From Melioribacteraceae bacterium (GTDB lineage Bacteria > Bacteroidota > Ignavibacteria > Ignavibacteriales > Melioribacteraceae), in contig BQMY01000128.1 in assembly GCA_022181065.1 (NCBI GenBank), positions 1-44,913 of the forward strand: a DNA stretch of 44,913 nt. Reading direction: 5' to 3'. Positions 1 through 44,913 of this stretch are shown in pieces (the stretch's first letter is position 1; every line of letters starts with the position of its first letter). The notes below the pieces were generated by a model. That model saw only the letters and a program-made list of their open reading frames with translations. It was not told the origin of the DNA and did no database searches. Made by a program: the position numbers and the translations under genes.

Positions 1-1
1 T

Positions 2-3000
2 GAAGACCTTAAAGAATTGATAGACGATAAAGCTGTTATCGAACACAGAAACAGAGCATTGTCTCCTGACAATCCTTTTATCCGCGAACAGCTCAAAACC
101 CTGACGTTTATTTCCAGGGACGTGAGACAGTAAATAAATATTATGACGCTTGTCCTGAAATTGTTCAGAAATCAATGGACAAATTATTTGAAATGACAGG
201 TCGCAGATATAATCTTTTTGATTATTATGGTGCTCCTGACGCGAAACGTGTAATTATTCTTATGGGCTCAGGTGCTGAAACCACGCATTCTACTGTTGAA
301 TATATGACAGAAAGAATGGAAGAAAAAGTTGGTGTTCTCAAAGTTCGCTTGTATCGTCCATTCTCGGCGAAACACCTTCTTGCTGCTCTTCCTGAAACAG
401 TTGAAAAAATTGCAGTGCTCGATAGGACAAAAGAACCGGGTGCCGGTGGCGAACCTCTTTATCTTGACGTTGTAAACGCAATTGCGGAAGATATGACATC
501 AGACGCTCCTAAATTCAAAGCAATGCCAAAAGTTATTGGCGGACGTTACGGTCTCTCTTCAAAAGAGTTTACTCCAGCGATGGTTAAAGCTGTCTTTGAT
601 AACCTTAAAACTGCTTCTCCTAAAAACCACTTTACTGTTGGTATTATTGATGACGTTACCAATACTTCACTTGATTACGATCCTTCATTCATCATTGAAG
701 GCGATGATGTTGTTACAGCAATGTTTTATGGTCTTGGTGCTGATGGTACTGTCGGTGCAAACAAAAACTCAATCAAGATTATTGGTGAAGAAACTGATAA
801 CAACGCACAGGGTTATTTCGTATACGACTCTAAAAAATCAGGTTCAACCACTGTATCTCACTTGAGATTTGGTAAAAAACCTATACGCTCACCATATCTG
901 ATTCAGAGTGCCAAATTTATTGGTGTTCATCAGTTTGGTCTTCTCGAAAAATTTGATGTTTTGGGTAATGTTCAGGAAGGTAGTGTATTCCTTCTAAACA
1001 GTCCTTATGCCAAAGAAGAAACCTGGGGTAAATTACCTCGTAAGGTTCAGGAACAGGTGATCGAGAAAAAACTTAAATTTTATGCGATAGATGGTTACAC
1101 AGTTGCTCGTGAAACAGGTATGGGCGCGAGAATCAATACTATCATGCAGACTTGCTTCTTTGCAATTTCCGGTATTCTTCCTAAAGATGAAGCAATTGAA
1201 CAGATTAAAAAAGCTATCAAAAAAACTTATGGTGTCAAAGGTGAAGAGATAGTCAAGAAAAACTATAACGCTGTTGACCAGACTCTTGCCCATATGTACG
1301 AAGTTGAAGTTCCTGCTACTGCTGACAGTACTTTTGAACTTCCTCCAATCGTATCTGATGAAGCACCTGATTATGTTAAAAATGTACTTGCCAAAATGAT
1401 GGCCGGTAAAGGTGATGATGTAAAAGTTAGCGAAATGCCTGATGATGGTACTTTCCCAAGTGCAACAACCAAATGGGAAAAACGTAACATTGCACTTGAA
1501 GTTCCTGCATGGGATCCTGAAACTTGTATCCAGTGTGGTAAATGTGCGCTTGTATGTCCTCACGCTACAATCAGAATCAAAACTTATAACGAAAAAGAAC
1601 TTGAAAACGCACCTGCAACATTCAAAGCTATCAAAGCTAAAGGCAGAGAATTTGAAGAAGGTACAATGTACTCAATTCAGGTTGCTGTTGAAGATTGTAC
1701 AGGATGTGCGCTTTGCTATGAAGTTTGTCCTGCTAAAAACAAACGTGAAACAGGTAAAAAAGCTCTTAACATGGTTGAGCAGATTCCACTTCGCGAACAG
1801 GAAAGAGCTAACTGGGACTTCTTCCTTGATATTCCCGAAGCAGACCGAACAAACGTTAACCTTACAACCGTTAAAGGTACACAGTTCCTTGAACCATTAT
1901 TTGAATTCTCCGGCGCGTGCGCGGGTTGTGGTGAAACACCTTACGTAAAATTGATTTCACAGCTTTATGGTGACAGAATGATGGTTGCCAACGCAACAGG
2001 TTGTTCTTCAATTTATGGCGGTAACCTTCCAACCACTCCATGGACAGTTGATAAAAACGGTCGCGGTCCTGCATGGTCAAACTCATTGTTTGAAGATAAT
2101 GCTGAATTTGGTTTCGGTATGCGTTTATCTGTTGATAAAAACAATGAATTCGCTAAAGAATTGGTCATGAAACTTAAAGATCAGATTGGTGCTGAATTAG
2201 CAGACGAACTTGTTAACGCGGTTCAGAAAAATGAAGCTGATATTCAGGATCAAAGAGAAAGAGTAGCTCAGCTTAAAGCTAAACTTGCCGCGATCGATAG
2301 TGCGGACGCAAGAAATCTTGCCGCTGTCGCTGATTATCTAGTTAAAAAATCTGTCTGGATCATGGGTGGTGACGGATGGGCATACGACATTGGTTACGGT
2401 GGTTTGGATCATGTTATCGCTTCAGGTAAAAACGTAAATATTCTTGTTATGGATACTGAGGTTTACTCCAACACCGGTGGTCAGATGTCCAAAGCGTCAG
2501 GTCTTGGCGCGGTTGCTAAATTTGCCGCTAATGGTAAACCAACACCTAAAAAAGATCTTGGTATGATGGCAATGTCATATGGTAATGTTTATGTAGCCAA
2601 AATAGCAATGGGCGCTAACGATGCTCAGACAATTAAAGCTATTCTCGAAGCTGAAGCATACGACGGTCCATCTTTGATTATAGCTTATAGCCACTGTATC
2701 GCGCATGGCATCAATATGGCTAAGGGACTTGAAAGCCAGAAATCAGCGGTTGAATCTGGTCACTGGCCATTATTCAGATACAATCCTGATAATGTACATG
2801 AAGGTAAAAATCCGCTTAAACTTGATTCCAAAGCTCCAAAAATCAGGTTGGAAGATTACATCTACAAGGAAACACGCTACAAAATGCTAACAAAAGCACA
2901 GCCTGAAATCGCGAGGAATTTACTTTCCCAGGCTCAGGCAGAAGTACTTGGCAGATGGAAACTTTACGAACAAATGGCTCAATTCGATTTCAGTAATGAA

Positions 3001-3021
3001 GAAGCCAAGGAAGAAGAATAA
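2..3021 (+). CDS. nifJ: Pyruvate:ferredoxin (flavodoxin) oxidoreductase, 5'-truncated and apparently frameshifted
   Basis: Oxidatively decarboxylates pyruvate to acetyl-CoA and CO2, passing electrons to ferredoxin in the cytoplasm. The single-chain form is normally about 1170-1200 residues; roughly the first 170-200 lie beyond the left edge. Two ferredoxin-type 4Fe-4S motifs are visible (CIQCGKCALVCP, first Cys codon at 1525; CTGCALCYEVCP, first Cys codon at 1696), then the proximal-cluster CAGCGETPY (codon 1918) and the thiamine-pyrophosphate region GGDGWAYDIGYGG (about 2365) followed by a conserved SNTGGQ-type segment. Bases 2-85 encode NifJ-like sequence ending ALSPDNPFIR, then meet a stop at 128-130. 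The same family sequence resumes one frame over from base 88 (TAQNPDVYFQGRE) and runs unbroken to the stop at 3021. A missing G beside base 86 explains this. The first downstream ATG, at 175, would give a 948-residue fragment lacking domain I. Sequencing error or true mutation cannot be told apart here. Confidence 0.93.
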
Positions 3022-3029
3022 ATTTATCT

Positions 3030-3049
3030 GGGATTCCTTCTGGAATCCC
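3030..3049 (+). other. Intercistronic hairpin between nifJ and the DHODH-like gene
   Basis: A perfect 8-bp stem (GGGATTCC/GGAATCCC) with a TTCT loop sits 8 bases after the nifJ stop. No T-run follows, so it is more likely an mRNA stability or processing element, or a weak attenuator, than a full terminator. This fits co-transcription of nifJ with the next gene. Confidence 0.5.
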
Positions 3050-3086
3050 TCCTAAATAAAAAGTTTAATTTAAGTTTGGAGTAAAA

Positions 3087-4085
3087 ATGGATTTAAAAAC
3101 AAAATATATGGGACTTGAGCTAAAGAACCCTATAGTTCCTTCTGCTTCACCTTTATCAGAGAATGTTGATACTGTAAAGGCTATGGAAGACGCGGGCGCT
3201 GCTGCGGTTGTTTGCTACTCTCTTTTTGAAGAACAGATAAATCATGAATCAGGTGAGTTGGATCATTATCTTTCATATGGTACAGAAAGTTACGCGGAAG
3301 CACTTTCATATTTTCCTGAACCGGATGAATTCAAATTAGGTCCGGTTGAGTATCTTGATCACATAGCTGATCTTAAAAAAGCTTGCGATATCCCCATAAT
3401 TGGTAGTATCAACGGTATCAGTAATGGAGGATGGATTAAATACGCGCAGAATATTGAACAGGCCGGAGCAGACGCTCTCGAATTGAATGTTTATTACATT
3501 CCCGCGAATATGAATGTACCCGGTTCTGAACTTGAAACCATGTACGTTGATGTACTTACAGCGGTTAAAAAGAGTGTGAATATTCCTGTTGCTATCAAAT
3601 TGAGCCCTTATTTCACATCAATGGCTAATATGGCAAAAAGACTTGATAAAGCGGGTGCTGATGCGCTGGTTATGTTCAACCGTTTTTATCAGCCTGATTT
3701 TGATCTTGAAAAACTTGAAGTTGGTCCTAATCTTGTACTAAGTACCAGTAATGAACTTCGTTTGCCACTGCGCTGGGTTGCGATACTTTATAATAATGTT
3801 AAGGCTTCACTTGCGTTGACAAGCGGTGTACACACTCCCGAAGATATCATTAAAGTTATGATGGCGGGTGGTGACGTTGCTCAGATTTGTTCTGAGTTAC
3901 TTGTAAAAGGTATTGGCAGAATTACTGAACTTCTCGACGGTGTTAAAACATGGATGGTTGAAAACGAATATGAATCAATCGACATGATGAAGGGAAGTAT
4001 GAGTCAGAAAGCTGTTCAGGAACCTGCTGCTTTTGAACGCGCTAACTACATGAAAACATTAAACAGTTATAAAACTCTATTATAA
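3087..4085 (+). CDS. Dihydroorotate dehydrogenase-like FMN protein
   Basis: A 332-residue TIM-barrel flavoprotein of the dihydroorotate dehydrogenase family. It opens [20 protein letters not shown], the usual family N-terminus, and has the phosphate-binding glycine-rich segments near the C-terminus ([21 protein letters not shown]). The shine-dalgarno GGAG lies a few bases before the ATG. The segment where class 1 enzymes carry the catalytic cysteine (LNLSCPN type) reads [10 protein letters not shown], with neither Cys nor Ser, so true dihydroorotate oxidation is doubtful. From memory, this version is often found beside nifJ in FCB-group genomes, which suggests an accessory redox role linked to pyruvate or ferredoxin metabolism. 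It lies 65 bases after nifJ and ahead of a strong terminator, so the pair is probably one transcript. The exact substrate is unknown. Confidence 0.85.
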
Positions 4086-4121
4086 TACAGTTTATTACGG
4101 AAGTATAGAGCCTCCTTATAT

Positions 4122-4150
4122 AAAGCCGTCCTCTTGGGCGGCTTTTTTTT
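4122..4150 (+). terminator. Rho-independent terminator of the nifJ transcript
   Basis: A GC-rich stem, AAAGCCGTCC against GGGCGGCTTT with one G-T pair and a TCTT loop, runs into eight T residues. It begins 36 bases after the stop of the DHODH-like gene. Confidence 0.85.
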
Positions 4151-4732
4151 AACCCCTCCTGTTTCCTCCCCTTTATAAAATGGGAGGATATGGAAAATTA
4201 TGCGTAATTATTCAAAGGGACTTGAAAATCTTTGTTTTGAGGGGTTACTGGGCAAGCAATCCACCTCAATGACCTTTAGTGTAAGGGTTGCTGAGTCCTT
4301 CGGCAAGCTCAGGACAAAGCATGTCGCCCGTCCCGCGAAGCGGGGAACCACCGACAAATTCCAGATGTTCATATTGCCCGGCTCTTTCCCCATTTGCCCG
4401 GCCCTTCGAGTACCTCAGGGACCGGTTTGGAAGGTGTCTGAGTTTATCGAAGACCCGTCAAAACTTGAATTGTTTATATTGCCCGGCCCTTCGAGTACCA
4501 CAGGGACCGGTTTGGAAGGTGTCTGAGTTTATCGAAGACCCGTCAAAACTTGAATTGTTCATATTGCCCGGCCCTTTGAGTGCCTCAGGGATCTGTATCT
4601 TGAAGTTGGTGAGCCCTTCGGCAAGCTCAAGAACCTTTTGGTGAAAGATTTTTCAGGTCAAATAAATTTCCCCATTTCTATTTAAAAAATATTTGGTTAT
4701 CTTGTTTTGTTCAAAGGGCAAAAGAGGTAAAA
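4151..4732. repeat. Repeat-rich intergenic region (fold-back motifs)
   Basis: No credible gene. It holds a 7-bp inverted repeat TCCTCCC/GGGAGGA near 4165-4196, a CCCGC-GAA-GCGGG hairpin near 4332, and several copies of a short imperfect palindrome of the form CTTCG-N5-CTCAG: CTTCGGCAAGCTCAG near 4299, a CTTCGGCAAGCTCAA variant near 4617, and others inside the 85-bp tandem repeat. Open frames crossing it are low-complexity translations of the repeats. The last about 50 bases hold the promoter and shine-dalgarno (AGAGGT) of the next gene. Confidence 0.7.
4396..4590. repeat. 85-bp tandem direct repeat, two full copies plus a partial third
   Basis: Copies start at 4396, 4481 and 4566, each with GCCCGGCCCT. 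The first two are 85 bp long and differ at two positions by eye. The third matches for about 27 bases and then decays. Inside each unit CTTCGAGTACCTCAG is followed about 20 bases later by the near-complement CTGAGTTTATCGAAG, so every unit can fold into a hairpin. This resembles REP-type or BIME-type intergenic elements rather than coding sequence. Confidence 0.85.
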
Positions 4733-6781
4733 ATGAGGATAGTATTAACTTTTCTTTTATTAGCAATAGTAATTTCTGGGCAGGATACAACGTATTGGCA
4801 GAACGGGTATTTTCACTATACAAATGGGACTGTTGTCAGTTTATCTGCTGACACGCATATTTTTACAACCAGCGTTGGGAAAGTACAGAAAACTTACGAC
4901 AACTTTAAATCGAGTTCAGATTTTTCTTCACATTACTGTGATTCATTTGATGCTTTAGTCTACGACAAATTCCTTTTATACGGTCATTCTTCTTACATAT
5001 ATCGACTCAACATCGAAACCGGTCAGGAAAAAAGATTGGGACAAGTACCAGCATGGCAATTCCTTTATTGCAATGACTCTCTTTTTTACACGCAATCATT
5101 GGAAAATGAAATTTACAGAAGCACCGATCAGGGAGAAAACTGGACATTTGTAAGAAACGCATCACTTTATCATCAATGGGCTGCAACTCCCGGTGGTGAG
5201 ATACTTCTTGTATCGTCAGATCATAATGTTTATTTATCCAATTTAGAATTTACTGATACAACTCTTTTAATTCAGTATTCAGGAGGATCATCTTTTGATT
5301 GCGATCCATATTTTACCGGCTCTGATACAATCATGTTCACCACCAGTAAGTACCTTTACAAATCGGTTGATGGCGGAAGTTCTTTCGAAACTACCGAATT
5401 TGAATCGTTTATTCAGCAGGGTGTAAAAAATGATATAAATGGAAACTTGTATATATTAACAGATGATAAACTACTCAAATCCATCGATAAAGGGGATAGT
5501 TGGTTCCCGATATTACATAAATATGGTTCTGGCGGTGGGTTTCATATATATGAAGATAAAATTAATGTTGCATTTGCGGATCATCAAAATGACGCCATGT
5601 ACCACGACCCCGATGTAAGCTCCCCGCAACATGATAATTATATGCCCCTGGCATTAGGGAACAAATGGTTTTACAGAGCTCTCGACAGGTTCAATCAATA
5701 TCGAGAAGTTGAAATTTACGATACTGTAACAATAAACTCGAACTTATACTATAAAAAATCGGATTTTCAATACCCGATGCGATATGAGAATAACCGGCTT
5801 CTCTACTATGCGAATGGCGCGGATTCGCTTTACATGGATTTTAACACTGTTCCCGGCCAACCAACCTGGTTCAGGTATTTTGAAGATTATTACACCGTGC
5901 GGGAGGGAGTTTTCGAGCAGTTCGACTCCAGCTGGTACAATAAAGGTCCTTATTATTCCGGAGGACTTTCGAGAGAGTGTGAATTATTCGCTCCCGATTT
6001 AGGTAAGGTATTTTCCAGTTCTTATGAAGCTTTCTGGCCAACAATTTATCTGGATGATTCTTTACTTGTTCAGGCAATTATAAAATCTCCTGACGGGGAC
6101 AAAAGTTATAATAGCATTCCAGCACCTCTTATCCATTCTCATATAGATGTGGATTATTACTCGGATTATCTGGTTACAAGAATAGACGTATCTCACAGTT
6201 ATTCAGGATCTCCAACGGCTGACAGTGTCATTTTTATTGACTCTGTCAAAATGTACTATTTTTTAACCGATGGAATAAATAATACCGAGACTATCTCAGT
6301 TACCGGGGAACGAATATTCGATTTAGAAAAATACGCGTTTAGTTGTCCGGTTGATACCTCACTTTTTTCGTGGGGTTATGAGTTAAAATGCTACTACCGG
6401 GCATGGACGAAGGGTATTATCCCGGTTGAAAAACGACATCCTGAATTGGGGTATGTAACAATTAACGCCAGTACCGTGAATCTGGAGAGTGAGGAGACAG
6501 CACTCAAATTCAGTCTTAAAAACAACTACCCAAATCCGTTTAACCCGTCAACGAAGATCAGTTATTCTTTGGCTAAATCATCTTTTGTTACTCTGGATGT
6601 GTTTAATATTCAGGGGGAGAAGGTTACGACAATCGTAAGTAAACAACAAGCATCCGGAGAGTACAATGTTAAATTTGATGGTTCCGACCTTGCGAGCGGA
6701 ATATATATCGCAAAATTGAGAGCAACTGATGATGGAAATGAAGTTTTCTCCAAATCAATCAAGATGATTTTAATGAAATAG
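4733..6781 (+). CDS. T9SS-secreted BNR/propeller protein (paralogue 1)
   Basis: A 682-residue exported protein. Residues 1-17 form a signal peptide ending near ISGQ. The first about 270 residues contain Asp-box/BNR-like turns (STDQGENW near 130, SVDGGSSF near 212, SIDKGDSW near 247), typical of beta-propeller proteins. The middle, about 280-590, is a beta-rich domain I do not recognise. The last about 85 residues are a T9SS type A sorting domain: NYPNPFNPSTKISYSLAKSS, then GEYNVKFDGSDLASGIYIAKL, ending KMILMK. By family knowledge the tail directs passage through the type IX translocon and attachment to the cell surface. Eight bases separate it from a second gene of exactly the same length and layout. 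An AGAGGT shine-dalgarno precedes the start. Ligand and function are unknown. Confidence 0.88.
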   Translation: MRIVLTFLLLAIVISGQDTTYWQNGYFHYTNGTVVSLSADTHIFTTSVGKVQKTYDNFKSSSDFSSHYCDSFDALVYDKFLLYGHSSYIYRLNIETGQEKRLGQVPAWQFLYCNDSLFYTQSLENEIYRSTDQGENWTFVRNASLYHQWAATPGGEILLVSSDHNVYLSNLEFTDTTLLIQYSGGSSFDCDPYFTGSDTIMFTTSKYLYKSVDGGSSFETTEFESFIQQGVKNDINGNLYILTDDKLLKSIDKGDSWFPILHKYGSGGGFHIYEDKINVAFADHQNDAMYHDPDVSSPQHDNYMPLALGNKWFYRALDRFNQYREVEIYDTVTINSNLYYKKSDFQYPMRYENNRLLYYANGADSLYMDFNTVPGQPTWFRYFEDYYTVREGVFEQFDSSWYNKGPYYSGGLSRECELFAPDLGKVFSSSYEAFWPTIYLDDSLLVQAIIKSPDGDKSYNSIPAPLIHSHIDVDYYSDYLVTRIDVSHSYSGSPTADSVIFIDSVKMYYFLTDGINNTETISVTGERIFDLEKYAFSCPVDTSLFSWGYELKCYYRAWTKGIIPVEKRHPELGYVTINASTVNLESEETALKFSLKNNYPNPFNPSTKISYSLAKSSFVTLDVFNIQGEKVTTIVSKQQASGEYNVKFDGSDLASGIYIAKLRATDDGNEVFSKSIKMILMK

Positions 6782-6789
6782 GGGGCGTA

Positions 6790-8838
6790 ATGAAGGTCAT
6801 TTACTTATTTCTGTTACTATCTGCGCTTGTTTTCGGGCAGAGTAATTTGTACTGGCAGAACGGATATTTCCCGAATCATGTTAAGTCTGTACGCAGCGTA
6901 TCCAAAACAAAACATTATTATATTCGAGATGGTAAACGTATTCAATACACCGAAGATAACTTTAAAACATCTCAGGATGTAGGGTCTTTTCACGTTAAAA
7001 ATTGGACTGCTTTGTTCTACCATGATTACGCAATCTATCTTACGGCTGCTAACACTCTGGCGCGCTACAACTTTAGCACCAGTTTAAATGATGATTTAGG
7101 TCAATCTACAGCGCATATTTTTCTTAAATACAGCAATAATTTACTCTATTATCAGGATGAAGAGGGTGATATTTATCATAGTGAGGACCTCGGAGAAACA
7201 TGGCTTTATGTAAAAAATGCCACCAAAATAGAATCCTGGGGTACCAGCGGAAAAGGGTATATCTACTGTTCCGATAATAATAAAGATATATACAGGGTTG
7301 ACTCATTATTTGGCGGGAAAACAGTGATGCTATCAAACTCTGCTTTAGGGTATAGGCAGCGATTTTATACCGCAGGAGCGGATACGGTATGTTTTTTCGC
7401 GGGTTCAAAATTATATCGCTCATTCGATAGTGGAAGTACTTTTATAGTTGAAGATCTGGGGAGACCTGACCATAGCTTAGAAGCTGATTCGGAAGGGAAT
7501 TTGTATGTCCTGCTTAATAACCGGTTACTAAAATCATCCGATAAAGGGGATAACTGGGAGGAGATATTATTTAAACGAGATAATTACGGGTTCTTTTACA
7601 TTAACGGGAATACCATCCATTTGAGATATGGAAATGATAACCGGACCCTCTATCTTGATCCTGAAGTTAATTGTCCCGATTACGAAAATTTTTTCCCGCT
7701 CGAAGTCGGGAATAAGTGGTTATATCAATCTTTATCAGGGTCAAACAGACTTAAAACAGTTGAAGTTTACGATTCTGTACGAATTGGGGATAAAAAGTAT
7801 TTCCGGATTTCGGATTTTAATTCGCCGCTAAGGTATGAGGATAACAAGTTACTATTTTACCGGAGTGAAGCAGATCATATTTACATCGATTTTAATATCC
7901 CGTCGGGGCATAGAGTTCTTTACAGACTCAAAGGTCTGGATTTTTCAATGTGGGAAGGTTCATATGAGTTGTTTGATTCTACATTGTACTATAAGGGACC
8001 GTTTTTCGCTACCGGAATTGAACGGATGGGGACAATTTACTCGCCCGGAATCGGTAAAATATTCAATGCAGATTATGAAATATTCGGGGGTACAATCCTG
8101 GAAAACTACGATACTGTTCTTGTTCAAGCGGTTATTCATTCCGACGGAGGAATTGTAGAATATAACGATGTACCTGCGCCTCAATTTTCCGGAATTGTTG
8201 ATGTTTCTTATCAGTATTATGGCTTCAAAATTATTACAGATGTTGTTCACGAGATGCCGGGTATGATTACTATTGAACGTAACATGATAGATACTGTCAG
8301 GATGGATTATATCTACGCAAAAGGAAGTGATACTCAGTCGCCAGGACACGTATTCGGGAAGAAACAGTACGGGTTGAAGTATTTGTTTACCGACCCGCTT
8401 CAGGAGGATCTTATAAATGATGGCTACCTCTTGAAATTTCGGTTTACTGCATGGACGGAGGGGATTATCCCAGTTTATAGTCAGTATCCACCGAAGGGTT
8501 ATATCACTACTGATGGAATCACTGTCAGCATGGAAGATGAAAATTTAGAGGAAAAAATCTTTCAGTATAATTTGAAAAACAACTACCCAAATCCGTTTAA
8601 CCCGTCAACGAAGATCAATTATTCTTTGGCTAAATCATCTTTTGTTACTCTGGATGTGTATAATATTCAGGGGGAGAGGGTGTCATCAATTGTTAAGAAA
8701 CAACAGGTAGCGGGGGAGTACAATGTTAAATTTGACGGTTCCGACCTCGCGAGTGGAGTATATATAGCGAAATTGAGAGCAACTTCGGGTGGAAATGAAG
8801 TTTTCACAAAATCAATCAAAATGATATTGATGAAATAA
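6790..8838 (+). CDS. T9SS-secreted BNR/propeller protein (paralogue 2)
   Basis: A 682-residue tandem paralogue of the preceding gene. After a signal peptide (residues 1-17, ending VFGQ) both mature proteins open with a YWQNGYF stretch. Asp-box-like turns recur (SEDLGETW near 131, SFDSGSTF near 211, SSDKGDNW near 247), and the middle domain is recognisably related (VGNKWLYQSL and YYKGPF have counterparts in the first copy). The C-terminal sorting domain is almost identical: over 103 bases at its start (8575-8677 against 6518-6620) only two differences are seen, while the bodies have diverged strongly. GGGGG precedes the ATG 8 bases after the upstream stop, so the two are probably co-transcribed. 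Its stop is immediately followed by the stop of pyrC on the other strand, with no spacer and no visible terminator. Confidence 0.88.
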   Translation: MKVIYLFLLLSALVFGQSNLYWQNGYFPNHVKSVRSVSKTKHYYIRDGKRIQYTEDNFKTSQDVGSFHVKNWTALFYHDYAIYLTAANTLARYNFSTSLNDDLGQSTAHIFLKYSNNLLYYQDEEGDIYHSEDLGETWLYVKNATKIESWGTSGKGYIYCSDNNKDIYRVDSLFGGKTVMLSNSALGYRQRFYTAGADTVCFFAGSKLYRSFDSGSTFIVEDLGRPDHSLEADSEGNLYVLLNNRLLKSSDKGDNWEEILFKRDNYGFFYINGNTIHLRYGNDNRTLYLDPEVNCPDYENFFPLEVGNKWLYQSLSGSNRLKTVEVYDSVRIGDKKYFRISDFNSPLRYEDNKLLFYRSEADHIYIDFNIPSGHRVLYRLKGLDFSMWEGSYELFDSTLYYKGPFFATGIERMGTIYSPGIGKIFNADYEIFGGTILENYDTVLVQAVIHSDGGIVEYNDVPAPQFSGIVDVSYQYYGFKIITDVVHEMPGMITIERNMIDTVRMDYIYAKGSDTQSPGHVFGKKQYGLKYLFTDPLQEDLINDGYLLKFRFTAWTEGIIPVYSQYPPKGYITTDGITVSMEDENLEEKIFQYNLKNNYPNPFNPSTKINYSLAKSSFVTLDVYNIQGERVSSIVKKQQVAGEYNVKFDGSDLASGVYIAKLRATSGGNEVFTKSIKMILMK

Positions 8839-9834
8839 TTATTCGTCCTTGTACCACCATGAGACAGTTTCACCGGCTCTGAATGGAACAACTTCGCCAT
8901 ACCTTACCGGAATTGTATACTCCTGCTTCGATAATGTAGTTGTTTTTTCGGGCGGGAGTATTTTATATATCCTGCGCGCGTTTTCGGAAAGAAAAGTCTG
9001 GAGATTCTCAAGTTTGTTGTGTTTCTCGAATAATTCTACAAGAATTGGAATAGCGACGGGAGCGGTAAATACCCCGGCGGCACATCCGGCAGATTCTTTT
9101 TTATGAACTGGATGCGGCGCGGAATCACTTCCGAACATCAGCTTGGGATGGGCTTCAAGTGCAGCCTCCAGCAATGCTTCACGGTCTTCAGGACGTTTGG
9201 CTATAGGCTTGCAGAATAAATGAGGTTGCAGCAAACCTCCCGCGACATCATTAAGTGTTATTAAAAGATGCTGCAAAGTTACAGTAGCAAAAACGTTTTC
9301 ATATCTATCGAGAAATTCTACCGCGTCTTTGGTTGTGATATGTTCCATTGTGATTCGCAGATTTGGGTAGTTTTCCGCCAACCATTGATAAACAGATATA
9401 AACTCGCTTTCCCGATCCATCACAAAACCATGCGTTTCACCATGTACCAATAGCGGAATTCCCAATTCCTGCATCATCCTGAATGTAGAATCAGCCTGCT
9501 TGAGGTCTGATATTCCACTTTCGCTGTTAGTAGTTACTCCTGCAGGATATAGTTTAATACCAATAATTTTATCTTTTGCGGCTAAAAGTTCTTCTTCTTT
9601 GTATTGTCTGAAGAAGAGGGTCATATATGGTTCAAAATTTAGAGGTGATGTAATCTGCTCAACTTCGGACCTATATTTATCAAGTTTATCAATACTATCT
9701 ACAGGAGGTACCAGATTTGGCATAATCACACCTCCGGCAAAATATTTTGCGGTAAGGGGAGCGACAAGCTCAAGCATCTTATCCTGCCTGAAATGTATGT
9801 GCATATCGAGAGGGGAGTTGAGTGAAAATTCCAT
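8839..9834 (-). CDS. pyrC: Dihydroorotase (PyrC, type II)
   Basis: Cyclises N-carbamoyl-aspartate to dihydroorotate in pyrimidine synthesis; cytoplasmic zinc enzyme. At 331 residues it matches the E. coli-type dihydroorotase (about 345). Metal ligands can be placed: H12 and H14 in DMHIHFR, the carbamylated lysine K94 in [10 protein letters not shown]131 in VHGET, H165 in MEHIT, and the catalytic aspartate D247 in FGSDSAPHP. The ATG lies one base after the stop of the D-aminoacylase-like gene, so it is second in a two-gene operon and probably translationally coupled. No other pyr gene is nearby; the DHODH-like gene at 3087 lacks the catalytic cysteine and is not an obvious partner. Confidence 0.93.
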
Positions 9835-9835
9835 T

Positions 9836-11503
9836 TTATCCTTTTACAATTTTTCCCGGAAGTTTACCGGTATGTTCACCATTTTTAATAACCACGGTAC
9901 CGTTAACGATGACGTAATTTATTCCTTCCGGGTATTGGTGAGGTTTTTCAAAGGTGGCTTTATCAATAACCTTGTGTTCGTCAAATATAACCAGATCGGC
10001 GAAATATTTTTTAGCGATTTGTCCCCGATTTTTAATTCCAAGTTTTTGAGCATTCATCCATGACGATTTTTTAACAGCCTCTTCCAGAGAGAAGATTCCC
10101 TTTTCTCGCGCATAATATCCAAGAACACGCGGGAAGGTACCATAAAATCGGGGATGAGGACTCCCTTCCGATAGTTTTCCGTATGGAGCGGCAACCGAGC
10201 CGTCGGAACCAATTGACACAAGAGGGTGTGCCAGAACATCCATTGTGTTTTGTTCGTCCATAGCAAATCCTACCATTCCGGCGCTCATGTGGTTATCGAC
10301 GAGTATTTGTCTGATGGTCTGTTCCGCGTCTTTTCCTGTATATTCGCAGCACTGCTGAATCGTTTTACCGGTATATTCCTTATATTCATCATTTACGGTG
10401 TAGGAGATCAAAAACCTGTCCCAACCGCCGATACGTTCACCGCGTGATTTAAGATGCGGAATCATATTTTCGAATTCTTTATCATTTTTAAGCCGTGAAA
10501 CTACTTCATTAGAATTACCTTGTCGCGCCCAGAGAGGGACTAGCGCCGAGAGTCCTGTTCCATAAGCTGTATAAGGGTAACGGTCAGCCATCAGCGGGAT
10601 ACCCTCTGTTTTGTATTTATCAAGGCTTTTAAGGATGTTTTCTACTTTATGCCAGTTGTTTTTATTGCAAGCTTTAAGGTGTGATATCTGAAGTGAAACG
10701 CCCGATTTCCGACTTATCTCAACTGCTTCTTCGACCGCCTCCTCAACAGTGTCATCTTCGTTTCGCATATGGGTAGAATAGACTCCACCCATTTCAGAGA
10801 CAGTTTTACAAAGCTGAATCAATTCATCAGTCTCTGCGTAAGAACCGGGAGAATACTCAAGTCCTGTCGATAAACCAAGTGAACCTTGTTCCATAGACTG
10901 GGCGAGTGCATATTTCATCTTTTTTAGCTGTTCCGGAGTAGGTGGAACATCGTTTCTGCCGACTACATACGCTCTCAGGTCGCCATGACCTGTGAATGAT
11001 GCATAATTTAGCGCCATTCCTTTATTTTCAAGCTTTTCATAAAAGCCGGAGATAAAATTCCAGTCGCAACCGAAACCATATCTATCGGTGTAATATTTAC
11101 TTTTCGATTCTCTGTCAGATTCAGTTAGAGGGAACGGAGAAGAACCGCAGTTGCCGGATACTTCGAGTGTTATACCCTGTCTGATCTTACTTTCAGCATT
11201 CGGATTAACGAGAAGTTCAATATCGGTGTGGGTATGAATATCAATAAATCCGGGAGATATTATTTTACCCGTAGCATCGATAATATTATCCGCGGATGCG
11301 TGGGAAAGATTACCTATTTCATATATAAGATTGTCAATGATCCCAATATCAGCTTTGAATCTCTTTGAACCGGTACCGTCGATGATCGAACCGTTTTTAA
11401 TAATTAAATCGAATGAGTTTGAAATTCTCGGCAGGATAAATACACCAACACCTGCAAGAGTTGTGGTTTTCAGAAAATCTCGTCTTGATATTTTTTCTTT
11501 CAT
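9836..11503 (-). CDS. N-acyl-D-amino-acid deacylase (D-aminoacylase family), Tat-exported
   Basis: A 555-residue amidohydrolase-superfamily enzyme that by family hydrolyses N-acyl-D-amino acids, or possibly D-amino-acid dipeptides. Metal-binding [10 protein letters not shown], the family segment [11 protein letters not shown] and a later [10 protein letters not shown] support this. I chose the ATG at 11503 because it places the twin-arginine signal [20 protein letters not shown] at the N-terminus. An upstream ATG at 11593 would add 30 hydrophobic residues in front of it and is less likely. The Tat signal suggests folded export to the periplasm, which fits cleavage of peptidoglycan- or peptide-derived D-amino-acid compounds. 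First gene of an operon with pyrC, one base apart. The precise substrate is not determinable; dihydropyrimidinase-like or other deacylase activity is the main alternative. Confidence 0.85.
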
Positions 11504-11712
11504 TTTTCGGTCGGCAATGTTGTTGGAATTAAAAATAAAATAGCAAATTGCAATGAAAAGTGAAACAGAAAACAGAAAAAAATTATAAAGCAATAGAAAT
11601 AACGTATGACGAAAATTTAATACAATTGGTGTAACAAGTTGGTATTAATTTTTATATATTTCGCCCGGTCTAATGTTAAATGTTTGAGATAAAAGCCAAG
11701 AAAGTCCGATAA

Positions 11713-13341
11713 ATGAGAAAACTTGTAGCGTGGAGATTTGAGCTCAGAAAGTGGCAGAAGCAAGCTTGCAAGCTTGCCAAGGAGCGCTATGAGGCAGGCG
11801 GACAAGATTTCTTGTGTGTAGCGACACCGGGTGCGGGTAAAACGATATTTGCCCTCAGGATGGCGCATTATCTGTTACGACACAGGATGGTTGAACGAAT
11901 CGTGATATTGTGCCCCACAGAACACCTGAAGAAGCAGTGGGCACTTAGTGCTGCCAGGTTCGGTATAAATATTGATCCGAACTTTGATAATGGTATGATG
12001 CGGGAAACCAGTGATTATTTTGGTGTTTCGATTACTTATGCTCAGGTAGGCAGGGCACCACTAGTACATAAAAGCAACGTAGCGTGGAAAAAGACCTTTG
12101 CGATATTTGATGAAATTCACCACCTCGGTGATGATATGTCGTGGGGCGACGCGGGAAGAGACGCATTCGAAAACGCTTCATTCAGGTTGGCAATTTCGGG
12201 TACACCTTTCAGGCGGGATACCAATCCAATTCCTTTCATAAATTATACTGATGAGCAAAGTAAAGCTGATTATACTTATGGTTATCAGCATGCCATTAAG
12301 GATAATGTTTGCCGACCTGTATTCTTTCCCGCGTTCGATGGAAAAATGAAATGGAGATCAGCCGGGCGGATTATGACCGCTACATTCAGCGACATGGTAA
12401 ACAAGGAACAGGCCAGCGAGAGATTGAGAACGGCACTATCAGCTACCGGTCAGTGGCTTGAAGAAGTAATCATAGATGCCGATTCAAAACTGGATGAGAT
12501 CCGCAGAGGTGAGCATGAGGACGCGGCCGGTTTGATCATTACAATGGATCAGGCTCACGCGCGTGAGGTAGGTAAAAAACTGAAGGCTCTTACCGGAATT
12601 ACTCCTGTAATTGTTGTAAGTGAAGATCCGAAAGCATCAAAAAAGATTAAAGAGTTTACCGCAGATAAAAATAAATGGATAATTGCTGTCAAGATGATCT
12701 CCGAAGGGGTGGATATTCCCCGTTTACGGGTCGGAATTTTCGCCACAAATATCAAAAGTGAGTTGTTTTTCCGGCAAGCGGTCGGACGATTTGTCCGTAT
12801 GATCCAGGGATTAAGTTCTCAGCAGGCATATTTTTACATCCCCAAAGATAGAATTCTTGTTGAATACGCAAAACAAATTGAAATGGAACGGGAACATGCT
12901 CTGAACAAACCCATTGAAGATGAAGAGTTTGAGGAAGAACAGCTTGAATTATTATGGGGCTCTGAATCTGATGAGCAGGATAATGATAAATTTGAGGCTA
13001 TTTCTTCGAAGGCGTTGGAGAAATTCCAATATGAACTGGACTTTGGATTAGAATTTGCACGACCGGAGGAAGAGAGTATCGAAGATAACGAGGAAGAAGA
13101 TCACTGGCTTGAGGAGGATGAACATGAAGAAGAAATTCCTCTTTTCGAACTGGCGGGTCGATTGAAAGATGATATCAAGGAGATTGCTCGTGTTGTAGCC
13201 TCTAAAAAACAAAAGGGGAGTGCCAGAGTAGACTGGGATCTGCCGCATAAACAGTGGATTCAGGTTGGGGGCAAGCCGATTGACCAGGAATCGGTCACAG
13301 AACTAAAAAAACGTAAAAAATGGCTTTTAAGTCAACTTTAG
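11713..13341 (+). CDS. Superfamily 2 DEAD/DEAH-box helicase with acidic C-terminal region
   Basis: A 542-residue stand-alone SF2 ATPase. Visible motifs: a Q-motif-like start (LRKWQKQA), Walker A ATPGAGKT (37-44), Walker B DEIHH (133-137), motif III SGTPFR (162-167) and motif VI QAVGRFVR (355-362). The layout is closest to the XPB/UvsW type of DNA helicases. Residues about 400-475 are very rich in Glu and Asp, and the protein ends in a basic KKRKKW stretch. The codon immediately before the ATG is a stop, so the start is well bounded. It is not beside nuclease or methylase genes, so nothing here points to a restriction or defence system. From memory, a similar helicase is common in Actinomycetota, which would be worth testing for transfer. 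Biological role is unknown, probably DNA repair or recombination. Confidence 0.85.
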   Translation: MRKLVAWRFELRKWQKQACKLAKERYEAGGQDFLCVATPGAGKTIFALRMAHYLLRHRMVERIVILCPTEHLKKQWALSAARFGINIDPNFDNGMMRETSDYFGVSITYAQVGRAPLVHKSNVAWKKTFAIFDEIHHLGDDMSWGDAGRDAFENASFRLAISGTPFRRDTNPIPFINYTDEQSKADYTYGYQHAIKDNVCRPVFFPAFDGKMKWRSAGRIMTATFSDMVNKEQASERLRTALSATGQWLEEVIIDADSKLDEIRRGEHEDAAGLIITMDQAHAREVGKKLKALTGITPVIVVSEDPKASKKIKEFTADKNKWIIAVKMISEGVDIPRLRVGIFATNIKSELFFRQAVGRFVRMIQGLSSQQAYFYIPKDRILVEYAKQIEMEREHALNKPIEDEEFEEEQLELLWGSESDEQDNDKFEAISSKALEKFQYELDFGLEFARPEEESIEDNEEEDHWLEEDEHEEEIPLFELAGRLKDDIKEIARVVASKKQKGSARVDWDLPHKQWIQVGGKPIDQESVTELKKRKKWLLSQL

Positions 13342-13376
13342 TTATTTTTGTTATCTGAATAACATTTACCGGAATT

Positions 13377-14321
13377 ATGGAACAATTTCTTTCTATCTCG
13401 GAAGGGGTCATCCCTGTCTTTTTTATTGTATTGCTTGGTTTGATTCTTAAAAGAGCTGGAATCATTGATGACAGGTTTGTAAAAGTTTCTTCAAAACTTG
13501 TATTTGTTGTATCCCTGCCTGTATTTATTTTTGTTGAATTAGTAAAAACCAAAATATCTGAACACTTCAATTTAGAGCTTATCCTTTTCGCTGTTGCCGC
13601 AACTACGCTATCATTTGTGCTATCATGGATTGTCGCCTCAAGATTCACTAAAACACCAGAAGAAAAAGCTTCATTTATTCAGGGTGCGTTCAGGAGTAAT
13701 TACGCGATAGTCGGGTTCGCAATTATTACAAACGTATATGGTATTGAGGCAGTAGCGGTTCCATCAATTCTGCTTGCCTTTATTTTACCATATTATAATA
13801 TATTGGCGGTAATTTCACTCACCGTTCCGATAAAGGGAAAGGCGGAACTTCAACTTTTTAAAACTAGTTGGGAGATTATTAAAAACCCGCTAATTCTGGC
13901 TGTTATTGCAGCTATTCCATTTTCATTACTTGAAATACAGCTCCCGTTTTTCGCGATAAAAACAGGGGAGTATCTTGCTCAAATGGCACTTCCTGTAGCG
14001 CTTATCGGGATAGGTGGTTCATTGGGGTTTGATTATATCAGAAGCTCATTTATTCCTGCTGCTACTGCTTCTTTTCTTAAAATTGTACTTATCCCCGCGG
14101 TTTTTACAATTCTTGCCATTTTGTTTGGTTTCCGGGAGATACATCTTCTGACACTCTTTATTTTATTTGCGGCACCAACGGCAATTGCCAGCTTCATAAT
14201 GGCGGGTGCTATGGGAGCCGATATCAGGCTTGCGGGAAATATTGTTCTCATCAGCACACTTGCCTCCGTCATCACGATAACGCTAGGACTGTTTTTACTT
14301 ACATATTATTCATTCATATAA
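13377..14321 (+). CDS. AEC-family (auxin efflux carrier-type) transporter
   Basis: A 314-residue inner-membrane protein with about ten hydrophobic segments in two halves. The family signature is seen in VIPVFFIVLLGLILKRAGII near the N-terminus and in the GAFRSNYAIVGFAI stretch near residue 105. The second half contains ALPVALIGIGGSLGF and the LFAAPTAIASFIMAGAMGAD segment. Bacterial AEC members export or import organic acids such as malate and malonate; the substrate cannot be told here. GGA five bases before the ATG is the likely ribosome site. It begins 35 bases after the helicase stop, so it may share its transcript, but the functions do not obviously match. Confidence 0.88.
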   Translation: MEQFLSISEGVIPVFFIVLLGLILKRAGIIDDRFVKVSSKLVFVVSLPVFIFVELVKTKISEHFNLELILFAVAATTLSFVLSWIVASRFTKTPEEKASFIQGAFRSNYAIVGFAIITNVYGIEAVAVPSILLAFILPYYNILAVISLTVPIKGKAELQLFKTSWEIIKNPLILAVIAAIPFSLLEIQLPFFAIKTGEYLAQMALPVALIGIGGSLGFDYIRSSFIPAATASFLKIVLIPAVFTILAILFGFREIHLLTLFILFAAPTAIASFIMAGAMGADIRLAGNIVLISTLASVITITLGLFLLTYYSFI

Positions 14322-14322
14322 T

Positions 14323-14356
14323 AAAAAGGCCGTGCCCGAACAATTTCAGACACGGC
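14323..14356 (-). terminator. Rho-independent terminator for the minus-strand T9SS gene
   Basis: GCCGTG at 14329-14334 pairs with CACGGC at 14351-14356. Read on the minus strand the hairpin is followed by C and then five T residues (14327-14323). It lies 20 bases past the stop at 14376. On the plus strand it has no T-run, so the AEC gene may lack its own terminator or use the hairpin weakly. Confidence 0.75.
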
Positions 14357-14375
14357 TGTTGAAAATTCCGGTAAT

Positions 14376-17300
14376 CTATTTCATTAAAATCATTTTGGAT
14401 ATCTGATTATAGTTTTTCCCTGATTCACCTTCCGCGTTAAATCTCAATAAATAAATGCCGCTACTTAACCTGCTTGCGTTGAAAGTCCTGTTATAAACTC
14501 CTGCGGACATCTGACCTTGAGCGAGCGTGGCAATCCGATTTCCAAGGATATCGAAAACAGTTAGTTCTACATTAGAACTTTCCGGTATATCAAACTGAAC
14601 TGTAGTAGCAGGGTTAAAGGGATTCGGATAATTGCTGTAAAGTTTAAACTCAGTAGGCAATGTACCTTCAGTAAGGGAAGTGATTTCGCCGGTTACAACC
14701 TTAAAAGTGATATTGCCGTCAAAATCGTTCGGCTGGATTTCAATAAACTCCCCTGATTCAAGAAGTATCTCCTCGCCACTAATGATCATAAAGATAGTCA
14801 TATCTGAATCAAATTCTGCATTAATCAGGAATGGGTTAACCGAATTGGAAACTCGTAAGTTAAAATAACTGACCGGCGAGTCATTGTAGTTTCTCAATTC
14901 TTTATTAACAGCGATACCCAGTGGATTTATAGTGCGAGCATCAAAAACACCTGCTGGTGGCACAGGAGGTAATTGAGATTCACCAATATTTCTGTCAATT
15001 TCAACAGTTGCGTTCTCGGCAAAACCAAACTGGAAATTTGTGGAATATGTATTTTCTTGTGTAACTGCTAAATCTACTACAAGCGGATTTATAAGCTTTT
15101 CAACGGTAACAGGCTGAGATGTGCTTCCGGCAGAAATTGTGCCTGCCTGCGAGGCTTTTATCCAGTAACCTTTTCCGGGGAGAAGAGTTTCAGAAACCTG
15201 ATAACCGTTATTGAATCCGTAAAATGATGATTCCAGTAATCCCGAGCTACTTTCCTGAAGAGCGTTTACCGAAATACTGCTATGAAATGGTCCAATAATG
15301 TTCCACCCTTCGTTCAGGTTTGCAATGTAAGATTCTACGCTACCCGAAAGTTGAATGCTTTCATCATCTGTAAGATTTAGCCAGTATCCGGTTCCTGTTG
15401 ACGGTGTGGTTTCAGAGATATAACCGTTATCAAAACTAAAGGCAGTTCCTTCAAGGTTACTGAAGAGATCGCTGAATGTAGCGCCATTCTGATCGGTGGG
15501 AATTGAAATTAAATTCCATCCGGAGTTGTAACTTAAACTATTTACAGCGGTATTACCATCAATTGTTCCTTTCCAGACGCCCCTGTCAACGGTCGATACC
15601 CAAAATGTTGAGTTACCTTTTTTCAATTCGCTAAACTGAATATTTTCCGGAAAATTAAAAGTTGATTCTTCCCACATTTCGCCACTTAGATGATATACTT
15701 CCAGATTAGTATGATTATAAAGATACAATATGCCGTTATGTTCATAAAAAACTGAATTTAGATAGGAACTAAAATCTTCAGGCAGTCCTTCTGATACATC
15801 AGTCCAGGCAGTTTCAGATGCATCCGACATGAAAATACCCTGATTAGAAATAGCGTAAACTTTATTGTTAAAAGAGTATCTCGTGCCAAGATAAGAGAAT
15901 TCGGGTAAACCATCCTCGAATAATACCCATGAAGAACCGCCATTAGTGCTTCTGAATAGTCCTTCAATTGTTCTAACAAAAATTTGCGAGTCATTAACCG
16001 TCATATTATAAGCAGGTGCACTTACGCCACCCTGCGAAGGTAAATTTGCCGAGATATTACTCCAGCTTGAGCCGCCATTTGTCGATTTAAAAATTCCACC
16101 TGCTTCCCACACGGGAGAGAGGTGAGTTCTTGGCCGGATTTTAAGAAATGTGGCATAAATATCGCCGTTGTGTTCACTCAACTGATTACAATGTTCGTAA
16201 TAATAGCTACCGAAACCGGAGTGTGAAGTGCTCCAGGATTCTCCGCCGTCAGTACTTTTATAAATACCTGAGCCGGAAGTGGAATAAATTGCATCATCTG
16301 TTACGAGCATTCTTCCCGACGTAAAACTGTTTTCAATATCAAACCAGGATTGGCCGGAATCAGTTGTTTTAAATATTGTACCGGTGTTAACGAAATACGC
16401 ATTATTATCATCTTTCGGATAAACATAGCCGCTCATAGCGATAATATCATCTGTTATATCAACAGTAGATTGATTATCGGGATTGAATTCAAGAATTTTG
16501 TTATCGCCCGCAACTAGTATAGCATCATCTTTTATGTAATAACAACTGTATTCGGGAAAATCTGTTGCAGGAATCCATGTATCTCCGGAAAGTTTGTATA
16601 AACCTTCCTCAAAACCTGTTAGCGCATAAAAGTGTGAATTATAAACAATCAGGTCACCTACATAAACTGTACCAAATTGAGTTGAAAGACCATCACTATA
16701 TGGCTCCCAGTTAAAACCGCCATCTGAGGTTCTGAATATTCCATTACTGGTGGCTACATATACCATACCTTCATACTCCAGCATTTTATATGTATAGCTT
16801 GGATCCGGAATGCCCTGGGCGAATTCCCAATTCTCGCCATTATCTGAAGTTACATATATACCCTGCGGGAGGGGATATACTGATGTTGTGCATCCAAGGA
16901 TTAAAGTTGTCCCGGTTTTATACAAACTCCTGATATCAATCAGTTTTTGAACTGTCGGTTCGCCGAAAAGTATGGTATTAGCGTATTGGCTTACAACCGG
17001 GTGTTCCCAGGTACTTCCATGATCGGAAGAAACGAGCAAGGAGTCGTCAACTGTGATATATAAGTTGCCGTTGGTGTAATCAATGACTGATACTTGATTT
17101 CCCTCCATTATTGATTCCCAGTTGGAGCCTTTGTCAGTAGAGCGATAGATGTTTGCGTAATCGTAATAGAATAACGCGTCTTCCGTTGTAAAAAAGCCGT
17201 AAAAATTAGATAGATGGGCTCTGTTCTGCCATTCGCCATCAACATGCTCAAAAAGCGCTCCTCTATTTGAAGCAACAAAAGTTGAATTAGAGCTGTAACC

Positions 17301-17399
17301 TATATTTCGAAATGAGCCGCCAACAGGTCCGGCGGTTTGTTCAAATTGCCCAAATATTGTTGAAACAATAAAAAAAAGAAGTAGTAGTACCCTGATCAT
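14376..17399 (-). CDS. Large T9SS-secreted BNR-repeat (VPS10/sialidase-like propeller) protein
   Basis: A 1007-residue exported protein. The signal peptide is residues 1-17 (MIRVLLLLFFIVSTIFG). Residues about 20-610 carry many Asp-box motifs of the form S-x-D-x-G-x-S/T-W, for example STDKGSNW, SSDHGSTW, TSDGGFNW, TTDSGQSW, STDGGESW and STNGGSSW. These are typical of multi-bladed propellers like those of the VPS10/sortilin and photosynthesis-factor-like families. Two related modules follow, opening GWNLIS (about 627) and GWNIIG (about 697) and each ending in a GYW motif. The last about 85 residues are a T9SS type A sorting tail (NYPNPFNPATTVQFDIPESS, ending SKMILMK). Probably a surface-attached or released binding protein rather than an enzyme, since no catalytic motif is evident. 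A terminator follows directly; the upstream gap to the next minus gene is about 120 bases. Confidence 0.88.
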   Translation of the reverse strand: MIRVLLLLFFIVSTIFGQFEQTAGPVGGSFRNIGYSSNSTFVASNRGALFEHVDGEWQNRAHLSNFYGFFTTEDALFYYDYANIYRSTDKGSNWESIMEGNQVSVIDYTNGNLYITVDDSLLVSSDHGSTWEHPVVSQYANTILFGEPTVQKLIDIRSLYKTGTTLILGCTTSVYPLPQGIYVTSDNGENWEFAQGIPDPSYTYKMLEYEGMVYVATSNGIFRTSDGGFNWEPYSDGLSTQFGTVYVGDLIVYNSHFYALTGFEEGLYKLSGDTWIPATDFPEYSCYYIKDDAILVAGDNKILEFNPDNQSTVDITDDIIAMSGYVYPKDDNNAYFVNTGTIFKTTDSGQSWFDIENSFTSGRMLVTDDAIYSTSGSGIYKSTDGGESWSTSHSGFGSYYYEHCNQLSEHNGDIYATFLKIRPRTHLSPVWEAGGIFKSTNGGSSWSNISANLPSQGGVSAPAYNMTVNDSQIFVRTIEGLFRSTNGGSSWVLFEDGLPEFSYLGTRYSFNNKVYAISNQGIFMSDASETAWTDVSEGLPEDFSSYLNSVFYEHNGILYLYNHTNLEVYHLSGEMWEESTFNFPENIQFSELKKGNSTFWVSTVDRGVWKGTIDGNTAVNSLSYNSGWNLISIPTDQNGATFSDLFSNLEGTAFSFDNGYISETTPSTGTGYWLNLTDDESIQLSGSVESYIANLNEGWNIIGPFHSSISVNALQESSSGLLESSFYGFNNGYQVSETLLPGKGYWIKASQAGTISAGSTSQPVTVEKLINPLVVDLAVTQENTYSTNFQFGFAENATVEIDRNIGESQLPPVPPAGVFDARTINPLGIAVNKELRNYNDSPVSYFNLRVSNSVNPFLINAEFDSDMTIFMIISGEEILLESGEFIEIQPNDFDGNITFKVVTGEITSLTEGTLPTEFKLYSNYPNPFNPATTVQFDIPESSNVELTVFDILGNRIATLAQGQMSAGVYNRTFNASRLSSGIYLLRFNAEGESGKNYNQISKMILMK

Positions 17400-17521
17400 T
17401 TAATATCCCCCATGATATTATTTTAAGATTGAATTAATGTAAAAATAAGATAATCTGTCTTAAAATAATATGATTTAAATTACATAAATCAAAGCGGGTT
17501 CTTTATTTTTGACCTAAATTC

Positions 17522-18082
17522 TTAATTTTCATCTGAAACTGAGGTGCTATCACTTGTTGAGTCAGGTATCATTTCAGGATTCATATACAAAAAATCCTTC
17601 GAAAAATTGTCGAGCAGGAACTCAAGAGTTGTAACAGTTTCAAATGATAACAGGTGCGGGGGGATGATTGTTAATGAATCACGTTCCCAGGTTATCGCGG
17701 AATAATGCCTTACTGATCTGTCGCGATCAAGTATTACATCCTGAATAAATCTGACCGCAGTATGGAGCGCGGCATTTTTTCCATCAGCGGTAGGGTAGGC
17801 TGTAGCTTCAACTTCAAGGCTTGGCGAACCTTCAATTTTGTTGGCATCTGCAAAATCGACAAGGCATTCCTCGGGGATAGCTATTCTTTCCTTCACCATA
17901 ACATAAAGTGAGTCCTGAGTAATCCCCTGGGAGGTTAACAATGCGTCCGGCTCCCAAACATATACTCCGAATTTTTCAACGCCTTTAAGGGCTTTCAGTT
18001 GGAATATCTGGTATTCATTATAATCTTGAGCATTAACGAGACCGGCTAGAAGCAAAGGTAGTATATATAATAATTTTTTCAT
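17522..18082 (-). CDS. Exported protein of unknown function
   Basis: A 186-residue protein with a clear signal peptide (MKKLLYILPLLLAGLVNAQ, cleavage expected after NA). The mature part has a mixed alpha/beta look, no cysteine except one near residue 75, no lipobox and no sorting tail, so it should be periplasmic or secreted by another route. The C-terminus is low-complexity (PDSTSDSTSVSDEN). I do not recognise the family. It lies upstream of the 1007-residue T9SS protein on the same strand with a 122-base gap, and divergent from the TetR regulator at 18236. Nothing in the sequence states a function. Confidence 0.7.
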   Translation of the reverse strand: MKKLLYILPLLLAGLVNAQDYNEYQIFQLKALKGVEKFGVYVWEPDALLTSQGITQDSLYVMVKERIAIPEECLVDFADANKIEGSPSLEVEATAYPTADGKNAALHTAVRFIQDVILDRDRSVRHYSAITWERDSLTIIPPHLLSFETVTTLEFLLDNFSKDFLYMNPEMIPDSTSDSTSVSDEN

Positions 18083-18201
18083 TTACTCATAATTTTATTG
18101 AAAAACCAAATGTAGTGAAAAGTTAGCAAAAAAATAAAAGGGGACTTAAAGAATTATTAATATCAAAATGCTTGCATTTTTATCAAAGGGTATTTAAGTT
18201 A

Positions 18202-18226
18202 TCGAACAATATATTAAAAAGTTCGA
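18202..18226. promoter_or_regulatory. Candidate TetR operator
   Basis: The inverted repeat TCGAAC (18202-18207) and GTTCGA (18221-18226) is separated by 13 AT-rich bases and lies 10 bases before the TetR start codon. Position and symmetry fit autoregulation by the adjacent TetR protein, which is usual for that family. The second half-site overlaps the AAGG ribosome site at 18226-18229. Confidence 0.4.
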
Positions 18227-18235
18227 AGGTTCTAA

Positions 18236-18841
18236 ATGTCGGGTTTTAACGACAAAAAAATTAGTATTAAAAAAGCTGCCAAGAAGGTCTTTGCAAAGTT
18301 CGGTTATCAAAAAACAACACTTGAAGATATTGCCAATTTAATTGGTATAAAGAAAAATTCACTTTACTATTATTTTGAGAGTAAAGAGGACCTATTCAAT
18401 CAGATTATGGTTGAGACAAGTGAATATTTATATAATCATTTGGTGACTGAACTTGGGAAAGTTGTTACAAACAAAGAGAAGCTACGTTTTTTTATCCTAT
18501 ATCATACAAACAAGATCAATGTTGATGATGCGATGAATGAGGCCACTATCAGCGCTATGGTTGAAATAGGGAGTATCGTTGAAGAATCTTACACCCATTT
18601 TATTGATAAATTCAAGGATGTTTGTCGCAAAATATTGGCTGAGGGTATAAAAACCGGTGAATTTAAAGAGGTAGATGCTAATGAAATATCTGAATTGATT
18701 TTTGAGACGATCAGAGGATATGAGTGCAAATTTTTGAAAAAACAAAATCATCTTGAAATGTTTTCAGAGATGGACAGAAATGAACTGAAAAATGATCTGA
18801 ATCAGTTCTATAAAATAGTGATAATGGCAATTACAAAATAA
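18236..18841 (+). CDS. TetR/AcrR-family transcriptional regulator
   Basis: A 201-residue regulator. Residues about 10-55 form the TetR DNA-binding domain, with the helix-turn-helix TTLEDIANLIGIKKNSLYYY and the following FESKEDLFNQI. The remainder is the all-helical ligand-binding domain, which is poorly conserved. AAGG six bases before the ATG is the ribosome site. It is the first gene of an RND efflux operon: its stop abuts the next gene's region with no spacer, so it probably represses its own operon until an efflux substrate binds. A palindrome just upstream is a possible operator. The inducer is unknown. Confidence 0.92.
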   Translation: MSGFNDKKISIKKAAKKVFAKFGYQKTTLEDIANLIGIKKNSLYYYFESKEDLFNQIMVETSEYLYNHLVTELGKVVTNKEKLRFFILYHTNKINVDDAMNEATISAMVEIGSIVEESYTHFIDKFKDVCRKILAEGIKTGEFKEVDANEISELIFETIRGYECKFLKKQNHLEMFSEMDRNELKNDLNQFYKIVIMAITK

Positions 18842-18859
18842 ATGATTAATAGGAGAATT

Positions 18860-20296
18860 ATGAAACAGAAAAGCAAATTGGGAATATTCCTTTGGGGGAT
18901 GGTACTAATATTGCTCACTAATCTTACAATCTCTGCGCAAACTGAGAAATATTCGATTGATGAAGCAATTAAACGTGCCCTTGAGAACAATCGTTCAATC
19001 AAAGTTAGTATGCTTGAAGTTGAAAAAGCCGAAGAAGCTGTTGATGAGGCATTCGGGTACGCGCTACCATCACTTGATCTGGAAGCTACTTTTTCACATC
19101 TGATTGAAAAACCAAAGACGGTTTTTCCTGATTTTGAATCTTTATTGACGGCTGCAAGTTACGGTATCTTGTTTGATGAAGGATTGATTCCTTATGATGA
19201 GGCAAAAATTCCGCCCGTGGAGAGTAAACTTCAATCATTCGCTCAGACAAACAATTTTGAAACTTCATTGCAGCTAACGCAGATTTTATTTAATTCAGCG
19301 GTTTTCAGAGGAATCGGGGCATCTCAAATCTATCTCAATCTTTCAAAAGAACAACTGAGAGATCAGATTGGCGCTGTTGTACTTGATGTTAAAAGAGCTT
19401 ACAACGGAGCGCTTTTAACCGGTGAATTAAAGGATATAACAAAAAGCAGCTATGAGAACGCTCTGGAAAACCTTTCAAATGTTAAGGCGCTTTATGAACA
19501 AGGTTTAGCTTCAGAGTATGAGTACCTTCAGGTGAAGGTACAGGTTGAAAATATCAAACCTGCAATAAAACAATTGGAGAACGCTTTTCAGGATGCCAAG
19601 GATGGACTGAAAATATTGATGGGCTTGCCGGTTGACAGCAAAATAGAACTTTCGGGATCACTCGATTATACGCCGAGGGTTGGTCAAAGGGTGAGTGAGC
19701 TTGTTGAACAAGGACTCGTTGGAAACGCTCAATTGAAAGTATTGAATACCAAGAGACTTGTAGATGAAGAGTTTATCGCTATCGATAAGGCAGATTACTG
19801 GCCTACAATCGCGGCTTTTGGCAATTATACTTATGCCGGTTCATCGGATGATCTGAGTTTTAATACATACAATTCTACTGCGGTTGGTTTGAGTTTCTCG
19901 CTGAACTTGTTTAAAGGTGGAAGAGTTTCAAGCAAAGTGCAACAATCCAAAATTGCGTTGAAGCAGACCGATGAGCAGCTTTCGGATTTGAAATCAGCCC
20001 TCAGGATGCAGATTGAATCGAAGTTCCGAGAGTTAAAGAAGGTAGAATCTGAAATCCAGGCGATGGAAGAAAACGTAAAATTGGCGGAACGTACATACAG
20101 CATTGCTGAAACCAGATACAAAGAAGGTACAGGTACCCAGTTGGAGATAAAAAACGCGGACATTGAACTTCGTTCAGCGAAAACTAACAGATTGCAATCA
20201 GTTCATCAATATAACGTGGCGCTTGACGAACTTGATAATCTGCTCGGCAAATTTGGCTCAGAGTATATGAATTTTGTTAAAATAGAAAATAAATAG
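18860..20296 (+). CDS. TolC-family outer-membrane efflux protein
   Basis: A 478-residue outer-membrane channel of a tripartite RND pump. The ATG at 18860 is preferred over one at 18842 because GGAG (18852-18855) sits at the right distance and it puts the signal peptide (KLGIFLWGMVLILLTNLTIS, ending AQ) at the N-terminus. Two outer-membrane efflux protein repeats are visible. Each contains long heptad-rich helices (for example LEVEKAEEAVDEAFGYALPS and VESEIQAMEENVKLAERTYS) and the beta segments FETSLQLTQILFN and AVGLSFSLNLFKGG. It joins the adaptor and pump encoded immediately downstream. Spacing is 10 bases to the adaptor ATG. Confidence 0.92.
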   Translation: MKQKSKLGIFLWGMVLILLTNLTISAQTEKYSIDEAIKRALENNRSIKVSMLEVEKAEEAVDEAFGYALPSLDLEATFSHLIEKPKTVFPDFESLLTAASYGILFDEGLIPYDEAKIPPVESKLQSFAQTNNFETSLQLTQILFNSAVFRGIGASQIYLNLSKEQLRDQIGAVVLDVKRAYNGALLTGELKDITKSSYENALENLSNVKALYEQGLASEYEYLQVKVQVENIKPAIKQLENAFQDAKDGLKILMGLPVDSKIELSGSLDYTPRVGQRVSELVEQGLVGNAQLKVLNTKRLVDEEFIAIDKADYWPTIAAFGNYTYAGSSDDLSFNTYNSTAVGLSFSLNLFKGGRVSSKVQQSKIALKQTDEQLSDLKSALRMQIESKFRELKKVESEIQAMEENVKLAERTYSIAETRYKEGTGTQLEIKNADIELRSAKTNRLQSVHQYNVALDELDNLLGKFGSEYMNFVKIENK

Positions 20297-20306
20297 GGAA
20301 TTGATC

Positions 20307-21344
20307 ATGAAATTAATAAAAGTATTGCTGGCAAACTTATTGTTGCTGTTGTTCACGAGTTTGATTTTTACTTCCTGTGCTGAGGAAGTAGAAGAAGCTA
20401 AGAGTATGGAGCAGCTTCAAGCTGAAAAAGGTATCCCTGTGGAAGTTGAAGCGGTTAAGGCTGTTAATTTTGTAAAATACCTTTCATACTTTGGTACTCT
20501 TGAGGGTTACAGACAATCAACGGTGGGGGCAATGACCGGTGGAAGAATTGAAAAAGTATCCATAAAAGCTGGCGATAGAGTCAAGAAAGATCAGGTAGTG
20601 ATTGAGTTCCCGGATGACTTGCCTTCTTCTCAGGTGGTTCAGGCAAAAGCAGCATTTGACATCGCGGAGAAAACTTATAACAGAATGAAAAAGCTGCTGG
20701 AAGCAGGAGAAACATCCCAGGCCAATTTTGATGGAGCTGAAACACAATATCTTGTCGCAAAACGTAATTATGAATCCGCAATGGAAGTGATGTATGTACA
20801 GGCTCCTTACGATGGCACTATCACAGGTGTGATGGTCAATAAAGGTGACGGAGTGAAAGCAGAAGCGCCTTTGTTCACAATCGCCAATCTTGCCAAAATG
20901 AAAGTAAAAGTTTGGGCAACAAGTAAGGAAATTGATAAAATCAGTAAAGGTAGCAACGCTAAAATCATTTATAATGGTAAGGAAGCTGCCGGTAAAGTTA
21001 CAGAAGTTGATTTAAGTATGAATCCCGGCAGACAGGCTTTTGGTGTAACTGTTGTATTTGAAAATAGTCTAAAATTACCGGCAGGTGTAACCGCTGATGT
21101 CCTGGTTCAGATATACAGTAATGACGATGCGATAGTAGTACCGAGAAACATAGTTCAATCAGATTCGAAGGGAAACTTCGTCTATGTTGAAATAGATGGT
21201 AAAAGTTTCAGGAAATATATCAAAACCGGCGAAGTTTATGATATTTCAATGGAAGTGTTCGAAGGTCTGGTTCCCGGTGACAAGCTGATTGTAAAAGGTG
21301 TCGAAAATGTATTAGACAGTTCCACTGTTAACGTAATCAAATAA
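20307..21344 (+). CDS. RND efflux periplasmic adaptor subunit (lipoprotein)
   Basis: A 345-residue HlyD/AcrA-type membrane fusion protein linking the pump to the TolC-like channel. The ATG at 20307 has AGGGAA six bases upstream; a TTG at 20301 lies too close to that site. The N-terminus ends in a lipobox-like FTSC, so Cys24 is probably lipidated. Visible parts: the first barrel-sandwich strand (RIEKVSIKAGDRVKKDQVVI), a short alpha-hairpin (AKAAFDIAEKTYNRMKKLLE), the second lipoyl half (VQAPYDGTITGVMVNKGDGV) and C-terminal beta-barrel and membrane-proximal domains. The short hairpin resembles that of RND, not ABC, adaptors. Ten bases separate its stop from the pump ATG. Confidence 0.92.
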   Translation: MKLIKVLLANLLLLLFTSLIFTSCAEEVEEAKSMEQLQAEKGIPVEVEAVKAVNFVKYLSYFGTLEGYRQSTVGAMTGGRIEKVSIKAGDRVKKDQVVIEFPDDLPSSQVVQAKAAFDIAEKTYNRMKKLLEAGETSQANFDGAETQYLVAKRNYESAMEVMYVQAPYDGTITGVMVNKGDGVKAEAPLFTIANLAKMKVKVWATSKEIDKISKGSNAKIIYNGKEAAGKVTEVDLSMNPGRQAFGVTVVFENSLKLPAGVTADVLVQIYSNDDAIVVPRNIVQSDSKGNFVYVEIDGKSFRKYIKTGEVYDISMEVFEGLVPGDKLIVKGVENVLDSSTVNVIK

Positions 21345-21353
21345 GGGGAAAGT

Positions 21354-24300
21354 ATGTTTTTAGCAAAATTATCGATTACCAGACCCGTATTGACTACGAT
21401 GGGAATTCTGGTGTTTCTGATCTTTGGTATTCTGGCTTATCTGAATATCAATCTTAATCAGATGCCTGATGTTGAAATTCCGGTGGTAAATATCACCACA
21501 ATATATCCGGGTGCTGGTCCGAAAGAAATTGAAACACTTATTACAAAAAGAATTGAAGACGTTATTACAACCGTTAGTGAGATTGATTATGTTGAATCAT
21601 ATTCACTTGATGGTGCGTCAATCATAGTAATGGCATTTCAGCTTAGTAAGGATGTCAACATCGCGACACAGGAAGTCAAGGATAAAGTTGACGCTATAAT
21701 CAATGATCTTCCGGATGATGCTGAATCGCCCAAAGTTGAGAAGTTTGATATCCGCGCCACACCTATTATGGATCTTGTACTAAGTGGAGACAGGGATCCG
21801 CGAGAGTTGTACGAGTTTGCGGATAAAAAACTTAAAGAGAGGTTTTCTCAGATCCAGGGTGTCGCGAGAGTCGATATCAATGGTGGTAGAGAACGTGAAA
21901 TAAGAGTTGAGATGGATAGCAGGGTAGTATATGAGAACAGAATCTCACTACCTCAGCTAATACAGATACTTCAGGCTCAAAACATGAATATCCCGGGTGG
22001 GTACTTCCAGATTGATAATCAGGAATTTACCGTCCGACTCGATGGCGAGTTCAACGATTTGAATACTATTTCCGAGCTGCAAATTCCTACCGCATTTGGT
22101 GATAAAAAGGTAGAACAATTCGCGAAAGTACTCGATAGCGGTAAGGATGTACGCCAGAGAACAACATATTTCAATCGTCCCACAGATCGCAAGGATGAGA
22201 ATGTTATTCAGCTTAGTATAGTAAAAAGCACTGAAGGTAACGTTGTTCGTATCGCGGATGCTGTAAGAAAAGCAATACCAGATATTCAAAAAATAATACC
22301 GAGCGGTGTTCAGCTTGAAATTATCAATGACAACGCCGATTTTACACGCGCTACGGTTGATGATACAATGAGTAATATAATTCTTGGTATAATTTTTACA
22401 TCAATTGTATTATTCATCTTTCTATTTAATATTCGTTCAACTCTGATCGTAGCGCTTACGATGCCTGTTTCCATTGTTTCAACATTTATGCTGCTGCAGG
22501 CTGCAGGATTAACACTAAACATCATGACTTTGATGGGACTTTCTGTTTCGGTGGGTGTACTCGTGGCGAACTCGGTCGTGGTACTGGAGAATATATTCCG
22601 GCACAAAGCTATGGGTGCTGATAACAAGGACGCTGCGCTTAAGGGTACTACAGAGGTAACGGTTGCGGTAATTGCTTCAACGCTGACAAACCTTGTTGTG
22701 TTTTTACCAATCGCCAACATGTCATCGATCGTTGGTATGTTCATGCGTGAACTTGCTCTCGCGGCTTCATTTGCAACAATATTTTCTTTGATATTTTCTT
22801 TTACACTTACACCAATGTTGGCATCCCTGATTCTTCCCAAGTCGGGGAAACGTAGTAAAATAGCAGAAAAAACTGATGCATTCTACAAAACCTGGGATGA
22901 GTTTTATAGAACGCTTCTAAGAATTTCCCTCAAAAGCAAATGGATAAATGTAACTCTGGTTACACTTTCAATATTTGTGTTGATCGTGGTTGTTGGTGTT
23001 TTCGGACCGCATCTTGGTTTTGAATTTATCCCGGCGCAGGATGATGGGAAAATACAGATTACCGCCGAATTGCCGCAAGGTTACAATCTGCATGAAACAG
23101 CCAAAGTTTTGGAGACTATTGAAAGCAGAGTGAAAACTTATCCCGAAGTTGTGCATGTGATTACAAATCTTGGTAAGATCTCCGACCTTAACACCGGTTC
23201 AAATGTGGCAAAAATGAGCATTATTCTTGTTGACGCAAACGAAAGGGAACGCGGTATTGCCGAAATTATCGGAGAGTTTGTAAAAGAACTTTCGGATGTG
23301 CCAAACGCCAAGATAATAGTTGACCGGAACCAGGAGCAGGGAGCCGGAGGAGCACCCGTGCAGTTTTATGTATTGGGTCAGGATGTTGAAGTACTCGATG
23401 ATTTGAAAGATCAGATCATGGATGAAATTCGTGATATACCCGGATTGATTAACCTTGACCAAAGTTCCCGAGAAGGTAAACCTGAAATAACAATCTATCC
23501 TGACAGAGTTAAACTTGCACAGGCAGGTATAACTACCCAGGAGCTTGCGTTAACAGTCAGAGCAGCGATTGAGGGAATCGAATCATCAAAGTATCGCGAG
23601 GATGGTGAAGAGTATGATATCACAGTAACTCTTACCGATGTATCGGTTGATTCTCCTGAGAAAGTAAAGAATATTCCGGTTGTGTCTTCCCGTGATTATT
23701 CAGTTTACAGGCTACAGCAGCTGGCTGATGTGGAGTTCACCAATGGTTCAACTACTATACTTCACAGGGATAAATTTACTTCAATAAAGTTTACAGGTAG
23801 TAATGCCCCCGGTTATGTTGTTGGCGATATAACAACGGAAATTGAAAAGAGAATTAGCGAAAACATTAACATGCCAACCGGATACCAGTTCAGTTGGGGT
23901 GGAAATAATGAAATGATGCAGGAGATGATTAATGACATGAGTTTTGCGTTTTTACTCGCGCTTGTACTTACATATATCCTGCTCGCGGCAATTCTGGAGA
24001 GTTTTATCCAGCCGATGTTTATTCTTTTCACAATACCCCTTGCGTTAATAGGTGTTATTATATCACTTTATGTGACCAATATCGCGTTGGGTATAACTTC
24101 AATGCTGGCAATTATCATGCTTATCGGTATTGTGGTCAACAACGCTATTCTGATGCTGGATTATACAAACCAGTTGGTGCGTGAAGAGGGTATGCGTGTT
24201 AAGGACGCGCTGATTGCCGCATGTCCGACGAAACTGAAACCGATTATTATGTCGTCACTTGCCATTATTCTTGGTATGCTACCGATGGCATTGGGAATAG

Positions 24301-24434
24301 GTGACGCGGGTAAAGAAATGAGAATGCCTCTTGGTGTTGTATCTATTGGCGGATTGGTAGTTTCAACAATTTTGACCTTGTTTCTCATTCCCGCATTGTA
24401 CAACTTAATTTATGATCGCAAACCCAAGGTATAA
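21354..24434 (+). CDS. RND transporter permease (AcrB/HAE-1-like) lacking the canonical proton-relay residues
   Basis: A 1026-residue inner-membrane pump with the standard duplicated layout: TM1, a periplasmic porter loop, TM2-6, a second TM7 and loop, then TM8-12. The start MFLAKLSITRPVLTTMGILV is typical and GGGGA precedes it. In AcrB the TM4 pair D407-D408 and TM10 K940 carry protons. Here the aligned TM4 segment GVLVANSVVVLENI has A405-N406, and the TM10 segment GIVVNNAILMLDY has N929 at the lysine position. Everything around these sites is well conserved and the gene is intact, so this looks like a natural subfamily rather than decay. Energy coupling may use other residues or another ion. 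Substrate is unknown. It is the fourth gene of the TetR-controlled operon. Confidence 0.93.
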   Translation: MFLAKLSITRPVLTTMGILVFLIFGILAYLNINLNQMPDVEIPVVNITTIYPGAGPKEIETLITKRIEDVITTVSEIDYVESYSLDGASIIVMAFQLSKDVNIATQEVKDKVDAIINDLPDDAESPKVEKFDIRATPIMDLVLSGDRDPRELYEFADKKLKERFSQIQGVARVDINGGREREIRVEMDSRVVYENRISLPQLIQILQAQNMNIPGGYFQIDNQEFTVRLDGEFNDLNTISELQIPTAFGDKKVEQFAKVLDSGKDVRQRTTYFNRPTDRKDENVIQLSIVKSTEGNVVRIADAVRKAIPDIQKIIPSGVQLEIINDNADFTRATVDDTMSNIILGIIFTSIVLFIFLFNIRSTLIVALTMPVSIVSTFMLLQAAGLTLNIMTLMGLSVSVGVLVANSVVVLENIFRHKAMGADNKDAALKGTTEVTVAVIASTLTNLVVFLPIANMSSIVGMFMRELALAASFATIFSLIFSFTLTPMLASLILPKSGKRSKIAEKTDAFYKTWDEFYRTLLRISLKSKWINVTLVTLSIFVLIVVVGVFGPHLGFEFIPAQDDGKIQITAELPQGYNLHETAKVLETIESRVKTYPEVVHVITNLGKISDLNTGSNVAKMSIILVDANERERGIAEIIGEFVKELSDVPNAKIIVDRNQEQGAGGAPVQFYVLGQDVEVLDDLKDQIMDEIRDIPGLINLDQSSREGKPEITIYPDRVKLAQAGITTQELALTVRAAIEGIESSKYREDGEEYDITVTLTDVSVDSPEKVKNIPVVSSRDYSVYRLQQLADVEFTNGSTTILHRDKFTSIKFTGSNAPGYVVGDITTEIEKRISENINMPTGYQFSWGGNNEMMQEMINDMSFAFLLALVLTYILLAAILESFIQPMFILFTIPLALIGVIISLYVTNIALGITSMLAIIMLIGIVVNNAILMLDYTNQLVREEGMRVKDALIAACPTKLKPIIMSSLAIILGMLPMALGIGDAGKEMRMPLGVVSIGGLVVSTILTLFLIPALYNLIYDRKPKV

Positions 24435-24441
24435 AACTTTA

Positions 24442-24468
24442 GTCCGGGGCAAAAGCTCCGGACATTTT
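24442..24468 (+). terminator. Hairpin after the RND gene, weak terminator candidate
   Basis: A 9-bp stem with one G-T pair (GTCCGGGGC against GCTCCGGAC) and an AAAA loop, followed by only four T residues. It could partly terminate the efflux transcript or reduce expression of the next gene. Confidence 0.5.
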
Positions 24469-24481
24469 GAAGGGAGGAGTT

Positions 24482-25258
24482 ATGAAAAATGTAACAAGTC
24501 TTGAATTTACAAGAGAAAATTTTGAAACACGTCTGGATGGGGAAGTTGTAATATTTCATATTAAGAAAAACGCCTTCAGTAATTTTACCGATCTTGAAGT
24601 ACGTGATGTGATCATTCCATGGTTGGAGGCTGTGGATAATTATGATCAAATAAAAGGAGTTCTTTTCCTCAATGATTACGGAGTGTTTGGTGAGAAAGAG
24701 TATCATACTTTTATCGAAGGAATGGCGGGCAAACTCGAAAAATCGGGTGATCATTTCAAGGTACCGAGATTTGAAAAATCAGAAATCCGGGCCATTGAAA
24801 TAAATTTGATAGTAACATATATTAAAAAGATTTTAGGTATGCGAAAACTTATAGCGTTTGCCATGCAAGGAGATGTGGTGACTCCATATTTTGGTGTCAG
24901 CCTTGCAGCCGATTTGCGCTACGGTACACCGAAGACAAACTTTGCTTTATCGCATATAAAATATGGGCTTCACCCGACAGGCGCACTACCATTTTTTCTA
25001 CCACGTTATATAGGTATTGGCAGATCAGTAGAATATTTGCTGAAAGGGGGTAAGATTGATTCGGCTGAATCATTGAATCTGGGAATCCTGAATAAAGTTA
25101 TACCGGATGATGTTTTCAGGGATGAAGTAATCAGGGAGTTTAAATCAATCTGCAAGCTGGATTTAGGTGTTATAAAGAGTACAAAAGAACTGATCTACAG
25201 TTTTCAGATGCAATTCGACAAGTTCCTCGAAAAAGAATCTCATTTTATATATCATTAA
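24482..25258 (+). CDS. Enoyl-CoA hydratase/isomerase (crotonase)-fold protein, catalytic Glu residues absent
   Basis: A 258-residue protein of the crotonase superfamily. The ATG at 24482 is set by a strong GGGAGG five bases upstream. The fold is recognisable from the IKGVLFLNDYGVF strand, the ADLRYGTPKTNFALSHIKYG segment and the C-terminal helices (GRSVEYLLKGGKIDSAESLN, GILNKVIPDD). When the ADLR and NF landmarks are aligned with typical hydratases, the first catalytic glutamate position is G138 and the second is H158. Hydration of enoyl-CoA by the usual mechanism is therefore unlikely. It may be another crotonase-family reaction, or a binding protein. It follows the RND pump by 47 bases with only a weak hairpin between, so it may belong to the efflux operon. 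Confidence 0.78.
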   Translation: MKNVTSLEFTRENFETRLDGEVVIFHIKKNAFSNFTDLEVRDVIIPWLEAVDNYDQIKGVLFLNDYGVFGEKEYHTFIEGMAGKLEKSGDHFKVPRFEKSEIRAIEINLIVTYIKKILGMRKLIAFAMQGDVVTPYFGVSLAADLRYGTPKTNFALSHIKYGLHPTGALPFFLPRYIGIGRSVEYLLKGGKIDSAESLNLGILNKVIPDDVFRDEVIREFKSICKLDLGVIKSTKELIYSFQMQFDKFLEKESHFIYH

Positions 25259-25264
25259 ATCTTT

Positions 25265-25291
25265 CTGAGGGTGGTCTTCTGCCACCCTCAG
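25265..25291. terminator. Perfect inverted repeat between convergent genes, likely terminator
   Basis: CTGAGGGTGG and CCACCCTCAG form a perfect 10-bp stem with a 7-base loop, six bases after the stop of the crotonase-fold gene and close to the end of the convergent manC gene. It probably serves both. T-runs on either side are short (ATTT on plus). Confidence 0.75.
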
Positions 25292-25297
25292 ATTTCT

Positions 25298-26362
25298 CTA
25301 GATCAAATCTTCTCTATTTTCTTTATTAAGATGGTCCACAATGTTTCTTACATCTTGTACTTTTGTTCGGTCACAGATTAGAAGCGAATCCTCCATATTA
25401 ATAATAACTAAATTATTCACGCCAATTGCGGCGGTAAATTTATCGGGTGAATAGATGTAAGAATCGTTAACATCTTCTACGTACACATCACCAACTTTCG
25501 CGTTGGTTTGTTCATCTTTATCTGTTAACTCATATACTGTTTCCCAACTTCCGACATCGCTCCAGCCAAAATCAGCTTTCGCGCAAAAAACCTTATCAGA
25601 TTTTTCCATTATTCCGTAATCGATCGAGATGCTTTCAAAACCCGGGAAAGTATCTTTTAAGGCATTTAGAAAATTGCTGCCGTTCATATGGGACGATAAT
25701 GATTCCAGACCGCTGTGAAGCGCAGGCAGGTGAGATTTTATCTCATCATAGATTACATCGGCTCTCCAGACGAACATGCCCGAATTCCACAAATAATCTC
25801 CCGATTTAATATATTTTTCCGCAGTTGGCAAATCCGGTTTTTCTACAAATTTATGGACTTTATAAACATCATTTTTAACTAGTTCGGCGGTATTAATATA
25901 TCCATAACCTGTATCGGGACGGGACGGATTTATACCGAATGTGACGAGACATTTATTCTCGTACGCAAATTCACAGGCATTATTCAAGGTGGCTGTAAAA
26001 CTTTCAATATTTCTAATTATATGATCGGCGGGTAAGGTGACAATTACGGCATCCTGAGATCTCGCTTTGATTAGTAGCGCTGATAATCCAACACAAGGGG
26101 CAGTATTTCTGCCAACAGGCTCAGCGATTACCTGATTGGGGTTTAATTCGGGCAGCTGTTCTTCAATAATAGCTTTTTGAACTTTATTGGTTACGATATA
26201 AATATTTTCGACAGAAATAAAATCTTTAAGTCGGAAAACAGTATCCTGTATCATTGTATTCTCACCGAAAATATTAAGCAGCTGTTTCGGCATAGTTTTT
26301 CTGCTTCTTGGCCAAAATCGGGAGCCAACTCCACCCGCCATGATTACTACAAATTTCTCCAT
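25298..26362 (-). CDS. manC: Mannose-1-phosphate guanylyltransferase
   Basis: Makes GDP-mannose from GTP and mannose-1-phosphate, a precursor for surface polysaccharide and glycan. The 354-residue protein is the single-domain form, lacking the C-terminal isomerase domain of bifunctional ManC/AlgA. It opens with the nucleotidyltransferase signature MAGGVGSRFWPRSRKTMPKQ. Further motifs are VTLPADHII (about 105), the sugar-nucleotide FVEKPDLPTA (about 170), LWNSGMFVW and FGWSDVGSWE (about 265). CCGGAG precedes the ATG at a good distance. It is divergent from the XRE-cupin regulator at 26516, which could control it. It may supply the glycan genes at the right end of the window. Confidence 0.92.
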   Translation of the reverse strand: MEKFVVIMAGGVGSRFWPRSRKTMPKQLLNIFGENTMIQDTVFRLKDFISVENIYIVTNKVQKAIIEEQLPELNPNQVIAEPVGRNTAPCVGLSALLIKARSQDAVIVTLPADHIIRNIESFTATLNNACEFAYENKCLVTFGINPSRPDTGYGYINTAELVKNDVYKVHKFVEKPDLPTAEKYIKSGDYLWNSGMFVWRADVIYDEIKSHLPALHSGLESLSSHMNGSNFLNALKDTFPGFESISIDYGIMEKSDKVFCAKADFGWSDVGSWETVYELTDKDEQTNAKVGDVYVEDVNDSYIYSPDKFTAAIGVNNLVIINMEDSLLICDRTKVQDVRNIVDHLNKENREDLI

Positions 26363-26460
26363 AATTACTCCGGTCTTCTAAAAATATGAGTGAAAATTAA
26401 ATAAAAAATGAATGAAAAAAGAGGGTTGGATGAGAGATTGTCCGCAAATAGAGTAACTTT

Positions 26461-26489
26461 TTGAAATAATATACGTCTAAGCTTAATAT
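26461..26489 (+). promoter_or_regulatory. Sigma-70-type promoter of the XRE-cupin gene
   Basis: TTGAAA at 26461-26466 and TAATAT at 26484-26489 are separated by exactly 17 bases. Transcription would begin near 26496, ahead of the AGGA ribosome site at 26507. Confidence 0.6.
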
Positions 26490-26515
26490 AAGTAGAATCA
26501 ATTTGCAGGATGAAG

Positions 26516-27127
26516 ATGTTTTCAGAAGTTTTTAACAATATATTGCACAGAGTTCGTATTTCACAAAAAGAATTGGCTTATACAGCGGGAATCAGCGAAA
26601 GCGAAATATCCAAATATCTTTCAGGAATAAAAGAACCGAAATACACTCAATTGTTAAAAATCAGTCAGGCACTCAATTTGCCTGTGAGTCAATTTTTTAA
26701 TGGCGCTGTGGATAAGTTTTTCACACTTGATCCCAAATCTGAATTGTTCAAAGAAAAAAAAGCTTCAGAAATTGAAGAGTACAATAAGTTTCTTGTTCGC
26801 CCTGTTTTGTATGAAGTAGATGATAATCTATTTGCTTATAAATTCTACACGATTGATAATGTTATTGGTTTAAGTTTTGCGTTAAACTCTGACTTTATTC
26901 CACCTACAAATATTAAAATTGTTAAGGGGGGAATAACAGTTACAGATACAACAACAAAAGAATCGAAATTATATAACGAAAACGAACTAATTGTGTTTTC
27001 AGAAAAGACAGACACAATTATTGATATTCCTTCAGGAACAACCGGCTACATAGTAACAATTGCAAAAGAGGTCGCAAAATTCAGAAAATTGTTCCTGGAT
27101 TCTCTCATTAATGAGGAAGCAGCCTAA
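26516..27127 (+). CDS. XRE-family regulator with C-terminal cupin-like domain
   Basis: A 203-residue protein with a lambda-repressor-type helix-turn-helix in residues 8-60 (ISQKELAYTAGISESEISKY, then LSGIKEPKYTQLLKISQALN). After a short linker the C-terminal part, about 120-200, is a small beta-barrel of the cupin kind (IKIVKGGITVTDTTTKESKL, ENELIVFSEKTDTIIDIPSG). Such proteins often sense a small ligand and regulate neighbouring metabolic genes. I chose the ATG at 26516 because AGGA (26507-26510) overlaps the alternative ATG at 26510. A good sigma-70 promoter lies just upstream. The neighbouring divergent gene is manC, a plausible but unproven target. Confidence 0.82.
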   Translation: MFSEVFNNILHRVRISQKELAYTAGISESEISKYLSGIKEPKYTQLLKISQALNLPVSQFFNGAVDKFFTLDPKSELFKEKKASEIEEYNKFLVRPVLYEVDDNLFAYKFYTIDNVIGLSFALNSDFIPPTNIKIVKGGITVTDTTTKESKLYNENELIVFSEKTDTIIDIPSGTTGYIVTIAKEVAKFRKLFLDSLINEEAA

Positions 27128-27880
27128 AACCCGCGTCAACACTGGACGAAATAAGTCCGCTCTCATAAATCAATTTTAAGACACTTTTTTTCGAAAAAGG
27201 TGTTAAGATATGCCTTCATTTCATACTACATAAATATTTCTCTCACCATGATTTTTCAATTCTAAAAAAAACTAACTAATAAACCCGGAGCAGGGAAGGG
27301 GACTAGTTCACAAAATAATATGCTCCTCTTGTTCAAATATAAATCTCCGAACATGCTCCCAAATGCAATCCTTTAAACAAGTATCCCGCTAATAATAATT
27401 CAATATTATAAGGTTTAAGTTGGTAATTGATAAAATGAGCACTTATAAGGCGTGCCACGCTATTCTCGCGTGGTGGCAGCTTTAATTGAGGGGCTGTAAG
27501 TCGTTGTTTCACAAAGAGATAGGGGTGTCCGTGAGCGTCAATTGTGGTTGATGGCGATTGCCTTAATTATTTAGGCGGGCCAGGTTGGTTCATTTTTGGA
27601 AAGAATAAACTGGTGGAGCAAGTAATGCAATAGTATAATCGCAAGTTGTTATTCTTTAATATTGACCTGTTTTCGAAGCTATGTAAAAATTAATAATGAA
27701 TTATAATTCAAAAATAATTGGTGGTATTTTGAAAGAAGTTATGGGAATTATTTCATTTTACAGAACTCTTCTAACGTTATCTTGAAGCGAATTATAAATG
27801 GTTATATATCAATGAGTTAGAATATGTGGCTAAAAAAGATTATGTCGGAAAAGAGTTAAGATTGATACTTATTTAAGGGG
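27128..27880. other. 753-bp region without a recognisable gene
   Basis: No convincing coding frame on either strand. Two hairpins stand out. One at about 27176-27208 is an AT-rich stem (ACACTTTTT against AAAAAGGTGT around a TCG loop), perhaps the end of the XRE transcript. The other, at 27455-27473, has CCACGC/GCGTGG. The stretch about 27450-27600 is richer in G than its surroundings. No tRNA, tmRNA, RNase P or SRP signature was recognised. It may be a decayed gene or hold a small RNA. Confidence 0.5.
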
Positions 27881-29026
27881 TTATTTGCTGATCAATTTTG
27901 TTACGAGTCTGATATAATTGGAAGGTTTTGAAAGATATTCAAAGTATGTTTTATCGCCGGTTATAACATCAGTCATTTTTTCACATAACAATGCTCCCAT
28001 GTTTTTGAACAAAAACTTTCTAATAGCGGGGTGATTGTAAATTACATTTGATAAAAAGCAGGCATATTTGAGTTCATGTAATAATTCTTTTTTTAACAGG
28101 CGATTATAGCGTGCTCCCGTCTTCGAGCTATCACCGGACGATTTTATAATTGCGTCTGCCGCGAGTTTTCCGCTTAAAATTGATGTTCCAATACCCTCAA
28201 GCGTAATTGGATCAGCAAAACCCGCCGCGTCTCCCGTAAGTAACAGATTTGAGTAAGCAAAATTCTTTGTCGTTGGAAGAATTGGAATTTTGAAACCGTG
28301 TCGTTGATAATCCTTAGTGTTAATATTTATCGCGTGAAGATATTTTTGTAATAGTTGATTAAGATTGTACTTACCTGTTGAAAAGGAGAGTACACCTATC
28401 GAGAGATGCTCCTTTTTGGGGAATACCCATCCATAACCATTTTCAACCAATCCGAAATCAAAACGTACTATATTGTTAAATCTCCGGAATGTGGCATGGT
28501 CAACATTCAATTCAATTTCCATAGCCGGGATTGCTGTCAAATGTTTAAAATGTCCGCTAACCCGGGTTGTGATTCCGAACGCGCCGTCAGCGCCAATGAT
28601 TTTATCGCAAAATATCTTTTCATTATTAAGCTCTACGCAGGGATCAGATTTGTAATTGATATCTCTAACAGTTATGTTGTCATTAAAATGACATCCTGCC
28701 TCAATTGCTTTCTGTATCGCAAATTCATCGAAATTATCCCTCATCACCATACGGACAACCGGTTTATCACGTTTTACAAAAAATTCCTTTTTGACGGTAA
28801 GATCAGCCAACAGGGCAGTGTTACATTCCTGCTCCACAACAGAAGAATAATCGTAAGGAATAAATTTATCTGATCGGGTAATAATACCTCCACCGCATGA
28901 TTTATACCTTGGAAATTCTGCTTTATCCAGTATGAGAGTTTTTACACCGGCTTTCGCGAGATGATATCCGGCTGATGATCCTGCGGGGCCGGCACCAATA
29001 ATCACCACATCATAACTAGAGCTCAT
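27881..29026 (-). CDS. Geranylgeranyl reductase-family FAD-dependent oxidoreductase
   Basis: A 381-residue flavoprotein. It begins MSSSYDVVIIGAGPAGSSAG, the FAD-binding beta-alpha-beta motif, followed by a second-half dinucleotide segment IIGADGAFG (about 160) and the FAD-ribityl motif LLTGDAAGFADPITLEGIG (about 270), which is characteristic of the geranylgeranyl reductase family. Members saturate isoprenoid chains of quinones, archaeal-type lipids or chlorophyll; here a menaquinone-side-chain or other isoprenoid role is the best guess. The start at 29026 gives an ATGA overlap with the stop of the preceding TcdA gene, so translation is probably coupled; a longer reading from 29068 is less likely. 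It is the last of five overlapping or closely spaced minus-strand genes. Confidence 0.87.
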   Translation of the reverse strand: MSSSYDVVIIGAGPAGSSAGYHLAKAGVKTLILDKAEFPRYKSCGGGIITRSDKFIPYDYSSVVEQECNTALLADLTVKKEFFVKRDKPVVRMVMRDNFDEFAIQKAIEAGCHFNDNITVRDINYKSDPCVELNNEKIFCDKIIGADGAFGITTRVSGHFKHLTAIPAMEIELNVDHATFRRFNNIVRFDFGLVENGYGWVFPKKEHLSIGVLSFSTGKYNLNQLLQKYLHAININTKDYQRHGFKIPILPTTKNFAYSNLLLTGDAAGFADPITLEGIGTSILSGKLAADAIIKSSGDSSKTGARYNRLLKKELLHELKYACFLSNVIYNHPAIRKFLFKNMGALLCEKMTDVITGDKTYFEYLSKPSNYIRLVTKLISK

Positions 29027-29745
29027 TCTGGTAGTTCCAGTATATCTCTGATCACCACAGACGCGCATACGGAACCGAACAGGGAAGGCATGTATGAAAT
29101 GGTACCAATGGTTGAACGCTTGTTACGTCCACGTTCTTCCCGCACGGAGTTTTCAAAAACTTTTTCAGGTGAGAATACTACCTTAAAACCTTTATAAATA
29201 CCATATTTATGAAGGGACTTTCTGATGTATCTACCAAGAGGACAATTGTACGATTTCTTAATATCCGTAACCCTGATTTTCAATGGATCAAATTTACCCC
29301 CAGCACCCAAAGAGCAGACAAGTTTATGACCAATCTGATAAGAGTGTCTTAAAAGCTCAACTTTAGGAGAGAGGGTATCGATTGCGTCAACTACATAGTC
29401 ATAGTGAGGTTCAACAAGTGCATGCATTGATTCAGCATCGATATATTCGTCTATAACATTTAGTGTTATATCCGGATTTATATCTTTAAGTTTATCAGCT
29501 ACCAGAAATGCCTTCTTTTCACCAACTTTGGAATGCAGGGCAGGTAACTGTCTGTTAATATTAGTAATATCGACTACATCACCATCGACGATCGTCATTT
29601 TACCAACACCGGCGCGAGCAATCATTTCCGCGGCTGCTGCGCCAACACCGCCAAGTCCAACAACCAGGACATTTGATGACTTCAGTTTTTCCAGTCGATC
29701 AAATCCAGTTAGTAGTTCAGTACGTTCAAGCCAATAATGTTGCAT
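29023..29745 (-). CDS. tcdA: tRNA threonylcarbamoyladenosine dehydratase (TcdA/CsdL family)
   Basis: An E1-like ATP-dependent enzyme that converts threonylcarbamoyl-adenosine at position 37 of tRNAs to its cyclic form. The 240-residue length is typical. It has the early QHYWLERTELLTG, then the nucleotide-binding VLVVGLGGVGAAAAEMIARAG (about 25-45), the acidic strand MTIVDGDVVDITNINRQ and VVDAIDTLSPK (about 118). Near the C-terminus is GTISYMPSLFG, the usual end motif of the family. It overlaps the upstream TatD-like gene by 20 bases and the downstream flavoprotein by 4. There is no obvious metabolic link to either, so the clustering probably reflects shared housekeeping regulation. Confidence 0.92.
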   Translation of the reverse strand: MQHYWLERTELLTGFDRLEKLKSSNVLVVGLGGVGAAAAEMIARAGVGKMTIVDGDVVDITNINRQLPALHSKVGEKKAFLVADKLKDINPDITLNVIDEYIDAESMHALVEPHYDYVVDAIDTLSPKVELLRHSYQIGHKLVCSLGAGGKFDPLKIRVTDIKKSYNCPLGRYIRKSLHKYGIYKGFKVVFSPEKVFENSVREERGRNKRSTIGTISYMPSLFGSVCASVVIRDILELPE

Positions 29746-30391
29746 AGGAATTTGGAAAGCATTTTTTTAAATTTTGTTCAATCTGAATTTGAATAGACTC
29801 CATTGATACACCTTTCAAGCTTGAGTAATACTCATATATCGTGGCTATGTTATCGCTGGAGTCATCAGTCTCCAAAAATATATGATTTGTCTCTATTTTT
29901 TCTACACAATTTTTTATTTTTTTCGAAGGGTTACACAAATTTTCACCAAACGAGATGTAACATCCCGAAGCAACAATTTTCAGCGCAATATCTGTATTTT
30001 GGGTAAACCCGTGAAATATCCATGGTGTCCGGAATCCATTATCTTTTCTGATCTTGAGAAGCTCGTAATAGTATTTAACACAATGAATTATCATCGGTAA
30101 ATTAAAGTCCTCAGCTAAACGCGCCTGTTCTAAAAAAGCATCTTTTTGCAATATCTCAGGCGTGTTGATCAGTTTATCCATACCACACTCACCAATTGCG
30201 ACGCAGTTCTGACTTTTCGCGATAGAAAATAACTCGGGGAGCAGCACAGAGTATTTTTCTTGAAGATACCAGGGATGCAATCCAATAGAAAATGGTTTAT
30301 CCGATGGTACTTCTGAAAAATGGTCATCCAAATTTATATTGATGATTGATTTCCCTGCTCGTGAGTTATGTGTATGAATATCTATAAACAT
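29726..30391 (-). CDS. TatD-family metal-dependent hydrolase
   Basis: A 221-residue TIM-barrel hydrolase, somewhat shorter than E. coli TatD (about 260). Metal ligands are visible in MFIDIHTHN (H6 and H8), GECGMD (about 68-73), MIIHCVKYY (about 100) and FHGF (about 126), with ETDDS near 175. Family members are 3'-5' exonucleases or phosphodiesterases acting on DNA or RNA ends. The sequence is a divergent TatD form of the kind found in FCB-group bacteria. It lies 5 bases after the TIGR03545 gene and overlaps TcdA by 20 bases, so it is in the middle of the operon. The specific substrate cannot be assigned. Confidence 0.83.
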   Translation of the reverse strand: MFIDIHTHNSRAGKSIININLDDHFSEVPSDKPFSIGLHPWYLQEKYSVLLPELFSIAKSQNCVAIGECGMDKLINTPEILQKDAFLEQARLAEDFNLPMIIHCVKYYYELLKIRKDNGFRTPWIFHGFTQNTDIALKIVASGCYISFGENLCNPSKKIKNCVEKIETNHIFLETDDSSDNIATIYEYYSSLKGVSMESIQIQIEQNLKKCFPNSYATLLA

Positions 30392-30396
30392 AATAT

Positions 30397-32226
30397 TTAC
30401 TTAAAAAGGTTTAATACCCCACCACCGAGATCGTTTTCAATCTGTTTCTTTTTCTTTTCAAATTCCTGTTTTTTAGCTTCATACTGTTTCATAACTTTTT
30501 CATACTCATTTTTTATCTTATCAGCTTCTGCCTTCACTTTTGCGGTCTGTTCATTAACCAGTTTTTCAATTTTAGCTTTTTCCGGTTCAATTTTGGATTC
30601 GAGGTATTTTTCGATTTTTTGTTTAGCGGCTGCCAGCTCTTCGTTGAGAGTTTCTTTAAGGGCATCGGCGAAGACATTATCGAGATTTGATTTAACGCTA
30701 AATTTCAGATCAGATTTTTCTCCATTAAGTGAAGCAAGAATGGTGAGCGTATTTACTTTGGATAATACCCGGTCAATAATTCGTGAAACTTCATCGTTTT
30801 CGGTATTTTTTAATTTGGAGAACTTCACAGCAGATGCGCTGAAACTCATGTTGCTATTTATTCTCTCTCCTGATAATGAGAATGCCGCGGCAAAAGCCCC
30901 GTTTCCGGATTCAATTTTTTCCGGTAATAATTTTGCGTCAGAAAGTTTGAAGTTATTTAGTGTAAATCCCGTAAATGTTAGATTTATCTGCTCTTGAGGT
31001 ATATCGCTTAAATAATTGAATACACCAGAAAGCTTGAGATTTCTGTTTCCTCCGGATAAACTTTCTATATTAAAATTGGTTGTTTTGTTAATAATCTTCT
31101 GATTGGAAACAATGTCTGTCACTAACCCCGATAACTTCAGACTATTTTCAGTCTCTCCGCTTAATTTGATCTGTTTTAACCAAAACTCAGGTCTGGCGTT
31201 ATAATCGGGGAAGGGTATATCCTGCCCTTCAAAGCGGGGAGGGGATTCCTTTTCCGGTTCATCGGAGCTGAACTTATCCTTGTAGTATCTTGCTTGCTGA
31301 ACATATCCAAGATAAGTTTTATACTGGTCAACCACACTTGCGCCAAAAAGGAGCATACCTATATTTTCAACTGAAAGATCAGGTAATTTTGCCTTTGAGA
31401 GGGCGCGATTGTAATCCTCCTTTATCCAGTCATCGACAGAGGAGACATTATCTGTGATGGAACTTATATCTGTGTTAAAATCAGAAATTGTAGAAGAAAC
31501 AAGAGTATCGAATTTTTCGAGAGTCGCTTTTGTATCGGTTAATTTTTCATAAGTTGATTTCAATGTTACAGGATCTTTTATGTTATTTATGTTGATCGAT
31601 TTGATGTTAGTCTCAACTCGTTTCAGATCTGCTTCATAAGTTTTGTAATCCAGTTTTTTTTGCCAGTCACCCAATCTTGAATCATAAACTTTGTAAAGGG
31701 AATCAATTTTCCCGGGAGTTTTAATTTCAAGCAAAGCGAGCAGACTATCAACATTCAGCTTGTTTTTAAAGCTGTTTGGGTTAAAACCGGGCGTATCATT
31801 TGCTTTATTTTCAGCGAAAGATATTGTCTGTGATACAAATTCTTCTTCCGAGGCTGGCTCTTCAAATTTTTCTATTTTACCGTCGCTATCCCGTTTGGAA
31901 TTTGTTTTAATATCACTTACTTCAAGGTTTTCCAGAATGATTTTACCACTGAGCAGAGGGTAGAATTCCAGATTAAACTCGGTTTTTCCTGTTTCCCATC
32001 TGTTGAACCTGGTATCGCGTGGATTTGCAACTTGTAGTCTGTCCCACTTAATGTGAAGTCCTATGATCGAAAAATCAAGGTTATCAATCTCAACTTTAGC
32101 TCCATTAAGAGATTGTGCTGTATCTTCGATTGTGGATTCCAGCCAGTCATCGGTGAAGAAGTACATTCCCAGGAGCAAAATTCCGGTAAAGACTAAAATT
32201 CCTATAATTCCTTTTTTCCTGAACAT
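30397..32226 (-). CDS. TIGR03545-family membrane-anchored protein (AsmA-like)
   Basis: A 609-residue protein with one N-terminal transmembrane helix (IIGILVFTGILLLGMYFFTD) and a large periplasmic part. The early sequence (VEIDNLDFSIIGLHIKWDRL, then ILENLEVSDIKTNSK) recalls the beta-rich, AsmA/TamB-like repeats of lipid-transport-associated proteins. Residues about 190-290 and 535-600 are strongly helical and probably coiled coil; the end is rich in Lys, Glu and Ala. I recognise the family as TIGR03545, which in other genomes is usually next to TIGR03546, as here: the two genes overlap by one base. Function is uncharacterised; a role in envelope or lipid homeostasis is inference from topology. 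Confidence 0.82.
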   Translation of the reverse strand: MFRKKGIIGILVFTGILLLGMYFFTDDWLESTIEDTAQSLNGAKVEIDNLDFSIIGLHIKWDRLQVANPRDTRFNRWETGKTEFNLEFYPLLSGKIILENLEVSDIKTNSKRDSDGKIEKFEEPASEEEFVSQTISFAENKANDTPGFNPNSFKNKLNVDSLLALLEIKTPGKIDSLYKVYDSRLGDWQKKLDYKTYEADLKRVETNIKSININNIKDPVTLKSTYEKLTDTKATLEKFDTLVSSTISDFNTDISSITDNVSSVDDWIKEDYNRALSKAKLPDLSVENIGMLLFGASVVDQYKTYLGYVQQARYYKDKFSSDEPEKESPPRFEGQDIPFPDYNARPEFWLKQIKLSGETENSLKLSGLVTDIVSNQKIINKTTNFNIESLSGGNRNLKLSGVFNYLSDIPQEQINLTFTGFTLNNFKLSDAKLLPEKIESGNGAFAAAFSLSGERINSNMSFSASAVKFSKLKNTENDEVSRIIDRVLSKVNTLTILASLNGEKSDLKFSVKSNLDNVFADALKETLNEELAAAKQKIEKYLESKIEPEKAKIEKLVNEQTAKVKAEADKIKNEYEKVMKQYEAKKQEFEKKKKQIENDLGGGVLNLFK

Positions 32227-32750
32227 TAGTCCCTCCAGTCTCTTACTTTTTCATAAAATCCGTAAACTTTTGAGGCTTTAAGAGACTGAACAACTTTCAG
32301 TTTGTTAACTTTCGGTTCAAGGCGGGTTCTGTAAACCACCACAAAATTTTTAGTGAGGAAGTAGATCACAGGCATAATCAGAATAGAACTTATTAAACTT
32401 CCGAGTACAACAGTATTATTGAACTTCGATAAAGCTATTATTGGAATATTGTAAAGTGTTGTATATAAATCTCTTAGGGAAGTTATATCAACCAGCAAAA
32501 AATACCCGAATGAATGAAAAACGGGATCAAGTATCCATGCAAATCCACTAAATAACAAAAACGCGAAAATCGCCATTGAAATATTCACATTGAATATGAT
32601 TATCAGAAAAACAATAATCAGATTGTGGAGACTAAAAACGGGAGTAAGTCCGATCACCATTCCCAATATGAATCCGGCAGCTATTTGTCCGGGTGTATCA
32701 CCGGATCGCAGCACTTTGAATAATTTTGCCAACAGGTCTAAACCAAACAT
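32226..32750 (-). CDS. TIGR03546-family (DUF2062-like) membrane protein
   Basis: A 174-residue inner-membrane protein with about four hydrophobic segments. It opens MFGLDLLAKLFKVLRSGDTP, then has a GFILGMVIGLTPVFSLHNLI segment close to that of DUF2062 proteins, followed by IIVFLIIIFNVNISMAIFAF and a last helix near VVLGSLISSILIMPVIYFLT. GAGGA lies six bases before the ATG. It is the first gene of the five-gene minus-strand operon and is paired with TIGR03545, with which it shares one base (TAATG). The function is unknown; the constant pairing implies that the two proteins act together in the cell envelope. Confidence 0.82.
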   Translation of the reverse strand: MFGLDLLAKLFKVLRSGDTPGQIAAGFILGMVIGLTPVFSLHNLIIVFLIIIFNVNISMAIFAFLLFSGFAWILDPVFHSFGYFLLVDITSLRDLYTTLYNIPIIALSKFNNTVVLGSLISSILIMPVIYFLTKNFVVVYRTRLEPKVNKLKVVQSLKASKVYGFYEKVRDWRD

Positions 32751-32924
32751 ACTGTCCTCTTAAAAGTTTAATTACAAGTTATAAAAGAAGACAAATAGTA
32801 ACAAACCGAATTTTTACAATTTATTAAGTAAAAGTAGATTTAACAGGGGACAAATTGGCTCTTAAAACGTCAAAATTATTATATTCCAGTTTATTTGATT
32901 CAAAACTAATTTAAGGACTTACGG

Positions 32925-35900
32925 ATGAAGAAAATCTATCAATTAACTACCATTCTGATAATATTGTTATCTCTCCAGGTAACAGCACAGATCAATGCGC
33001 GTCTGATGCGTTATCCTGATGTATCAAAGGATAAAATTACTTTTGTTTACGCGGGTGATGTTTGGCTTGTTGCCAGAAGCGGCGGACAGGCTATTAAACT
33101 CAGCTCACCTGATGGGCAGGAGGTTCTTCCGAAATTCTCACCCGATGGCAAACATGTTGTATATACCGCAAATTACGACGGAAACGCTGATATTTATAAA
33201 GTTAGTGTTGATGGGGGAACTCCAGAACGTTTAACTTTTCATAGCTGGACCGACAGAGTAATTGACTGGCACCCGGATGGTGACCAAATACTTTTTGCTT
33301 CATCCAGAGAATCCGGCAGACAAAGATTCAGCCAGCTCTATCTTATTGACCAAAACGGTGGACTACCTGAAAAACTGCCACTTGCCTATGGTGAATTCGC
33401 CTCATTTGCCGAGGATGGCAACTTACTTGCCTTTACGAAGCGAACCAGACTTTTCAGAACATGGAAAAGATATCGTGGCGGTACGGCAGCAGATATTTTC
33501 ATTTTTGATATGAAAAATAATAGCGCGGTGAATATTACCGATAATCCCGCGAATGACGAGATGCCGATGTTTAGTGGTGACAAGGTATATTATCTTTCAG
33601 ACAGGGGTGAAAACCTGCGATATAACATATGGGTTTATGATACCAAGGCAAAATCACACACACAGCTTACTAAATTCAAAGATTATGATGTACATTTTCC
33701 ATCAATAGGTCCCGATGCATTAGTTTACGAAGCGGGTGGGGATTTATATTTAATGAATCTTGCTGATAATTCCAGTAAGAAAGTGAATGTTGAGATAGTT
33801 GATGATCAATATCTTGCTCGTCCTAAATATGTTGACGCGAAGGATTATCTCGAAAACTATAATATTTCACCAGACGGTAACAGAGTTATTGCTGAATGCA
33901 GGGGTGAAATTCTATCCTTCCCTAAAAAAGATGGTGTGATCAAAAATCTTACACAGAGTTCCGGTTCAGCTGAAAGATATCCAGCATGGTCTCCTGATGC
34001 TAAAAAAATTGCATACTGGAGTGACAGAACCGGCGAATACGAACTTACCGTTTATGATTACGCTACCGGCGAGGAGAAAACCTTAACTTCAACAGGCAAA
34101 GGTTTTAAATACAATATTTATTGGTCACCTGATAGCGAACACCTTGTATTTATTAACCAGGCAATGGAAATTTGGCTTTACAGTTTTGGCGGTAACGATC
34201 TGACAAAAATTGATCAGGCTTTATGGCTTATGGAAGGTGGTTTGAGGAATTTCAGCGCAAGCTGGTCATCAGATTCCAAATGGGTTGTGTATTCAAGAGG
34301 TTTGGATAATAATAACAACGCTGTATTTCTATATGATGTTACTGCAGGTAAGACGCATCAGGTTACTAGCGGGTATTATAATGACATGAATCCTGTTTTT
34401 GATCCGGATGGAAAATACATCTATTTGGTAACAAATCGCGAATTTACCCCTGTATATGGCGATATGGACAATTCATTCATTTATCCCAACGCAACCAAAC
34501 TTGCGGCAATTGCTCTGAGGATGGATGTCGCGTCCCCTCTCGCGCCTGAAAATGATACAGTTGAAATAAAGGAAGAGAAGAAAGAGGAAGAGAAGGATTC
34601 CGATAAAAAAGATGATAAGAAGGAAAAAGAAGAAGAATCGCTAAAGATTGATCTTGAAGGATTTGAAAGTCGTCTTGTCGCTCTTCCTGTTGATCCCGGT
34701 AATATTGGTGGATTATCCGCGGTTTCAGGTAAAGTAATTTATGTTCGCACCCCAAATAGTGGTTCCGGAGAGAGAGGCTCAGATATTAAATATTATGATC
34801 TCGAAGAGCGTGAATCAAGCACAATTATGAGTGGTACCGGCTCATACGCATTGTCAGCCGATGGTAAAAAAATGGCAGTTTATAAATCAGGCGGTATCGC
34901 AGTAGTTGATGTGAAGGCAAAACAGGATATGAAAGATCAAATCCCGTTAGCAAGTGCCAAGATTCATGTTTCTCCAAAAGAAGAGTGGGATCAAATACTT
35001 ACCGAAGTATGGCGACTTGAAAGAGATATGTTTTATGATCCCAACATGCATGGCGTTGACTGGGATAGAATGAGAGATAATTATAAAGCAATCCTGAAAG
35101 ATGCTTCATCCCGTTATGATGTTGATTTTCTAATCGGTGAGCTTATTGGAGAACTTAATGCTTCCCATACTTATAAAGGGGGAGGAGATACCGAAAGACC
35201 TGATAGAATGAACGTTGGTTATCTTGGAATTAATTGGGCAGTTGAGAATGGAAAATACAAAATTGCCGAGATAATCAAAGGCGCCGCGTGGGATGATGAG
35301 GTTCGCTCACCATTTGATCAGCCGGGGATTGATGTTGAGGTTGGTGACTTTATACTTTCTGTTAATGGTTTGGAAATGGATGCTGCTAATGAACCTTTTA
35401 TGTATTTCCAGAATCTTGGCGGCAAAACCGTAGAGATGATGATCGGTAAAACAGCAAATATCGATGACGCAAAAAAAGTTGTAGTTGAAACTCTAAGTTC
35501 AGAATCAAGATTACGTCATCTTAACTGGATTGAAAAAAATAGAAAATTTGTTGATGATAAAACAGATGGTAAAGTGGGTTACATATATGTAAGAAGTACA
35601 GGACGTGATGGTCAGAATGAGTTGGTAAGACAGTTTCGTGCGCAATTCCACAAAGATGCATTAATCATTGACGAAAGATTTAATAGTGGTGGTCAGATAC
35701 CCGACAGATTTATTGAATTATTAAATCGCGCGCCTCTTGCTTACTGGGCAGTAAGGGATGGTAAAACCTGGCAGTGGCCTCCACAGGCTAATTTTGGTCC
35801 GAAAGTAATGCTTATTAACGGCTGGAGTGGTTCAGGTGGTGACGCATTCCCTGATTATTTTAGAAAATCAGGCTTGGGCAAACTTGTCGGTACAAGAACC

Positions 35901-36164
35901 TGGGGTGGTTTAATAGGCATAAGCGGTGCCCCTTCACTGATAGATGGTGGTGCAGTAACAGTCCCAACTTTCAGAATGTATAATCCTGAAGGTGGCTGGT
36001 TTAAAGAAGGTTACGGTGTTGATCCTGATATACCTGTTGAAGATGATCCTGCTGAAATGGCAAAAGGAAAAGACCCTCAGCTTCAGAAAGCTGTTGACGT
36101 AATCCTTGAAGAATTAAAAACAGGTTTCAAAAAACCGAATCAGCCGGAATACGAAAAAAGATAA
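32925..36164 (+). CDS. Tricorn protease homologue (S41 family, exported)
   Basis: A 1079-residue serine protease, normal length for bacterial tricorn-like proteins. The signal peptide is residues 1-22 (IILLSLQVTAQ). WD40-like/PD40 propeller blades follow (FSPDGKHVVYTANYDGNADI and many similar to about 530), then a highly charged Lys/Glu/Asp linker at about 547-572. The core domain comes next, then a PDZ domain (about 770-850) and the S41 catalytic domain. Catalytic residues can be placed by comparison with archaeal tricorn: S747-H748 in LNASHTY, the nucleophile S970 in GWSGSGGDAFPD, and E1028 in WFKEGYGVDPD. The family trims peptides; the signal peptide places this one in the periplasm. It stands alone between divergent operons, with a strong terminator after it. 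Confidence 0.93.
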   Translation: MKKIYQLTTILIILLSLQVTAQINARLMRYPDVSKDKITFVYAGDVWLVARSGGQAIKLSSPDGQEVLPKFSPDGKHVVYTANYDGNADIYKVSVDGGTPERLTFHSWTDRVIDWHPDGDQILFASSRESGRQRFSQLYLIDQNGGLPEKLPLAYGEFASFAEDGNLLAFTKRTRLFRTWKRYRGGTAADIFIFDMKNNSAVNITDNPANDEMPMFSGDKVYYLSDRGENLRYNIWVYDTKAKSHTQLTKFKDYDVHFPSIGPDALVYEAGGDLYLMNLADNSSKKVNVEIVDDQYLARPKYVDAKDYLENYNISPDGNRVIAECRGEILSFPKKDGVIKNLTQSSGSAERYPAWSPDAKKIAYWSDRTGEYELTVYDYATGEEKTLTSTGKGFKYNIYWSPDSEHLVFINQAMEIWLYSFGGNDLTKIDQALWLMEGGLRNFSASWSSDSKWVVYSRGLDNNNNAVFLYDVTAGKTHQVTSGYYNDMNPVFDPDGKYIYLVTNREFTPVYGDMDNSFIYPNATKLAAIALRMDVASPLAPENDTVEIKEEKKEEEKDSDKKDDKKEKEEESLKIDLEGFESRLVALPVDPGNIGGLSAVSGKVIYVRTPNSGSGERGSDIKYYDLEERESSTIMSGTGSYALSADGKKMAVYKSGGIAVVDVKAKQDMKDQIPLASAKIHVSPKEEWDQILTEVWRLERDMFYDPNMHGVDWDRMRDNYKAILKDASSRYDVDFLIGELIGELNASHTYKGGGDTERPDRMNVGYLGINWAVENGKYKIAEIIKGAAWDDEVRSPFDQPGIDVEVGDFILSVNGLEMDAANEPFMYFQNLGGKTVEMMIGKTANIDDAKKVVVETLSSESRLRHLNWIEKNRKFVDDKTDGKVGYIYVRSTGRDGQNELVRQFRAQFHKDALIIDERFNSGGQIPDRFIELLNRAPLAYWAVRDGKTWQWPPQANFGPKVMLINGWSGSGGDAFPDYFRKSGLGKLVGTRTWGGLIGISGAPSLIDGGAVTVPTFRMYNPEGGWFKEGYGVDPDIPVEDDPAEMAKGKDPQLQKAVDVILEELKTGFKKPNQPEYEKR

Positions 36165-36210
36165 ACGTAAGTTGTAAGTCTTTGGTCGATAGTCGAAAGT
36201 CTATTGTTAA

Positions 36211-36243
36211 AACCCCCGATGTATTATGTGTCGGGGGTTTTTA
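36211..36243 (+). terminator. Rho-independent terminator of the tricorn gene
   Basis: AACCCCCGA and TCGGGGGTT form a perfect 9-bp stem with an 11-base loop, running into a row of T residues. It begins 47 bases after the stop codon. Confidence 0.9.
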
Positions 36244-36551
36244 TTTACGGAGGTTACATAGTAGCGGTAAAAAAAGCAGAGAATTAAACTCTGGCAATCT
36301 GTAGACAAAGTCGTTTCGATTTATAGTCCTCCTCCCGAATGCTTTCGGGACAGGTTCCCGGAGGTGGATTTCGACGCAAGTCGAAAGACGGAGGATGATT
36401 TATTGCATTTTTTGTGACTTTTGGTCATCCCCCATCACAAAATCCGCCGATGGCGGAGTGATTTCCCCCTTCAAAAGGGGGACGTGAAAATCAACAACCG
36501 GGATTTTCAACAATCTCAGCAGAGAATTAAACTCTGCCTTTTTAGGTTGAA
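36244..36551. repeat. Mosaic of fold-back intergenic repeats
   Basis: No gene. A compound element at 36327-36395 has outer TCCTCC/GGAGGA arms and two inner perfect hairpins, CCCGAA-TGCT-TTCGGG (36334-36349) and TTTCGAC-GCAA-GTCGAAA (36369-36386). Next come TCCGCC-GAT-GGCGGA (36443-36457) and CCCCCTT-CAA-AAGGGGG (36465-36481). The 18-base palindromic sequence GCAGAGAATTAAACTCTG occurs twice in direct orientation, at 36276-36293 and 36519-36536, bracketing the block. Confidence 0.75.
36519..36544 (+). terminator. Hairpin with T-run at the end of the repeat block
   Basis: GCAGAG and CTCTGC around an AATTAAA loop (36519-36537) are followed by CTTTTT. It would stop plus-strand read-through just before the convergent methyltransferase gene. 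Confidence 0.55.
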
Positions 36552-37388
36552 TCAAATATTTGCTATTATCGCAAATTCCGATGCTTCGGGATTATAATCG
36601 TCACCTGCGACATTCCCTGTAATTTCGAATTTCTCAAAACCGGCGGAAACAAACTCTTCTTTCAACGATTCAACCGAAAAGTGTTGAAGCCAATTATAAA
36701 CGGTCTTGATTCCGTTCAAGTCAACGATTGAGTATTTATCCAACGTAACTTTTTCTTTTTCATACTTGAAGGTATTGAGAAAACCATAATACTTGTCGGG
36801 AGACCAAAAACCGAATAACTGGTTTTCTTCATACGTGGCATTTTCTTCTCGCTGATCGAAGGCATTAAGCGAATAGACATCCAATAAAACAGAGCCACCC
36901 GGTTTCAACAGCGATCTGAATTTATTTAACATAACATTTCTCTGTTCAGGGCTAAGAGCGCAAAAATCGCACATGATCATGATAATCAGATCGAATCTGG
37001 AATCAGTATTAAATTCGAGATAATTCTGATTTATATAGTTGATGTCACGATTTTCCGATTTCGCTACTTTTTTTGCATATTCGATGGAGTTTTGTGAAAA
37101 GTCAATTCCGGTTACATCAGCTCCAAGTTTTGCGAGTCGGGATGAATAAAGTCCCGGACCACAACCGAAATCGGCTATTTTTATTTCTGGTCCTGCGTTA
37201 AATCTGCTGCCAATCCATTTGACCGATTTTTCGATAAAATTTTTGTTCCTTGATGAAAGATCAACATCTTCTTTCAAGTGAAAATGAAGCATTTGTTTTG
37301 CGGTGTGTTCATTTGTCCACAATTCTTCCGCTGTATAGTATGAATAACAATCCGGGCGTCTGTTAATATCTTCTAATTCTTTAAACAT
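36552..37388 (-). CDS. Class I SAM-dependent methyltransferase
   Basis: A 278-residue cytoplasmic methyltransferase. Motif I is IKIADFGCGPGLYS (about 70-83), followed by GADVTGIDFSQNSIEYAKK (motif II), FDLIIMIMCDFCALSP (motif IV) and LLKPGGSVLLDVYS (motif VI). The C-terminal half (YNWLQHFSVESLKEEFVSAG) resembles small-molecule methyltransferases. The substrate is unknown. I prefer the ATG at 37388; a TTG 21 bases earlier could extend the frame but has no better ribosome site. It reads convergently towards the tricorn terminator and repeat block, and starts 95 bases after the response-regulator stop on the same strand. No functional link to that two-component system is evident. Confidence 0.88.
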   Translation of the reverse strand: MFKELEDINRRPDCYSYYTAEELWTNEHTAKQMLHFHLKEDVDLSSRNKNFIEKSVKWIGSRFNAGPEIKIADFGCGPGLYSSRLAKLGADVTGIDFSQNSIEYAKKVAKSENRDINYINQNYLEFNTDSRFDLIIMIMCDFCALSPEQRNVMLNKFRSLLKPGGSVLLDVYSLNAFDQREENATYEENQLFGFWSPDKYYGFLNTFKYEKEKVTLDKYSIVDLNGIKTVYNWLQHFSVESLKEEFVSAGFEKFEITGNVAGDDYNPEASEFAIIANI

Positions 37389-37483
37389 GTTATTTCTAGC
37401 TATTTTCAAATTCTCAATTTCAAAATTAAATATTTATTTTGAAGCAATCATCCCCGTAAATATTAATTGTCAGAAATTTAATA

Positions 37484-38116
37484 TTAAACAAATCCTTTTT
37501 TGATTGCTTCCGCGACAGCTTCAGCCTGTGAATGAACATGGAGTTTTTTGTAGATGTTTTTAATGTGAAATCTTACAGTATCAGGTGTGATGTTTAAAGT
37601 AAGCGCAATTGCGTAGTATGTTTTTCCTTTTATCAACTCTTTAAGTATCTGGTTTTCTCTTTCCGAGAGGGGAGAGTCTCCCGGTGTAAGTTTTTTACTG
37701 TTATGGAAAAATCCGGTAACTTTTCTCGCAATGTGTGAACTCATCGGCGCGCCACCCTCAAAAGCCTCCTGAACCGCTTCTATCAGTTTTTGTGGATGTG
37801 TCTTTTTGATAAGATATCCGCAGGCACCCGCACAAAGAGCATCGAATATTTTATCATTTTCCTCGTAGATAGTGAGCATTAAAATATTTACTTCCGGTAA
37901 TATTTGCTTTACCTGTTTAACACCCTCTATTCCATTCATTCCTGGGAGTTTAATATCCATAAGAATTACGTCAGGATTACAACTCGTTACATTTTCAAGC
38001 ATATCTTCACAATTGGTATATGAACCAACACAATCAAACTCTTCATGAGAGTTAAAAAGTGAAACCAACGAGTGGTTAATAATCTCATTATCTTCGACTA
38101 CAACGATATTTATCAT
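37484..38116 (-). CDS. NarL/LuxR-family response regulator
   Basis: A 210-residue two-component response regulator. The receiver domain, residues 1-120, has the acidic pair in VVVEDN, phospho-acceptor D54 in VILMDIKLPG, the Thr in MLTIY (about 82) and the Lys in YLIKKTHP (about 105). The LuxR-type helix-turn-helix, about 145-207, contains LSERENQILKELIKGKTYYA and DTVRFHIKNIYKKLHVHS. It starts 8 bases after the stop of the sensor kinase at 38125 and is surely its partner. When phosphorylated it would bind DNA as a dimer. The target genes cannot be read from here. Confidence 0.93.
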   Translation of the reverse strand: MINIVVVEDNEIINHSLVSLFNSHEEFDCVGSYTNCEDMLENVTSCNPDVILMDIKLPGMNGIEGVKQVKQILPEVNILMLTIYEENDKIFDALCAGACGYLIKKTHPQKLIEAVQEAFEGGAPMSSHIARKVTGFFHNSKKLTPGDSPLSERENQILKELIKGKTYYAIALTLNITPDTVRFHIKNIYKKLHVHSQAEAVAEAIKKGFV

Positions 38117-38124
38117 ATATCTGC

Positions 38125-41100
38125 CTAAATTTTTCCTTTAAAATCTACAGTGGTTCCTTTTCCGGCAACGGATTCAATCTTTAATTCGCCTTTTATATTT
38201 TTTGCTCTGTCACGCATATTATTAAGACCATTACCGCGGCTGCTTGTAGCGGGATCAAAACCCTTTCCATTATCGGTTAGCGTTACCCTGATGTTCTTAC
38301 CTTCAATATATGTTTCAATAATTATTTCTGTACACTCTGAATACTTAACGCTATTGGATAAAGCTTCCTTGAATATCAAATAGAGGTTTTTTCGCTTTTC
38401 CATAGGAAGCCTTATCTTTTCAAGAAGATTAAGGTTCCTGATATCAATTATTATATTTGAACGAGAAAGAAGGTCTTCATAAGTATCCCGAAGTTTCAGA
38501 AAGAGTTCATAGAGGGTGTCGCGCTTGGGATTTACAAGCCAAATAATATCGTCCATGCTGTCAATAAGAGAACGTGCAATCTGTCCGATATTTCTAACCA
38601 TCTTGAGTTCGGAGTTACCCTCACTACCAGTATGATACACTATATCACTCAACATTGAAATTTCGGTAAGTTTTGTACCTACATCATCGTGCAGATCCGC
38701 GGCAATTCGAGTTCTGAGTCTCTCAATTTCAAGAATGCTTTTTACACGATAGCTTATAACAAAGTAGGTGAGACCGGAAATTGATAGAGCAATTATTGCA
38801 ATGAACCACCATGTTTCCCAGAATGGGGGAGTAATTACTACGGCAATGGAAGTTCCTGTTTCATTCCATACTTCATCATTGTTTGAACCGATTACCCGAA
38901 AAATATAGTCTCCCGGATCAAGGTTAGTGTACATAACAAAATTGCGTTTGCCGGCATAATTCCAATCTGAATCAAAGTTTTCCAGCTTATATCTGAATTC
39001 ATTTTCCGCTGGAAATGAGTAATCGAGTGACGCAAATTCAAAACTGAAAACGTCCTGATCATGTGAGAGCTCAATTCTTTCCGCGAGGTTTACCGATTTT
39101 GTTAGCGGACCATCAGGGGATATGGTAGCCGACTTATTATGTATTTTCAGATCAGTGATCACAATTTGGGGGATATGCTCATTTTCCTTAATCCTGTCGG
39201 GGAAAAAGCTGTTTAGCCCGTTTATTCCGCCAAAATATATTTTACCATAATTATCTTTTGTGTATGCTCCACCACTGAACTGATTGCTCTGAAGTCCGTC
39301 GCCAACCGTATAGTTTTTTAGTGAGTTATCAGTCGGATCAAATTCGAATATCCCCATGTTGGAACTAAACCAAAGATGATTTGATTCATCTGAAAGTATC
39401 CCGTAAACAACTATGTTATAAAGATTTAATTCCGGGGTAAGATTTTTATACCTGTTATCTTTTTTATCAAGAATAGTCATTCCGCCATTTGATCCAACCC
39501 AGACGGTATCTCCAGTGATGTACAGGCTCCAGATGTAGTTGGTACTCAACCCCGAATCGCCATATTTGCCGCCGCTCTTGAAATATGTGAATTGCTCTGT
39601 TTTGGTGTTGAGCATATTCAAACCGTTGTAGGTACCAATCCACAATAAACCTTCATTATCAAATGAGAGGGTAGTTACATAATCATGACTTATAGTATTC
39701 TCATCGGAAGGATTATTAATATATTTTGTAAAGAGTTCCCGTTGTTTGTCGAATTTATTGATACCGTGCAGGGTTCCCAGCCAGAGAAATCCATTTTCGT
39801 CTTCCGTAATCGCGATAACTTTGTTTTCACTTAAACTTTGGGGATTACCGGGATCATTCAGGTAATGATAAAACCTGCCATTAGAATATTTATTTAAACC
39901 GCCACCATTCGTACCAATCCAAACAGTACCTTCAGAATCCTCAAAAATAGCCCTGATATAATTGTTACTGATACTAAACTTATTTTTATCGTCATGCCTA
40001 AAAAGATCAAATTTACCTGTGCCGGGATGAATCCTGTTAAGACCGGCGCGAGTACCTACCCATAAATAATTTTTACTGTCAACGAGAATAGCATGGATCT
40101 CATTATTTATCAGGCTGTTGTCATCATAAGGTTTATTCTGGAGTAAATTGAATTTTTCTTTTCCCGGATCGTATTTATTTATCCCGATATCAGTTCCTAT
40201 CCACAATATACCCGCGCGATCTTCATAAATGGACCAAACATAATCGGAGCTGAGACTGAACCGGTTTTTCAGATTATGTCTGTAAGCGCTGAAATTCTGA
40301 TCCTCATCCATTAAATTAAGACCACCGCCGAGTGTCCCTACCCAAAAGTTATTTTGAGAATCCTCGAACAGGCACCAGATATTGTTATAGCTCAAAGATT
40401 TCTTTTTAGTTGGATCGTGGCGATATGAGTAAAATTTTTTATTCTCCGGATCAAAAGTTTGTAATCCTTCCAGTGTTCCTACCCAAAGCTGATCTTTACT
40501 ATCCTGATAAATCTTGAAAATAGTATTTTGAGAAAAATCAACCTTGCCTTCATCTTTGATAAAATGACGCTCAAAAATATCCTCATCATGGATGTAGCGA
40601 TTTATGCCTCTATCGGTACCGAGCCATACTCTGTTTTGTGAATCCTCAAATATGGTCCAGACATGGTTTTCAATGAGTGCGGAATCATCATTAAAATCAG
40701 CCATATACCTTTTGAATTTTCCGGTAGATCTTTCCAGCTTATTCAAACCGTTATTTGTTCCTACCCAAAAATTGCCAAAGGAATCTTCAAAAATTTCCGA
40801 GATATAATTATTGCTTAGTGTGGTTGAATCTTCAGGGGAATGGAGATATCTTTGAAATGTGTTGGTTTCGGCGATAAAACAGTTCAGACCATTATCTGTA
40901 CCAATCCAAAGTTTATTATCAGAATCGAGAAAGAGTTTGAATATCCTGTTACCGCTCAAAGAAGTTGAATCGCCTGGAATCGGTTTGAATACAGTAAAAT
41001 TATAGCCGTCATATTTATTAAGTCCATCATTGGTTCCAAACCACATAAAACCAAGGTGATCCTGGATTATAGAAAAAGTAGTACTTTCAGATAGACCATC

Positions 41101-41208
41101 TTCGATAGAAATTCGTTCAAAATTAATGCTTTTTTCCGGTGTTCCGCTGATATTAGCGGTAATGAAAGTTAAGCTTAAAAGAAATAATACAATTTTATAC
41201 AGTCCCAT
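38125..41208 (-). CDS. Sensor histidine kinase with two Reg_prop propellers, Y_Y_Y domain and HisKA_3/HATPase
   Basis: A 1027-residue membrane sensor. After a signal peptide the periplasmic part carries fourteen Reg_prop-type repeats of the pattern W-x-G-T-x-x-G-L/I (from FMWFGTNDGLNKY near residue 52 to KIYFGGINGLNSF near 650). This fits two seven-bladed propellers, the arrangement of Bacteroidetes hybrid sensors that read carbohydrates. A Y_Y_Y domain follows (about 690-765), then one transmembrane helix (WWFIAIIALSISGLTYFVIS), a HisKA_3 dimerisation helix with the phosphorylated H840 (IAADLHDDVGTKLTE) and a HATPase_c domain (NSVKYSE, DNGKGFDP, GNGLNNM). Unlike the classic hybrid systems, the receiver and DNA-binding parts are in the separate gene downstream. 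The ligand is unknown. Confidence 0.92.
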   Translation of the reverse strand: MGLYKIVLFLLSLTFITANISGTPEKSINFERISIEDGLSESTTFSIIQDHLGFMWFGTNDGLNKYDGYNFTVFKPIPGDSTSLSGNRIFKLFLDSDNKLWIGTDNGLNCFIAETNTFQRYLHSPEDSTTLSNNYISEIFEDSFGNFWVGTNNGLNKLERSTGKFKRYMADFNDDSALIENHVWTIFEDSQNRVWLGTDRGINRYIHDEDIFERHFIKDEGKVDFSQNTIFKIYQDSKDQLWVGTLEGLQTFDPENKKFYSYRHDPTKKKSLSYNNIWCLFEDSQNNFWVGTLGGGLNLMDEDQNFSAYRHNLKNRFSLSSDYVWSIYEDRAGILWIGTDIGINKYDPGKEKFNLLQNKPYDDNSLINNEIHAILVDSKNYLWVGTRAGLNRIHPGTGKFDLFRHDDKNKFSISNNYIRAIFEDSEGTVWIGTNGGGLNKYSNGRFYHYLNDPGNPQSLSENKVIAITEDENGFLWLGTLHGINKFDKQRELFTKYINNPSDENTISHDYVTTLSFDNEGLLWIGTYNGLNMLNTKTEQFTYFKSGGKYGDSGLSTNYIWSLYITGDTVWVGSNGGMTILDKKDNRYKNLTPELNLYNIVVYGILSDESNHLWFSSNMGIFEFDPTDNSLKNYTVGDGLQSNQFSGGAYTKDNYGKIYFGGINGLNSFFPDRIKENEHIPQIVITDLKIHNKSATISPDGPLTKSVNLAERIELSHDQDVFSFEFASLDYSFPAENEFRYKLENFDSDWNYAGKRNFVMYTNLDPGDYIFRVIGSNNDEVWNETGTSIAVVITPPFWETWWFIAIIALSISGLTYFVISYRVKSILEIERLRTRIAADLHDDVGTKLTEISMLSDIVYHTGSEGNSELKMVRNIGQIARSLIDSMDDIIWLVNPKRDTLYELFLKLRDTYEDLLSRSNIIIDIRNLNLLEKIRLPMEKRKNLYLIFKEALSNSVKYSECTEIIIETYIEGKNIRVTLTDNGKGFDPATSSRGNGLNNMRDRAKNIKGELKIESVAGKGTTVDFKGKI

Positions 41209-41288
41209 CAGACGTCCGGTGTTGTTACAATCAGAATTTACAGATAATGATAAAGAAATAATACTACCAAATGTGGTAGAGAAGGGTA

Positions 41289-42500
41289 CTATTTTGATTT
41301 ATTGTGCTTTTCGAAAATTTCAAACATTTTTCCGGCGAGAATTTTCCTGTCGAAATTTAAATAAAACTCACTGTAGTCTGGATTTAGCTCAATCTTCTTA
41401 TTATAAAACAGCTTCAGGTTCTCCAAAAAACTATTTTCATCATCAGGAATAAATGCTTTTCCAAGTTCGTACTTTTCAACGATATTTTTTACTTCACCAT
41501 CCACACCTAACAAAATCGGAATCTGAAGAGCCGCGTTTTCAAAAATCTTTGATGGAATTACTTTTTTGAACTGGACTATGTTACGAAGGGGCACAAGAGA
41601 AACATCTATTACGGATAGCCATGATGGGACTTGCTCCTGAGATACTTTTGGGAGTATCAGTACATTTTTGGCATTCAAATCATTTATTAGTGTGCGAAGT
41701 TTTTCTTCTTCGGCACCGGCTCCGACAAGAAGAAACACGATATTATCAGAAATATTCTTGATTTTATCAGCCAGACTAATATAAAAATCAAGATTTTGCG
41801 ACATTCCGAATGTTCCCACATATCCCAGAACAAATTTATCTTTCAGGTTATTTTTCTCTTTGATTTCCTCTGCCAGTTTTTGATCGGGTTTTACTTCTGT
41901 GAAATCCGAACCATTAAAAACAACTGTAATATTTTCTCCGGAAATTCCTTTTCCTTTTATAGTTTCTTTGAAACTTTCGGTAACGACGATTAGATGATCT
42001 GCTCTTCTATAGAAAAAATATTCAAAAAAATAGAAAATTTGATAAGGTAGAGATTTTTCATCCAAAATGAAAACACTTTCCGGCCACAGGTCACGTATCT
42101 CCAGAATCCATGGTTTTCGTTTAATTTTAGCCAGGGCATAACCGGCAAAACAGGTGAAAAACTGTGGGGAAGTTGAAACAACAATGTCCGTTTTAATGAA
42201 TAATCCGGCAATAAAAGCCGAAATAGCAAAACTGACAAAATCAAGCAGACGTTTTACAAATCCGGTATTTTTTGCGATAAATGTAAATACTCTGTGAACA
42301 GTTAATCCATCTACAATCTCTTTAGTATAAAGTGAATTTTTATATCCCGGGAAAACTTTACCCTCAGGAAAATTGGGAGCACAAGTAAGGATATCAACAT
42401 CAGCACCAAAGGATCGGAAATGTTTGGAGTGCTCGTATGTTCTCTTTGCGGGGGCGTTTACTTCCGGTGGAAAATTGTCAGTTATAAAAAGTATTTTCAT
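41289..42500 (-). CDS. Glycosyltransferase family 4 (WbuB/WcaI-like)
   Basis: A 403-residue GT-B glycosyltransferase. The N-terminal half starts MKILFITDNFPPEVNAPAKR and has the WbuB-like KPWILEIRDLWPESV near 130. The C-terminal nucleotide-sugar domain starts at FVLGYVGTFGMSQNL (about 225) and holds the SKIFENAALQIPILLG segment (about 320) equivalent to the EX7E region of the family, here with E but a less standard second part. It probably adds a sugar, perhaps N-acetylfucosamine or similar, to a lipid-linked glycan on the cytoplasmic face. It is divergent from the WecA-like gene at 42784, 283 bases away, and together they suggest the edge of a polysaccharide locus. Confidence 0.87.
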   Translation of the reverse strand: MKILFITDNFPPEVNAPAKRTYEHSKHFRSFGADVDILTCAPNFPEGKVFPGYKNSLYTKEIVDGLTVHRVFTFIAKNTGFVKRLLDFVSFAISAFIAGLFIKTDIVVSTSPQFFTCFAGYALAKIKRKPWILEIRDLWPESVFILDEKSLPYQIFYFFEYFFYRRADHLIVVTESFKETIKGKGISGENITVVFNGSDFTEVKPDQKLAEEIKEKNNLKDKFVLGYVGTFGMSQNLDFYISLADKIKNISDNIVFLLVGAGAEEEKLRTLINDLNAKNVLILPKVSQEQVPSWLSVIDVSLVPLRNIVQFKKVIPSKIFENAALQIPILLGVDGEVKNIVEKYELGKAFIPDDENSFLENLKLFYNKKIELNPDYSEFYLNFDRKILAGKMFEIFEKHNKSK

Positions 42501-42783
42501 TCATTCAACTTATGCTTTTTCTTACATTCTATCCTTACAAAAAAGGATTTTGTAAGTGAGTAAAATAAGTATAAAACAGATTTATAATCAATTTAAGGTG
42601 TAGTATTTAATCTACCGGTATTTGGTCAATAATTTGTTCCGATTATTAATTATATTAATAAATATTATATTTAGTAGATTGAGGCAGAGTATTGAGTAAA
42701 TTTGTGTGATTAGCCGCACTTTTACTCTTTTGATATTGTGTTTATAGTAACGATATTAAAGACCTATTAATTAAATCCCGTTT
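42501..42783. promoter_or_regulatory. Divergent promoter region between glycosyltransferase and WecA-like genes
   Basis: An AT-rich 283-bp gap that must hold promoters for both genes. The best plus-strand candidate is TTGATA (42730-42735), 18 bases, TATTAA (42754-42759). A 7-base inverted repeat AATCTAC/GTAGATT (near 42608 and 42674) could be a regulator site but may be chance in such AT-rich DNA. Confidence 0.35.
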
Positions 42784-44448
42784 ATGGACTATTTAATAAT
42801 ATTTTTTAGCAGTTTAACCCTGACAATTTTTGTCACTCCATATCTCATAAATTTCCTTGAGAGAAACGGAGTTGTGGACAAGCCCGATAAAAGAAGGGTA
42901 AACACCAAGATTACGCCCAGAATGGGGGGGATTGTAATCTTTTTGATTGTCCTGGTTCAGGTTCTTACTTTTTATGAAGATCTTAATACAATCAGGTTCC
43001 TGCTTCTCGGCAGTTTTATCATCGCGATTTGCGGGATTCTTGATGATATCGCCTCCCTGAAATGGTATGTAAAGTTTGTAGCTCAGTTCATCACTGCTGT
43101 CATTGTCATTTACAGTATCAAAGATAGTTTTGTTGGAATCCACTTTTTTGGAATATACATTCCACCCGGTCTTGATTACGCACTCTTATTTTTCTTTATA
43201 ATTGGCGTAATTAATTCAATCAACCTTATGGACGGATTGGATGGCCTGGTTAGTGGTTATTCACTTTCAATTCTGCTTATAATAATATCATTGAGCATTA
43301 TCCGGGGAAATGAATTTGTAATTTTATTTACTGCGGCATTAATTGGCAGTCTCCTTGGATTTTTGAAATTTAACGCATATCCCGCCAAGATATTTTTGGG
43401 TGATACGGGGGCGCTCCTGCTTGGATATTTCCTTATTCTGGGGACGATATATACTTCCCTGAATTATTCAGATACTACGCTTGATCTTACATTTCCTACC
43501 TTAGTATTGGCAGTACCTATTGTTGATACTATTAAGGTTATACTGGTTAGATTAGTAAATGGTAAACATCCTTTTTTGCCGGATAAGTCCCATCTGCACC
43601 ACGTTATATTCGGGAATAAGATAACCCATAAGTCGACTGTGTTTTTAATTCACGGCTTTAATCTGCTCTTTATTTCACTTTCGTTAAACTACCTGAGAAT
43701 GAAGAATTTGTGGATTACCGCGCCTCTCTTTTTCTTTCTCGTTTTATTATTATTCAATTTGAAAACAATTGCAAGATATCTCAAAACACGACCTTTATTA
43801 ATAACGCTTAACAATAAAATACTTCAGGTATATGCATTTGCTGTCAGAATAAATAAAAAACCCCTTATAGGTTTATCTACACTAGCCGCTATTGGTATAA
43901 TACTTACGAGTTTTCCTCAAAAATTACCAATAAATTCGGATGTTCTTTTATTCCTCGCCGGAATTGGAATAATTCTGCTGTTTATATCTGTATTTCAACG
44001 CGAAGATGATGATGTAAAAAATCATATCTTCTTTTACTTTAACATGGCAATCTTTTTTATCCTGTATAATTTGCAGACAATTTCCGGTGTCGTCAGCGAC
44101 GCGAATACCTTTGTTAACTGGACACAAATTACAAGGTTCAGTTTTATCTTTCTTTCAACACTTGTGATATTGCTTCTTGCCGCTCGACCCAAAATAATTT
44201 CTACCAAGCGAATATTTTTTTCAGGAATGGATCTGATCATAATTGTTATTATTGGATTAACTCTTTTGCTGCAAAGCTTTATCACCAACCAGTATCTCGA
44301 CGTTCTTAGTACAAGTTTAAAGATGGCGCTTGTAATATATTTATGGTATCGCCTGATAGTTGAACTTAACAGGAACGTTCAGGGTCTCATCTTTTATTCC
44401 TCATTCGGACTTTCGTTTATCACAATTTTATATCTATTGCTCAATTAG
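42784..44448 (+). CDS. WecA/MraY-family undecaprenyl-phosphate sugar-1-phosphate transferase with long C-terminal membrane extension
   Basis: Transfers a UDP-linked amino-sugar phosphate to undecaprenyl phosphate, the first step of O-antigen, enterobacterial-common-antigen-like or other surface polysaccharide synthesis. The catalytic half, residues 1-310, has the family motifs: DKPDKRRVNTKITPRMGG (about 33-50), the metal-binding DDIAS (about 87), NLMDGLDGLVSG (about 148), FLGDTGALLLGY (about 205) and HLHHVIFG (about 272). Usual length is 330-360 residues; this protein has 554. The extra about 230 residues hold seven or eight more hydrophobic segments and end inside one. The frame is unbroken with no internal start that would split it. 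The role of the extension is unknown. Confidence 0.9.
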   Translation: MDYLIIFFSSLTLTIFVTPYLINFLERNGVVDKPDKRRVNTKITPRMGGIVIFLIVLVQVLTFYEDLNTIRFLLLGSFIIAICGILDDIASLKWYVKFVAQFITAVIVIYSIKDSFVGIHFFGIYIPPGLDYALLFFFIIGVINSINLMDGLDGLVSGYSLSILLIIISLSIIRGNEFVILFTAALIGSLLGFLKFNAYPAKIFLGDTGALLLGYFLILGTIYTSLNYSDTTLDLTFPTLVLAVPIVDTIKVILVRLVNGKHPFLPDKSHLHHVIFGNKITHKSTVFLIHGFNLLFISLSLNYLRMKNLWITAPLFFFLVLLLFNLKTIARYLKTRPLLITLNNKILQVYAFAVRINKKPLIGLSTLAAIGIILTSFPQKLPINSDVLLFLAGIGIILLFISVFQREDDDVKNHIFFYFNMAIFFILYNLQTISGVVSDANTFVNWTQITRFSFIFLSTLVILLLAARPKIISTKRIFFSGMDLIIIVIIGLTLLLQSFITNQYLDVLSTSLKMALVIYLWYRLIVELNRNVQGLIFYSSFGLSFITILYLLLN

Positions 44449-44789
44449 CTCCCAAATCAAGCCACCTACCAAAAGTGGTAGTTGTTTGTTTGTAATGAAA
44501 AATACATTTTTGTTCCTAATTAGGAGTGTAGGTGTATCTATCTTTTGGGGATCGATAGTTTATACCTGAGGGACAAGAAACTGAGACCAAATCGGTAGTC
44601 CAACGATGAAAGATATGTTAGCAGGAAAGCAACTAATCGCTTGTCCCTCAAAAATTTCCCCCTTAGCCGTATTGGATAGGGAAGTTTTCGAACCCGGCTT
44701 TTCCCCCTTTTAGCCGAGAGTAGAAGACTTCCCATTTTTTTATAAATTATTATCAGAGTTTATCATCCCGTTAACTACTTTGAGTTGTT
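44449..44789 (+). promoter_or_regulatory. Structured leader region upstream of the sodium:solute symporter
   Basis: 341 bp without a gene but dense in structure. A hairpin at 44466-44481 (CTACCA-AAAG-TGGTAG) with a following T-rich stretch may end the WecA-like transcript. The 12-base palindrome TCCTAATTAGGA lies at 44514-44525. A bulged stem follows at about 44531-44566, then an 11-bp perfect inverted repeat TGAGGGACAAG/CTTGTCCCTCA enclosing 62 bases (44567-44650). Finally a two-tier terminator-like hairpin at 44679-44741 stands 48 bases before the ATG. The arrangement resembles a leader with an attenuator, but no known riboswitch class was recognised. Confidence 0.5.
44679..44741 (+). terminator. 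Terminator or attenuator hairpin before the symporter gene
   Basis: Outer arms GGGAAG (44679-44684) and CTTCCC (44728-44733) and inner arms CGGCT (44695-44699) and AGCCG (44712-44716) stack into a stem that is followed by seven T residues. An earlier AGCCG at 44665-44669 can pair with the same CGGCT, giving an alternative fold that would break the terminator. Confidence 0.55.
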
Positions 44790-44913
44790 ATGTCCGCTAT
44801 TGATTATACGATAATTTTTATATACCTGGGATTGATGATAGGCGTTGGTCTTTACTTTCAAAAAATTGCCGGTTCCGGAATAGATTCATACTTTTTAGGG
44901 AATAAAAAAATAC
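44790..44913 (+). CDS. Sodium:solute symporter (SSS family), N-terminal fragment
   Basis: Forty-one codons are visible before the window ends. They read as the first transmembrane helix of an SSS-family transporter (MSAIDYTIIFIYLGLMIGVG) followed by the typical GIDSYFLGNKKI, matching the usual DYFLGGRKLP-type motif at the start of helix 2. Such proteins import sugars, amino acids, acetate or other solutes with sodium; the fragment is too short to tell which. The shine-dalgarno is weak (GAG about 6 bases upstream). The possible attenuator just before it suggests its expression is regulated in the leader. Confidence 0.8.
   Translation, partial: MSAIDYTIIFIYLGLMIGVGLYFQKIAGSGIDSYFLGNKKI

Follow-up and report, generated by a model that had tools for sequence, protein, structure and literature searches.

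How a tripartite exporter could be energised when its permease carries none of the charged residues of the proton relay is the question raised by a locus of a Melioribacteraceae bacterium (GenBank assembly GCA_022181065.1, contig BQMY01000128.1, positions 1 to 44,913 of the forward strand; this whole stretch of 44,913 nucleotides is referred to here as the window). All RND transporters have been said to keep a central acidic residue (2021 review), and in AcrB of Escherichia coli the substitutions D407N, D408N, K940A and R971A are each reported, in the available part of the source, to give an inactive pump (PMC4359379). The window encodes, at 21354-24434 on the plus strand, an RND permease in which the charged proton relay has been replaced, and which belongs to a family of tripartite exporters that keeps the three-part machine without the acids of the proton switch, so that the energy source becomes a testable question.

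Relay residues of the permease

The reading frame at 21354-24434 is open and of full length (1026 amino acids), and its product is, by sequence, an ACR_tran-type RND permease, matching PF00873 at 779.3 bits against a cut-off of 28 over residues 4-1019. Like the AcrB/MdtB-type HAE-1 pumps, it has a full-length ACR_tran, 12-TM RND sequence and is accompanied by TolC and adaptor partners; identity is 22% to AcrB and 26% to MdtB, the latter being its best solved match both by sequence and by fold search. In that fold search, made with a model predicted from nine sequences (the window protein and eight relatives; mean pLDDT 58.8), the best Foldseek matches were RND pumps with MdtB first, a result that adds little to the sequence match.

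Unlike AcrB, the permease has replacements at D407, D408, K940, R971 and T978. When it is aligned with E. coli AcrB (NC_000913, MG1655), D407 and D408 in TM4 correspond to A405 and N406 (codons at 22566-22571), E414 to E412 (22587-22589), K940 and N941 in TM10 to N929 and N930 (24138-24143, with N929 at 24138-24140), and R971 and T978 in TM11 to K960 and S967, which bound the codons at 24231-24254. The TM4 register is the same in HMMER alignments to the solved MdtB and 8yr0 (AdeG), and of the GX3DX6E motif G401 and E412 are retained in the AcrB alignment while the Asp is gone. An earlier reading, made from the letters of the window and here called the sequence-only reading, had placed A405-N406 at the aspartate pair and N929 at the TM10 lysine, and both placements are exact; the alternative that it had raised itself, an Asp pair displaced within TM4, falls away, as residues 390-411 contain neither Asp nor Glu. 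The observation reaches beyond that reading, because the places of R971 and T978 differ too.

Because the residues that define the HAE-1 relay are replaced (A405-N406 in place of D407-D408 or the Asp of GX3DX6E; N929, K960 and S967 in place of K940, R971 and T978) and the NCBIfam subfamily cut-offs are missed (TIGR00915, 456.3 against 940.35 bits; NF033617, 735.7 against 1250 bits), the permease is not filed as an HAE-1 proton/drug antiporter, though its periplasmic part may still work like one. It also falls below the cut-off for the HME (CusA/CzcA) metal permeases (TIGR00914, 427.8 against 701.45 bits), with which it shares the RND fold family and a replaced K940 (E or Q in the paralogues L001 and L003), but which, unlike the window permease, keep the TM4 Asp.

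The clade and its gene set

The change is shared by a clade of related permeases. A contig scan with the permease protein, which finds close relatives only, gave eight relatives that are 56-67% identical, in records labelled Melioribacteraceae, Ignavibacterium, Ignavibacteria, Bacteroidetes or bacterium, some of them the same assemblies as in the genome search; in each of the eight, TM4 reads A-N or S-N and TM10 N-N. Among 58 related genomes, 20 were found to encode a protein of the clade, 53-67% identical to the window's own (itself one of the 20), and the next matches in these genomes are only 33-36% identical, the ten of them that were read having D-D and K-N. When 395 genomes of the phylum were searched with a profile, at most two candidates being scored per genome and matches being listed from the best score down, 22 matches at 1452-1885 bits were followed, among the matches listed, by a gap to 853 bits. 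In all 22, residue 405 is A, S or T, residue 406 is N and TM10 carries N-N; the matches come from the window's family (11), another family of the same order (3), another family of the same class (6) and one family of another class (2), which amounts, among the matches listed, to four families and two classes. The 58-genome and 395-genome searches together place the clade in at least 30 distinct genomes, and since 30 distinct genomes and eight records share the change, an error of sequencing or alignment is ruled out. Of the 34 clade reading frames 32 are complete, the other two (889 and 993 amino acids) being cut at contig ends.

Residues were counted in 120 sequences, namely 137 less 17 repeats (identical over residues 101-900), with 34 in the clade and 86 outside it. 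The outside set, 60 members of which were picked for spread from the genome-search matches, comes from a single phylum apart from AcrB, MdtB, MdtC and CusA of E. coli, the last of them truncated where its stretch ends, and for this reason the Asp found at AcrB position 407 in 86/86 outside sequences is no census of RND proteins. In the clade, the same position holds Ala in 25, Ser in seven and Thr in two. Position 408 is Asn in all 34, against D70/N9/A4/G3 outside, and 940 is Asn in all 34 (as is 941), against K64/N13/E4/Q3/M1 and one gap. At 971 the clade has K33/R1 and at 978 S28/A6, where all 85 outside sequences with a residue have Arg and Thr, respectively, with one gap at each. A clade sharing Ala or Thr then Asn in TM4 and Asn in TM10, for which the sequence-only reading had proposed to look, thus exists. 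Loss of D407 is the rarity, whereas loss of K940 is ordinary (seen in 21 of the 85 outside sequences that are not gapped at this position); the claim of a departure from the textbook mechanism holds for its aspartate half, which has no counterpart among the 86, and its lysine half carries little weight because that loss is common outside the clade.

As far as the available text of each source goes, D408 has been described as less conserved than D407 and the basic residue of TM10 as not absolutely essential (2017 review, PMC5719797), and in a survey of Burkholderia GX3DX6E was present in all 254 sequences, with four HAE1-assigned sequences lacking the full D407-D408 and K940 missing from a group of unknown function (PMC2891726). 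In the available text of the open-licence literature searched (subscription papers lie outside this scope), no acid-less bacterial RND pump was named. For a suspected parallel with Borrelia BesB, the text available on that protein gave nothing on its relay residues.

Six positions are invariant in all 34 clade members: N406, N446, N929, N930, T349 and T873. N446 (TM5, AcrB L449; codon at 22689-22691) is matched by Asn in 2/86 outside sequences. E412 is Glu in 34/34, and because it is so in 85/86 outside as well, it is no new gain. For the wider membrane domain, acids were counted in the TM core columns of 11 of the 12 helices, TM7 being excluded from the acid and TM-identity analyses as it aligns poorly and CusA being omitted from both (n=85); the AcrB TM boundaries behind these columns, and the pocket positions used further on, are assumed ones. 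One acid, at AcrB 469, is present in 33/34 clade members and none in the remaining one, against three to six in 75/85 outside sequences and one in 10/85. In the permease this sole acid is E466 (AcrB Q469; codon at 22749-22751), near the periplasmic end of TM6; the position is E31/D2/A1 in the clade, the Ala being in L067, and Glu in 38/85 outside.

In two further columns Asp is frequent outside the clade, with Asp-Asp pumps such as L068, L069, L072, L073 and L113 as examples, and Asn is the rule within it: AcrB 343 in TM2 is Asp in 55/85 outside sequences and Asn in 34/34 of the clade, and AcrB 449 in TM5 is Asp in 29/86 outside and Asn in 34/34. The length of the switch-loop stretch was considered as a further clade feature and set aside; it is 32 residues in 34/34, but two outside sequences have the same length and the outside range of 24-43 spans it.

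A quick maximum-likelihood tree was made from 75 of the 120 sequences (18/34 clade, 57/86 outside), with near-copies removed by hand and the trait columns excluded. In this 75-sequence tree, which carries long-branch warnings and for which the root was not inferred, the clade forms one branch with support 100. The rest of its larger branch, within which the order is not settled, is all Asp-Asp and, except for L101 (Met), all Lys. Single-Asp, lysine-less pumps of the same phylum (the paralogue L004, and L130, L138, L139, L141-L144 and L150; nine of the 86 outside sequences) resemble the permease in having N at 408 and N at 940 (D-N in TM4 with N-N, N-D or N-S in TM10), but unlike it they keep D407 and fall across the drawn root from the clade. 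Descent of the clade from such pumps by a further step of decay is unsupported, since the clade lies on the Asp-Asp branch of this quick tree with its long-branch warnings.

Upstream of the permease, on the same strand, lie a TetR-type regulator as first gene of the set (18236-18841; PF00440, 56.4 bits, cut-off 24), a TolC-type outer-membrane channel protein (18842-20296; PF02321, 177.6 bits, cut-off 22) and a periplasmic adaptor or membrane fusion protein (20301-21344; TIGR01730, 165.5 bits, cut-off 94.9); the profile matches bear out the claim that all three are present and intact. In 20 clade loci (11-19 kb), each with a single RND gene, the adaptor gene immediately precedes the permease gene in 19, the 20th stretch stopping at a contig end, while a TolC gene adjoins the permease in 19 (15 upstream, 4 downstream), so that the genes of a tripartite exporter stand together in the window and in 19/20 clade loci. 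A homologue of the regulator is found upstream in 10/20. Because adaptor and TolC genes are kept beside the permease in 19/20 loci, export is still its likely task, and nothing in the gene context suggests decay.

A crotonase-like gene (24467-25258, plus strand; PF00378, 51.6 bits, cut-off 27) begins 33 bases downstream of the permease and is likely to belong to its operon. A crotonase homologue lies 3' of the permease in 9/20 clade loci besides the window (L076-L080, L082, L085, L086 and L088), and this neighbour may point to an acyl or lipid-like substrate. In L088 it follows a TolC gene; elsewhere it comes at once after the permease.

Readings of the energy source

Judged on its residues, the permease should be unable to operate the textbook proton relay, because no carboxylate or lysine is left at the relay and the AcrB single mutants are inactive. 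The sequence-only reading went on to state that the pump must use other residues, another ion, or a passive or assisted mode; its starting point, the loss of the textbook relay, is what sequence evidence indicates, while the three options are inseparable by sequence, with sodium weakened by the genome comparisons given below and a lean towards passive or substrate-driven export. In our judgement the chances are even that the exporters of the clade run without an ionisable residue at the RND energy site, being either substrate-powered without ion coupling or provided with a neutral Asn/Ser/Thr ion site. Either form, if true, would break the stated rule of a central carboxylate in every RND transporter.

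Built on the observed residues, their conservation, their single tree branch and the conserved gene set, the reading that we tentatively favour, with somewhat less than even confidence, is that of a TolC-adaptor-RND exporter lineage with its charged relay replaced and with substrate-driven or passive export. A neutral polar cluster (Ala, Ser or Thr at 405, N406, N446, N929 and N930, with K960 below) stands where the charged relay was, an exchange that is most simply taken to have happened once; AcrB-type proton antiport at TM4/TM10 would be gone, and substrate binding and release would carry the trimer through its cycle. The Asn cluster would then latch the two TM repeats together by hydrogen bonds, and some compound, taken up in the periplasm or from the inner membrane's outer leaflet, would leave through TolC by facilitated or gradient-driven export. 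If export without ion coupling is true, RND pumps would have a periplasmic cycle that is separable from their membrane engine, and the clade, a natural lineage without the relay residues in four families of two classes (by descent or by transfer), allows a direct question to be put: does the relay power transport, or does it only set its direction?

Substrate-driven or passive export is consistent with a relay that has neither acid nor lysine, with a TM core of one acid against the three to six of most outside pumps, and with the adaptor and TolC genes kept in 19/20 loci. What favours it is a membrane domain that has been kept less strictly than that of Asp pumps: when pairs are matched for identity in the periplasmic part, TM identity is lower in the clade in 5/6 bins (66.9 vs 74.0 at 50-55%) and in 10/11 helices, TM8 being the exception. 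This comparison is a lean and no test, as the pairs share history and are not independent. A precedent comes from RND relatives in which at least one of the two ion motifs is missing. In the available part of one source, PTCHD1 is described as having neither GxxxDD nor GxxxD/E and NPC1 as keeping GxxxD/E only, with NPC1 carrying cholesterol along its gradient and the same proposed for PTCHD1 (PMC9917202). These proteins are a works-like lead only, compared by description and sharing with the permease the lack of the TM4 motif; unlike it, they are sterol proteins of eukaryotes and have neither TolC nor adaptor. Against this reading, N406, N446, N929, N930, T349 and T873 are invariant, although a simple conduit would have no need of them; the order is the opposite in the bin of highest identity (clade TM 89.9 vs outside 86.1; 13 and 17 non-independent pairs); the deep-pocket columns are looser in the clade, not tighter (38.0 vs 46.9); and a passive-only carrier would gain little from a three-part machine. 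A tighter pocket would have suggested a single substrate, and given the same two figures, from a region of uncertain alignment, that idea is unsupported.

Proton coupling could instead have moved, either to the pair of E412 and K960, at the end of TM4/TM11 that faces the cytoplasm, or to E466, which lies towards the periplasm in TM6; this displaced-site reading is on the unlikely side in its own right and ranks close behind substrate-driven or passive export. A lysine can release a proton more readily than the usual arginine, and the change at R971 is clade-specific (Lys in 33/34, against Arg in 85/85 outside); AcrB R971 is reported to interact with E414 and N415 in the part of PMC8277102 available, E412 is kept in 34/34, and invariant polar residues still surround the old site. 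However, E466 is Ala in L067 and Glu in 38/85 outside sequences, one clade member has Arg at 960, and Asp pumps conserve their TM domain more tightly. That the protein no longer transports and has been retained as a sensor or scaffold, a reading for which the missing relay and the inactivity reported for AcrB D407N speak (PMC4359379, available part), seems improbable given the adaptor and TolC genes beside it in 19/20 loci and reading frames of full length in 32/34. Less probable still is that the permease works only in a trimer shared with an Asp-bearing RND protein from another locus. MdtB works with MdtC, and the window's genome does encode six other RND proteins, each of which keeps Asp at 407, but these paralogues are only 23-29% identical to the permease and each of the 20 clade loci has one RND gene.

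Coupling to Na+ or some other ion, for which uncharged Asn, Ser or Thr side chains at the former relay would be the ligands, is held to be unlikely, and a little less so than a transport-dead protein. The invariant Asn set, together with the clade-specific Thr in TM2 and TM8 (T349 and T873), indicates that something specific is kept at the old relay, and one sodium-driven RND pump is mentioned in the available text of a review (PMC8277102), although in human Dispatched, according to the accessible portion of PMC9917202, Na+ is bound through aspartates. Genomes were compared for NqrA or RnfC over cut-off. In the first set, 19/20 clade-positive and 18/38 clade-negative genomes carry one (p 0.0004, ignoring kinship), an association that favours sodium, as does that within the order's second family (4/4 vs 3/15). 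Within the window's own family it does not hold (15/16 vs 14/18; p 0.34, again ignoring kinship), and in a second genome set the counts are 4/10 and 3/30 (p 0.05, on the same footing). Six clade-positive genomes of this second set, from another family and 98-100% complete, have neither Nqr nor Rnf, and a sodium pump of the Nqr or Rnf kind is therefore not needed. Kinship may explain both the presence of the clade and that of Nqr/Rnf, and the sodium reading gains little from the comparison.

Other genes in the window

Three large reading frames at 4733-6781, 6790-8838 and 14376-17399, the first two adjacent and both of 682 amino acids, end in tails with NYPNPFNP, which resemble type IX secretion sorting signals. 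At 37484-41208, a reading frame of 1027 amino acids, in which WFGT/WIGT-type stretches recur and the end is kinase-like, lies beside a response-regulator-like frame of 210 amino acids, and the two presumably form a two-component pair.
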